DNA of 64,000 bases from Symbiodinium sp. CCMP2592 (Eukaryota > Sar > Dinophyceae > Suessiales > Symbiodiniaceae), in NCBI GenBank assembly GCA_905221615.1, contig CAJNDT010000935.1, positions 399,908-463,907 on the forward strand, in the 5' to 3' direction. A program made the translations under genes and the position numbers. The notes beneath the pieces are model-generated. The model saw only the letters and a list, made by a program, of their open reading frames with translations. It was not told the origin of the DNA and did not search any database. How positions within the stretch are numbered: position 1 is the first letter of the stretch; every line of letters starts with the position of its first letter. This document shows, in pieces, positions 1 through 64,000 of the stretch.

Positions 1-957
1 GGTTTGCTCGCCTGTGGCATTGACCCAGTACGGAAGCCAGGGGGGAATTCTTCCAAGGGCTTCTCCTGGCTCACTGCCCCACGTTGTTTGCTGTTGCTGC
101 TGTTGCTGGTAGCCGTGGGAGGAGGAGCCTTGGCCTTGGGTGCGGCCGTAGTTGCTCCAAGGGCCGCCCTGGTTGCCGCCCTGGTTGCCGCCTTGGTAGC
201 CGCCTTGGTTGCCACCTTGGTTCCCGGAGTTGGTCCACCCCTGCTGGTTCTGGCCATCAGCTTGGCCATCCCCTTGGCCATCCTCTTGGCCATCCCCTTG
301 GCCATCCCCTTGGCCATCCCCTTGGCCGGTGTTGTCAGTACCGTCTGCTGGGCCTGGGGGCTGCTCCGTGGTCTGCTCCGGGTTGTGTTGGTGGCTGCTG
401 GTGGGCTCCTGGTGACTGCCAAACTGGGGAAGCTCCTGGGGCGGGTCGACTTGGTCCTGGCCAAGACCCAAAAGATCATGGCTCTGGGGACCTTGGGACC
501 GGTCGGACTTGGGAAGACCGGCTTGAGACCTGAGGTTGTCCATAGCTTGCAGCATGTCTTCAGTGCGTGGACGAAGCTTGAGGATCTTCTCGGTCTCCAT
601 CTCCAGCCTGGTCGTGAAGTCCTGGTCCTTGGGCTTGAAGACTTCCAACTTCAACCTGGACAACTGGTCCCTCACGTCCCGGTCGTACCTGGAGATGTGT
701 GCTTCCTGGAGCTTGGAGAGCTCTCTGTCGAGGTCTTGGCGCTTGACGACCAGCGTTCTGCTTAGGTCGTCACTCCTCGTCTTCGACCTCTTGGCCCTCC
801 TCTCCTCCACCTCCTTTATCAATTTTTCCTCCCATTCGGCATCAGAGTTCGCCTTGATTTCTTCCATTGACTCTTGGAATTCTTGGAATTCCGTCTCTGT
901 GGCCTGCCTTTCGTTTTCCTGCTCGTCCTGGAGCTGGGCCTTGGAAATCGTATATTC
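1..957 (-). CDS. Last visible exon: coiled coil then GDGQ and GNQGG repeats
   Basis: The frame entering at 957 after acceptor TTCTAG|GAA stays open for about 319 codons to the window edge. The first third is charged, coiled-coil-like helix. Then comes a Gln/Pro/His-rich linker, six GDGQ-type tetrapeptides (12-bp DNA period, about 248-330 on the plus strand), a GNQGG/GYQGG repeat block (about 145-225), a poly-Gln run and a Trp/Pro-rich end. The preceding exon 1169-1054 ends in RRNRE in phase 0 and joins this exon in frame across a 96-bp intron (1053-958). Such Q/G/N-rich tails suggest a disordered, possibly RNA-associated region; this is inference from composition only. The plus-strand open frames across the same DNA are mirror images of these repeats. 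Confidence 0.65.
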
Positions 958-3900
958 CTAGAATTAAGAATAGAAGGAAACAGTATAATAGGTTTTTTTA
1001 CAATAAAATCTTTGCTTAAAGAGTAGATGATAATTATGTTTTAAAGATCCGACCTCGCGGTTGCGCCTGTAGATCTCGTGGGCCACCTCGAGCCTAGTCT
1101 CCTGGAGCTTGGCAAGTTCGGCTTCCAAGAACTCGAGGGCAGCGGGATCCTCCGTCTCAGCTTGACCTCCTGCAAGCTGCCGAGATTTCAAAGAAAGCTT
1201 ACGGTTTTTCAAAAATCGTTTTACATGTGGCTTATACATGACTTTGGATAATTCAAGCCTGGAAGGTCGCCTTCTGCTGTGGTGGCTGGGACTGAGGTCG
1301 CCGGGGTAGCGGGCGGAGCGGGCCTGAGATCATGACTCAAACTTAAGGGCTAATTTTGGGTGTTTCCACTGCTACTTGGGGGTGCTTCCAGCTAAAGGGG
1401 CTTCCAGCCCCTGACAGCTTCAATAGGGCTTCCAGCCCCTGACAGCTTCAATAGGGCTTCCAGCTCTTGACGGCTTCAATAGGGCTTCCAGCCCTTGACG
1501 GCTTCAATAGGGCTTCCAGCCCTTGACGGCTTCAATAGGGCTTCCAGCCCTTGACGGCTTCAATAGGGCTTCCAGCCCTTGAAGGCTTCAATAGGCTTCC
1601 AGCCCTTGACGGCTTGAAGACAGCTAAAGGTTTTGAAGATTAAAAGGTCAAGTAAATTCAGTCAAGCTGCTCCTGGGCAGGTGCTTGCGCCGGCGGCTGC
1701 TTGGGAGGTGGCGACGTCTTGCCCTGGAGCTGGAGGCCCTTAGGAGGTGCAGGCAGTGGCTGTGGCCGCCTCCAGGGTGACAAGGGTCGACCCTGCTCAT
1801 CCTGCCCATTGGAGGTCCAATTAATGTGGAGCTCCTGGGATTGCTGGCTCCTGGATGAGCGGGGATCCTGGGGCTCCTGGCTGCTCCTTTTTATGCTCAT
1901 TTCATCCAACTGTACCTCCAGCCAGTCGTCGATCGACTCGATTGTTCCTGATTGCTCAAATACCCGGTTAAGGAACAACCTGATCGACTGGTCCTGGGGC
2001 ATCTGGGTGTCGAACTTGAGGCTAAGGTGTCGCACCACATCGTTTTGCCAGTGGCCGAAGGTCTCGCCCTGGCCGCAGGGGTTTTCATTAAGTATATAGT
2101 TTTAGGGGATGGGGGCTTAGATAGGGACCGCAACAAGGGACACAAACATATAAAAACAAATATATATATATATATATATATGTACATATTTTTATGTATA
2201 TTTTTTGATATATATATATATATATTATAATGTATGTATAAACTTTTGCTTGTTACTCCAAGGCCGGCCTCGTCCTTGTACTGGCTGTAAAGCGCCCTCC
2301 AGTTCTCTCGCCAGGCGCTTGAGTCTGAGTGCTTTCAAACATAGACATCAACGGTTTCGTTAAATCCTTAAAACAAATGCAAAACTTTGTTACATGCGTG
2401 CAAGTGTCCGGTGCCGCCTGGCTGACTGTTTCGCTGGGGGCCCTTTCCCATCGCGGGGATGGGTCCTCCTGGGCGCCCTCGAGGCTGCTGGCCGGCCATG
2501 GCTTGGACCGGCTTGACTTGGCAGCTCCTTGGCTGCCTGACTAAGTAACTCCTAAAGCTGCTTCTTGAGCTTGGGAGCTGCAGCGGCCGAAGATCGATCT
2601 CGCTTGGGAGCATTTGCCGCCGACAAGGGCTGTCCAGCCCTTGAAACTTTACTTGCAGGCTCATGCAGCTGGAGGGTCGATGTGTTTTTCACTCATGCAT
2701 ACTGGCTTATGCAGTCGAGGCCACAGGGCTTCCAGCCCTGGCTTGGAACACTAAAAGACTTGAAACTAGGACTCCAAAAACTTAGCCTTCTCCTTGAAGG
2801 CCTCTGCCAAAGAGCCGCCCTCGGCGAGCTTCTTCTTCATCTTGGCAACCTGAAGCTTGGTCTTATCCCGACCATGCTTCCTGCACACGATCTGGAAAAG
2901 CTGCCTAGAACCGTCGACTCTCAATGCGCCACTGTCGTGGTAGTGCATGATCTGCAGCTTGCCCCTTTCAGCCTCCGTCAACTCGGGCTTGTCCTTGTCC
3001 TTGGGGGCCTGATGATGGAGATTAAACATTCAGGGCTTCACTTAAATACATCTTCCTAGATAGAAATATATGCTTACGAACAACAAAATTTTTTTCTAAT
3101 GTTAAGATTAGAGGCCGGCTTCTTCTTCGGCTTGTCACTGTCCTTTTTCACAGGCTTAGCGGCTGCAGCTGGTTTCTTCAAAACCTCGCCCTCCCAAGAC
3201 TTCCTGATTCGAGCCTTGCTGCCTGGCACGGGACTGCCTTCGGCTTCCTGGCTCAAACTCGTCTTGGCGGTCTTGTGAGTGTCTGGAAGCTCCAGATCCC
3301 TGGTCCGAATCTTTCGAAGCGGACTGCTCGCAGGGGCTAACGACCGTAGCTTTGGCGGCTTGGTCGCAGGGCTTGGCGTCCCTGTGCTCGGCCGCTTGGT
3401 GTTGTGGGTCGCCGCCTGCTGGAGCTTGGCTGGTGAGGCCGACACTTCTGGAAGAAGCAGCGCCCTGAGTTCCTCGAGATCCTTGATCTCGAACTGGGTC
3501 GCCTTGCTGCAAGCCTCCGTGAACCTGGTGTCGTTGCACAAGCGGCGAGCATGAGCCATGACGGTCAGCAGCATCTCGGCCGTGTCCCCAGCCCAAGCAG
3601 TTTGCTTGCTCAGCGGGGCCTGGTGGATGAGGTCCGGGTAGTCTTTGCTGACCTTGGCCAAGCACTCCTTCAAGTCCTTGTACTTGAAAGCCAAGCCGCT
3701 CTCCCCCTCCTGGAGTTTCTTGAGCAAAACCGTCGCCTTTGAAAGCCCTTTGGCCTGGACAGCACTCGTCTTGGCTAGGTTGCCGTAGGGGTCGAAGTTG
3801 AAGGCGGCCTGGACACCTAGGAGCTTGACGTGTTTCTTGAACACGTCCAGCAAGTGCTCCTGGTCCACCTCCGGCTTGGCGAAGTTGCGTTCGCCGCCGC

Positions 3901-4876
3901 GGCCAGCAGCTGCGGGGCTGCCCATGGCTCTAAGAACCTGAGGGCTTGCCTGGCGGCCTGCAGCACTTAAACCCGACAGACCTGCCTGGAGCTTGAAGCC
4001 CAGGACCTGGCTAGGCCTGCCTGAAGCACGCAGCGTACTATGAAAAAAAACTTCAGCTCAGGTCCTCTTCTCGCCAAGACAATTTTGCATGTCAAGCAGG
4101 GCTTGATCGATCTCGGCTTGAATTATACCCTGGCAGTAGCCTGCCCTGGATTAGCACTTGAATTAAGCCGCTTCTAACAAACGACCCCTTGAATCTTGGA
4201 AACTGGAGCTCACCTCCCAGCCGCCTGGCACTGGTCAGATCCTCGGACCTGGCGCACGGGCGGCTCAATTTCAAAAAAATGTAGCGTCGACGTGCTCCCT
4301 GATCCTCGCCCGCAACTCCTGGTCGCTCCAGGACTGGTGTACCGTGGCCCCCACCCGCACTGCTTCCGAAAGTAGTTGAGGCTTCGTCATTCGGCTCAAG
4401 GCCTGGCATGGCGAGGTGTCCATCTTAGGTTCTGCCATGCCTGGGTTTGCTTGGAGAGCGATCAATGAAGCATCGTTGAGCAACAACCGGATGTACCCGT
4501 GCTCCTTCATCTTCATGTGCTTCGTCGCCTCCGGCCAGCGCTCGGGGTCGATGTCCATATCATTCTCGATCTTGTACATGAGGTACTCCAAAAAGTTCAG
4601 GAAGCCCACTTCCTTGTCGACATCCCTTAGCTCTATATAAGTAAAAAATTAAATACATATTCTATATATACGGCATATGTATAAGTATAATTATGTATAT
4701 ATATATATATATATATATGTATATGTATATGTATATGTGTTCATGCCAAGAATCTCCAGCTGGTCTAGGTAACCTCTCCGCCACATCACGACCAAGGACC
4801 TCGCGACTTTGCCTGGAACCTTGGCGTGAAGCAGCTTGGCATAGGCCTGGACGACAATTTCATCATCGCCCTGCAT
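1..4876 (-). CDS. Multi-exon gene of unknown function, 3' part beyond left edge
   Basis: I do not recognise the product. A phase-consistent minus-strand model joins eight exons: 4876-4747, 4632-4286, 3937-3116, 3008-2782, 2317-2257, 2068 to an unresolved end at or before 1658, 1169-1054, and 957 to the window edge. Donors are GC after the first three exons (GCATGA, GCTACA, GCCTCT), then GT (GTTTTT, GTAACA) and GTCGGA before the last exon. All acceptors are AG, mostly AG|G. The start is the ATG at 4876 (MQGDDEIVVQAYAKLL), unless an upstream exon exists. The protein is hydrophilic, with a Lys/Pro-rich middle, a coiled coil and a Gly/Gln/Asn-rich tail. Mixed GT/GC donors are known from dinoflagellates. 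Introns are short (about 90-460 bp where resolved). Two adjacent genes instead of one cannot be excluded; the junction between 2068-1658 and 1169 is the least certain. Confidence 0.55.
1398..1616. repeat. 28-bp tandem repeat, about 8 copies
   Basis: Unit begins GGGCTTCCAGCCCTTGACGG and ends CTTCAATA. The two left copies carry CCTGACAG in place of CTTGACGG, and the last copies carry small indels. It sits in the presumed intron of the minus-strand gene. The repeats are contiguous, with no unique spacers. Confidence 0.9.
2157..2227. repeat. AT-rich (TA)n tract
   Basis: Two (TA)n runs separated by about 25 bp of T-rich sequence. They lie inside the intron between exons 2317-2257 and 2068. A similar TA tract at 4693-4740 lies in the first intron of the same gene. 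Confidence 0.9.
3116..3937 (-). CDS. Large internal exon, Lys/Pro-rich protein of unknown family
   Basis: 274 codons are open from acceptor CTCAG|GTT to a GC donor after CCG at 3116. An internal ATG at 3925 could be an alternative start. The N-terminal 150 residues look globular and helical (for example LLDVFKKHVKLLG). The C-terminal 120 residues are basic and Pro/Ser/Lys-rich with nuclear-localisation-like KPKKKP. Codon use is strongly GC3-biased, unlike the flanking introns. No family is recognised. It joins in phase to exon 3008-2782, which contains a compact basic domain (HYHDSGALRVDG, then CRKHGRDKTKLQVAKMKKKL). Confidence 0.6.
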
Positions 4877-4913
4877 CTTGACCTAGCCCAAAGTTCCTGG
4901 CAGCTTGGCTTGA

Positions 4914-5072
4914 AGACGGCTGCCATGCACGAGATTTGAAGCATGATTCCCCCCCTTCTTCCTTCTTAGGGCCGTCCGGCCCCTGGAAGCTTTGGTTGCA
5001 AGACGGCTGCCATGCACGAACCTGCCAAAAATGATTCCCCCGCCTTCTCCCTTCGTGGGGCCGTCCGGCCCA
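4914..5072. repeat. Imperfect direct duplication of about 70 bp
   Basis: Copy 1 (4914-4983) and copy 2 (5001-5072) both run from AGACGGCTGCCATGCACGA to GGGCCGTCCGGCCC. They are separated by about 17 bp and differ by several substitutions and small indels. They lie just upstream of the minus-strand gene start, so they could be promoter or 5' leader duplications; no promoter motif is evident. Confidence 0.75.
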
Positions 5073-5116
5073 CATCCCATCTCTTCTGTCTCTGTCTCCT
5101 CCGTCTCCTTCTGTAT

Positions 5117-5311
<195 letters not shown>

Positions 5312-5354
5312 TTGGTTAGCAAACTGGGGCCGCCCGGGCCGTCGTTTCAGCAAG

Positions 5355-5577
5355 CTAAAATCAATAGAAACATCCACCTCAAAATCAATAGAAAATCTCC
5401 ATAAAATCAATAGAAACATCCACCTCAAAATCAATAGAAAATCTCCATAAAATCAATAGAAATTTTCCATAAAATCAATAGAAATTTTCCATAAAATCAA
5501 TAGAAATTTTCCATAAAATCAATAGAAAGACCACAATTAAAATCAATAGAAGTCAACACTCAAAATCAATAGAAACA
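5355..5577. repeat. Array of about 10 AAAATCAATAGAAA cores
   Basis: Ten copies of the core AAAATCAATAGAA separated by 7-10 bp linkers of a few types (CATCCACCTC, ATCTCCAT, TTTTCCAT). Linker order alternates first and is then homogenised. Degenerate copies continue to about 5630, directly against the 5' end of the Tpt1-like pseudogene. Confidence 0.9.
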
Positions 5578-6897
5578 CGTACCAACAAAAGTTCCAAACG
5601 ATTGAAATTTCCTCAAATTCAATAGAAGTTTCGTGTGCCTCCAAAATCAAGCGGCCGATTGAAAAAAATCAAGCGGGCGTCCTCTGGGAAGGGTCGCTTC
5701 AACATCTGGGTGGCCCCGGTGGCTCTGCAGTTCGAGCGGTTCTTTGACTTCGATTTCTATGTCGGGGTCTCCGCCGTCCAGGGTCACTCACGGATGCCCG
5801 AGCGGATCTCTGATGTTGCTCTCGGGGAAAGGCTCACCTTGGAGCGATGCCGCCAGCTTGGAACGATTTTCCACGCCTCGGATAACTCCAACTACGAGAG
5901 CATCCGGGAAAACGGCTTAAAGCTGGAGGCGACGAAGGCGGCGTGGCAGCGGCACAGGAAGGCCATCCACCTCGGCGGGTGGAGTGATTTCTCCTGGGCC
6001 TGGGACCGTCATTAAGTACGGTACCTACGTCTTCTACGCCAAGCTCGATTACGAGTGCTACATGAGTCACGGCCACAATCTGTTTCTTACAGACAACGGC
6101 GTGGTGCTCTCGTACCAGGACATTCCGGCGATGTATCTCACACATCACTACCGTCCTCCTCACGAGCAAGATCCGGGTGGCATTCGCCACGAGAGGAAGC
6201 AGCAAAGCGCAGGGGTAGGCTCTTCTCAGGAAGAGGGAAGGACGAATCCATGGCATCTCTTCGCCCACGGCAAGTTGCACATGGTGGACTCCTCTGGCCA
6301 GCCGATGCTTAGCACCTATGGCGATGCCCTCGTTCAGGTCACCCCCTGGCACACTTTGACTACTTCTATGAGAGAGTCTCTGGGTGGTGAATACGATTGG
6401 GCATCGTGGTTGCAGCATCCTCTTTCGGGGTACTCCCTGCACTTCTTCCTCAAGGCCTTCGAGATGGGGAAGTTGCAGGGGAACTACCTCGTGGAGCTGG
6501 ACAAGACACCGAAGGTTTACTCCAACGGTTACACGTCACCTTGGATGAACTTTAAGCGTCATCCTGGCGGTCTTGCCCAGATGCTGGACGATGTCTCCGT
6601 TGCCGCGTCGAACGAATTCAGGCCCAACGTGGGTAACATTGGATTCGATCGCCATCGGGACAATGACTCTCGTGCAAAGATGCCAAGGACAGAGGATCCC
6701 GACTACTCTCGCAAGCTCGCCGCACACAAGGCTTTCCTCAGGGAAAGGTATGTGTAGGAAGAGGTTGGCTATGTGCGAGAGGATTTCCAGATGCTCGTCC
6801 GCGTCATCAATGAGGCTTATGGAGTGGACTTCTTCTCCTACATCCAGCGCCACGCCGGTGATCTGGAGGTTCGCCGTAAATACACGGTGCGAACCCC

Positions 6898-6955
6898 TGA
6901 GGGCTATTGTCTCTATGACAGTACCCTGAGGGCTATTGTCTCTATGACAGTACCC
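6898..6955 (+). repeat. 29-bp perfect tandem duplication that shifts the frame
   Basis: Two identical 29-bp units (6898-6926 and 6927-6955) start TGAGGGCTATTGTCTC. Because 29 is not a multiple of 3, upstream frame 2 is moved to frame 1. Subtracting one unit puts the upstream and downstream reading frames in register, which identifies this duplication as the lesion. Confidence 0.95.
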
Positions 6956-7068
6956 TGAAGCAGCCGTTCAACGGCAGCTACCTCCTGGCGGTTCTGGAGA
7001 AAGTCTTCGCTGAGTCTGACCAGCGCGATTTCAAGTCGGCTTTCGCCCGCAAGGCAAAAGCTGATTTA

Positions 7069-9669
7069 GTGGCGTACGAGGACTTGAAGGCGAAGAAGGA
7101 GTCTGAGCTGAATGAGCTCCTCACCCGACCATATGACGACATTATGATTGAGGAGTTCATCGAGCGACTCCCATGTCCACAGATCGAGGAGATGGAAGAG
7201 CCTCCCGCGGCTACTCAGATGGATACCTCCGAACCGTCGTCTGGATCCACGGACTTGCCACAGGGCAAGAAGGTTGATCCGGTTAAGACCGAGCCGACTG
7301 ATGTGCCAATGGAGACTGATGCTCCAGGAAGCTCTCCACAGGGAGAGGTACCTGGGGCTACTGTCGAGCCAATGGAGACCGAAGCCACGGAAAGCTCTCC
7401 ACAGGGAGAGGCATCCGAGGTGAAGGTCGAACCTGATGTGCACATGGGTCAGGAAGGAGGTAAGTCCGAGAACATCGAAAAGGCTGAGGAAGGCTCACCA
7501 CAGGGTGAGGAATCCATGCCAGACATTTCTCCCGAGAAGGATGATGAAAGTGAACGTCACGATCAAGGCATCTGGGGGAAATGCAAGACCGTTCCGGATC
7601 CTGAGTACTACCAGGCCGCGAAGGATGCAGAGGACCAGAATGAGAACGCGTTCGACAAGATGGGCAAGGCAAAGGAAAAGATCGAGCTCGTTGATCTCGA
7701 AGAGTTCAAACATTTCCTTAATCAGCTCACCGAAATCGAACGACAAAGCCCTATGCGGCTGCTCTGCAAGCAGTTGCGTGGATATGGCTATTCAGGCTTG
7801 TATCATACAGGACTTCGTGATCCTGACTACGAGCCCGTTCTCGCCTACAAGGTGCAGCATATGAGTTGGAGGGTAAATGTTCCGAACCACAAGGGACAGA
7901 AATACTCTCTCTCTATGGTGGACCTATTCGACCAACTCAACAAGATGGATCCCATCTATGAGCGTCGTCCCGACAAAAAGGACGTTGTCTTTCGTTCTGG
8001 GGACGTTCGCAGCACCTTGGACGACAAGCTCATGGGCAAGGCCTCTGACATCCGAGAATCAGCATTGGAGGTTATGGAAGCACTTCTTGATAAGCTGAAG
8101 TCCCTGGATGCAAGCGGCAATCCGGCAACTCGAGAAGAACTTTTGAATGCTATGCTTCACTACTTCTTGATCACCGGAGTCGATGAAGAGGAGATCGGGG
8201 ACCTCTCTCTTGAGAAGACGCCGAATCCTTATATTCATCGTTTTGGTCTGGCGGAGGACTCCAATGTCCCTATCTTCACCAGCAAGACCAAGTACGCCGC
8301 GCTCATCCTCAATCTCGGCAACATGAGCAGGGGAAGAAAGCGTTCCGCTCCTAGCTCCGTTGCTAATCACATTGACTGGGACGATGCTACACCATCAAAA
8401 GGAGCCTTGATAAAATCGATTGCACAGTCGAAGACGCATTTGTTTATGCTCTGCGAAGCGGCTACAATCGATGACTCCGAGGAGGCCTTCCTCAAGTCAC
8501 GCGGGTGGCAATTCCTGCGTAACGAGTCCAAGGACCTGATGGTGGGAAGTCGTACAAATGGTGTCGGATCTTCGATCACCCGTCTTGCCGGCTCCACTCT
8601 CAGTGGATATGCCCACGAGTCCCTTCCAATAACCTATATGGTCGCGGAAATCGTGTATGGCATGACGTTACCGACCGGTCTCCAGGGCAGTCGTGGTGAT
8701 TTTCCAGATGAGTCACTGACCAAGGTCTTGGAGCGAGCTGGATCCGACCGGCTCAGAGTTTGTGTCTTCCACCTCCACAATGACGCGGCGGCAGACAAGG
8801 TGGCGTTGGCTCATGAAGTGTTGGGCAACATGTTCATCGACTGCTTGCACTACCAAGTCGACCTCATCGGTGGCGACGCCAACATGGCCCTTTACCGGGC
8901 CACCGGCAGAAAGCAGGAGTCGATGGATATTCGTGGCGGGATGTACCAAAGCCTTCTCGACTACTTCTTGGAGGCCTGGTCAGAAAGCCCAAAGTGCCCA
9001 CACTTCTGTTCGCCTCGTGCGAGACATGTGTCAGCAAACGCCATGTGGCTTCTGAAACAGTACGAGGACACGCTGGGAATGCCATACAAGGAAGCTAAGC
9101 AACCAGACTGGAATACCTTTCCTGGTTTGGATCCTGTTATGGCTACAGTCATGGAATGGGGACACAGCATGTCGGACGAGCAATGGGCGGAGTTTCCGTC
9201 TTCAAAGAATGAGTTCGACATCCATGTCTCTGAGTGGCTGTTAAACTCCACCAGCGCCGCGTACCTTCTCAACGATCGGGACTATGACGCTCACACTCCG
9301 CTCCTCATCGAGGTTCACGCGAACCAGTACTCTGGAGGCAGGATTAGAGCGCTCAACCGCAATCCCGACACCGTGAAGGAAGCCGCGGACAGAAGAAAAG
9401 AGAGACAGAAGCTGAACAAGGCGCGTGGTTCTGGTTCTACTGGTCCTGCAGCCGCACCACAGGGAGCAAGCTCTTCTCAGGAAGAGGCAGCTTCTGGTGC
9501 TAAAGCTTCTGGTTCTCAACGTCCTCAAGAACCCGCACAACCTCCTGGTGGCAAGGAAGGCGGCAAAGGAGGCAAGTCCTCCAAAGGAAAAGGCAAGGAC
9601 GCCGACAAGGGCAAGTCCAAGGGCAAGACCAAGGACAAGTCCAAAGGCAAGGCCAAGGGCAAAAACTGA
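7069..9669 (+). CDS. Long ORF with EEP (endonuclease/exonuclease/phosphatase)-like region
   Basis: 866 codons from a GTG-position start; no ATG precedes it in frame after the duplication, so it is best seen as the downstream part of the broken gene at 5635-9918. Residues 1-170 are acidic with four SPQGE-type repeats (SSPQGEVPG, SSPQGEASE, GSPQGEESM). The central part contains NLGNM, a CEAATIDD segment, HLHNDAAADK and DLIGGDANMALYR. This order resembles EEP-fold nucleases, where Glu, Asn/His and GDxN residues form the metal site. The C-terminus is Gly/Lys-rich (KSKGKTKDKSKGK). I see no reverse transcriptase nearby, so a LINE assignment is not supported. The EEP reading is moderately confident; substrate is unknown. 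Confidence 0.5.
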   Translation: MAYEDLKAKKESELNELLTRPYDDIMIEEFIERLPCPQIEEMEEPPAATQMDTSEPSSGSTDLPQGKKVDPVKTEPTDVPMETDAPGSSPQGEVPGATVEPMETEATESSPQGEASEVKVEPDVHMGQEGGKSENIEKAEEGSPQGEESMPDISPEKDDESERHDQGIWGKCKTVPDPEYYQAAKDAEDQNENAFDKMGKAKEKIELVDLEEFKHFLNQLTEIERQSPMRLLCKQLRGYGYSGLYHTGLRDPDYEPVLAYKVQHMSWRVNVPNHKGQKYSLSMVDLFDQLNKMDPIYERRPDKKDVVFRSGDVRSTLDDKLMGKASDIRESALEVMEALLDKLKSLDASGNPATREELLNAMLHYFLITGVDEEEIGDLSLEKTPNPYIHRFGLAEDSNVPIFTSKTKYAALILNLGNMSRGRKRSAPSSVANHIDWDDATPSKGALIKSIAQSKTHLFMLCEAATIDDSEEAFLKSRGWQFLRNESKDLMVGSRTNGVGSSITRLAGSTLSGYAHESLPITYMVAEIVYGMTLPTGLQGSRGDFPDESLTKVLERAGSDRLRVCVFHLHNDAAADKVALAHEVLGNMFIDCLHYQVDLIGGDANMALYRATGRKQESMDIRGGMYQSLLDYFLEAWSESPKCPHFCSPRARHVSANAMWLLKQYEDTLGMPYKEAKQPDWNTFPGLDPVMATVMEWGHSMSDEQWAEFPSSKNEFDIHVSEWLLNSTSAAYLLNDRDYDAHTPLLIEVHANQYSGGRIRALNRNPDTVKEAADRRKERQKLNKARGSGSTGPAAAPQGASSSQEEAASGAKASGSQRPQEPAQPPGGKEGGKGGKSSKGKGKDADKGKSKGKTKDKSKGKAKGKN

Positions 9670-9918
9670 CTAGGTTCAGATGAGGGCGAGGACGCAGACG
9701 TTGACGTTCCTGACGAAGACGTTGGTCCTGGCCCAGCATCCTTTGGTGATAGACCGTGGTTCCCATTTCACCTACAGCTTCATCACTGGAGTTTGGAGAG
9801 ATGGTACTACCCACACTACCAGCTGCTTCATCCAGACGACAGTCCTCGAACTCGTCGAAGGGTTGAGCAGTACAACCAGAGGATGATGAACCATGGTCCG
9901 TTGGAAGATGTGGAGTGA

Positions 9919-11030
9919 GTGTTTCACGGAATGCTTCTTTCATAAGAAGGTATCCAGTTTGAGCATTCGCCATTTCATAGGAAGATGCTTTTCTCATGAA
10001 GAGGTACTTCCTCAGAGACCTTGTCAAAAAGAAGATACTTATCTCAGGATAAGATACTTCTCATGCCCTCATACATTTGCCGTGTCGCAAGATGTCATGC
10101 TGGCATCAAGTGGAGCTAAGCTCTACAATCTTTTATGTGACAGTAAGCTTTCCGCCTGGAGAGGAAACCGAACACAAGTGGGCAACTTTCAAGCAAAAGT
10201 TTTCAGTTGAAGATCCGTTTGCGTTTTCGTGCGTGTTCTGCTCTTTTCATTGAAGCTGTCTTCAGGTGAGAGATGTATAGACTCTCTTCAAGTCGCAGAT
10301 GTAGCTCAATACTTCGCTAATTCGACCGAGAGCAATAACAGGCTAGTTGAATGCCGACTCCACGGCCATGCAGCTCTACGTGTTTTAAATTTGTGCCTGG
10401 TTGAAACACTGAATGTTACACATCCAGGTGCCTGTCTGTTTCACGTATCACTTGCATGTATCCATGCCTGTTGCTCAGGGTTCTAGTGCAGTGGACTACA
10501 GCTGTGCGCCTGTAGCAAAAGAGACACCTGAGTGCCTGTGTTCCTGTACGCCTAGCGAGGGGATACACGTCCAGGTTACATCTCAGGGGGGGAGGGGGAT
10601 GGGATTTTCGGTGTGGGAGGAGGGAAAAAGGGAGGTTAACACCTCCAAGCCCATCGAAACCCATCCAACACGCCGCCAGGGTCGGCGGATCTCCAATCCT
10701 TCACAACACGCACTAACAGAGCACCCTTATGGAACCGTTGTTAGTAGCCCTAAGTCCACTGTGGAACCTCTGTGGTAATACTTACAGGAACCCTGCCGAG
10801 GTCTCAAGGTTTCATAGACACCCTTACAGACGCACCCCTTTGCCTCTGCAGTTTAAGAACCTTACATCAGCCTTACAAAACTCATGAGGTGTTTAACAAC
10901 CACTGGGGAGTTCCGTTGAGGACACCCCAAGCCCTCAACCCAATAGAACCAGATACAGAAAGACACCCTTGTAACCTGCGCTTGTATCCTTATGAAACCC
11001 CTGAAACTAGACTGAAACCCAATAGAGCCC
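9919..11030. other. No gene seen; short hairpin near 10031-10060
   Basis: Follows the last stop of the broken gene. It contains recurrent GAAG-ATACTT/CATAAGAAG motifs at 9940-10060, including the inverted pair CTTATC..GATAAG. A G-rich patch lies at 10588-10604. I find no convincing coding segment, promoter or RNA gene. Heptamer-type CCCTAAA repeats are absent until about 11.1 kb. Confidence 0.5.
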
Positions 11031-11099
11031 GTTACAGCCCCTACAAAGCGCCCAAACCGTCTGAGACTTAGACCAAACTCACAAACCCGACCTGTTTCG

Positions 11100-11600
11100 G
11101 CGTATGCCCTACCCCTGAAGCCCTAAACCCTAAACCCTACCTGTTAACCCTAAGTCTGAAGCCCTTAATACTCGACCCTGCCTGTTTAACCCCGAACCCT
11201 AAACCTAAATCCTAGACCGCACCTGTTCAACCCTGAACCCTCAGCTTCATAATCCCTAAACCCTAAACTCTACCCGTTTAACCCTGAATCCTAAGCCCAC
11301 AAAACCCTAAAGCCTAAACCCTACCCGCTACCGCGCAAAAAGGCTCCTGCACTCTGCTTCCTCTGTGGCCCGGCGAGCTGAGGATCGGGCTGCGTGCCTT
11401 ATGGGATTCTCTGAAAAGTGTGGGTATTTTATTTTGGGGCCCTTATGAAAAGATCCTACTATTTAGGGTACTATATTTGGGTCCCCTATTTTCGGAAACT
11501 CCCTTATGGTTTAGGGTATAGGGTTTAGGGTTTAGGAGGGCTTATTTACTGGGTTTAGGGCTTCAGGGTTTAGTGGGTTTAGGGCTTAGGATTCAGGGTT
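11100..11600. repeat. Degenerate telomere-like CCCTAAA/TTTAGGG cluster
   Basis: CCCTAAA-type heptamers run to about 11330 and invert to TTTAGGG after about 11510. Between them lie a candidate exon (11343-11417) and a fragment of a short palindromic element (about 11453-11512). This is the left edge of heptamer-rich DNA that continues to 64 kb. The heptamer matches the plant/alveolate telomere motif, but these copies are short, degenerate and of both orientations, so this is interstitial and not a chromosome end. Confidence 0.85.
11343..11417 (+). CDS. Candidate short exon, unknown product
   Basis: Between acceptor AAAAAG|G and a GT donor, one frame reads LLHSASSVARRAEDRAACLM followed by GFSEK with GC-rich codons. 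The flanks are heptamer repeats. No family is recognised. It is called on coding look and splice context only. Confidence 0.3.
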
Positions 11601-12719
11601 TAGACAGTGCGTATCCTCTTGCTTGAATGGGGCTTTGCATGTTTTTCTTTTTTCATCATGTCATATGAAAGAGGTTTAAGGCTGTCTGCCGGTATTCTAT
11701 GAGTGGATTCAGCTCGTGAGTGCTTTCAATGGGTTGTAATTACATAATAAAAAAGTGATATCGATTTCGCTTGATTTCGTGCTTCAGAGATTACGGGCTG
11801 TATTTTTATGAAGGGGTTTAGGATTTACAGTTGGGGCTTTCAAGTTTTGGGTTTCAATAGGGTTTAGGACTTAGCGGGTTGGGTTTAAACAGGGGCTGGC
11901 TTTGATTTTAGGACTTGGGGATTAAGGTTTTACGTCTTTTAAGATTTAGGATTCGGGGTTTTGGTCTCCCGGGCTTTTAAGTTTATGCGTTCAGCTTTAG
12001 CAAGGGCTTTGGATTTAGGTTTCGGGCTTTGAGGGCTTGGCCTGACGACCTGAAATTTAGGCTTGTGGGTTCTGGTGGTTTAGGACCCAATATAAGGTCC
12101 GGCGTTTTGGGCACGGCTTGCCTATGGCACCAAAACTCACTTCTTGTTGGTGTCTTACGATGGATTCGTTATAGAGTTCCTGAAGTAGGGGTTGTTTACA
12201 GACAGAGCCGATATTGTGGTTGGCATCTGGGATTTGGATGTGGGGACTTGAGGGCTGAGCAATGTCGGCTTTGGTATATGGGGTCTAGGGTTCAACAGAC
12301 CAGTGTTGCTGTTCATGGTGTATGGCTCGGGGTAAAGGTGGGTTTAGGGTCGAGTGGCCCTATGATTCTGGGGGTTTGCAGGTTGAGGAAACCGAGAAGC
12401 ATCTGATCACATGCAGGTGGCACCGTGCTCATGTTTAGAGTTTCGAGTTTCGCGAAATCCCGAGCCATGAACGTTTAGTCATCAGGATATCGAGCCGTAA
12501 CTAAACCCTCCTCCTCAGCCTTGAAGATGTAGGTCTGAGTTCTGATGTACACAGCAAATAAGCACAGCAAATGAAGAACCCGTTGTTTGTCCTTGTTTAG
12601 CCCTTCCACAAGCCCTGTTTGCATCTGAGCAAGAGACATGAAACGATACGACACACAACACCAGCAGCAAGGGTTCTCTACAGGCTAGTCACAAAACCCC
12701 AAAACTCCGAACAGTAAAG

Positions 12720-12845
12720 ATGTCCATGGGTCGACAGGGCGATGAAGACGCTGAAGGCGAAGAGGAGGAGACTTTCGTGAAAAGGCCGGCGAGAGGATCT
12801 AGCGCGCTAGGCTTTATATTGGGAGGGGGGAATTTTTTGTTCAAG
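12720..12845 (+). CDS. Candidate first exon, 42 codons
   Basis: ATG at 12720 opens MSMGRQGDEDAEGEEEETFV, then KRPARGSSALG and a hydrophobic FILGGGNFLFK, ending at an AAG|GTTTTT donor in phase 0. An acidic N-terminus before a basic and then hydrophobic segment is typical of a membrane-protein start. No downstream exon can be assigned with confidence. Confidence 0.35.
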
Positions 12846-13308
12846 GTTTTTCTGATGCGGACCTCCGCAGTTTGCTTATGTGTCGGTGTTTGAACTCAGG
12901 GGGTTCATAATTCTCATGGTATGTATTTTACGGTGTTCAGCCTCGTTCTTAGGAACCTATATCTCGTGAAGCACCCTGATACACTGCTGTGTTACATACG
13001 GTTCGAAAGCCCGTTCAGAGTTGTTGACGATGTCCTTGCAAACTTTTTTCGCATCCTGGTTGTAATTCCCGCGTAGGACCCCGCACTGCAGCGGTAATCG
13101 GGGCCTCGATTGCGTTCAGTTTAGTATGGGGCTTAACGATTAGGATAACACTTGCTGTTTTCTATAGGGTCACAGCATATTGTTAATAGTAGGCTTCAGG
13201 AATATGGTTAGCAAGCCGGATTGAGTTGGGGGGATGTATAGTAGTATCACTATATCGGGACGGTAACAGGATATTACCTAGATCCCAGCCCTATATTCTG
13301 TACACCAG

Positions 13309-13388
13309 GGTGGCTTCGCCTTTCCGTGGTATCGACCTCGATGGAGACAAGCTGGACAACCTTGAAGAGTGGTACCAGGCCATCGATA
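13309..13388 (+). CDS. Candidate exon resembling a glutathione S-transferase C-terminal segment
   Basis: After acceptor ACCAG|G, one frame reads VASPFRGIDLDGDKLDNLEE then WYQAID, and ends at a GT donor (GTTCGGG). Many GSTs have a PF.GID..L..WY.A segment near the C-terminus; that similarity is my recollection of the family and is weak on 27 residues. Heptamer repeats begin directly after the donor. Confidence 0.35.
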
Positions 13389-13749
13389 GTTCGGGTTTAA
13401 GCTTTAGGGTTTAGGGGTGTTGGATCTAGGGGTTTAGGGTTGAGGATTTTCTTTCATGGGAACACATATTGCCTGGCAAAGGTTCTTGTGAGGCTTCTAT
13501 ATAGGTGTCCATAGTGTTGTTTAAGGCTTTGTCTTGTGGGTTCTGAGGAATTGGTTTCAAGCTACCACAATAAAGAATGCACTTTAAGTTCTGCAGTTAC
13601 ATGTCCCTGTTGTATGTACGTAGTACCCTATATACGCGGTCATGCTTGTAGTTCGACGTGGTGTTTAAATTTTGCGCAATATATATATTTATATGTATGT
13701 ATGTATGTATGTATATATATATATGTATATATATAATATTGATATTGAA

Positions 13750-13788
<39 letters not shown>

Positions 13789-15791
13789 TGCCATATATAT
13801 ACACATACATATATATATATATACCTTTGTATATTATGTGTGGCTTTCACCGAAAGCAAGGGTCTTGCGTTCCCAAAGTGTGCTCTGAAACTTGCGCATC
13901 GCATGTTCGGTTTTCATATGCCGTATATGTTTCTTGCATTAGTCCAGGGATAAGTGAGATGTGCACAAGTGATGCTTGTGCTTCGAGAGCAGCATTGCTA
14001 GATACGTGTAGCGGAGCGTCGAGTCGATGCGATGTCGCACGATGATTCCAGCAGGCACGCTCAGGGTCCTGCGCCCAGTTAGTATATACTTTGGCCCAAA
14101 CTACCTACATGGAGATTACTTTACGGCCAAAGTAACGGCCAATGTAAATACTGATGCCGAGAATTTGGACCCCTAGGGGAAGGAAGATTGTCAGTTCTTT
14201 CTGTGGCACGTGTTCGTAAATTCTCGCAACTGAGAATTCTCACGCTATCCCTGCCAGACGGCACGATGACTTCTATTCTCCCCTTGCCGCAGAAGCGGGT
14301 AACCCCTACATCGCAAACCTCCTGAAGACCCCAAATTTTCAGCACCCAAACCCCAAACCCCAAACCCTAAAGCCTAAACGCCTAAACCCTAAAGCCACCT
14401 GTCCTGACATCACGGTAGGCTATGTGCCCGTGACTTACCGGGCATGGCACATGCACTGCAACAGCAGACGTTTCGAGCCACGGGCCTTAAATCCGGAACC
14501 CCCAAACCCTAAACCCCCAGACCCCAAACCCCTAAACCCGAAACCCTGAACCCTCCACCTTGATGTTCGAATCCCTGAGCACTAAGTGCAAAGCCCTGAA
14601 GCCCCAAAACCCTTTTGGATCCTTGAAAGAACCCCAAACTCCAAACCCTAAACCCCACCCTAAACGATGAAAACGGGAGACTTCGGCTCCATCACCTACA
14701 GGAGACGATCAGTGGCAAGGGGGGTCCGCCAAAAGGGCACCTGGGCGAAAGGGCACCAAGGGCGGGATGAGGGTGGTTCTCTAAACTAGGGCCTCTTTAG
14801 AGCCTTTTTATGCGGGTGCCGTCCTGTTTTGGGGATCTAAGAGGGGTAGTAACCTATAGAACTGCCCATGAAGGTAGGTGGGGTCATCCGAAAGAAGAGT
14901 TTGCTTCTACGGGATTCTCAATCCTACCTACCTTCATCCCACCTGAGGCCCCCCAGAGGACAGCACGGGATTTCAGAGCCAAAACTTCTTTTAAGCTACC
15001 ATGACCTACTTTTTTCTAGGTTCTTACACTGAGGCTGAGAATCGTAATATAGTATGTGCAGGGGCCGCTTCAAGGTTTAAGTTTTGACAGCTCAGAGTAG
15101 ATTTTTTGGGCTTGGGGTTTAGAGTTTAAGGGCTTAGGGTTTCAGGTTTAAGGGTGTAGAGTGTAGGGTAGTGCTTTAGTTTTCTTTACAACGGTGGGGC
15201 GTAGACAAAAAAAATCCGAAGGTTTCAGTTTTGTGGGCTTTGGGCCAAGAGAGCTAGGACCAGTTGTAGGCAGCATGCACTTGCTCTGCTAGTTTACCTG
15301 AAGGGCCGATGTACCGAACAAGTATTTACTTTGACCCTAAAGTTGTCCTAATATGGTATTTGGGTCCAATGTGCTGTTTCTGTACATGGACCCTAGATTC
15401 TGCTTCGGCCTACAGCAGGGTTTAGGGTCTGGGCCCCAGGGTTGATCCGCAACCCCCTTGAAAGCTGAGTGGCACCCTAAACCCGAAACCCTAAAGCACA
15501 ACCCGTGAACCCTAAACCGTAGCTGTCAGCTTCGCCCTCACTTCAGTGGATCTGAAAGGCTTGATTGTTGTAAGGATGTACGGGTTACTGAACGGGTTCC
15601 TGCATAGGTTTTTCGGGCTTCGAATTTTGGCTTTTGGAGCTGGTTCGGGTTTCAGGGTTCGGCGTTGTGGGGTGGTTTCCTCGGGCAGCGGCATCGCGAG
15701 CGATTCCAGGCAAATTTATTGAGTTCTTCGCAAGATTTACTCAGTACTCTTGTATTATGGTGTGCCTTATGACTCTACTATAAGATATCCC

Positions 15792-15893
15792 TTAGAAGGG
15801 GCCCCCACCCTGTAACAGTGACTATAAGGATGATATTAGGGCCTTATTATATTCCTATTATACCACTATTACAGGGTGGGGGCCCCTTCTAAT
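15792..15893. mobile_element. MITE-like palindromic element, family A copy 1
   Basis: Terminal inverted repeats TTAGAAGGGGCCCCCACCCT...AGGGTGGGGGCCCCTTCTAA extend about 29 bp inward to AGTG/CACT with one mismatch. Total length is about 101 bp and there is no coding capacity. A second copy of the same length and internal sequence lies at 37986-38086, which shows this is a dispersed family and not a chance hairpin. Confidence 0.85.
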
Positions 15894-16890
15894 ATCCCCA
15901 AACCCGACTATATAGTAAGGTCCTCTGTCAGCTGGAACACTCCTGAAGCTATAGCACCATGCTGAGGTTCCTGCAGGATCTCGTCCTCAGGACCTCTCTT
16001 TGCCTGGCTTTGGGGGCTGAGGATCATTTCGGGTTTAGGTGGTTGGGCTTAATGAGGGCTTAGGGTTCAGGGTTTACCGTTGGGTTTAGGGTTTGATTCG
16101 CCACCAAGGTGCATGCACAGGCGTCCCCCTGAGCCACACACATTCACAACAAGCCCCGAAACCGAAACCTTGAACGCCGTGGTCCTGAAAACCTGATGAC
16201 ACATGTAATGTATCAACCGAGCACTTCATTGTCGCAAACCGATGATCGCATAGATAAATCCCTCAGCCGTAAACCTCGAGACCGCTGAGCCCTTAACCAT
16301 ATTTGCAATACGAGCACATTTGAAGCCCTAGCAAGTACTACATGCTTTTGTTGCATCTTCTTCTTTGATCCTTGTAGTAGCTCGTACTGGAATAACTTGA
16401 GACCCTAGAAGCAAACACCACGCACCCAACGCTGTTCAGGAGCTTCTTCGGAACTTGGCGAGACAACGGCTGGTTCAAGATGTCCAGGACAGCTGATTTG
16501 TTTTAGACACCTTTTTGAGGGTTTAGGGTTTGGAATTTGTCGCACAAACGCCGTCAATAGAATCCTCTCCAAGGTTTGATAGGGGCTTGAGCGTTGTTTT
16601 GGGTGCTGTGGGTACTTCTCAAGGGTGCTTGAACAATTTTGTAGGTCGCTTAGTACCTCAAAAACCCAACAGCACATCACATCCGATCTCTTGATACATG
16701 AAGATGAGGCGTATTTACACTCCCTCACACTCCTCCAATAATTTCTGAAGTTCAAAGTGCAGAAGCCCCACGACTAAGGGTTCAGGATTTTCATAAGCCT
16801 TCGTAATTATTGTCTTCTGTGCCCCTATAACCCAGAATGTTCAAAGTCTAAGAATCCCTAAAACCCTAAAACCTCAACCCGAATTCCTAT

Positions 16891-17054
16891 TGTGAAATTT
16901 CCCTGTCTTGAAGCGCCGTGTTGACATGTCCTCATGCGTGGATAGTTTTTGAGACAGTTCTGAACGCACCCTGTACGACAGACGTCTTGGGCTCAGACCA
17001 AAAAGTGCGCTCGTTGTGTGGTTGGACACTCACTAATCCAGTTCCTCCTTCAAA
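16891..17054 (+). repeat. 5' LTR (164 bp)
   Basis: Starts TGTGAAATTTCCCTG and ends CCTTCAAA. The boundary is fixed by the CCTAT duplication and by the adjacent primer-binding site. The 3' terminus is AA, not the usual CA. It presumably holds the promoter, but I see no clear TATA box; dinoflagellates often lack one. Confidence 0.95.
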
Positions 17055-17055
17055 C

Positions 17056-17067
17056 TGGTAGCGGAGC
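17056..17067 (+). other. Primer-binding site
   Basis: TGGTAGCGGAGC begins one base after the 5' LTR. TGG at this position is complementary to a tRNA CCA end, and TGGTAGC resembles the Ty1 site that pairs with initiator Met-tRNA. Which tRNA of this organism ends in GCTCCGCTACCA cannot be decided here. Confidence 0.7.
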
Positions 17068-17172
17068 TGTGAGGACAACCACTAGTGTTTCACCCCCGTA
17101 GAGCCTGTGGTCCGGGGTCCGTTGGGTAGAGTAGTGATAGTCGCGGCGCAAAGGCCCCTTCTATCTGAAGCC

Positions 17173-20100
17173 ATGAGCGTGGCAGGTTTGCGTTACCAGC
17201 CCAATCTCTGGTCACAGAACCTGAGCCCTGCAGAAACGAAAAGCGGTTCGTACATATACGACGGTACGGCTGCTGGCTTCCACGATTGGTGCTTCCGGAC
17301 ACAGATCCGTGTGCTGCAACATAAGGAGAAGCAGCGGCGAGAAGCTCTTAAGGACCTGCGATTTGCCGAGTCGGCAAGGGCCAAGAGCGAGTCACCAAGG
17401 AAGTGGCGTGGCAGGGCAAGTCAGGGGACCAGCGCATCGCCCACAGATGGGGATGGAAGCAGCGGTATACCCGCCAGTCCGTCCAGCGCAAAACGGACTA
17501 AGCCCGCGTCCGAGGCAGAAGATGAGGATGCGGAGTCGTTGCCGTCGCACCCCAGCCAAGTGGCGGGCGACGATGAGCAGGAGCCGGACACAGATCCGGC
17601 GGTGTACACCTTGCAAGACATTAAGGACGAGTCGCTTGATATGAGCGAATGCGTTAGCAAGATTTTGGAGGGTCTCCGAGGAGACGCCTTTTGCATCGCT
17701 CGCGACGTCGGCCTGGAACGTCTGCTACGCCATGATGGCGTCGACTACCTGATAGAAGAAATCAGGAGGCAAGCTTTCCCTCTTCAATCTGAAGAGGCGT
17801 CCGAACTTTTTCGTCAGGGACAGCTCCTGACGGGCCCACTCGCAAAGCAGCCCGGCGAGCCTATGTTGTCTTACATAGCCCGCCGAAAGCGGTGGTGGTC
17901 GACCTTGCGTGAGCTGGATCCTGATATTCGCCTTTCTGAAGCAATGAGGGCTAACCTCCTTGTTGAGCTTTCAGGGTTGGAAAGGAACGAACAGCTAATG
18001 GTCAAGACCGCTGCCCGCGTACACACCGTGGATGAGTACGCACGCGTCCTTGTTCAGCATCACTCAGTGGTGCATATGAAGGAACGTCTTCTTACCCAGA
18101 AGGACCCTAGTGGCCCAGGTAAGACCTGGAGACGTTTCGACGCTAAGCCGCAGTACCCTAAGTTTGGTTACATGGGGTATGATGGTAGTGCCGCAGAGTA
18201 TGGTCACCAGGAACAGCAGGAATCCGCGGAAGGCTACGGTGACGGCTACGGCGAGGAAGCATACCAGGCCACAGCGTCTGGGGGAGATGATGCGGATGAA
18301 TGGATTGATGATGAAGACCTAGCATTGCAACTCAACGCCTATACGGCAGTGGCATATGAAGCTGAGATTGACGATCTGGATGATTCCTATGCCGAGTCAG
18401 TTCAGCTTGCGTACGCGGCACAGACCGCCTTTGCCCAGGCAAAAGGGAAAGGAAAAGGGAAGAACAAGGGCAAGTCCTCCGGAAAATCCGGTGGGAAGGT
18501 CGTGCGTAGCAATTTGACTATTGCTGATCGTAAGGCCAAGTTGGCAGAGCTTAAGGCAAAAAGTAGGTGCCTGAAGTGCGGTGTGATCGGCCATTGGGCC
18601 GGAGATGCTGCCTGCAAGTTTAGCGGTAAGGGCAATGGCCCCAAGGGCACCACAACTCCAGCACAGTCTGGGGGAACTGCCAACGCAGCCGCAAAGCCGG
18701 CGGCGCCGAAGCCCCAGGCGTATTTCGCCGCAGTGGAGGAGGATGACGACACAGAGTGTGTCCACCTGTCGAATGCGAGCGCTGGTAGGCTCGAGGGTTA
18801 CCCAGCCAACCTTGAGCTGACTCCCTCAAGGACCAATACCGGCAAAGGCCGCGGCAATGAACCCCTCTTCTCACCGCAGCTTCGGCGCACAGCCGCCGCT
18901 AGGATCATGCGTGATAGCCCGCCTGAGGGTTCCGATCGCGTTTTCTCCTTTGGTCAGCATAAGGGTCTGACTTATGAGCGTGTTTTGTATACGTTTCCTG
19001 GATATGTTCTTTGGGGACGCACGCAGAAGTGCCCATCCATAAATTTGGCCGATTTCTTGGATTGGGTCACGGAGTACTTTGATGTGCGTGATGACAACCC
19101 CATTAGCATTACGAGAAGGGATGTCCCTCTCAGCCAGGAGCCCCCGCCTGAACCCTTTCAGCCCGAGGTTCGCCTCGCCGCGTCAGCTGCTTCGTCCAGC
19201 GAAGGCCCCCGGAAATGCCGGGGAGGTTGCAAGGAGTTCAACAAGTCGGGGAGTAACGCATACATAGACATGCGGACCTGTAAGAAATGCGGCACCGTCA
19301 CCAAGACGAAGAAAGAGAAGCCTGTCATAGACCAGGCCACATGCCCCCACACCTCCACCGAGAGGTCGGGTAGCAGTAGGAAGACCTCCCGCATTAAGTG
19401 CAAGCTTTGTGGGATGCTTCTAGATGAGCAGCCGCAGACCGAGCGAAAGGCTAGGGATGACGCAGCCACAGTGCTGCGGGAGTCCAACACCCTGGACTTC
19501 GATCTTCTGCGCAGCATAGTCGGCAGCACGGGGGACAGCCTCCCCGTAGAGGTAGTAGTTCCGGCTATTGCCCAGTTTCAAGAGACCATAGAGGGTCATT
19601 TCGTAACCGAGCCCGTGATATCTCGCGGTGACCTTCTCGCATACCTGCAAGAGGCCTTAGATGATCACTCTGCGTCATCGACCAACAACAGTTGGGAAGT
19701 GGCGTCGGCGAGATCGCGCTCCTCGAGGGCCTCCGCGACGAGGCACGCCTTCGTGGCTTTCACTGAGGGGGTCACAGATATCCATCCGGCTTTGGTTGAT
19801 TTGCCCGTAGTAAATATCTACGAGGATAAGCACGTATACGCCGTGTTGGATGAGGGCTGTAACTCGACTGTTCACGGTAGCGATTGGATAGCAAACGCGG
19901 CGGGGAAACTTGCGAACTTCGGTTACAGCACGAGGTTTAAACCTGAGGGCAATCGTACCTTCAAGGGTCTTAGCGGTGCTACCGAAACCCTGGGTAGCAG
20001 GACCATACCTTTCTCTATAATGGGATTGGAGCAGGACTTGAGAGTTCCGGGCGTCCTTGATTCTCACGAGATTAAGGGTACAGCCCCTCTCCTTTTGTCC

Positions 20101-23100
20101 CTTTACGCCCAGGCCCAACTTGGTATAACCAAGGATCTTCGGTTTGGCGAGTGTGGTGTTCGACTTCCTTCTGAGGATAGCATCATTAGGATCAAGCTGT
20201 GTCGGACACATGACTCAGGGCTGTTATGCATAAACATAACAGAAGGTTTGGTTCAGGTGAAGCAACCCCGTCTCATAAGAAGCTTCCAAATTCCCTCACC
20301 GCCAGTTCCTATATTTAGGTCTGCCGCCGCCGCCGCCTTAGCTCACTCAGAGTCTGTGAGCACCCCTCGAGATGCAACAGCGGCAGATGACGCAGTGGCA
20401 ACAAGTCGCAGTCACAGTACTGTAGATGCAGGCCATGGTCATAGCACTTTAGGCGTAGGCCACGGTCACAGCTTCACAACCACAGCTGAGAATCGCAACA
20501 ACACTAAGCGACGTATAAGCGTAGCGTTCCCGAATCATTGTATGGTAGGCACGTCCGTAGGAGACACGGAGCCCGCCGCGATGGCCGCAGAGGAGGGGCA
20601 GCTGCCTAAGAAGGCGCCCCCGACGGCAAAGGCTGCACCGAAGATTTCAGCAGCGCCGGAGCCTGGCCACAGTGCCATGGCGATTTCGCCAGCGGTCGGC
20701 CACAGTGCCGCACCGGCAGGAGGTACCTTTTCTGCGCCTGCACCTAAGGCGCCGCCAGGTAGTGGCTTGCCGAAGAAAGCGCCTCCCACAGAGAAGGCTA
20801 GGCCTGGGGATAGCCCAGGGAACCCGCCGGCAGCTCGTGCCACAGTGCACCCGAAGGAGATCGCGCGAGGGCACCGCGAGCTTGCCGAGTTCGATGCGGT
20901 TGTGAAGAAGGACCCGCACAACAGGCCCCTGGTTATAATGGCAGGTGGTGGACCCCATGGTCCGGAGCTCGACACTCCTCTTCCAGCAACCGTGTATAAT
21001 CCGGATTTGGCATTGCAGCCGTTCTATGCGGGGGACACAGCGAACCCGGACATCATTATTGATGTTTTTACCTGGGGCTATGAGCACCATGCCTGGCTGC
21101 AACGCGTCAGAGGGAAGTGGACGGCGGCCGAGCTCTTCGCACAGCACGAAGAGATGGAAACGCATGCTCTCACGACGTATGCGAGTGCCACTAGCTATAT
21201 GCTAGTGATGTTGGACATGGTGTGGCTCAGGGACGATCGGAAAGACGATCTGACGCCAGCAGAAGCCCAACAGCGCAACGACGAACAGCGCGACCGCACA
21301 AAGCATGTTGGGTCGAATCCCGATATAATTCGGGAGCACGTGGACCACCCTAACCTGATCGCCCACGTCAGGCACATCGTGGCGAACGTCCTTGACGCTA
21401 AGGACGCTGGGATCAGGTCCATAGCCGTGCACGTGGTTTGCAAAGCCAACAGACATAGATCTGTTGCGGCGGGCATCCTTGCCCATGCAGCGCTTTTGGA
21501 GCTCGTGCCAGACTGCTCCGTCAGCCTCACTCACATGAGTGCAGCGAATAGTTGGCCCTTCATGGGCAGCAGAGCGTGCAAAGGACAGTGTCCCAAGTGT
21601 TTGCACCGCGCCCCTGGCATAGCCCAGGAGGTCCAAGACCTCACGAGGAATTTCGTCGATGCTGTCCGCACAGACGGACCAGAGGATAACGAGTGCATCC
21701 TTGTCGTGGAGCCGCAGTGTGCACGCCCCGATGATCAGCCTACATATGCTGAGCGGTTTCATGCGCAGATGCTTGCAGAGGGCCGCATACCGGCACCGGT
21801 GACAGGGGTAGGCCCCCTTGATAGGCCTCCCATGGCAGGCGAGACCGCGTATCAGGCTGCACAACGCATGGGGCTGGTCGGCAAGACACATACATCGTAT
21901 GTGGCAAAGTACGACCCGAACTCGCTCACTGCGGCGATGAACCGCGCACAGGGCACAGCCCCTGGAGGACGCCTACCTTCGGTTACTTTTAGCTCGGGTT
22001 CTAACCCTGCTAACCCTGCTAGTTCTAGTGTAGGTGCGTCAGCCAAGGGCGGAGCGGCCCCCATAGAGAGGCCGAAGGCTACGCCAGCACCGCCGCCGGC
22101 AAAGTCCGGTGGGGCACAGGACCGCGCAGCGACGCCGACAGGGTCGTCGGCTCGGATTCGCAAGCTCGAGGCTGAGGTCCACGACCTCACTGATGCGAAT
22201 CGCTGCCAGGAAAGCACTATAAGTGACTTGAGAGAAGCCCTCAGCAACGTGAAGCGGCAGCGCGATAATGCGTATGATCGGCTGCAGGACATGCGTGAGA
22301 GGGCAGAAGACGCGGAGACTCGAGCCGATAGGGCCGAGGCGGAGCTCAAGAGGCTTACTCGCCGCTCCCGATCGCGTCGCAGGCGGAGGGATAGTTCCTC
22401 CTCGAGCAGGGGTCATCGCCGAGACCGTACCCGTGAGAGACGGCGGATGGACTCCAGACCTCGGGATAGGTCCGAGGCTCCGACGCGCCAGCGCACCTCC
22501 CGTTGGGGTCGCGTCCGCGACCCAGGTGATCGTGCGGATCGGGACACAGTTCCCGAGCCAGAACGCACTCGTGCCGCAGGCCGGGACACAGCTCCCGAGC
22601 GTGACCGCACGAATCCTCGCCCCACTGCACGGCCGGAGGTGGTTGTCGAGCCCGACAAAGGCAAGGGCAAAGGCAAGGTGGCACCGCACAGCGTGTATGA
22701 TGAGGTCGAGTACGACGACGGCACAGGTGCGGGAGACTGGGATCCACCGGGACCCAGGACCAACCTCGGCAGCAGGCGCCCGCCTGAGCCGCCGGAGCCA
22801 CCGCGCTTCCGAGGCAGTGCTGGTTACAATAGGTTTCCAGAGCGTGAGAATCCTCACCGCCCCATGACGGCCAGAGAGTCATGGTGGTATTTCCACGGCG
22901 ATAGGCCGTCGGACGAGTGGAACGACGCGGAATGGGCAGAATTCCGTCGTCAGTTTCCGAAGCCCCCAGGGCAAGGCAAGCTCGTCGAAATCGACGAGAA
23001 GATCCTGGCCATCGACGTTGGTGCCATCGCACTCAGCCCCGACATAGGTTTCGGGTGGAACAGGCGCATCGTGTTTCAGGACTTTCCTGATGGTGTGCTG

Positions 23101-24798
23101 ACTGACCTATATGAGGTCATGCGCGAGAAGCAGGCGCCAGCGTGCTGGATCGGTCCATATGCACCGAGACGTTTCTGGGCTGGTGATAAAAATCACCACG
23201 AACTCAGCGAGCGGCACAACATAAAGTGCACAGTGGTCACCCGCCACACAGGCCGTTCGTATAAGCCGACGGGCAAGCTACGGGACATAGATCCCATAGG
23301 ATATTTGTTTTCCCACCTGGATCCCGCCGACGGCTCCAGCTGGACGTATGAAGGCGCATGCTTTCCGCCGGGGTCAGACTCCGAGAAGCTGCCCACCGAA
23401 ACCGGTGGAGCCGAGCAAGCATGCCCGACGCAAGAACCGTCGGAGGATGGGGCGTACGTCGCGCTTTGGGTGTTTCCCTTGGCGTTTGACGCGGCCACAG
23501 TGCCCCACCAGATCGAGGACACAGATGCCTTGAGTGCAGTGTACATCCCGGGCACAGACCCGCGGGCTTCGCGCATCGCCTCCTCTGCCGGCCCGGGCAC
23601 AGCCCCGGAGGGTGAAGTTTCACCCATGGATGAGGACGGAGCAGAGCGCGAAGCATACATGGCCGTCTGCAGTGGGGAGTGGGTAGGACAAGCCAGCCAG
23701 ATTTCTTTTCCAAGCCCTGATCCTCCCGAAGACCTGCCCCACAGTAGCAGCGCAGCCTATGGGCCCTCAGCCGCTAGCTTAAAGAAGCTTAGCAAGGCCC
23801 AGTCCAAGTACCTCACCTCAAGCCTTACCGAAATGGTAGCGGGAGACAAAGTCTTAAAGGCAATCGTGTACAACGCTGCCATGCGAGAAGCTGATCACCT
23901 GATTAGATTGCATGAACCCTCGGCACAGGTCCTCGCGAGCGTGATCAACGAGAGGCAGAACGGGCCACCGGGCCTCGTGGTTGCCAGGTTTGAGACTTCC
24001 ACAGAGGAGTTGTGTTTGGAGCTTGAGTGTGTAGCTGACACCCTCAACATTCCAGTTATATTGGTTACCCCGAACGGCTACCCAATGCTTGAGGACACTG
24101 TTACCTTGAGAGGAGACATGCATATCTCAGGCATAGGCCCAGAGATCGGAAAGGCTTTGGACTCCTTCCAAGCATGGTCAGAGTCTTACGGATATATACC
24201 CCGTAGTTATGTTGATACGGATAGTACTGACTTTTGGAACCTTTGTCGTACCATTTCTGAGGAGTACTATATCAACGCGTTTAGCCGAACTTGCTTTGTC
24301 GGCGACGCCCAGGACACAGATCCTGAGGACATCAGCGAAGCAGAGCTGGTGCCCGATGCTGAGATGCCTCAGCGAGGTGCCCCTGATGGGGTGGATGATG
24401 CCGGTGGCGCACTGACGCCCGAGGAAAGAGAACGCCTCATTTTGGAACAATTCCCGTTCCCCGGAACGCCGAATACAGAGGCAGAGCGCCGAGCGGCGTG
24501 GAGATCGTTACCGCAACGAGTCCGGGTAGCTATAAGGCGCCTGCACCGATCGTTTGGCCATCTGCCAAATGCAGTCCTGGTTCAGGTCCTGAAGCAGGCC
24601 CGGGCGAGCAAGGATTTCATCGCCGCTGCCGGACTTTACAAGTGTAAGGTCTGCCTGGACACAGCTCCAGTGCCCAGGCATCACCCTGTCGCAGGCGATA
24701 GTGTATTCCCCAAGGAGTTCAACCATACGATAGGTATGGATGCGCTAGAGGTCAAAGACTTCTATGGGAAATCGCTATACTGCTGTCAATATAGTTGA
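17173..24798 (+). CDS. Retrotransposon ORF1: Gag, protease, accessory domains, integrase N-part
   Basis: 2541 codons from the first ATG, 118 bp after the LTR; the frame is open further up to 17107 without an ATG. Regions by residue: Gag-like helix-rich 1-440; KGKGKNKGK linker; zinc knuckle C466-x2-C469-x4-H474-x6-C481; ExoX-C-like VFSFGQHKGLTYERVLYTFP near 590-620; paired Cys motifs C682/C686, C703/C706 and C743/C746; aspartic-protease-like LDEGCNSTVHG with D893; Pro/Ala/His-rich linker; RapZ-C-like about 1250-1460 with CKANRHRSV at 1423-1431; coiled coil about 1660-1730 then an Arg/Ser-rich stretch; two unassigned blocks near 1940-2050 and 2210-2370; pre-integrase zinc H2458, H2463, C2491, C2494; first integrase Asp D2523. 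It ends in CCQYS after the frame slips near 24769-24775. Confidence 0.9.
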   Translation: MSVAGLRYQPNLWSQNLSPAETKSGSYIYDGTAAGFHDWCFRTQIRVLQHKEKQRREALKDLRFAESARAKSESPRKWRGRASQGTSASPTDGDGSSGIPASPSSAKRTKPASEAEDEDAESLPSHPSQVAGDDEQEPDTDPAVYTLQDIKDESLDMSECVSKILEGLRGDAFCIARDVGLERLLRHDGVDYLIEEIRRQAFPLQSEEASELFRQGQLLTGPLAKQPGEPMLSYIARRKRWWSTLRELDPDIRLSEAMRANLLVELSGLERNEQLMVKTAARVHTVDEYARVLVQHHSVVHMKERLLTQKDPSGPGKTWRRFDAKPQYPKFGYMGYDGSAAEYGHQEQQESAEGYGDGYGEEAYQATASGGDDADEWIDDEDLALQLNAYTAVAYEAEIDDLDDSYAESVQLAYAAQTAFAQAKGKGKGKNKGKSSGKSGGKVVRSNLTIADRKAKLAELKAKSRCLKCGVIGHWAGDAACKFSGKGNGPKGTTTPAQSGGTANAAAKPAAPKPQAYFAAVEEDDDTECVHLSNASAGRLEGYPANLELTPSRTNTGKGRGNEPLFSPQLRRTAAARIMRDSPPEGSDRVFSFGQHKGLTYERVLYTFPGYVLWGRTQKCPSINLADFLDWVTEYFDVRDDNPISITRRDVPLSQEPPPEPFQPEVRLAASAASSSEGPRKCRGGCKEFNKSGSNAYIDMRTCKKCGTVTKTKKEKPVIDQATCPHTSTERSGSSRKTSRIKCKLCGMLLDEQPQTERKARDDAATVLRESNTLDFDLLRSIVGSTGDSLPVEVVVPAIAQFQETIEGHFVTEPVISRGDLLAYLQEALDDHSASSTNNSWEVASARSRSSRASATRHAFVAFTEGVTDIHPALVDLPVVNIYEDKHVYAVLDEGCNSTVHGSDWIANAAGKLANFGYSTRFKPEGNRTFKGLSGATETLGSRTIPFSIMGLEQDLRVPGVLDSHEIKGTAPLLLSLYAQAQLGITKDLRFGECGVRLPSEDSIIRIKLCRTHDSGLLCINITEGLVQVKQPRLIRSFQIPSPPVPIFRSAAAAALAHSESVSTPRDATAADDAVATSRSHSTVDAGHGHSTLGVGHGHSFTTTAENRNNTKRRISVAFPNHCMVGTSVGDTEPAAMAAEEGQLPKKAPPTAKAAPKISAAPEPGHSAMAISPAVGHSAAPAGGTFSAPAPKAPPGSGLPKKAPPTEKARPGDSPGNPPAARATVHPKEIARGHRELAEFDAVVKKDPHNRPLVIMAGGGPHGPELDTPLPATVYNPDLALQPFYAGDTANPDIIIDVFTWGYEHHAWLQRVRGKWTAAELFAQHEEMETHALTTYASATSYMLVMLDMVWLRDDRKDDLTPAEAQQRNDEQRDRTKHVGSNPDIIREHVDHPNLIAHVRHIVANVLDAKDAGIRSIAVHVVCKANRHRSVAAGILAHAALLELVPDCSVSLTHMSAANSWPFMGSRACKGQCPKCLHRAPGIAQEVQDLTRNFVDAVRTDGPEDNECILVVEPQCARPDDQPTYAERFHAQMLAEGRIPAPVTGVGPLDRPPMAGETAYQAAQRMGLVGKTHTSYVAKYDPNSLTAAMNRAQGTAPGGRLPSVTFSSGSNPANPASSSVGASAKGGAAPIERPKATPAPPPAKSGGAQDRAATPTGSSARIRKLEAEVHDLTDANRCQESTISDLREALSNVKRQRDNAYDRLQDMRERAEDAETRADRAEAELKRLTRRSRSRRRRRDSSSSSRGHRRDRTRERRRMDSRPRDRSEAPTRQRTSRWGRVRDPGDRADRDTVPEPERTRAAGRDTAPERDRTNPRPTARPEVVVEPDKGKGKGKVAPHSVYDEVEYDDGTGAGDWDPPGPRTNLGSRRPPEPPEPPRFRGSAGYNRFPERENPHRPMTARESWWYFHGDRPSDEWNDAEWAEFRRQFPKPPGQGKLVEIDEKILAIDVGAIALSPDIGFGWNRRIVFQDFPDGVLTDLYEVMREKQAPACWIGPYAPRRFWAGDKNHHELSERHNIKCTVVTRHTGRSYKPTGKLRDIDPIGYLFSHLDPADGSSWTYEGACFPPGSDSEKLPTETGGAEQACPTQEPSEDGAYVALWVFPLAFDAATVPHQIEDTDALSAVYIPGTDPRASRIASSAGPGTAPEGEVSPMDEDGAEREAYMAVCSGEWVGQASQISFPSPDPPEDLPHSSSAAYGPSAASLKKLSKAQSKYLTSSLTEMVAGDKVLKAIVYNAAMREADHLIRLHEPSAQVLASVINERQNGPPGLVVARFETSTEELCLELECVADTLNIPVILVTPNGYPMLEDTVTLRGDMHISGIGPEIGKALDSFQAWSESYGYIPRSYVDTDSTDFWNLCRTISEEYYINAFSRTCFVGDAQDTDPEDISEAELVPDAEMPQRGAPDGVDDAGGALTPEERERLILEQFPFPGTPNTEAERRAAWRSLPQRVRVAIRRLHRSFGHLPNAVLVQVLKQARASKDFIAAAGLYKCKVCLDTAPVPRHHPVAGDSVFPKEFNHTIGMDALEVKDFYGKSLYCCQYS

Positions 24799-27700
24799 CA
24801 TGGGGACAAGCTTCCAGCAAGTTGTGCTCGTGAAATCTGGGGGTGGTAACCCAAGTGCCCGCCAGTGTGTGAAATGCCTGATCGACAGGTGGATCAGCTG
24901 GGCTGGACATCCCAAAGTCATAACCACTGACAGAGGGACGCACTTCAGGGGAGAATTTTCAGAGTATTTGGCACAGCATGGTATAATCCATAAAAACGCC
25001 CCCCTTGAGAGCCCGCAGACTATTGGAAAGGTTGAACGTCATGGTGGACTTGCTAAGGCCATCATCAGGAAAGTCGCGCAGGAGGCTCAACCCTCGAATA
25101 TCGAGGAGATGGAGGCGGTCGTTACCGAAAGTGTTACTACTAAGAACGAGCTTAGTAGGCACCAAGGGTTTAGCCCGGCACAACACGTGTTGGGAAAGCA
25201 GCCTCGAACGCCGGGTTCAGTGCTAGATGAATCCGAAAGCCTTGGTACATTGTTCACCAAGTATGATGAGACGAGTGTATACTACATTCGGCACAGAGCA
25301 CGGCAGGAAGCCAAAAAGGCCTTTGTGCACTTAGAGACTTCCCGCAAAGTGGCCAAAGCGTTACAGCGTAATGCAGCCCCTCTAGACACTGACTATAAGG
25401 TTGGTGATTTAGTTATTTACCGTCGGGATAACGTCCCTGGCAGCCCAGGTGTCGTGTGGTCCACGGTTAGCCGCGTCATAGGACGTGAGGCAGAGAATGC
25501 GTACTGGGTATTACACGAGAATATCCCTGTACTTGTGAACGCTAGGAAGATGCGTCCGGCTGATGAAATTGAAGTTGCAGCGCATCGCGTTTTGGCAGGA
25601 GAACCAGTGCTTCCGGAAGCCATTGTTCATGGACCGGAACAAAGGTTCCAGGATGAGCGCGTAGCAGATCCGGTCACAGCACCAGCGACGCCACGTCCAG
25701 TGGCTGCAGCTGCCCCGCTTACACCGGCAGTCGCGCACGATGTGTCTATGCCAGCACCATCGACGCCAGCGATGATGCCCGGCACACCGATGCCAGTGCC
25801 ATCCACGCCTGCAAGGTTTCGCGCCAAAGATAAGACGGGCGAAACCGCCCGGTCGCGATCACCAGTAGGAGGCCGTGATGATGCACTAGTTGCGGAAGAG
25901 ATTGATCAAGTAGAGATCATGGCAAAAGGCCTGATAGATACTCAGGGTTTTTCCCCGGATGAGTGTCTGGCCCTCCTTCGTGCTTATGACCGCGACCGAC
26001 GCGAGGCTTACACGCGTCCGCTCCTAGATGATGGAGATCCCGGATGCATAGCCCTCGCGGTGGGAGTATATCGGCACGGTGGTCTTGTTGGAGTTTCTGG
26101 ACCAACGCGCGAGAGACCGTCGTTTGCCATGTACCTCAACCACTATATCTTGCATCACAGTATGCAAGCCGGTCATCACCTCCCACAGTGGAGTAGCGTT
26201 CAGCTTACCAACAGAGGCGCAGAGGCCCATAGAGACCTAGCGAACACTCCTGGCTCGCATAACTACACTATAGGTGTGGGCGAGTATCGTGGAGGCGGTC
26301 TATGGGTGGAAGAAGCCACGGGTACAACCCCCGTGCGTGTTCAAAACACGACAATGTATGGCACCGTCCACGATACTAAGAACAAGGTTCTTAAGTTTCG
26401 CCCGAAGGACGTGCACATGGTCGCACCGTATGTAGGAGAACGATACAGTCTCTCCGCATACACGGTGAGTGATCTCGGCAAGTTGTCTAAAGATGACATA
26501 CAGCTTTTGTCGGACTTAGGCTACCCCATATATAGGGATGCGCCCAATGCCTTTGGCAGGAAAGGTGATGGGATATACACCATGGGTCACTCTGATCTTC
26601 CCATCGAGACGTTTCTAGAACGCATCCACGAGTACGGGATTAAGGAAATCATAGATTGCAGAAGCCATCCGTACAGCGTTCGGCATCCACAATACAATTG
26701 CGATGAGCTTTCCGCCACGTGCTTTGCAAAAGGAGTTGTGTACAGTCACGCCCCCGAGTTAGGCAATAGGAATCGGGGCGGGATTGAGGCCAACCTGCAA
26801 ACAGACCAAGGGCTCTGTACGATCGCTAGAATAATTAGCGAGGCCCACGATGACTTCCACCGAATACTTCTGTTGTGTTCGGAGGCCAGTTGGCGGCGAT
26901 GCCATAGGCGAAATATCGCCCAGCACATATGGCTCGAGCATTCGAAACTTGCCGAGCACATACGTGCCAATGGACTGCCAGAAGCCCATCCGTGTCACTA
27001 TCTCCCTGAGGAAGACGACGGACTGGCAGCAGCATCGCACACAGCTGCGATTGGCACGACTGTGCCAGCAGCTGAGCCCTCGGATAGTCGAGTGGCGGAA
27101 TCCAAGGCCTTTGCTCTCACCCCAGATGGGGAAGACGCCATCGGCTCTAATGTCGACGCTGGCTACATGGCCTCGCTCCTGGATTACCACAAAGCCCCTG
27201 TCGAAGTTCAGCTAGGGTTGGATGCTGCCATGAAAACTGAATGGCAGAAGTACACTGAATTCAACGCAGTGGTTCCTTGCACAGACAAGGAGTTCAAGGA
27301 GCTCACAAAGGCTGGCCACGTGTGTATTCCCACCAAATGGGTCCTCACCGATAAGAATGAACACCTAAAGGGGACGCCGGCATACACTCCCAAGTGGAAA
27401 GCACGCTTGGTCGCATGTGGAAACTTCGAGCATATCTCGAATGAGGAGGATATCAGGGCAGACAGCCCCACGGCTGAGCCGGAAGGCATAGCCCTTCTGT
27501 GTTCATGGGCGGTTTCATTGGCCCTGCGGCTCAAAGCAGCCGATATAACGAACGCATACTTCCAAGGGAAACCCCTTGAGCGCCTTCTCATTCTTCGGGT
27601 TCCTAAACACCCTAAGGGTGTACCCGATGCAGAGATTCAGCGAGCCGGGCATATGATTGCCCGAGTACCCGTATATGGTACGACCGACGCGGGTCGGAAC

Positions 27701-28891
27701 CTTTATCTCCGCATAAAGGAGAGTGCCCGCGAATTTGGCTTAAATGCCTCGCAAATTCTGTCAGCCCTGTACTATATTACAGGAGAAGGTGGTCGTTTGT
27801 GTGCTTGCTTGTGCACCCACGTGGATGATTTCCTGTGGGCTGCTACCGCCGAAGGCGAGCCGGCTATCCAGAATCTGCTGGATAAGTTTAAGATCGGTCG
27901 CATAGAGACTGAGAAGTTCCGTTTCTGCGGACGCGAGTATGTGCAAAGCGCCGATGGGACCATCAGTATAAACTGTAGGGACAACACGCGTGCAATTCGC
28001 CCGATCGATATACATAAGTCTGAAAAGGGCACGACTCCAGTCTCGAATGGCCAGCGCACAGCGCTGAGATCCGTCATAGGATCGCTGGCTTGGGTGGCTC
28101 GCGCCACGAGACCTGATCTTGCCTATAGGGTGAATGCCCTGCAGCAGCGTGTTACGACAGCCACGGTGGATACACTCCGTGAAGCAAACCGCGTAGTAGC
28201 ACTGGCGTTAGGAGATGCGGATAGGCCGATCACGTACAGCGCTAAGTTACCCTGGAATACAGGAGAGCTGGCGATTGTCACGTTTTGCGACGCCTCCTTT
28301 GCAGGAGAGGCAAACCATAAGTCGCAGAGAGGTCGTTTCCACTACCTCACTTCCGCACAGTCGGCGGTGGACAAGAACGCGTCAACGCATGAGATGCACC
28401 TCATTTCGTTTTCCTCGTCCACCATGAAGCGGGTTTGTCGCGCCACACTCCAGTGTGAGGCTTACTCGTTGCAACATGCGATAGAGCATGGAGACCGCAT
28501 TCGAGCAGCAGTGCTCGAACTGCTCGGCAAACTGCCCCGGTCACAGAACTGGGAAGAAGTCGCCAAGAGATCGATGTTCCACCTGCAGTATACGGACTGC
28601 AGGTCCCTTTCGGATCACTTGACTGCGTCGATTCCAAAATCATGCGAGGATAAACGCCTTGCCATAGAGATGTCTGGACTCCGCCAAGGACTTTGGGAAG
28701 AGGACGAGCTAACGCACGCCTTGTACCATCCTTACGGCGACGAGTTGAGATGGATACCGACGCATTTACAACTTGCGGATTGTTTGACCAAGAGTATGAA
28801 ACCGCTTTTGATCAATCACAGCATTGACCGCAATCTCGTTCAGGTGCTCGATGTGCCCGCGCAAGCCGCACAGAATGTCGAGAGTACCTAA
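24764..28891 (+). CDS. Retrotransposon ORF2: integrase C-part, 2OG dioxygenase-like, DUF488, RT, RNase H
   Basis: 1375 codons, in the +1 frame relative to ORF1 and overlapping it by 35 bp. The ATG at 24764 is probably not a true start, because the integrase fold continues across the junction. Integrase: D56 (TTDRGTHF) and E91 (GKVERHG), 34 residues apart. Pro/Ala-rich linker about 290-385. 2OG-Fe(II) dioxygenase-like region about 420-585 with H489-R-D491, distal H551 and R560 (GERYSL). DUF488-like region about 604-735 with MGHSDLPIETF, IIDCRSHPYS (D631-R633), LLLCSEASWRRCHR (C705, C713-H714-R715). Reverse transcriptase about 800-1130 with catalytic D927 (DITNAYFQG) and HVDD (D1021, D1022). 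RNase H D1176, E1232, D1278, D1339. All catalytic residues I can locate are intact. Confidence 0.92.
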   Translation: MGNRYTAVNIVDMGTSFQQVVLVKSGGGNPSARQCVKCLIDRWISWAGHPKVITTDRGTHFRGEFSEYLAQHGIIHKNAPLESPQTIGKVERHGGLAKAIIRKVAQEAQPSNIEEMEAVVTESVTTKNELSRHQGFSPAQHVLGKQPRTPGSVLDESESLGTLFTKYDETSVYYIRHRARQEAKKAFVHLETSRKVAKALQRNAAPLDTDYKVGDLVIYRRDNVPGSPGVVWSTVSRVIGREAENAYWVLHENIPVLVNARKMRPADEIEVAAHRVLAGEPVLPEAIVHGPEQRFQDERVADPVTAPATPRPVAAAAPLTPAVAHDVSMPAPSTPAMMPGTPMPVPSTPARFRAKDKTGETARSRSPVGGRDDALVAEEIDQVEIMAKGLIDTQGFSPDECLALLRAYDRDRREAYTRPLLDDGDPGCIALAVGVYRHGGLVGVSGPTRERPSFAMYLNHYILHHSMQAGHHLPQWSSVQLTNRGAEAHRDLANTPGSHNYTIGVGEYRGGGLWVEEATGTTPVRVQNTTMYGTVHDTKNKVLKFRPKDVHMVAPYVGERYSLSAYTVSDLGKLSKDDIQLLSDLGYPIYRDAPNAFGRKGDGIYTMGHSDLPIETFLERIHEYGIKEIIDCRSHPYSVRHPQYNCDELSATCFAKGVVYSHAPELGNRNRGGIEANLQTDQGLCTIARIISEAHDDFHRILLLCSEASWRRCHRRNIAQHIWLEHSKLAEHIRANGLPEAHPCHYLPEEDDGLAAASHTAAIGTTVPAAEPSDSRVAESKAFALTPDGEDAIGSNVDAGYMASLLDYHKAPVEVQLGLDAAMKTEWQKYTEFNAVVPCTDKEFKELTKAGHVCIPTKWVLTDKNEHLKGTPAYTPKWKARLVACGNFEHISNEEDIRADSPTAEPEGIALLCSWAVSLALRLKAADITNAYFQGKPLERLLILRVPKHPKGVPDAEIQRAGHMIARVPVYGTTDAGRNLYLRIKESAREFGLNASQILSALYYITGEGGRLCACLCTHVDDFLWAATAEGEPAIQNLLDKFKIGRIETEKFRFCGREYVQSADGTISINCRDNTRAIRPIDIHKSEKGTTPVSNGQRTALRSVIGSLAWVARATRPDLAYRVNALQQRVTTATVDTLREANRVVALALGDADRPITYSAKLPWNTGELAIVTFCDASFAGEANHKSQRGRFHYLTSAQSAVDKNASTHEMHLISFSSSTMKRVCRATLQCEAYSLQHAIEHGDRIRAAVLELLGKLPRSQNWEEVAKRSMFHLQYTDCRSLSDHLTASIPKSCEDKRLAIEMSGLRQGLWEEDELTHALYHPYGDELRWIPTHLQLADCLTKSMKPLLINHSIDRNLVQVLDVPAQAAQNVEST

Positions 28892-29053
28892 AGCACTCCG
28901 CTTTATGATCGAAGAACTCAGCCTGGAGCCTTGAGTCGCCGCACTCGGCTCGGTTGACTGCGCAAGCTCCCGGTATAATCCGGTGGAGTAGGCTTGGCCC
29001 AAAGTGGTCATAATTAGAGCATGATTCGGACGTCACACTACAGATAAGACGGG

Positions 29054-29217
29054 TGTGAAATTTCCCTGTCTTGAAGCGCCGTGTTGACATGTCCTCATGC
29101 GTGGATAGTTTTTGAGACAGTTCTGAACGCACCCTGTACGACAGACGTCTTGGGCTCAGACCAAAAAGTGCGCTCGTTGTGTGGTTGGACACTCACTAAT
29201 CCAGTTCCTGCTTCAAA
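29054..29217 (+). repeat. 3' LTR (164 bp)
   Basis: Identical to the 5' LTR except G for C at 29210. It is preceded by a weak polypurine stretch (AAGACGGG, 29046-29053, interrupted by C) and followed by the CCTAT duplication. Confidence 0.95.
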
Positions 29218-29222
29218 CCTAT

Positions 29223-30128
29223 AAAGCTTACGTACCACCCCGCTCCGTACTCCTTCCCCCCACCACTCTCCGACGCGCGCAGGAAGTACACTGGGGAAAA
29301 GGGTCAGGCTTGGCTCAGGGTGAAAAGAAGAGGTTCAGGGTTTACGTCAGAAGAATTGGCAATGACATCCCGGTATAGGGTTTAGGGTTTACGAAAGGTC
29401 ATCATAGCTGGTAATGATATACCGGCTATAGTCCTGGTATCGTTTTACTATCGCTGTACTATACAACGTGCTCCAACAGCGCAAGGCCCCTAGATTAAGG
29501 CTTTTCGGCTTTGCGTTTCAGGGCTTTAAGGCCTAGGGGCACAGTCTCCGGTCGAAAGTCTGCCACTTTTTGTCAAGTTTGGCCGAAGGGTCCTTAGTAG
29601 CGATGTGAGAGATACGTGCCGAGAGCATGGTAGCAATGATTGCTCTAGGGACCCTACTGTCTACCATGTAGGTACTTAGAATCCTCTCGGTGCTTGAGTG
29701 TCTTGGGTTGGGGATCAGGGTTTAGGCTCGGTTTAGGTTTAAAGTTTTGGGGATTCTTGGGCGAATTCAGGGTCCATGGAGTCATGGTTTTGGAGGGCTC
29801 TTCATTTACAGAGATTTGGTGAACATCTCGAGGGGTATATGCTTCTGCGCAGCTGGATGGCAACCCTGAAGTACAGGATTTGAGTATAAGATTTAGAGAT
29901 TGGGGTTTAGGGTTTAAACCTAAACCCTGAAAATCCGCTAAGCCATAAACCCCAAAAGCAGGAGTTCTAGCTGTATCTGCAGGTGGAAAAGAGCAATCAA
30001 AACAAAAACAAGAACTCATCAGGGCTTAGGGTTGAGGGTCGAAACCAGCATTGAGTGAAGGGTCTCCTGACGTCCGCGAAGGCTCCGAAGCTGCCTCAAC
30101 GCCTTCAAAGTCTTTTTGTCAACTACAG
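29223..30128. other. Heptamer-rich flank of the retrotransposon; possible exon at 29816
   Basis: Mixed TTTAGGG/CCCTAAA DNA. One possible exon after acceptor TTTACAG at about 29817 reads RFGEHLEGYMLLRSWMATLK before a GT-type donor (GTACAG). No family is recognised. No other feature is supported. Confidence 0.35.
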
Positions 30129-30233
30129 ATGGGTGGTTGTCAAAATTATGGCCCCTTTTTGGGTGCCCTAAATATTAGGTGCCGTACTATAATAGGGACC
30201 CAAAAAAGGACCCTAATTTTGACAACCACCCAT
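30129..30233. mobile_element. MITE-like palindromic element, family B copy 1
   Basis: Inverted termini ATGGGTGGTTGTCAAAATTA...TAATTTTGACAACCACCCAT, paired for about 37 bp with few mismatches (including CCCTTTTTGGGT/ACCCAAAAAAGG). The interior contains CCTAAATATTAGGTGCCGTA. 105 bp, no coding capacity. A second copy is at 49969-50072 with its interior in the opposite orientation. Confidence 0.9.
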
Positions 30234-30234
30234 A

Positions 30235-30246
30235 TATATGTATATG

Positions 30247-30278
<32 letters not shown>

Positions 30279-30384
30279 CTCATACATATACATATACATA
30301 TACATATACGTATGTACATGCATATATACATGCCCTAAACCTTTATCAGAACCACCACCACCACCACCACCGCCACCACCACCA
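30235..30384. repeat. (ATACAT)n tract and a (CCA)n tract
   Basis: Hexamer-type TACATA/ATACAT repeats at 30235-30330 immediately follow the palindromic element. A CCA/CCG triplet run lies at 30351-30383. Poly-His or poly-Gly frames across the latter are artefacts. Confidence 0.9.
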
Positions 30385-30453
30385 CATGATTGAACCTGGC
30401 AAAAAGAACGAAGCAACCCTGAGTCCTAAGCCCCAGAAGTTGAACCCTCAACC

Positions 30454-30562
30454 CTGTCTGGTGCTTAGTAGGGAATGGGGGAATGGATCCCTCTAGTCGT
30501 CCCTATAGAACCCCTCAATACTAGTCCTAATAGCCCATTCCCTACTATGAAGAGCCAGACAG
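30454..30562. mobile_element. MITE-like palindromic element, family C copy 1
   Basis: Inverted arms CTGTCTGGTGCTTAGTAGGG...CCCTACTATGAAGAGCCAGA. The AGTAGGGAATGGG/CCCATTCCCTACT core is shared with the element at 35246-35346. The outer arms pair less well than families A and B. Confidence 0.65.
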
Positions 30563-30900
30563 TCATGCCTACACTCCACCTCAACTGCAGACCTTGATGC
30601 CGAAAGCCTTACATCCTAGACTCTAGACATCCAGATCTGTCAACCTCAACCCCAAGCCCTACTGTAGAAGCGTGAATAAGTACCAATCTTAGTTCCTTGG
30701 GGTTCTTAGTTATCATAATGCAAACATTAAAGAAATATTATACAAACGAAAAAAAATATATATATATATATGTATTCACACACCACCTCCCTGACCAAGA
30801 AGAAAACACAGATAACACCTGTTCTTATAGTTAAGGCCCCTACACTAAACCCGTACAGTGAGCCAAATCGGTACCCCTAGCCTAAACCCTAAACCCTAAG

Positions 30901-30970
30901 AAACCACTCCGGGCTCTGCGCCAGCCTTGCGCATCCGACTACCAGACCGCCCTAGAGGCCTGGGCCCTCG
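30901..30970 (+). CDS. Candidate short exon, unknown product
   Basis: After CCCTAAG, one frame reads KPLRALRQPCASDYQTALEA then WAL and meets a GT donor (GTTTCTG). GC-rich codons sit between heptamer blocks. No family recognised. Confidence 0.3.
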
Positions 30971-31640
30971 GTTTCTGAAGCTTTGGGGGTTTGGGGTCTT
31001 AGGCCTTATAGGTTTTAGGGTTTGGGAGTACTTGGGATCTTGGGGTTAGATTTAGGGCTTCGGGCGTTTTAGCTAGGGCTTCGGGCGTTTTAGCATCTAT
31101 AGAGCTCTGGGGTTTAGTGTTTGTAGGGCTTAAGGGTTGTGGGAGGGGGGGGTTAGGCTACCATAGGGCTTTGAATGCTTCTTGGCTGTAGTCTTATCAT
31201 AGCCTGCTGTATCTTTGGATGCCAGAGCGGCTAGTCTTCGAAAAGCTATTAACCTAGCAGTCGAAAGAGTGCAGGGTTGAAGAGGTAAGGCCTTCAGGTG
31301 TATAACTGAGGGGCTTACATTGTCTTTCAACATAGGGTTTCCACGCACTTTCTTGGGGGGCTACTGATATGTAGGGATCGCTTGCTCGCTGCGGGTGGAT
31401 GTATATAGTTGATGCCTCACTCCCGATCCGGAGAGGAAGATAGGGAGTTGTTCTGCTTAGGGTTTCTTAGCATGTGAGGCCCAAACCTACCAGAAAGTTC
31501 AAGCCTTAGACTCCGCCTACGACCTCAATCCTGCACCCTGAATCCTAAAAGCATTAAGTCGTCTTAAACCCTAAACCCTTGCATCCCATGCCTTTACACC
31601 CTAACCCTCAAGCCACTACACCTCTAAACACGTGTCCAAG

Positions 31641-31725
31641 ACGAAACAAGCTTGCTGTGCCTGGCAGACCTTCAAGAGAAACCTCAAGGATAACATTCAC
31701 TGGAACGGCCAGGAGGGACGCCTGG
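31641..31725 (+). CDS. Candidate short exon, unknown product
   Basis: One frame reads TKQACCAWQTFKRNLKDNIH then WNGQEGRL, between a TCCAAG acceptor and a GTCTTC donor. The residue mix looks like a folded protein. No family is recognised, and no adjoining exon can be proved. Confidence 0.35.
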
Positions 31726-31767
31726 GTCTTCGGTTTGGGGTATTTGAGTGCTTCTACCCACTTAAGG

Positions 31768-31938
31768 CCCTATAGTAGTTCCTTTTTGGGGTTACCTTAT
31801 AGACATATGGGGGTTTCCGAAAATAGGGGACCCTAATATCGTACCCTTAATAGTAGGATCCTTATTATACGGACCCCCAAACAAGGTACCCCAAATATTC
31901 GGAAACTCCCATATGAACCCCAAGAAGGAACTACTATG
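31768..31938. mobile_element. Palindromic element of about 170 bp, family D
   Basis: Left arm CTATAGTAGTTCCTTTTTGG with CATATGGGGGTTTCCGAAAATA. Right arm TATTCGGAAACTCCCATATG with GAACCCCAAGAAGGAACTAC. The centre is near GGATCC. A partial relative at about 11453-11512 shares GGGTCCCCTATTTTCGGAAA and TAGGGTAC blocks, so this is a dispersed family. Confidence 0.75.
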
Positions 31939-32277
31939 GGGTGGCTGGAGCCTTTGGGGTTCTCGTTTTGGTTCTTTGAAGAGAGCGGCTTTTGAGTTTG
32001 GGCTTCGTGATTTCATTGCATTCTTTACTTCGGAATCGATCAATCCGAAGCCTGATTCGTTTTGCAGACCGTAGCTTCAAGCTTGAATTCAGGGCCCCTG
32101 ACGATTTCCCACCATCCATAGGGTTCCTGGAAGCAGCTTTATCCCAGAACCGCTGTCGAACCATTAAACCCTAAACCCTAAACCCTTTACGACCCCGTTG
32201 TCATCAAACTTAACGGGCATTTCGACAGCTCTACGGTCGCAGGACTTTCGGATGGTGGGCTCGGAAGGATCCAGGTT

Positions 32278-32475
32278 TTAAGGTATAGGGTTTTGGGATT
32301 TAGGATTTAGGGTTTTGGGATTTAGGGTTTAGGGTTTTGGGATTTAGGATTTAGGGTTTTGGGATTTAGGGTTTAGGGTTTTGGGATTTAGGGTTTAGGG
32401 TTTGGGATTTAGGATTCGAGGTTGATTTTTGGTTCAGGGTTTAGGATTGAGGGTTTAGGGTTTGGGATTTAGGGT
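32278..32475 (+). repeat. Dense telomere-like block with (GGGTTTTGGGATTTA)n phrasing
   Basis: TTTAGGG and the variant TTTTGGGA alternate in a higher-order pattern (GGTTTTGGGATTTAGG repeated about six times). This is one of the two most regular heptamer blocks in the window, the other being 62292-62375. Confidence 0.9.
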
Positions 32476-32579
32476 TGACCCGTATAGTTCTGACACCGTA
32501 CACCGCAAAACCCTATCCTAGTTATTGAAGCTCCGGCTCCTGTATTCTGCTTTGCTGCGCTTGAGTGTTTGGGGCTGCG

Positions 32580-32935
32580 ATGGACCTCCCAGAGGACATG
32601 GAGATGTACCAGCAACTGCAGTTGTCTTTTATTTTTGGGCATGAAAACCTCCGAAACGTACTACGCAGAGCTGTCCGACATCTTCACGAAGCCCGACACG
32701 ACCCTGTCGGAGGGGGCCATCCTTACGAGGCTCTTCCTCGTGAGGAAGACGGTTTAGGGTTTAGGAGCAAGAGCCGCATATTGAACCCGTTGAGGCGGGG
32801 CAAGGACCCGGTGAGTAGGAAGTTGTACAAGGTGGTGAAGGAGGAGATGACGCAGCACACCGGAACAAGTTCGCGATAGTGAATTACTTGGGGTCCATGC
32901 CGACGTCCTCGACCCAGGGTTAGGGAAAGTCCAGG
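32580..32935 (+). pseudogene. Coding relic of an unknown protein with a two-heptamer insertion
   Basis: A coding-like stretch moves between frames. MDLPEDMEMYQQLQ is followed, after a one-base shift in a T-rich run near 32628, by MKTSETYYAELSDIFTKPDT and LSEGAILTRLFLVRKT. A 14-base insertion GGTTTAGGGTTTAG near 32752-32766 follows, then SKSRILNPLRRGKDPVSRKL and YKVVKEEMTQHTG. A further one-base shift near 32858 leads to NKFAIVNYLGSMPTSST. Removing the 14 bases restores continuity exactly. The family is not recognised. It may be a retrocopy or a broken exon; the one-base shifts might also be sequencing indels. Confidence 0.5.
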
Positions 32936-33501
32936 GTGTGGTTTCGTACAAGTTCGTACTCATTGGTTGGTTGGTTGGTAAGAAGACATAATGGTGGTCT
33001 GAAGCCCCTTCCAACGTCAACTCCTCCAAGTCCACCTCCAAGAACCAACGGTTCAGGGTGGTTTCTGATTTCTCTTTGGGTTCAGATTTCATATTTCATT
33101 GCCGTTGGCTCCGTGCGAGGACGATGGCAAGGGCTGGTTTTGGCTCGTGGCAGGGCAGAATCCGGGAGGCCCACTTTGTGTTTGTTTTGGGGGTTCAGGG
33201 GAAGGTGTAGTGTAGGAGGTTCATTCTAGCAGTCGAGGTTTTAGGTTTGCAGGAAGTCAGGATTTTCGGGTTTGCTTTGCAGTTGCTTACATTCTTGGGG
33301 GCTATGGGGATACCCGATGTCCTCATCGTAGTACCCTAGACACGAATCACAGGATTGTCCGGCTTCGAGGTGCTAGCTTCTGAACAGACGGATCGAGCAT
33401 AGCACCTCCTGTATCGTTGAAGGAACTAAGGTTTAGGGCCTTGTCGAGCGTCCTTAAACAGGACAGCCGCCTTATGTAATCCTAAGCCCCCTAACCCTAA
33501 A

Positions 33502-33522
33502 CAGGAAGCTTAAAGCTTCCTG
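33502..33522. repeat. Perfect 21-bp palindrome
   Basis: CAGGAAGCTT-A-AAGCTTCCTG. Isolated in heptamer-rich DNA; function unknown. Confidence 0.9.
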
Positions 33523-34833
33523 CCTTCTTTGCAAGATGACCTGTTCCGCCCCCCTTATGGCCCTTGTGGTCCCTGTTTAATTAGCTCCGACCAAAATTAA
33601 AATTTTCCCCAACCGCTTGAGCTTCAAGCTACAGCTACAGAAGCGAGGAGTATCCCCAGCCATAGCTCCCCACCTCCCAATCCGGCCCTGAAGCCTCAAA
33701 CGCAATGGAAGGCTTCAGAAGTGTGAGGCTTATAGGGCCCCTAAACCCTCTACATGCAGCTCTAGATCCAGTGAAACTCGTCCGACATAAGAGACCCGCC
33801 ATAAGAACACCTCGACTCCCAAAGTATGTAGACCAACAGGTTTTGGCCAACTTTTGGTGGTGTAGTCTGTTGACGAGCAGTCAAGAGCTCCAGACTGACA
33901 AACCCTACTCCTAAACCCTCCGCTAAAGCAAAACCTGGTCCCTCGACTGCTCTTCATTGCAGCTTTCATGTACATACCTTCTACTGAAGCCTCTTTTAGA
34001 CCTGGTTTCCTCGAAGCACTCTAAGCCCTGAGCACCCAAGCCTCCAAGACCCAATCATCCACGAGGTCTCTATCTCTATGTGATGAAGTCTCCTCCTTAT
34101 GGGCCTTGCTGGCTGCATTTAGGGCTGTGCGGCGTTTTGCATGAGGCCATGAGTTTTGGACTGCTTTAAGTTTGGATTGTAGGGCTTTCTGCTCTTTTAC
34201 TGTTTCTGCACAGTTTGTGTTTCTGCTGCTTCGGGGCTGAGGATTAGGATTTTGCTTGTGTTTTGGGGACTACAGGTCTCTGACAGAACGAAAGATCCGA
34301 CATCTTCTCCGGTTTTTGTGAGGGTTAGGGCCAGGGATTGCCTGAAACGTAACATCAGGATCCCAGTGTGAAGGCTAGTATGGTATCAGGACCCTAAACA
34401 CCGGCAGATCAAGCACAGCGGCATGCAAGCTGTGCCAATACTTGATGTCGTTACTAATGTTACTTTCACAGTCCACAGCACCAGTTTCCGCTCAAAGTTG
34501 CAAGTCTCGTCCATCTTTTCTCCAGAACCACAAGAAGGTGAAGTAGGAATTCACAACTCAGGAGGTTTAAGATCTAATATATGAGCCTGAATGCTTACAA
34601 CTTGAATTACAAGCGTTTTGCATTGTACTTCCACCCAACACCACCCAAAATCCGAGTCTAATAAAATATGATCCCTATATTTTCGGGTAAGATTCCCTTT
34701 CCGGGTAAGATTCCCAGTTCAGAGCCCGGGTGCTGACTTGGGGTTTAGAGCCCCGGCATTTCGGGATGTGGGGTGCTTGTAGGGCTTCGTCAGGGCAGCG
34801 GGATCTTGCGTTCAAAATCTAGCACGCCCTATT

Positions 34834-34915
34834 GGTCCATGTACCCAACTAGTAGTTTCTGTGGCCTTAAAGTAGTCCCTATATAGGCCAAAGTAATAAT
34901 ATTTGGGCGCATGCA
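34834..34915. mobile_element. Degenerate inverted-repeat element, family E copy 1
   Basis: Arms GTACCCAACTAGTAG..GTGGCC and GGCCAAAGTAATAATATTTG surround CTTAAAGTAGTCCCTATATA. The 41072-41163 element has the same plan and the interior CTTAAAGTACTCCCTATATA. Pairing is imperfect. Confidence 0.55.
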
Positions 34916-35170
34916 CCATTAGGGAGTTCAGGGCGCCGGGAAGAACGACGGGTTTCAGGGGGTTCAGCGGTTTGGGTTAGGTTTAGGGTTTTAGATCTGG
35001 GCTGTACGGGCAAGCATTTACACCCAAGACCCCGCATGCCCAGTGTCCGAGCTTGAAACTTCAAATGCTCAACTAACTAAACTTCCTGAGCCCTAAACTC
35101 TGGACCCTAAACCCCGAACCTCTAACCCCTAAACCTCCCTTCCTAGACCCTTATGCGACCTCTTTGCCAG

Positions 35171-35241
35171 GGAGCGCCCGCTCGCGCTGATCCGCGAAAG
35201 CAACGTGGATGAATTCTTCGAGAAGGCCCGCAGCCGAACCG
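35171..35241 (+). CDS. Candidate exon, unknown product
   Basis: After TTGCCAG, one frame reads ERPLALIRESNVDEFFEKAR then SRTG with clean GC3-rich codons. A GC donor candidate (GCTCTTAG) is at 35242. The exon is followed at once by palindromic element C copy 2. No family recognised. Confidence 0.4.
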
Positions 35242-35245
35242 GGCT

Positions 35246-35346
35246 CTTAGCTTACCTTTGGTTAGTAGGGAATGGAAGACTGGTAGTAATAGTAGTTATA
35301 ATTGTACCCCATACCTCCATTCCCTACTAACTAAAGGTAAGTTAGG
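35246..35346. mobile_element. MITE-like palindromic element, family C copy 2
   Basis: Arms CTTACCTTTGGTTAGTAGGG and CCCTACTAACTAAAGGTAAG pair for about 26 bp with a single mismatch plus GGAATGGA/TCCATTCC. It begins at the 3' side of the candidate exon 35171-35241, so it occupies the start of the presumed intron. Confidence 0.8.
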
Positions 35347-36409
35347 ATTTCTGTCGCTATGGCTTTTTAGGGTGTGGGGCAACCGTTACGAGAGTTCTAG
35401 AAGGCTCCTATGGGGTACAATAAGTTTTGTGTAAGTGGCTTCGTTGCAAAATCCACAGGGCATAAACCCACAACCCTAAACTCCCAGGACCTACATGCAG
35501 TGCTTTTGGGCCTAGGGTTTAAGTGTACAGGGCTTGTGGACGAAGGGTTTATTCCTCCTATTAAGTGTCTGTATGGTTTAAGGTAGGGTTCTACCGAGGC
35601 AGTTATTATGGTTTGGTGGGGTTTCGAGCTACTCGCAGGATTAGGGGACCGAGTAGGCAGGGCCAAAAGTAAGGTTAGGTGCTTCGGGTAAAGCAGACCT
35701 CTGAGAGCTTAAGGCCAAACTCGCAGCTCTTGGATTGCATGGCCGAACCGAGACCTTTAGGGCCTACCTTGAACCACCAAAGCCTACTTTTTACGAGTCC
35801 CTCATGAGAACCTGCAAAATGGTAGCTGATGGTAGCTTAAGGTAGGGCTTGGGAGGTGAGTTTCAGGGTCTTTGGGAACAGCCCACCATAAGCTCTAAAC
35901 CTCTCAACCCCAAACTTTCTCTTAGACACCTAAATAAACCCCAAGCTTCCAGCAGTCTCAGACCTAAAGACCTTCATTGGGAGATTCGAACTTTGAGCGA
36001 AAAGCACCCTGAACCATAAAGCATACAAATCAACCCAAAGGTGAACTGGCACATTCTCTTCGTCCGCCTTCACAAGTGGAATCTCTGGGGCGGAAAGGTC
36101 CGTCTCTCTCGAATTCACAATTAGGGTTCTGAGCACTTCCTATCATTTCAGTTCTGAGTTTGTGGGGTTAGGGGTTTGAATTTCTGTGCGTTTTGCTGTC
36201 GGGGGTTTAGGGTTCAAGGTTCCTGTAAATTGGGGGGCGGGGTGCCCTATCTTCAGCTCAAAGATCCAAATATTTGCAGTCTAATTTATGCTGGGGCCCC
36301 TTGAGTTCTTGTTTCGGAAAATGTGGTCTTCAAAAGCACATGTGGGCTCATGGCGCTGTAGTTCTTTCTGTACATGGGTACGCACTGTATGTACATATGT
36401 ATACCTCCA

Positions 36410-36475
36410 GGTGGCTAGGTAGGTAGGTAGCTAACGAGGTAGGTAGGCAGGCAGGCAGGTATGTAGGCAGGTGCG
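36410..36475 (+). repeat. (GGTA/GGCA)n microsatellite
   Basis: Tetramer runs GGTA and GGCA in tandem. The neighbouring blocks 37180-37240 (TCAATCAACCAA-type) and 37280-37400 (TA)n/(CTAT)n are further simple repeats. Confidence 0.9.
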
Positions 36476-37341
36476 TTAGTTGATACATTTTGATTTACAA
36501 TGCCGGATTTGAGCTTCAGACTTTGCCCGCATGCGTTCTGCAATTGAAGCTTCAAAGTGTCGCTTCGGTTACTCTTCGGGTCCTATAATTGCAGTAGAGT
36601 GGGCCCCAAAACTACATAATAATTATTCTGGCCGCTACATTAATCGCCGCGCATGAAAGGCACAGGACTTCCCCTATCCGATGATGTGGCGCCAGCGCAG
36701 CTAAGGCCAGGAGGGGTTGAAGGGTTAGGCTGCCCCTAGGGCCCTAGGGCTCCAGGAGCCTAAAAAGTAGGTTACTGACTAACCATATATTATGGCCTAG
36801 TATTTAGGCAACTGGAGGGAGTTTGAGCCCTGCGTGCTCCTCAGGATTCAGAGATCATAGTGGGTCGTTTGGGGCTTGGAGGGGGAACCTTCATGAAGAG
36901 TCCGCGGCTCAAGTCCTTAAACCCTGAAGTCTATAGACCCTGTATACCATAAACTACTGTATGCAATAAGCCCTAAACCCTCGCCCCTGCAGCCCTAAGC
37001 CTAAAATCCTACAAGCCCAAATCCCGAAGCCCTGAAGCTCAGAGGCCTTGACACTTCGAAGTAATCGGATGCCGCAATATCCGTCCTGGACAAGAATCGT
37101 CAACACAGGGCTCATCATACGCAGAATCGGGTATTAGGGTATGTATGTGTACATGTATAATCTTGTACATAGTCAACCAACCAATCAATCAGTCAGTCAG
37201 TCAATCAACCAATCAATCAATCAACCAATCAACCAATCAGTCAACTACAGTAAAGTCAAACAATGAATCAATCAGTCAGTGTGTATATATATATATATAT
37301 ATACACATGCTCATGTCAGTGTATGCATATGCATATATGTA

Positions 37342-37387
<46 letters not shown>

Positions 37388-37985
37388 GATGTATCTATCT
37401 ATCTATCTCTCAGTATAGCTGTGAGAAGTAGCCCTGCGCGGTATAGTATGATCAAGTCTTTAGGCTGCTTGAACATAAATGCATCCTGGAACCCAACATA
37501 CTTAGATTAGCAATCCCTTGTACATCCGAAAGCACTGCTACACACCTTTAGAAACCCGAAGAGGCGTCCACTTTAGAATACCCCAAACCAAAATCCCAAA
37601 TACCTCGGCCCACAGCCTGAGGTCCGCCCTAAAAGCCGAAGCTTGAATTCTTTAGCCCCGAACGGATTAGGGATTTAAGGGTTTGGGGTTTAGGGTTTCG
37701 GATTTAGGGTTGGGTTCAATGTTTTTAAGGTAAATCAATCGCCTGCGCCTTGCCCTGCTTCCAGGCCCCTTCGGTCAGCGGCGGCAGAAAGTGACCAAAG
37801 GATGTGACACGCACCCGGCGAAACGAAAAAGACGTGCAAGTGCACGACTCTGAGGACCGAATTTGGGTTGGGGATTTTGGGGGATTGATGGTTTACCTTC
37901 AGAATCCGAAAACCTGCTGTTTAGCGGTTCGTCCCTATATTGAAGGGCTCAAAACCTGCGATGTTGTAGGGTTTCGGGGTTTATG

Positions 37986-38086
37986 TTAGAAGCTGCCCCC
38001 ACCCTGTAATAGTGACTTTAAGGATTATATTAGGGCCCTATTACATTCCTATTATGCCACTGCTACAGGGTGGGGGCAGCTTCTAA
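37986..38086. mobile_element. MITE-like palindromic element, family A copy 2
   Basis: Terminal repeats TTAGAAGCTGCCCCCACCCT...AGGGTGGGGGCAGCTTCTAA; the interior shares TAATAGTGACTTTAAGGAT and CCTATTA blocks with the copy at 15792. Arm changes (GGGGCC versus GCTGCC) occur in both arms together, so the hairpin pairing is maintained. Confidence 0.85.
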
Positions 38087-39146
38087 GGTTTATGGTTCAT
38101 TGCCTGCCATGGGAGATCAGAGTTGGGGCTTAGGAGTTTTGGGGTTCATGTGTACCCACTATCTTAGGGGTACTTAGTTTTTTTTAAAATTTGTTTTGGT
38201 TATTATAATCCCTAAGAAACAACTAGAATTGTAATTTTTGCCATGGTTCTAAGTTCAGTATATCTATAACGACCAGCTTCTGCAGCCTCCTTGAGGCCAG
38301 GAAACTCGGCAACCCTTGTCAAGCAACAACATCTTTGATCAAGACTATCCCAACATGAACTAGACATGGGACCATCGTGCCAATTGACGCTTCTGCTTCC
38401 CAACTCCAAGGGTTCCTATAAGCTATTGGCCCTAAACCCTGAACGCTAAACCTGAAATCCCAAACCCTCAAATCACACCCATAGGCCCCGAGACCGCTCA
38501 ACCCGAAACATCCCTAAGCCCCATAAACCCTAACACCTAAGCCGAACACGCCGAAGATCCAAGTGCAACAGCCACAGAGACCAGTAAACGTCAGATCCGA
38601 ACTAATCAGGATGTTCTAATTGCTTGCGCAAGCACCCCATACATCCACCTGGGATCTTGTCGTTCGAACTAGAATCTAGAAGCCCTGACCTACAACTTGC
38701 TCGGCCTGTGTTGCTTAACACCCTCATGCTTTCATATTTCTACTAGACGCAATACGCCCTAAACCCGCAGTTAAACCCACAACTCCCTAAAACTGAACCC
38801 TTCCCGATGCAATTTGATGGAACCACACGGAGCCGTAGTTTGCATTGCGATGTTTGGCTCAGGCGCATCTCCGCACTGTACAGGCAGCGGCCGCTAGAGC
38901 TTTCGCTAAGAGTAGAGGATGGACGGCTTTCTTCCCGCGCACGTACCTTCGACCAGATCTTAGGGTTCAGGGTTTCATTTAGGGTCCTTAAGAAGTGGAA
39001 TGGGTTGAATAGGGTTTTAATGGAGTAGAACTATGCTATCGTAACAGAAAAAGGAACCACAAAATAGGATTGGTAGATCTTCTGGGCACCTATATTGCTG
39101 CAAGCTTAGCTTCTCGTAGCTCACCGGCGCTTGAGGGTAAGACGAT

Positions 39147-39259
39147 TACCCAGAGAGCCCAATACCCCTTAATTAAGGAATATAGCTTAAACCATAATAT
39201 GAAGCCTCAAGTGGTTTAAGGTATATTCCTTAATAAAGAGGTATTGGGCTCTCTGGGTA
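39147..39259. mobile_element. Long palindromic element, single copy seen
   Basis: Arms TACCCAGAGAGCCCAATACC and GGTATTGGGCTCTCTGGGTA are perfect for 20 bp. Pairing continues through TTAAGGAATATA/TATATTCCTTAA to TTAAACCA/TGGTTTAA. 113 bp. It is the best-preserved terminal repeat in the window. Confidence 0.85.
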
Positions 39260-41071
39260 CTTCAGGAGAGTCAAGAGGTCTGGGGTTGGAAGGTTTGAAA
39301 AAGCTCTAGCTACGCCATGCACCCTAAAGCCCAAAGTCACCTCAATCCAACAAAAACACCCAAGGCCGCTAAAACCATGTAGGGACTCCTGAGCATTCTT
39401 TGATTACCGGTGTTTCTGGTTCGGGATCTCGGGGGTTCCGTATTCCATGGCTTTGGAGTGGCTGCGCAGTGTGGAGCCTGACTTGAGTTCACGTGAAACC
39501 ACCATGGACTGCCTTTTGTAGTTGCCTATTATAAAATTCCTAGGAAGGTTGGTTTGGGTAGTTGTTTACGGTTCAACATTCGCAGAGCCTAGGTGCAAGA
39601 GTACTGGCTCGCATGATTTGAACCTCGATTTTGTTTTGCTGGTCAACCGCCTCGTCTTTCAAGGCAGTATCTAACCAGTTGTTGAAACTCACCGTCTTTT
39701 TTCCGGGCTTTCTCAGCCCATGGCCCAGCCCAGGCAAAAGGCAGCATTGGGGAAAAAATCATCTACAAGGCGCAAGGTTTGCGGGTTTGGGTTTAGTGCT
39801 TCAGCACTTTATGTTTTTGTTTTTATTGCTGGGCTGAATTTGGGTTATTGGATTTAGGGCTCAGTGTTCAGATTCTTGCACAATGATACTCACACACTAC
39901 TCTCCCATCGTAGTGTGACTTCTATGCATCGTACAAGAGGCACTGAAACCCTAAACCCTAAAAGTGCTACGTCTCATCTTAGACATCTGATATTCATCCG
40001 GGCCTGTGCTCGCTCTCGTATAGCTCTTCGTGGTGATGATGGCGAAGGTGATGGTTTTTTTGATGCAGCTGGCGGTCTTGTTTCGGATGGTGATGAAGAC
40101 CGATGATGATGGGGAGTGAGAAGCATAATGATGATGACGACGATGGTGGTGAGGATGAGTGTTGAGCCGGGTGTTTTGCTTCATAGGTTAGGCCAGAAAG
40201 TGAAAGCGCACGCTGGTAGGTCTTCTTCATTTCGATCGAGCATGCACTCCTCCGCCGTCTGGTGCAACTGGCTACTTGCTGCGGTTTACGGTGTTGTTCA
40301 AGGGGGTCTGGTCGTCACCGGGGCTTGAGGGGCAGACGGAACTCTTTAAACCGCTACAGAGTCAATGAAACAGTATAGTCCATAGCATGGTTCGGGTTAA
40401 ATTCTTCCAGAACTTGGGTTTAGGATTTCGGGTTGAGGGTTCAGTGATTCAGGGTTCGGGGAAAAGGTTGAAGGCTGTTAGTGGGTGTAGCGCACAGCAT
40501 GCTCTCAAGCGAACATAAGTCACCATTAGCCCTAATGTAGAAGCTTAAAGAAGCCAAGGCAGCCAATACTATGCCTAGGCTTCCTTCTTGCAGTGATAAA
40601 TACCAAAGTTACACTGTACTGTAATATACCCGCAGACCCTTCTACCAAACCGTGCTATGATATACCCTAAAAGCTAGTCTAGCTTACAAGGCACCTACAT
40701 AGAGCCCTCGGAACCTTCAAAGGAACCCAATATTGTCAGTATTATACTGTACTAGATTTTCAGGCACCTACACAGCCCCAGAAATGCATAACAATGAAGG
40801 AACGCTATTCTACATAGTTATACTATGTTGTACCCCGAACCCAATTCCAGATTGGAATGCACCTACATAAAGCCCTGTATATAGGAAACCTTCAAGAAAC
40901 TCTTTTCTACGTGGTTGTGCTATAATGAATGTACCCCAGAACCCTTAAACCACCTACATATCGCGTTATATACAGGAAGCCTTGCAAGGCATCCCTTGAA
41001 AGGAACCCTTTGGAGGAGCCCCTTAAAAGGAACTATTGAAATCCTGTTCTTGTTCGAAAGACCCTTCCCTA

Positions 41072-41163
41072 AGGGTCCATGTGCCCAAATGGTACATACC
41101 TTGGCCTTAAAGTACTCCCTATATATGTACATTGGGGCCAACGTATATACTCTTTGGGTACAG
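41072..41163. mobile_element. Degenerate inverted-repeat element, family E copy 2
   Basis: Arms GTGCCCAAATGGTACATACC and GTATATACTCTTTGGGTAC, with TTGGCC/GGCCAA at the inner ends. Looser relatives are visible near 14080-14155 and 42285-42355. Confidence 0.55.
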
Positions 41164-41187
41164 GGACTGTTAGGACTTGATGTACCA

Positions 41188-41190
<3 letters not shown>

Positions 41191-41220
<30 letters not shown>

Positions 41221-41289
41221 TACTACTACTTCTACTTCTACTTCTACTTCTACTTCTACTTCTACTTCTACTTCTACTACTACTACTAT

Positions 41290-41351
<62 letters not shown>

Positions 41352-41378
41352 TTACTGCTGCTGCTGCTGCTACTACTA
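41191..41378 (+). repeat. (CTA/CTT)n triplet microsatellite
   Basis: CTA triplets interspersed with CTT, ending in a CTG run. The frame encoding long poly-Tyr is an artefact. Confidence 0.95.
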
Positions 41379-42841
41379 CGGCTCCCTGAGGTTTACTTCC
41401 TCGTGGCTGCGCCCTGGTTCATCGGCTGGTGGGGCTTCCAGCCCGGAGTCCCAACAGTGACTGGGGGACTGGGGCTCCTGTATAGGGATTTAGGGTATAA
41501 TGTAGGGGTCTTCATAATTAGAAAAGGGTCTAGGGGCCCATTATACTATAATTTTTTAATCAGGAACCCAGGATTTAGGGTGTATGGGGTTCTTCGATTT
41601 CAGGTTTAGGGGTTTGGGGTTTTGGGCGGTTTAGGTGGCTCCAAAAAGTTTCTGTATAGGGTCTCATTTGAGTCTGAAGCACGCAGCCCTGGATGCTCGG
41701 GCCATAAAAAGCTAAGTTGGGTCCGCAATTTTCTCAAACTCTCAGGTGGTACCCTGTGGCGCCACATAGGCCCAAAGCCCACAACAAATACTTTGCAACA
41801 ATACTGACGCTTTGATGTGAAAAGGTCCCCATCATCACGATCCCCTTCGGTCGCGGAGTTTCCATAACCCAAGCCTGAAGCTTTACCACCTCGTCCGAAT
41901 GCTCTAAGCCCAACATCCCAAGCCCTACACTTAACTCTGCATCACGGAAACAAACCTAGGCCCGGAAAGTGAAATTGAGCCAAACCCCCTAAACCCTCAA
42001 CTTCCCAAGCCCTATAAACCTTAAACCATGTCCCAGGCGCTATGCGCACATGTTCGTTTTCTTCGTGATCCGGAACGAAACCTTTGAGTTGCGCTTGGGC
42101 TTAGATTAGGGTTTCTTTTTGCTCGAGTATGACATCTAGAAGCTGAGAGTTTGGAGCTACTTGGTTGGACAACTCAAGGTCTAGATGTTGGACCCTTCAG
42201 CAGTGAGCACCCGCACATGTGGGTTGTTTTTCTCTGCTTATCTCCCTACTTTCTCAAACACTCAACGGGTCCAAGTACCAACAATAGAATAGGTACTTAG
42301 TAGATTTTTTGGCCCCAAAAGTAGATCCTATACCATTACTTGGACCCCAAATTTGGCTTATTCAACGACGTTAATCGTTAAAGTGCGCTATCCAGCAACA
42401 GCAGCTGGTCTTACAACCGCCGCCGGAGAGCTTTTCCCAAAGTGGAGTTTAGGGGGTTTTGGGTTTAGGGGTTTAGGGTTTAGGGATTAGGGTACATTGC
42501 AGCTAGTAGCGGCTCGATACTAGGAGTTGCTGTTCTGGTCTGCTTAAATATCCCCCACGGGCTCCTCAAAGGATTCCTTTCAAGGGCTCCTCGACCCCTG
42601 AAACCTTTAAAGGAAATCCTTAAAGGGAACTAGGCAGGAACCCTAATACGGAACTCCATAGTACCCTCACTGTATAGGCACTTAGGGAACCTTTGGGTTT
42701 TGGTAACTGGAAAGATGAAGGACACCCTCAGGGCCACGGGTTTAGGGTTTAGGATTGGGGGTTCAGGTTTTCAAGCTCAGATTTTGGGGTTCGGGTTTAG
42801 GATATCTAGTGTTAGGATATACGGTTTTAGGGTTTAGGATC

Positions 42842-43019
42842 GCCGTCGTCGTGGTCGTAGAGGTTGGACGTAGGAGTCGGGTCGGAGTGTTTCTGTACAC
42901 TTGGTGTGAACATCCATAGTTTTGCAAAGCGAGTTTTTGCCTGGGTGTAGGGAACCATGCAGAGCAAGTAGTGAAAGCCCAAGGAACTACAAGGAGCTTC
43001 TTCGGGATATCCCTGCCAC
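42842..43019 (-). CDS. Candidate minus-strand exon, unknown product
   Basis: After acceptor ATCCAG|G, one minus frame stays open for 59 codons: WQGYPEEAPCSSLGFHYLLC, then MVPYTQAKTRFAKLWMFTPS and a His/Asp-rich end. It meets a GA-type donor at the edge of a CCCTAAA block. Composition is protein-like, but the family is not recognised and no partner exon was found. Confidence 0.3.
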
Positions 43020-43236
43020 CTGGATTCAATTTTTTGACGAGGGTGCATTTAGGTAAGTTTCCGCAACTTTGAGTCGCCTTCGGCACTTAACAGACTACGT
43101 CAGCGACTTATTACATGGGGGTCCCGAGACGGTTTCTGCCACCCCAGTGCTGAAACCCCTCATAGTACGAGGAATCAGCATGTTTGTTCTGGTGATCCAC
43201 CTACTTCTGTTTCTTTTGAGCGTCGTCGGTATATAC

Positions 43237-43267
<31 letters not shown>

Positions 43268-43490
43268 TATGTGTATATAAATAGAGAGAGAGAGACAGGA
43301 TACTATAGCATCTCTGTACATATATGTATACACATACAGATAAACATATCTGTATAGACTTATGGGAGTGTATGTGTGTATGTACACACATGTGTACATA
43401 TATACACACACATACTTATACGAAGTATATATACATATATATATATATATATACGTATATATATATATGTACACACACACACACACACAC
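43237..43490. repeat. TA/GA/CA dinucleotide microsatellites
   Basis: (TA)n, (AG)n and (AC)n runs in series. They account for all Tyr/Ile- and Thr/His-rich frames here. Confidence 0.95.
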
Positions 43491-44279
43491 AACTCACTCA
43501 CCTTGAGAGGTCCTGAGTGCTCATTGTTAACGACCCGACCGCCACGCTTAACCCCCCAAGCCCAACACTGCAATTCCTGAACAAGGAGCAATGAACTTAG
43601 GACGCAGGTTTTCGGAGTGTAGGCTTCAGGGCTCAGACAAGAACCCCAGAGCCATGACGTTTCGCAGACTCCGGACAAGTCAGTTCGTTTGGAGAGCAAG
43701 TCAGCTGGTTTGATGGAAACCATCTAGTTGAGGTTTGAGGTTCTGGAATACCTGGACTCCCCAAACACCCTCTGAAAAACCTTCGTAATGAGGAACAGGA
43801 AGCCCCATTAAAAGGTAGGGTTGGGGGGTAAACCTTAAGCCGTAAACTCCCTAGACCCCTAAACCCCCTAAACCGCAACCCCCTGAAGCCTAAAACGGTT
43901 AGGGTGTTGAGGACAGACGGTTTAGGTTTCTGGGATCCGAGAGCACTGAAGCGCAAGCCCTTCCACCCTAAGGGGCCCAGTTACCTGTGCAGTGTGTTGT
44001 GGCTTTGTACGGTTTCCACTGGGCTTTACAGGGTTCCAGACGGGTTCCGTGAGGGTTCCATTCGTCTTGCATGCTGTGCCCTGAAAGCTGTGTCAACGAT
44101 AACCCACTGTATAGTAGGTAATCGGGCTCTTTGTTTCTTGTTTATCGATTCTTTCGTATACACATATGTCGTTGAAAGGTCAAGGGCAGGTTCTACTGGT
44201 GTTAGAGGGTGCACTAGACTAGACACCTACGGGTTTTAGGTTTAGGGTGCTGTATCACCCTCAACCCTAAACCACAAAG

Positions 44280-54156
<9,877 letters not shown>

Positions 54157-57100
54157 GTTAAAGGTGCAGGGTTTTGAGCATTTGGTATAAGGGTTTAAAG
54201 TTTAGAGTCTAGGGAATCTAGGGTTGCCGATTATGAAACGTACATATATGTACTATTGCAGCTACGACTTGCATTGCAACGGTTGAAGGATGTTAAAAGG
54301 TGCGGTGCAGGAAGCAGGGTTTTTCGCGTTTAGGTTCTGGGTTCCAGTTCCAAACGTTTTTGGGCTGTCGGGGGTGTGCATCACAGGCGGTCCGGCTTCG
54401 GGTTCAGGGTTCAGGGGTTCGGTTTAGGGTTTAGGGTAGGGCTTTGCAATGGCGATTGGCATCTGTGATGTATGGTTCTCCGGTTCAGTTCTTCGGGAGC
54501 ACATGTCCGGAGCCGGCGGCCATCCAAGCCCTAAATCCCCAAGCTTAAACCCTATTTCTGGACCCACATCCTAAAGTTCCTTCACTTTAAATCTAGAGAT
54601 CTAGACTACAACTCCAAACCCTGAGTCAGAAGCCAGGAAGTTGGAACAGCCGTGATCATCCAACGATAAACGAATATACACAGCAGACATGTGTATAACT
54701 TACTGTACATATACATACCCCAGTCTTCAACATAAGTATGTATATGTATATGTACATGTACATTTTAGTACATACTTATACGCATATACATATATGTACA
54801 TATGTATTCAAGATGGTATTTCGGCTTTCTCGCTAATCCCGAACTCTGAAGGTGTAGGGTTTAGGGGTTTCAGGGGTTTTGGGCGGTTTAATTGGCTTAG
54901 GGCATATAAGGTCTAGTATATATGTAAGGCTTACAACCGTACACTGAAGGCCAACCACAAAACCGCACGAAGGGAGGCTTCGGAGGTTGGCCGCCTCCTA
55001 AGGTTTCGAAAGGTTTAGGGGAGCTTAGGTCTTGGGATGTAGGGTTTAGGGAAGTTTCGAGAAGTTTAGGGTTTAGGTTTTAGGGAAGTCTGTGGCTTGT
55101 AGGTCCTGCAGGAATTCAGTAGCATCCTTATGTTGTTGTGTTTTGGCTTTAGAGCTCCCTTACTAGAGTTGAATAATTGGAAACGCAGGTACCATTTAGC
55201 AGTTCAGCGGCTCAAGGCAACAAAATGCAAAGTGTTCTTGGGGGTTGAGTCTGACTATCTTTAAAGCAATCCTGCTAGATTTTCTGTCCCTGGCATTTGG
55301 GGGTTTTGTGTGTGATGGATTGCTGAGGACTTCCTGTCGCAAGCTGGCTTTGTGCGAGCATTGCGGCAGATGCCTCCCATTGGTTCCTGGGCTGGCAGAC
55401 GACTGGCAGACTGCATGTAGAGTAGCAACAAACAGAACTACCTGTGAGTAGAAATGAGTCACGCCAACAACGGTCATTAGCAACAATGAACCAGCAGTGA
55501 GCGATTTCCGGAAAGACAGCTCTGCAGCACGATTGTAGCAAACGCAATCGGACGAATTCTATGTGCCGACGTTGTCTGGTCGTTGTAAGTGGTTGGTAAG
55601 CTTATGTCTTATACTTGCACACAGTGATGCTTAGTGGCGTCAGCCCCACGCTTACAGTATCCCTAAATTACCCAAACTCCTACCTAAACTCCCAGCAGTA
55701 GGTAAATTAATAGCCGAAAATCCATTAAAAGGCAATTTTTCTACATACTGTTGGGGTCCAGGTAGCCATAAATCCGAAGCCACTGCTTGGAGTGCCAAGA
55801 ACATGGCTTTGACCACGGGCTCCTCGAGTTTGGCATAGTAATAAAGACAGTATCACCGAAAAGATGCCTATGTAATTAAAAATGGCCCATCAGCCAAGTA
55901 TGTCAAAATCCTGAATAGCTACGGCTCCCGTATTGCCCGCAGGCCTAGATGTGAATCTGTGTTCTTTTCGCGAGACAGCTGTCGACGTGTACCATCAGGT
56001 CACGGAAACGCGTTGCAGCTTGCTTGCACTGGCATTGCACTGTAAAAAACCAAGAATCCATTAGCCTGTGTCATTCTTAATAATCCCAAATCCCGAACCT
56101 TCAACTATGATTGCTCCTTAAACCATGAAATCTGAAACCCACGAGGTTAGAACAGCTGGAACAACTTTAGGGTTCTGCGCAGAGCCCTTTACCTTTTAAG
56201 GCCACGTGGTTGATAGCTGGCACGTTTGGCCATCCATACAGCATGTTTTACTTCGTGATCCCCAACCCTAAACCCTAAACCCTGAAACCTCATCGCTACG
56301 AGCCGCGTATTTAGCCCAAGCCCGGAAAGAGAGTCTCAATCAGTAGACATAATAGGCTCCACTTGTAGTCCATATGAACATGCATCGTATGATTCAGGTA
56401 CTCGCAAACCAGATTTGTCGAGTTCTGAATACATCTTATATATATATATATACCCACAGGCAGGATTCAGAGATTCGTGTTTTCCAAAATGCGGGGGTTC
56501 AAGAGCGGGGCCATCTTTCGAGGTACGTCCGCGAAAGCGAACGGTTTCTGAAAGGCGCACGCCACGCTGGAGCTTAGCTGCTTAGGTCCGTGCGCTTCCA
56601 CGAATCCAGATTGACCCAGCAAAGTAAAGATAGGTCTCTCTAGTGCAACTTGATCCACACATTCAATACTGAGTAGCTTTTTCCAAGGCAGAACGACGTG
56701 CCCTACAGTAAGCTGTTGACCCTGCACACAACCCCCTACTGTAATGATAGCTTGCCTTCGTGTTCCAACGGTCGAATCCTAAATGCATCGTCCGAACCCA
56801 CCGGCCCTGAAGACTAATTACACCCCAAGTGCGGGAGTTATTCAGGTTCCCCATGATCACGTTACGGGTTTCGTGCCGGGACCCAGTACTATGCCGACGT
56901 CATTAGGGCAAACGAACCTTAGCACACCCGACAGGGTTTGGGGGTTCAGGGTCGGGGTGCTCAGCGGCTAAGCACCAAGAGTCGGATGTGTACAGTCGCC
57001 AAGGACTACTAAAAACAGAGTTGTAATACACAACTAGGACTGAAGCCCTAGTAGCTGCAGCACTAAAGCCATAGAGCTCTGAACCCAGAACGTAAGTCAG

Positions 57101-60100
57101 GCCCTCCGCTGTAGATCGACATGCTTCAAGCTTTGACTTAACCCCGTTGACATGTTGGGGTCAAGTGTTAAGGTTGGGGTTGCATCATCCCACTATAAGG
57201 CGCTCCAATGAACATGTGAACCGTAAGCCCTAGAAGCCCTTAAAGTTAGGGTTCAAGGGTTCAGGGGTTCAAGGTTCAAGGGGCTCTGAAACAATAGTTC
57301 GGTGTTGAAGATCTTGGAGAAGGTTTCGTTTCAGCATGACGTCTTCAACCTGAGGTGTTTATAGGTTGGCGGGGTTTGAGGGCTGTAAGCTGCAACCAGT
57401 TAACAGTTGAGCAGTAGCCGTGTTGAGGGTTCAGCAGGTAGCGCTGAAACTCTGGTTTCAGTTCTTTACAATGCAATGCATTCGACCGGAGAAACTACTC
57501 AGGACTTAGAAGTGCCTCTACTTGCATGTTGTACAGACCTTTTGTGGCAGACATGTGTTTGCGTCGCCTGCAGACAGAGCCTGTTTGAGGTTTTTTTTGG
57601 ATGCAGGTGTTTCGAGTGAACGCTCGTAGCAACCCGGATAATAAGTATGAAGAAACAAGTCCAGCAAGGCACGCGAAGCATGTGTACTTTTCTACCAGAA
57701 AAATTTACAACTTCATCTGGACGAGAGCTGCAGGTCCCTTGTCAGTCCTTGTCTCTTGGTTCAAGGAGACTCCTGTAAAGTGCGGTTTTCTGGGAGGGCA
57801 CCCTCCATTCCTGTAAAGGCCAGTAGTGGAAGTCTCGACGGACGCTCGAACAGAAAAAAGGGGCAGCGAGGGGGAGAAGAGAATCGAGCCGACCCTATAA
57901 ACCCCAAATCCGCTGCCTTCGTGCCGTAGTCTCTCCACCAAGAAAGCCCGACCCTCAATCCCTATGTTCAGGCAATTAGGGTTCAGGGGTTCAGTGAGGG
58001 TTTGAGTAGGGTTTAGGGTGTCTGCAGGTTTCGAAGTTTAGGCATATAGGGTCTAATGCTGAGGGTTCAGGTGGTTGCGAAGTGTCGTCGTGATGCAGTG
58101 CTTTGTATGGAGCCTAGGCCCAGGCTATATGAGAGCCTACACATATCCTGTATCCTGGGCATTGCGTATAGGGACAGCGTCAGCGGTTTGGCAAGTCCCT
58201 AGACTTTGACTTCCATGGGCCACAATATCAATGCAGCAGGGCCAAGCTTGCCTATCACAGTGATTTGGGTTTAGTGTGCCTTCATGTCGGAGCCACAGCT
58301 CGTCGCCCTGGTGTTTGCCTCTCAACAGATGCAGCGGTAGCACTTTGGGGTTGTCGGCGGGGTGGTCTGCACCCCGCCCCACCTCAACTAGTTCAAGCCC
58401 TATAAACCCTAAACCACAAAGCTCCTAAGACCAGCTCAGAGCCCCAAAGCACCAAGCTTCCCTAAACTCTACAGCATCTTTGGAACTCTATGTCAGCTCT
58501 TGTTGCACCAAAATTACCAACATACCTGCTACGAGGAGCCTAGACATTTCAAAGGGGTGGTCGCCCTACAGCCCTTGGAATGCGCCATGCTCCCTGTTCT
58601 GCAGAATCCGCGCTTCGTCCGTCTCCTGGGAACATGTTGTTGCTTGGCAGTCAGGAGAGTGTTTGGCCTCTTGGGTTGTGGGTTTTTAGCTTCAAGCGCC
58701 TTTTCGAGGGTTAATTGCGGCTTCTAGACTAGGGTTTAGAGTTTCGGGGCTTCAGGGCATGACGACGTATCATCTTGCTGTGGGCTTTAGGCGTCTGACA
58801 AGAAGGGCTTTAGGCCTTGGGTCTATTGAGGACTCGAGTGGCTTGCAACATCTTGCGACCCTACACTCGATATTATCAAAGGCACGGAGCAGTGTTACTA
58901 ACATTTTGCTATCGGATGCCACGGTCTACTTGGTGAAATCGAGTTTTGCTCTTGTATGTGTGTGATGTATCGCACGGTTAGCCTCGTCTTCTCATTGTGT
59001 TGAGTCGCCAACACGGAGTGAGCGCCACGGCCTAAACAGGTCCTGGAATATAGCAGGATAGCAGGCGGGGACGGGTCTCAGTAAGTATCTCTTAGTTCAC
59101 CCGCTGTCTCCATCTAGTCCCTCTGCTTGTGAAAGCCCGGGTTTAGGCTTCACCCATGCAGAATTCACTAAACCCTAGGCCCTGTAGCCAGCCATTTCTA
59201 GTTGCATGCACTCGCTTATGGGCCCTGTTGCCTGGCTGGTCAAACCTAAAACCAGTTAAACCCCTAAAAGACACCGAAAGTAAGTAAGTAGAACAATAGC
59301 CCCTTATCGGTTTTGGGCTTTGGGCTTGGTACCTACTTTTTGAGGTTTAGCTACAGCCCAACGCTCAATCCAAGACGTTGAAATCCTTTGCCCCATACTC
59401 GTCTCTAAACCTCTGATCGGGACTCGAACAGCAGGCCTGTTACTGGCGATGGGAACAATGGGAATGGTGGCATTCGTCATGCCAGATCACCTCCCGCTTC
59501 TTCGAGCATTTCCAGTATATTTATACAGTACAACATAATAAAACATAGTAGAATATACGGTATGAGTACTATAGTACATATAATGAAGTATAATGCTTGT
59601 ACAGCAGAGTTTGGGATTTTTGCTTGAGCCTCAGAAGGTGAAGAGCAGCTGTTTAGGGTTTAGGGTACGAAGCCCGTGACTTTGACAGACACTAGGCCAA
59701 TAGGCGACATGACAGGATCAACAGTGGAGCTAGTCAATCGTGTTGGAAACAGGGATCGCATCAGTGTGTGGTAGTTGTGACACTACGAGAGCTGGCAGAT
59801 GTGGGTAGCGCAATATCATGGCTATTGCAATAAGAATATCGAGCGGCATGTGTGTGTGTAGCTCTTTGGTGCAAGCCAGACCGTTTTCATAGAAATGAAA
59901 GATATGGACACAGCACAGCACAAAATTGCTCAACATGAGCAACAGATATCTAACCAGCTGAATCCACCTGCGATGCTTTGTCTAGTTGCCGAAGGGTTTC
60001 ATGTGAGGGTGCGGGCGGTTGGGAGGGACACATTTGCACTAGGTCTCCGGACGTGGTTGCGCTATGGGTGCTACCACCCTGCTGCCTGTTGATTTCTGTC

Positions 60101-60792
60101 TTCTACGCCTTCTACCTCGGCGCACACCCTCTCGATCCACTCCTAGAGCCGCCGCGACCGCGGCAAATGCAAGCGCAGCACTCATGGATGGTTTGGGCTC
60201 CCACGGTTTATGGTAAGCTTGAGGCGACTTCCGACAGGCGGGCCACTGCAGGTTCGGGATTTAGGATAGGGGGATGTTATGAAACCACAACTTCAGGTTG
60301 CTCGTGAGCCTTTCTGTCGATCTATCTGTCTATCTTATCTCTGTCTAGCTATCTACCGATCCCTCCCTCCGTCTAGCCATCCATCCTTCCATCGGTATAC
60401 ATGTCATGATCGTTCTGTCTATCTGTCTATCATTGTCTATCTATGTAGCTAGCTATCTACCCAGCTGTCGGTCTATCAAATCTATCCATCGACCTATCTA
60501 TCTTCTATCTGTCTACGTACGTACCTACCTACCTACCTACCAGTCTAACAGTAGTTTAAATTTCTGTCGATCGGCAAGTGTATCTTTCTGCATGTGGATA
60601 CTTGTGTATATGCATTCATGCATGCATGATTGTGTGTATGTATAGGTATGGCCATGCACGGTTCGGCATGGTACGCTTGGGTTGTACGCATGCTGTATGA
60701 TCATGAATGGAAAGCAGCAGCACCCGCCATAACTTGTAGGGACAGTACCGCTGTGCCCCGCACTGTGGCCTGTGCTGTCGTTCTATATGCAG
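54157..60792. other. Heptamer-rich DNA with scattered exon-like scraps
   Basis: No complete gene is seen. Coding-like scraps: 56491 (MRGFKSGAIFR before a GTACGT donor), 57604-57816 (an open frame with VNARSNPDNKYEETSPARHA), and 60100-60220 (FYLGAHPLDPLLEPPRPRQM). The last could be an earlier exon of the RING gene. Pentamer/tetramer microsatellites (TCTA/TCTG) fill 60310-60545. Confidence 0.4.
58280..58387 (-). CDS. Candidate minus-strand exon, unknown product
   Basis: After CTAG, one minus frame reads EVGRGADHPADNPKVLPLHL then LRGKHQGDELWLRHE and meets a GC donor (GCACAC). Composition is protein-like. The opposite orientation to the surrounding gene models suggests a separate gene or relic. 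Confidence 0.35.
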
Positions 60793-61239
60793 CATGTACT
60801 CATTGAGGGCAAGATTACTGCTTGGAGCAGGTTAAACTTCCGCTGCTACAACACAAGCGGCCTCAACCAGATCCGACACTTTGACTACGCACTGGAGGTG
60901 TCCGTCTTTAGGGTTCGCAGGTTACGGTGCATTGATTCGGCGGCCCGATGATGCCTGACAGCTTTGTCTGTATCCAACACCCTGGACCCTTAAACCCCCA
61001 AACACCAAAGCCCTACGAAATGAGTCGAAATGAGTTGGACTACGGACCCGTGAATAGTCCTTCCTGCAACTATAGTAGAGTAGTGACAATATGTCATAAA
61101 CCCTAAGACCCTGTTTGCTGTAATCATAACCGAGCCCCGAAACTCTTGCATCTAGGCCGCAAAATCCAAATATTCAGATCGGTGAATCCTTTTTCCGGCG
61201 GTCTTTCCCACCTCAAACCCCACACATTTTCTTAATATG

Positions 61240-61272
<33 letters not shown>

Positions 61273-61273
61273 G

Positions 61274-61326
<53 letters not shown>

Positions 61327-61396
61327 CATTGCTACACACCGTGTTCTGTTATACTGTTTTTTGCAGATGCATAAACCTGCACATATACACAAATAT

Positions 61397-61432
<36 letters not shown>

Positions 61433-62267
61433 GTATTAATATATACATATGTATGTGTATGATACAAACATACACATGCATATGTGTATATATATATATA
61501 CACACATGCAGAAGAGCTTTAACCTGTAGCAGGAACAGCTCCTTCCAAACCTTGTAAACTCCCCATAAGTCGAGAGAAGAGAGAACAAACTCGAAGAGGT
61601 CGAGGCGCAATCCCTGGCGGTGTCCACGCAGACTTGCATATGCTGCCTGGAGGACCCTAAACCCTCAACCTAAGCCCTAAATCCCAAACCCTCTTCCAGT
61701 GCTTTTGTTGAAGGACTTCGAGGAGTCCTGTGAGGTGGCAGTGCTCCCATGCGGGCACGTCTTCCACCAGGAGCCATGGCAAGGGTGGTTCAAACATGGG
61801 GTTTCAGGGTTTAGGGTTTCAGAGTTTAGGGTTTAGGATGTAGAGGTTGAACAGGTCGTGCGGTGGTTTATAGGGCTTTGCAGGATGGCTTTAGAAGGGC
61901 ATGCACGACTTTGCCAATAGGCTATTTTGGGAGATCGACACAGCAATCACGAAGCATGCTGGGAGCAGAACCATATACCTAAAGCTAGGTTCACGGTTTT
62001 GAAAAACCTGTGCTACCGAGCAGAGATACATGTCACCCGAAATGCCTTATGCCTTAAACCCTTGAAACCACCAAACAAAAACCCTTATAAATCAAAAAAC
62101 AAAGGTAAACCCTGTAAACCCTAAACCCCCCTAAACCGTAAACCCAAGTCCCGAAATTCTTTAAACCCCCGCAGGAATGTATCGCCTCCTGGGCCATCTC
62201 ATCTTCGAGAAATCGGGGCTCGTGCCCCACGTGCCGGGAGAACTTCGCAGCCGGAGGTACTGAATAG
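60793..62267 (+). CDS. RING-H2 finger protein, 3' exons
   Basis: Four exons. 60793-60897 (35 codons, after ATGCAG, before GTGTCC): HVLIEGKITAWSRLNFRCYN.... About 61570-61652: a charged helix ending TQTCICCLE. 61714-61770: DFEESCEVAVLPCGHVFHQ. 62175-62267: ECIASWAISSSRNRGSCPTC then RENFAAGGTE and TAG, or an earlier GT donor at 62257. Spliced, they give the complete metal-ligand order C-x2-C, C-x-H-x2-H, C, C-P-x-C of a RING-H2 domain at the C-terminus, typical of E3 ubiquitin ligases. The junction between the first two exons is uncertain. Introns of 61 and about 404 bp contain CCCTAAA/TTTAGGG repeats and use GA-type donors, with short direct repeats (AGGAC, CAGGA) at both ends. Upstream exons were not resolved. 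Confidence 0.75.
61235..61500. repeat. (TA)n, (GTAT)n and (GA)n microsatellites
   Basis: Several simple-repeat runs lying in the presumed intron before the second RING-gene exon. Confidence 0.95.
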
Positions 62268-62291
62268 TAGTGAGCTGCTGAAGCGAAGTCT

Positions 62292-62375
62292 TTTAGGGTT
62301 TAGGGCTCAGGGGTTTAGGGTTTAGGGGTTTAGGGTTTAGGGGTTTAGGGTTTAGGGGTTTAGGGTTTAGGATTT
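62292..62375 (+). repeat. Regular telomere-like block (TTTAGGGTTTAGGGG)n
   Basis: About five copies of a 15-bp phrase made of TTTAGGG plus TTTAGGGG, directly downstream of the RING gene stop. Interstitial, since unrelated sequence follows on both sides. Confidence 0.92.
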
Positions 62376-64000
62376 GGTCTAGGGCCTGTGCGAAGCAAGG
62401 TTTGAGGCTAACTCTACACACCGTAGACCCTTAACTGCGCTACACCCCAACCCATTCAAACGAAACCAGGGCTTTAGGGCGAGCTTGGTCGTATAGGACG
62501 AAGTTAGACAGGTGCTGGTCTAGGGTGCAGGGTTTAGGGCTTAGGGCTCTTCAGTGGCCGTGTGGACTGCTTGTATCCACCGTTACTAGCCCATCCTCGG
62601 GCGATCGTAGTTGCTTCCCAACGGCTTTCCGATTGTCGTTGGGCTGCCTAGGAATTTCTATGTTCCTTTCCGTCCGCGGAAGTGTCCCAAGTTATTAACC
62701 GGTCTGCGCTTCAGATCCTGCATGACCGAAGGTACGTTCTGACTGTGATCGCAGCGACAAGCTAACTTACTCTCCATGTGATATGCTGCCCCGCTTTGCA
62801 TCTCCAGATGTCCAGCTCGAGTCCGCTTCGAACATCATAATGTGCATAAGCCCTAGTAAAGAAGCCTGAATGGCACTAGTATCCCTAGAGGGCCGCCATA
62901 CACAGGTAGAAGAAGCGCAGTACCTGCACATCCCTGAGCCTGAAGCCAGACACTAATGGTTGTAGTCTCTTTCGTGGTCTTCGTCTCATTCGTGTCGAAG
63001 ATCTATCTGCGCATTCCTCACAGTACAAACGAGCATCCGACTTGGGCCGTAAACTTGTAAGCCTTTGCCAAGCATCCCAAAACCCTTGAGATTGGAGGAG
63101 CCTCAGGGTTTAGCGTTGAGGGGCAATCCCACTGTTCAATGCTTGGCCAAGCCTGGTTTGGTCATGCAGGGTGGCAGGATCAGAGAGGCCTTGGCATGCT
63201 GAAGGCATGTTGTCCAAAGGCAGCTCCCCGCTCATCCCGGAAGCAGCCTGTGTTAGGTTGTAGGTTGCCGGACTTTCACATAACGTGTCTCTCATATCTC
63301 TAGACACTGTACCCCAAAACATCCCAAACCTTAAACTCTAGAACCTACATCTTAATGATATGTAAAGCCTGAGCAAACGGTGGTTCAGACTCTCCCAGTT
63401 GTGTTCACTTGGGAGGCTTCAGCATTCACAGGCTTGTAGTCTCGGGGGACAGCGCTTTGAGGCTTCGAAGATGGTGCTACATAGCTCTAGATGCTTCCGG
63501 AGATTCGATTTCATGATCCCGATTTTAGCGGTTCTCGTCTTGATGGTGCGGCAAAAGGGCGAGGCACCTTGGGATGAAGTACAACTACAAGGCTCAACCT
63601 CAGCCTCCAGAGTCCATCACAGAAATGTCTCACTCCTAGAGGCTCCATATATACTATGATTATGGAGTTAGGTCCCAGAATAGCATTCTTTTTTAAGGTT
63701 TCAGGGACCTGGTTCCATAATGGTACTATATGTGTAGCCTGTGGGACTCGTAGTTGGTATCAACTTGTCAACTTGTTCAGTTTTTCGCTTGCTACTCAGC
63801 CTGGCAGGCATGGGGCACGCACGCGTTCAAATATGTGCACGAATAGTAAGTGTGAGTACATACTTCCGCATATGTAAAGGGCTGCAGAGGTAGGGATATG
63901 TGCATACAGCACAGTACCCACGCCCACCTGCTGGTCGGTCGGTCGGTGGGCGGGTGTGGGTGGATAGGCAGGTAAGTAGGTTTAAGTAGACAGGTAGATA
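62376..64000. other. No supported gene; simple repeats at the right edge
   Basis: Heptamers thin out after about 62.55 kb. An 86-codon open frame at 63399-63659 and a 70-codon minus frame at 63110-63322 lack any recognisable feature. (GGTC)n/(GGTA)n runs occupy 63930-64000. Confidence 0.45.

Follow-up and report, generated by a model that had tools for sequence, protein, structure and literature searches.

A constrained TET/JBP-like dioxygenase domain in copia-type retrotransposons of the dinoflagellate Symbiodinium sp. CCMP2592

What is a 2OG-Fe(II) dioxygenase doing in the polyprotein of a copia-type retrotransposon, and is it one of several enzymes captured by a single element? The question is raised by a 64,000-nucleotide stretch of DNA from Symbiodinium sp. 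CCMP2592 (the window), in which an initial annotation delimited such an element at 16886..29222. The coordinates proved exact, with a CCTAT duplication at both ends, and the LTRs, described as 163/164 identical, indeed differ by one mismatch in 164 bp. The element is organized as follows.

16886..16890, no strand: left target-site duplication CCTAT, read in the sequence
16891..17054, plus strand: 5' LTR, 164 bp, a single mismatch against the 3' LTR
17056..17069, plus strand: candidate primer binding site TGGTAGCGGAGCTG, read in the sequence, which we take to resemble initiator-tRNA sites
17107..24798, plus strand: ORF1, 2563 aa, from Gag to the start of integrase (ORF list)
18568..18615, plus strand: Gag CCHC knuckle (motif)
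19792..20226, plus strand: retropepsin-like protease region, motif VLDEGC, with DEG as the DxG (motif)
24487..24765, plus strand: integrase HHCC zinc finger and first catalytic Asp, in ORF1 (motif)
24764..28891, plus strand: ORF2, 1375 aa, from the remaining integrase to RNase H (ORF list)
24800..25303, plus strand: remaining integrase core (rve E 4.8e-4, below the Pfam cut-off)
27314..28036, plus strand: reverse transcriptase (RT), RVT_2 (E 7.6e-12)
28256..28813, plus strand: RNase H region, Asp motif FCDAS (motif; no Pfam match)
29054..29217, plus strand: 3' LTR (LTR comparison)
29218..29222, no strand: right target-site duplication CCTAT, read in the sequence

The 164-bp LTR pair with its short target-site duplication (CCTAT), the integrase D/D/E residues upstream of RT and an RVT_2 score of 45.8 bits against a curated cut-off of 31.6 are those of a Ty1/copia element. 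The annotated Gag-PR-IN-RT-RNaseH set is thereby borne out, with motifs for all parts, including the VDD of RT, RVT_2 above its cut-off and rve below. The CCHC, DEG protease, HHCC, D/D/E, VDD and RNase H Asp motifs are given their customary labels. Pfam returned no match on the protease region (19690-20224 of the window); by sequence, the integrase core retrieved integrases from the PDB from E 0.0048 and ORF1 retrieved nothing there at E up to 1.

The window copy is itself broken. Its frame shifts within the integrase, so that ORF1 holds the first catalytic Asp at its end and ORF2 supplies the remaining two catalytic residues, and a single open frame of 3920-3939 aa is kept by 23 of the 97 scored sister copies. 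The two-ORF layout is thus peculiar to this copy, not a property of the element as first described. Hence the domains of the window copy are intact and its Pol is not. Related copies mostly behaved as the cargo reading expected, in that most of those aligned keep all regions; exceptions are L029, missing ∼310 nt of the so-called RapZ region, L030, whose zinc segment is shorter by ∼80 nt, and two broken copies with stops, L010 and L032. The window element thus belongs to a multicopy family of copia-type LTR retrotransposons, of which it is a young member with a disrupted frame. Its host is a dinoflagellate, as supported by 429 exact spliced-leader motifs against 0 reversed.

Two of the additional regions lie in ORF2, between integrase and RT.

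26051..26533, plus strand: 2OG-Fe(II) dioxygenase, TET/JBP-like (H489, D491, H551 and R560 of ORF2)
26603..26923, plus strand: DUF488 (Pfam E 3.3e-14 when scanned alone)

The dioxygenase had to be identified through its relatives, because the window's own domain matched no Pfam family. A profile built from 24 2OG domains, excluding that of the window, found residues 431-589 of ORF2 with an E value of ∼1e-38, and none of 201 controls (200 shuffles and 1 reversal) was reported at E up to 10. Identity of these 24 diverged domains to that of the window is 24-38%. The HxD...H metal triad and distal R of the 2OG-Fe(II) superfamily are present; the Fe/2OG-binding H, D and H plus an N are invariant in 31/31 diverged domains, and the R is kept in 30. 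The dioxygenase domain is therefore real, with its Fe(II)/2OG-binding residues conserved across deep divergence, and the annotated active-site residues of this domain, of RT (VDD) and of RNase H (Asp motif) are all in place.

Family searches suggest a TET/JBP affinity. Tet_JBP was matched by 10 of the 25 family members (E up to 1, best 6.6e-4), and the domain of L065, another retroelement type, matched it at positions 73-162 of the 164-position profile (E 2.5e-7). TET and JBP dioxygenases (PF12851) share the HxD...H...R arrangement and, in the alignment, the HRD-x-HN of TET2; the present domain differs in lying within a retroelement polyprotein and in staying under the curated score of 34.9 bits, the best relative (L065) reaching 30.5. 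Genome-wide, Tet_JBP gave 0 matches over cut-off, in a search that an intron-split host TET/JBP gene may escape. Other family members matched 2OG-FeII_Oxy_5 at 0.08 (L062) or nothing in Pfam (L057). Against the PDB, the family showed weak matches to CcTet (0.73) and TET2 (0.068), and the window domain alone gave chance-level sequence matches (E 0.11 and 0.2). AlphaFold modeled the dioxygenase together with DUF488 at a pLDDT of only 41.6 (7-sequence input), too poor to show whether the fold is a double-stranded beta-helix.

Families that do not act on nucleic acids were matched too, namely, 2OG-FeII_Oxy_3 by 4/25 members (best 3.4e-6) and Asp_Arg_Hydrox by 2/25, the latter counting against the TET/JBP reading. 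They would fit an oxygenase that targets RNA (element RNA or primer tRNA) or protein instead of DNA; however, Tet_JBP was matched by more members, and its best-scoring match reaches E 2.5e-7, and we consider such a target unlikely. The enzyme probably works on DNA or RNA bases.

Selection on each domain, a check that the initial annotation had called for, was assessed with 13 young copies (window included) versus 4 older ones, leaving out L024 and dropping L028, L031, and L032. Both the dioxygenase and DUF488 turned out to be constrained. The dN/dS of the dioxygenase was 0.07 (0.02-0.13), versus 0.05 (0.01-0.10) for RT; at deeper distance, the values were 0.08 and 0.04 versus 0.04 and 0.04. 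Young pairs gave 0.05 versus 0.01, and the dioxygenase is thus somewhat less constrained than RT among them. In-frame stops in the scored regions were absent from 19 of 21 sequences, the others being L031, with 1, and L032, with 12 and an alignment that ends near 26931. These results show purifying selection on the dioxygenase close to that on RT. Most linkers are likewise constrained (0.05-0.28), which counts against the explanation that we favor below. Constraint of the entire polyprotein, linkers included, would suit a catalytically dead domain retained as a structural part for folding or binding, but H, D, N and H are fixed across 31 diverged domains, whereas most other columns change. We thus regard a dead domain as highly improbable and a catalytically competent 2OG enzyme as very probable.

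Diverged copia-type elements of the same genome carry the dioxygenase as well, located either upstream of integrase or in the interval from integrase to RT. It was found at 6/6 loci picked by RT, which were chosen by eye from 129 listed for their long frames and their absence from both dioxygenase lists, and in-frame retroelement sequence flanks the domain at 7/7 domain-picked loci with flanks read. When RT distances were compared with dioxygenase distances by a Mantel test on only six lineages, r was 0.02, with 361/720 permutations as high. None of 52 pattern matches in viral contigs was confirmed. P0001 (“Copia protein” of Symbiodinium microadriaticum) and P0003 also have RVT_2 together with this domain (identity 30-34%), which keeps HxD...H...R and is not annotated by Pfam above cut-off; they differ from the window element in that Pfam finds no DUF488 in them and, for P0001, in that the dioxygenase precedes integrase. 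As judged by sequence comparison, the dioxygenase is common to distant copia lineages of this genome and is not the cargo of one element.

DUF488 was confirmed as annotated, scoring 54 bits against the curated 22.2 of PF04343 (E 6.8e-12 in the whole-protein scan, above cut-off). The window domain resembles DUF488 proteins well over the family cut-off and differs from them in sitting within a retrotransposon polyprotein. Scored places in the genome exceeded the cut-off in 150/150 cases (165 candidates). Because all nine DUF488-picked loci compared (L009-L012 and L028-L032) are relatives of the window element, and Pfam found no DUF488 in the read parts of L033, L035, and L036, the domain looks like an addition by the element's own family. 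By sequence, it matched nothing in the PDB, and passages on DUF488 in PMC12704722 and PMC9674854 give no function. The initial proposal that one element captured ExoX-C, RapZ-C, dioxygenase and DUF488 as a modification or anti-silencing system thus keeps two real, constrained domains, but the spread of the dioxygenase over distant lineages partly refutes capture, RapZ-C is unsupported and ExoX-C lies below cut-off (see below), making it very unlikely.

For the dioxygenase, the accompanying idea that the element modifies its own nucleic acid gains strength from the conserved residues, the TET/JBP affinity and purifying selection. Produced within Pol, adjoining integrase and RT, the oxygenase would have new cDNA or the target site as its closest DNA, and would oxidize bases of the element's own nucleic acid. 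Fresh cDNA carries no 5-methylcytosine, so thymine to 5-hydroxymethyluracil (5-hmU) on new cDNA would be the likely reaction; a 5-hmU-bearing copy would look like host DNA and hence might be protected or tolerated. Our chances are evenly divided on whether a TET/JBP-like oxygenase in Pol oxidizes bases of the element's DNA, most likely thymine; thymine in DNA as the main substrate is proposed more tentatively. Alternatively, the oxygenase might oxidize host-laid 5-methylcytosine on element copies or target DNA, relieving CG methylation, but a Pol-embedded enzyme would presumably act first on cDNA devoid of that base. This counter-silencing role, with which the TET-type affinity of the family and the description of Symbiodinium genomes as mostly CG-methylated (PMC5890265) agree, seems improbable to us.

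Thymine oxidation by the element's oxygenase would fit the base composition of the host group, in that 12-70% of thymine in dinoflagellate DNA is reported as replaced by 5-hmU, and TET-family enzymes are stated, in general terms, to “likely” convey it (PMC6723414). Thymine is also a substrate of a TET-like Naegleria enzyme (PMC12344493). In Breviolum minutum, 5-hmU is described as enriched over most repeats, with peaks over Mavericks, not copia, which counts against our explanation; the Discussion and related passages of this 2024 mapping paper name no enzyme (PMC11071213). A constrained, catalytically conserved TET/JBP-like family in retrotransposons of such a genome is a concrete candidate for the dinoflagellate 5-hmU enzyme. 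That these oxygenases are the dinoflagellate thymine hydroxylases, with copia-type and related retroelements writing 5-hmU on their own copies and, being so numerous, supplying that of the genome, is improbable; if true, it would tie the 5-hmU content of a genome to its size and repeat load.

Mobile elements have been tied to TET/JBP oxygenases before, through the fungal KDZ elements linked to TET/JBP genes, which are DNA transposons, whereas the window element is an LTR retrotransposon. Dinoflagellates and charophytes are likewise described as having retrotransposons whose coding region includes a DNA-modifying enzyme, a DNMT for which the element itself is the proposed DNA target (de Mendoza et al. 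2018, PMC5890265); the enzyme there is a cytosine methyltransferase, as opposed to an oxygenase in copia Pol. That paper presents Symbiodinium Copia as lacking DNMT, and a 2025 paper counts both DIRS and Copia as DNMT3-bearing (PMC12344493). The idea that dinoflagellate retroelements encode DNA-modifying enzymes, known for DNA methyltransferases, now extends to oxygenases.

The remaining annotated regions lie in ORF1.

18928..19092, plus strand: ExoX-C-like stretch, weak (E 0.027-0.063, below cut-off)
19204..19431, plus strand: Cys-rich zinc-ribbon-like segment, weak (best E 0.0018, below cut-off; Cys pairs visible)
20875..21666, plus strand: conserved region with invariant C-x5-R-S, annotated as RapZ-C (sequence comparison)
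22147..22506, plus strand: coiled coil and RS-rich stretch (sequence; coiled-coil-type Pfam matches, E 0.11-0.41)

The RapZ-C assignment was rejected. Pfam gave E 0.25 in the whole protein and 0.01 for the region alone, below cut-off (16.4 bits against the curated 27 of PF22740), and the unrelated DUF1579 scored better on the same region (E 0.0049). The region had no match in NCBIfam, matched PHROGs at E 0.15 or worse only and the PDB once, at E 3.9, and found 0 homologues among 742 candidates; its AlphaFold model, with a pLDDT of 38.4 (one-sequence input), was likewise too poor for use. The zinc ribbons persist as visible Cys pairs with similarity short of the cut-off, and the window sequence shows the RS-rich stretch. 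Across three old-old pairs with few changes, dN/dS was 0.41 for the zinc segment, 0.66 for coil plus RS, and 0.71 for one linker. The ExoX-C claim holds as a weak similarity below cut-off, spanning 15-21 of 30 profile positions with at best 14.3 bits against the curated 26.5 of PF20600, in a stretch with a dN/dS of 0.02. The comparable stretch of P0001 matches QSregVF_b with E 0.0022, also below the cut-off of that family.

By itself, the 2OG-Fe(II) dioxygenase domain of the copia element (window 26051..26533; ORF2 residues 431-589) matched no Pfam family. It aligns with the same domain of two database copia RT proteins, P0001 (a relative, "Copia protein" of Symbiodinium microadriaticum) and P0003, with HxD...H...R invariant. 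The initial annotation of a dioxygenase was confirmed by a window-free profile of 24 domains, which found it at E ~1e-38 and none of 201 controls. H489, D491, N494, and H551 (ORF2 numbering) are invariant in 31/31 aligned domains, and R560 is kept in 30/31, with Lys in locus L036. When the genome was searched for the domain, the P0003 query gave 4874 candidates and the P0001 query 4025; 150 were scored in each case (28-96% and 30-51% identity, respectively), many of them within open frames of 2000-4900 aa, and these counts are minimum numbers. With 51% as the highest identity to the P0001 domain, the genome belongs to a species other than S. microadriaticum. We read the flanks of seven domain-picked loci: L033, L034, L035, L036, L063, L064, and L065/L066. 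RVT_2 exceeded the cut-off in the dioxygenase's own frame at L033, L035, and L036, with integrase upstream of the domain (rve 0.0011 at L033; by eye at the other two). L034 resembles L033 and loses its frame within RT (by eye), L063 has RT downstream of the domain (tblastn, 8e-39), and L064 has integrase downstream (by eye), in the same order as P0001. In the reverse test, starting from 129 RT places, upstream DNA was taken at six lacking from both dioxygenase lists; the domain was present in all six, with E between 4e-29 and 9e-47, and in each it follows a stretch recognized by eye as integrase-like (its C-terminal part only in L060 and L061). The domain is thus not the capture of one element, as first proposed, since diverged copia lineages of the same genome also bear it. 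DNA-modifying enzymes in retroelements are already known; an oxygenase in Pol across such lineages would be a new form of this. Searches of open-access literature yielded no description of a dinoflagellate or copia retrotransposon with a dioxygenase, nor of DUF488 tied to a retrotransposon.

The domain lies between integrase and RT in the window, L033, L035, L036, and L057-L062, and ahead of integrase in P0001 and L064, which suggests shuffling or several captures. In the domain tree, the window's domain groups with P0001 and loci L048-L053 (support 87/82, under the tool's strong-support mark); P0001 and the L053 locus both place it ahead of integrase. Across six lineages, RT and domain distances showed no correlation. 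The history may have been a single old capture followed by shuffling, or several captures.

Among 25 family members, Pfam matches at E up to 1 were to Tet_JBP in 10 (best 6.6e-4), 2OG-FeII_Oxy_3 in 4 (best 3.4e-6), and Asp_Arg_Hydrox in 2 (0.0042). Three RT-picked domains gave 2OG-FeII_Oxy_3 at 0.0034 (L058), 2OG-FeII_Oxy_5 at 0.08 (L062), and no match (L057). The best PDB match of the dioxygenase profile was CcTet (E 0.73). Because the curated score was not reached, we name the family TET/JBP-like and do not class it as a member. In a genome-wide Tet_JBP search (150 of 155 scored), four places matched with E no higher than 1e-3, all under the cut-off and each within an open frame of 1231-1283 aa; a canonical host TET/JBP gene was not found in the genome, where an intron-split gene could escape the search. 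One of the four is the following element.

G000:C485:46700-52100 (L065 711-3200 plus L066 3-1358): 1283-aa frame

Its domain joins the dioxygenase family (2e-35), matches Tet_JBP at 2.5e-7 across profile positions 73-162 of 164, and has human TET2 as its best, weak PDB match (0.068). The frame continues with a segment bearing FSG and PPC motifs, cytosine methyltransferase-like by eye and lacking a methyltransferase match in Pfam, then an RT-like region (RVT_1 0.0029, under the cut-off) and a terminal part that by eye resembles RNase H. The domain thus seems to be carried by a second kind of retroelement as well, one whose RT is not of copia type; if real, this frame would fuse oxygenase and methyltransferase as a DNA-modifying pair.

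As a part of Pol, the oxygenase would accompany RT and integrase to the cDNA and to the site of insertion. It probably oxidizes some nucleic-acid base; a rival reading has RNA or protein as the substrate. Removal of 5mC is another rival, against which fresh cDNA, being free of 5mC, favours thymine. In dinoflagellate DNA, 5-hmU replaces 12-70% of thymine (PMC6723414), thymine is also a substrate of a TET-like enzyme from Naegleria (cited in PMC12344493), and methylation of the element's own DNA was proposed for dinoflagellate retrotransposon DNMTs (PMC5890265). On these grounds, together with Pol embedding and 5mC-free cDNA, we tentatively propose that the likeliest single function is self-modification of element DNA, in which thymine becomes 5-hmU. 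In Breviolum minutum, PMC11071213 reports 5-hmU enriched over most repeats, highest in Mavericks and not in some LINEs, and low accessibility of Copia and Mavericks.

The element's coordinates proved exact, and the only plus-strand ORFs of >200 aa between its LTRs are the two listed.

16891-17054 and 29054-29217: 5′ LTR and 3′ LTR, 164 bp each, 1 position different, flanked by CCTAT
17107-24798, + strand: ORF1, 2563 aa
24764-28891, + strand: ORF2, 1375 aa

Pfam placed RVT_2 (E 7.6e-12) and DUF488 (E 6.8e-12) over the cut-off and the integrase core (E 4.8e-4) under it; CCHC, protease, and HHCC motifs, along with those of integrase, RT, and RNase H, were all located. Across the genome (1.098 Gb, 5383 contigs), 97 of 4564 candidate copies were scored, at 96-100% identity across 433 aa. 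A single open frame of 3920-3939 aa in 23 of these 97 indicates that the usual product is one Gag-Pol polyprotein. The two-ORF layout is a peculiarity of the window copy, whose frame shift falls inside integrase; the claim that the cargo has not decayed therefore holds for the domains and fails for this copy's Pol. A 272-aa antisense ORF (22039-22857, - strand) within the RS/linker part of ORF1 is probably a composition effect. Outside the element, ORFs 7069-9669 (+, 866 aa), 3074-3925 (-, 283 aa), and 5984-6757 (+, 257 aa) gave no significant Pfam match.

DUF488 is certain in the element (E 3.3e-14). All 150 places scored of 165 candidates in the genome exceeded the cut-off, the nine DUF488-bearing loci compared are all relatives of the window element, and Pfam found none in the partial frames of L033, L035, and L036; DUF488 looks specific to this element's family. 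P0010 and P0012 (ENA proteins, 66-79% identical) likewise run from the dioxygenase end into DUF488. The proposed zinc ribbons and ExoX-C fell under every cut-off. RapZ-C was rejected (E 0.01), as an unrelated family scored better and other database searches gave nothing useful. The region so named (20875-21666) is conserved, with no assigned family and an invariant C-x5-R-S like that of phosphatase loops. The relative L029 is without ~310 nt (about 100 codons) of it and keeps DUF488 downstream inside an open frame of 3822 aa, so the region may be dispensable; L030 misses ~80 nt of the zinc segment.

Comparison of 13 young with 4 older copies gave a dioxygenase dN/dS of 0.07 (bootstrap range 0.02-0.13); RT stood at 0.05 (0.01-0.10), RNase H at 0.06, and integrase core at 0.04. 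Among the other claimed domains, DUF488 had a value of 0.04, the ExoX-C-like stretch 0.02, the zinc segment 0.06 (0-0.38), and the "RapZ" region 0.10, with linkers at 0.05-0.28. ORF1 segments 22852-23376 and 23752-24306 are constrained as well (0.09 and 0.12) and have no convincing family match. Young pairs gave 0.05 for dioxygenase, 0.04 for DUF488, and 0.01 for RT and RNase H. Against the deeper subfamily (L009 and L010), values were 0.08 and 0.04 for dioxygenase and 0.04 and 0.04 for RT; DUF488 was 0.04 against L009 and saturated against L010, a broken copy with stops in integrase and dioxygenase and H551 lost. Constraint covers most of the polyprotein and alone singles out no accessory domain. 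Between old and young copies, dS ranges from 0.05 to 0.39 along 18928-28813, which may reflect recombination between subfamilies or constraint on RNA. The host is a dinoflagellate by its 21-base spliced-leader motif, which has 429 exact occurrences in the genome and 0 of the reversed motif.
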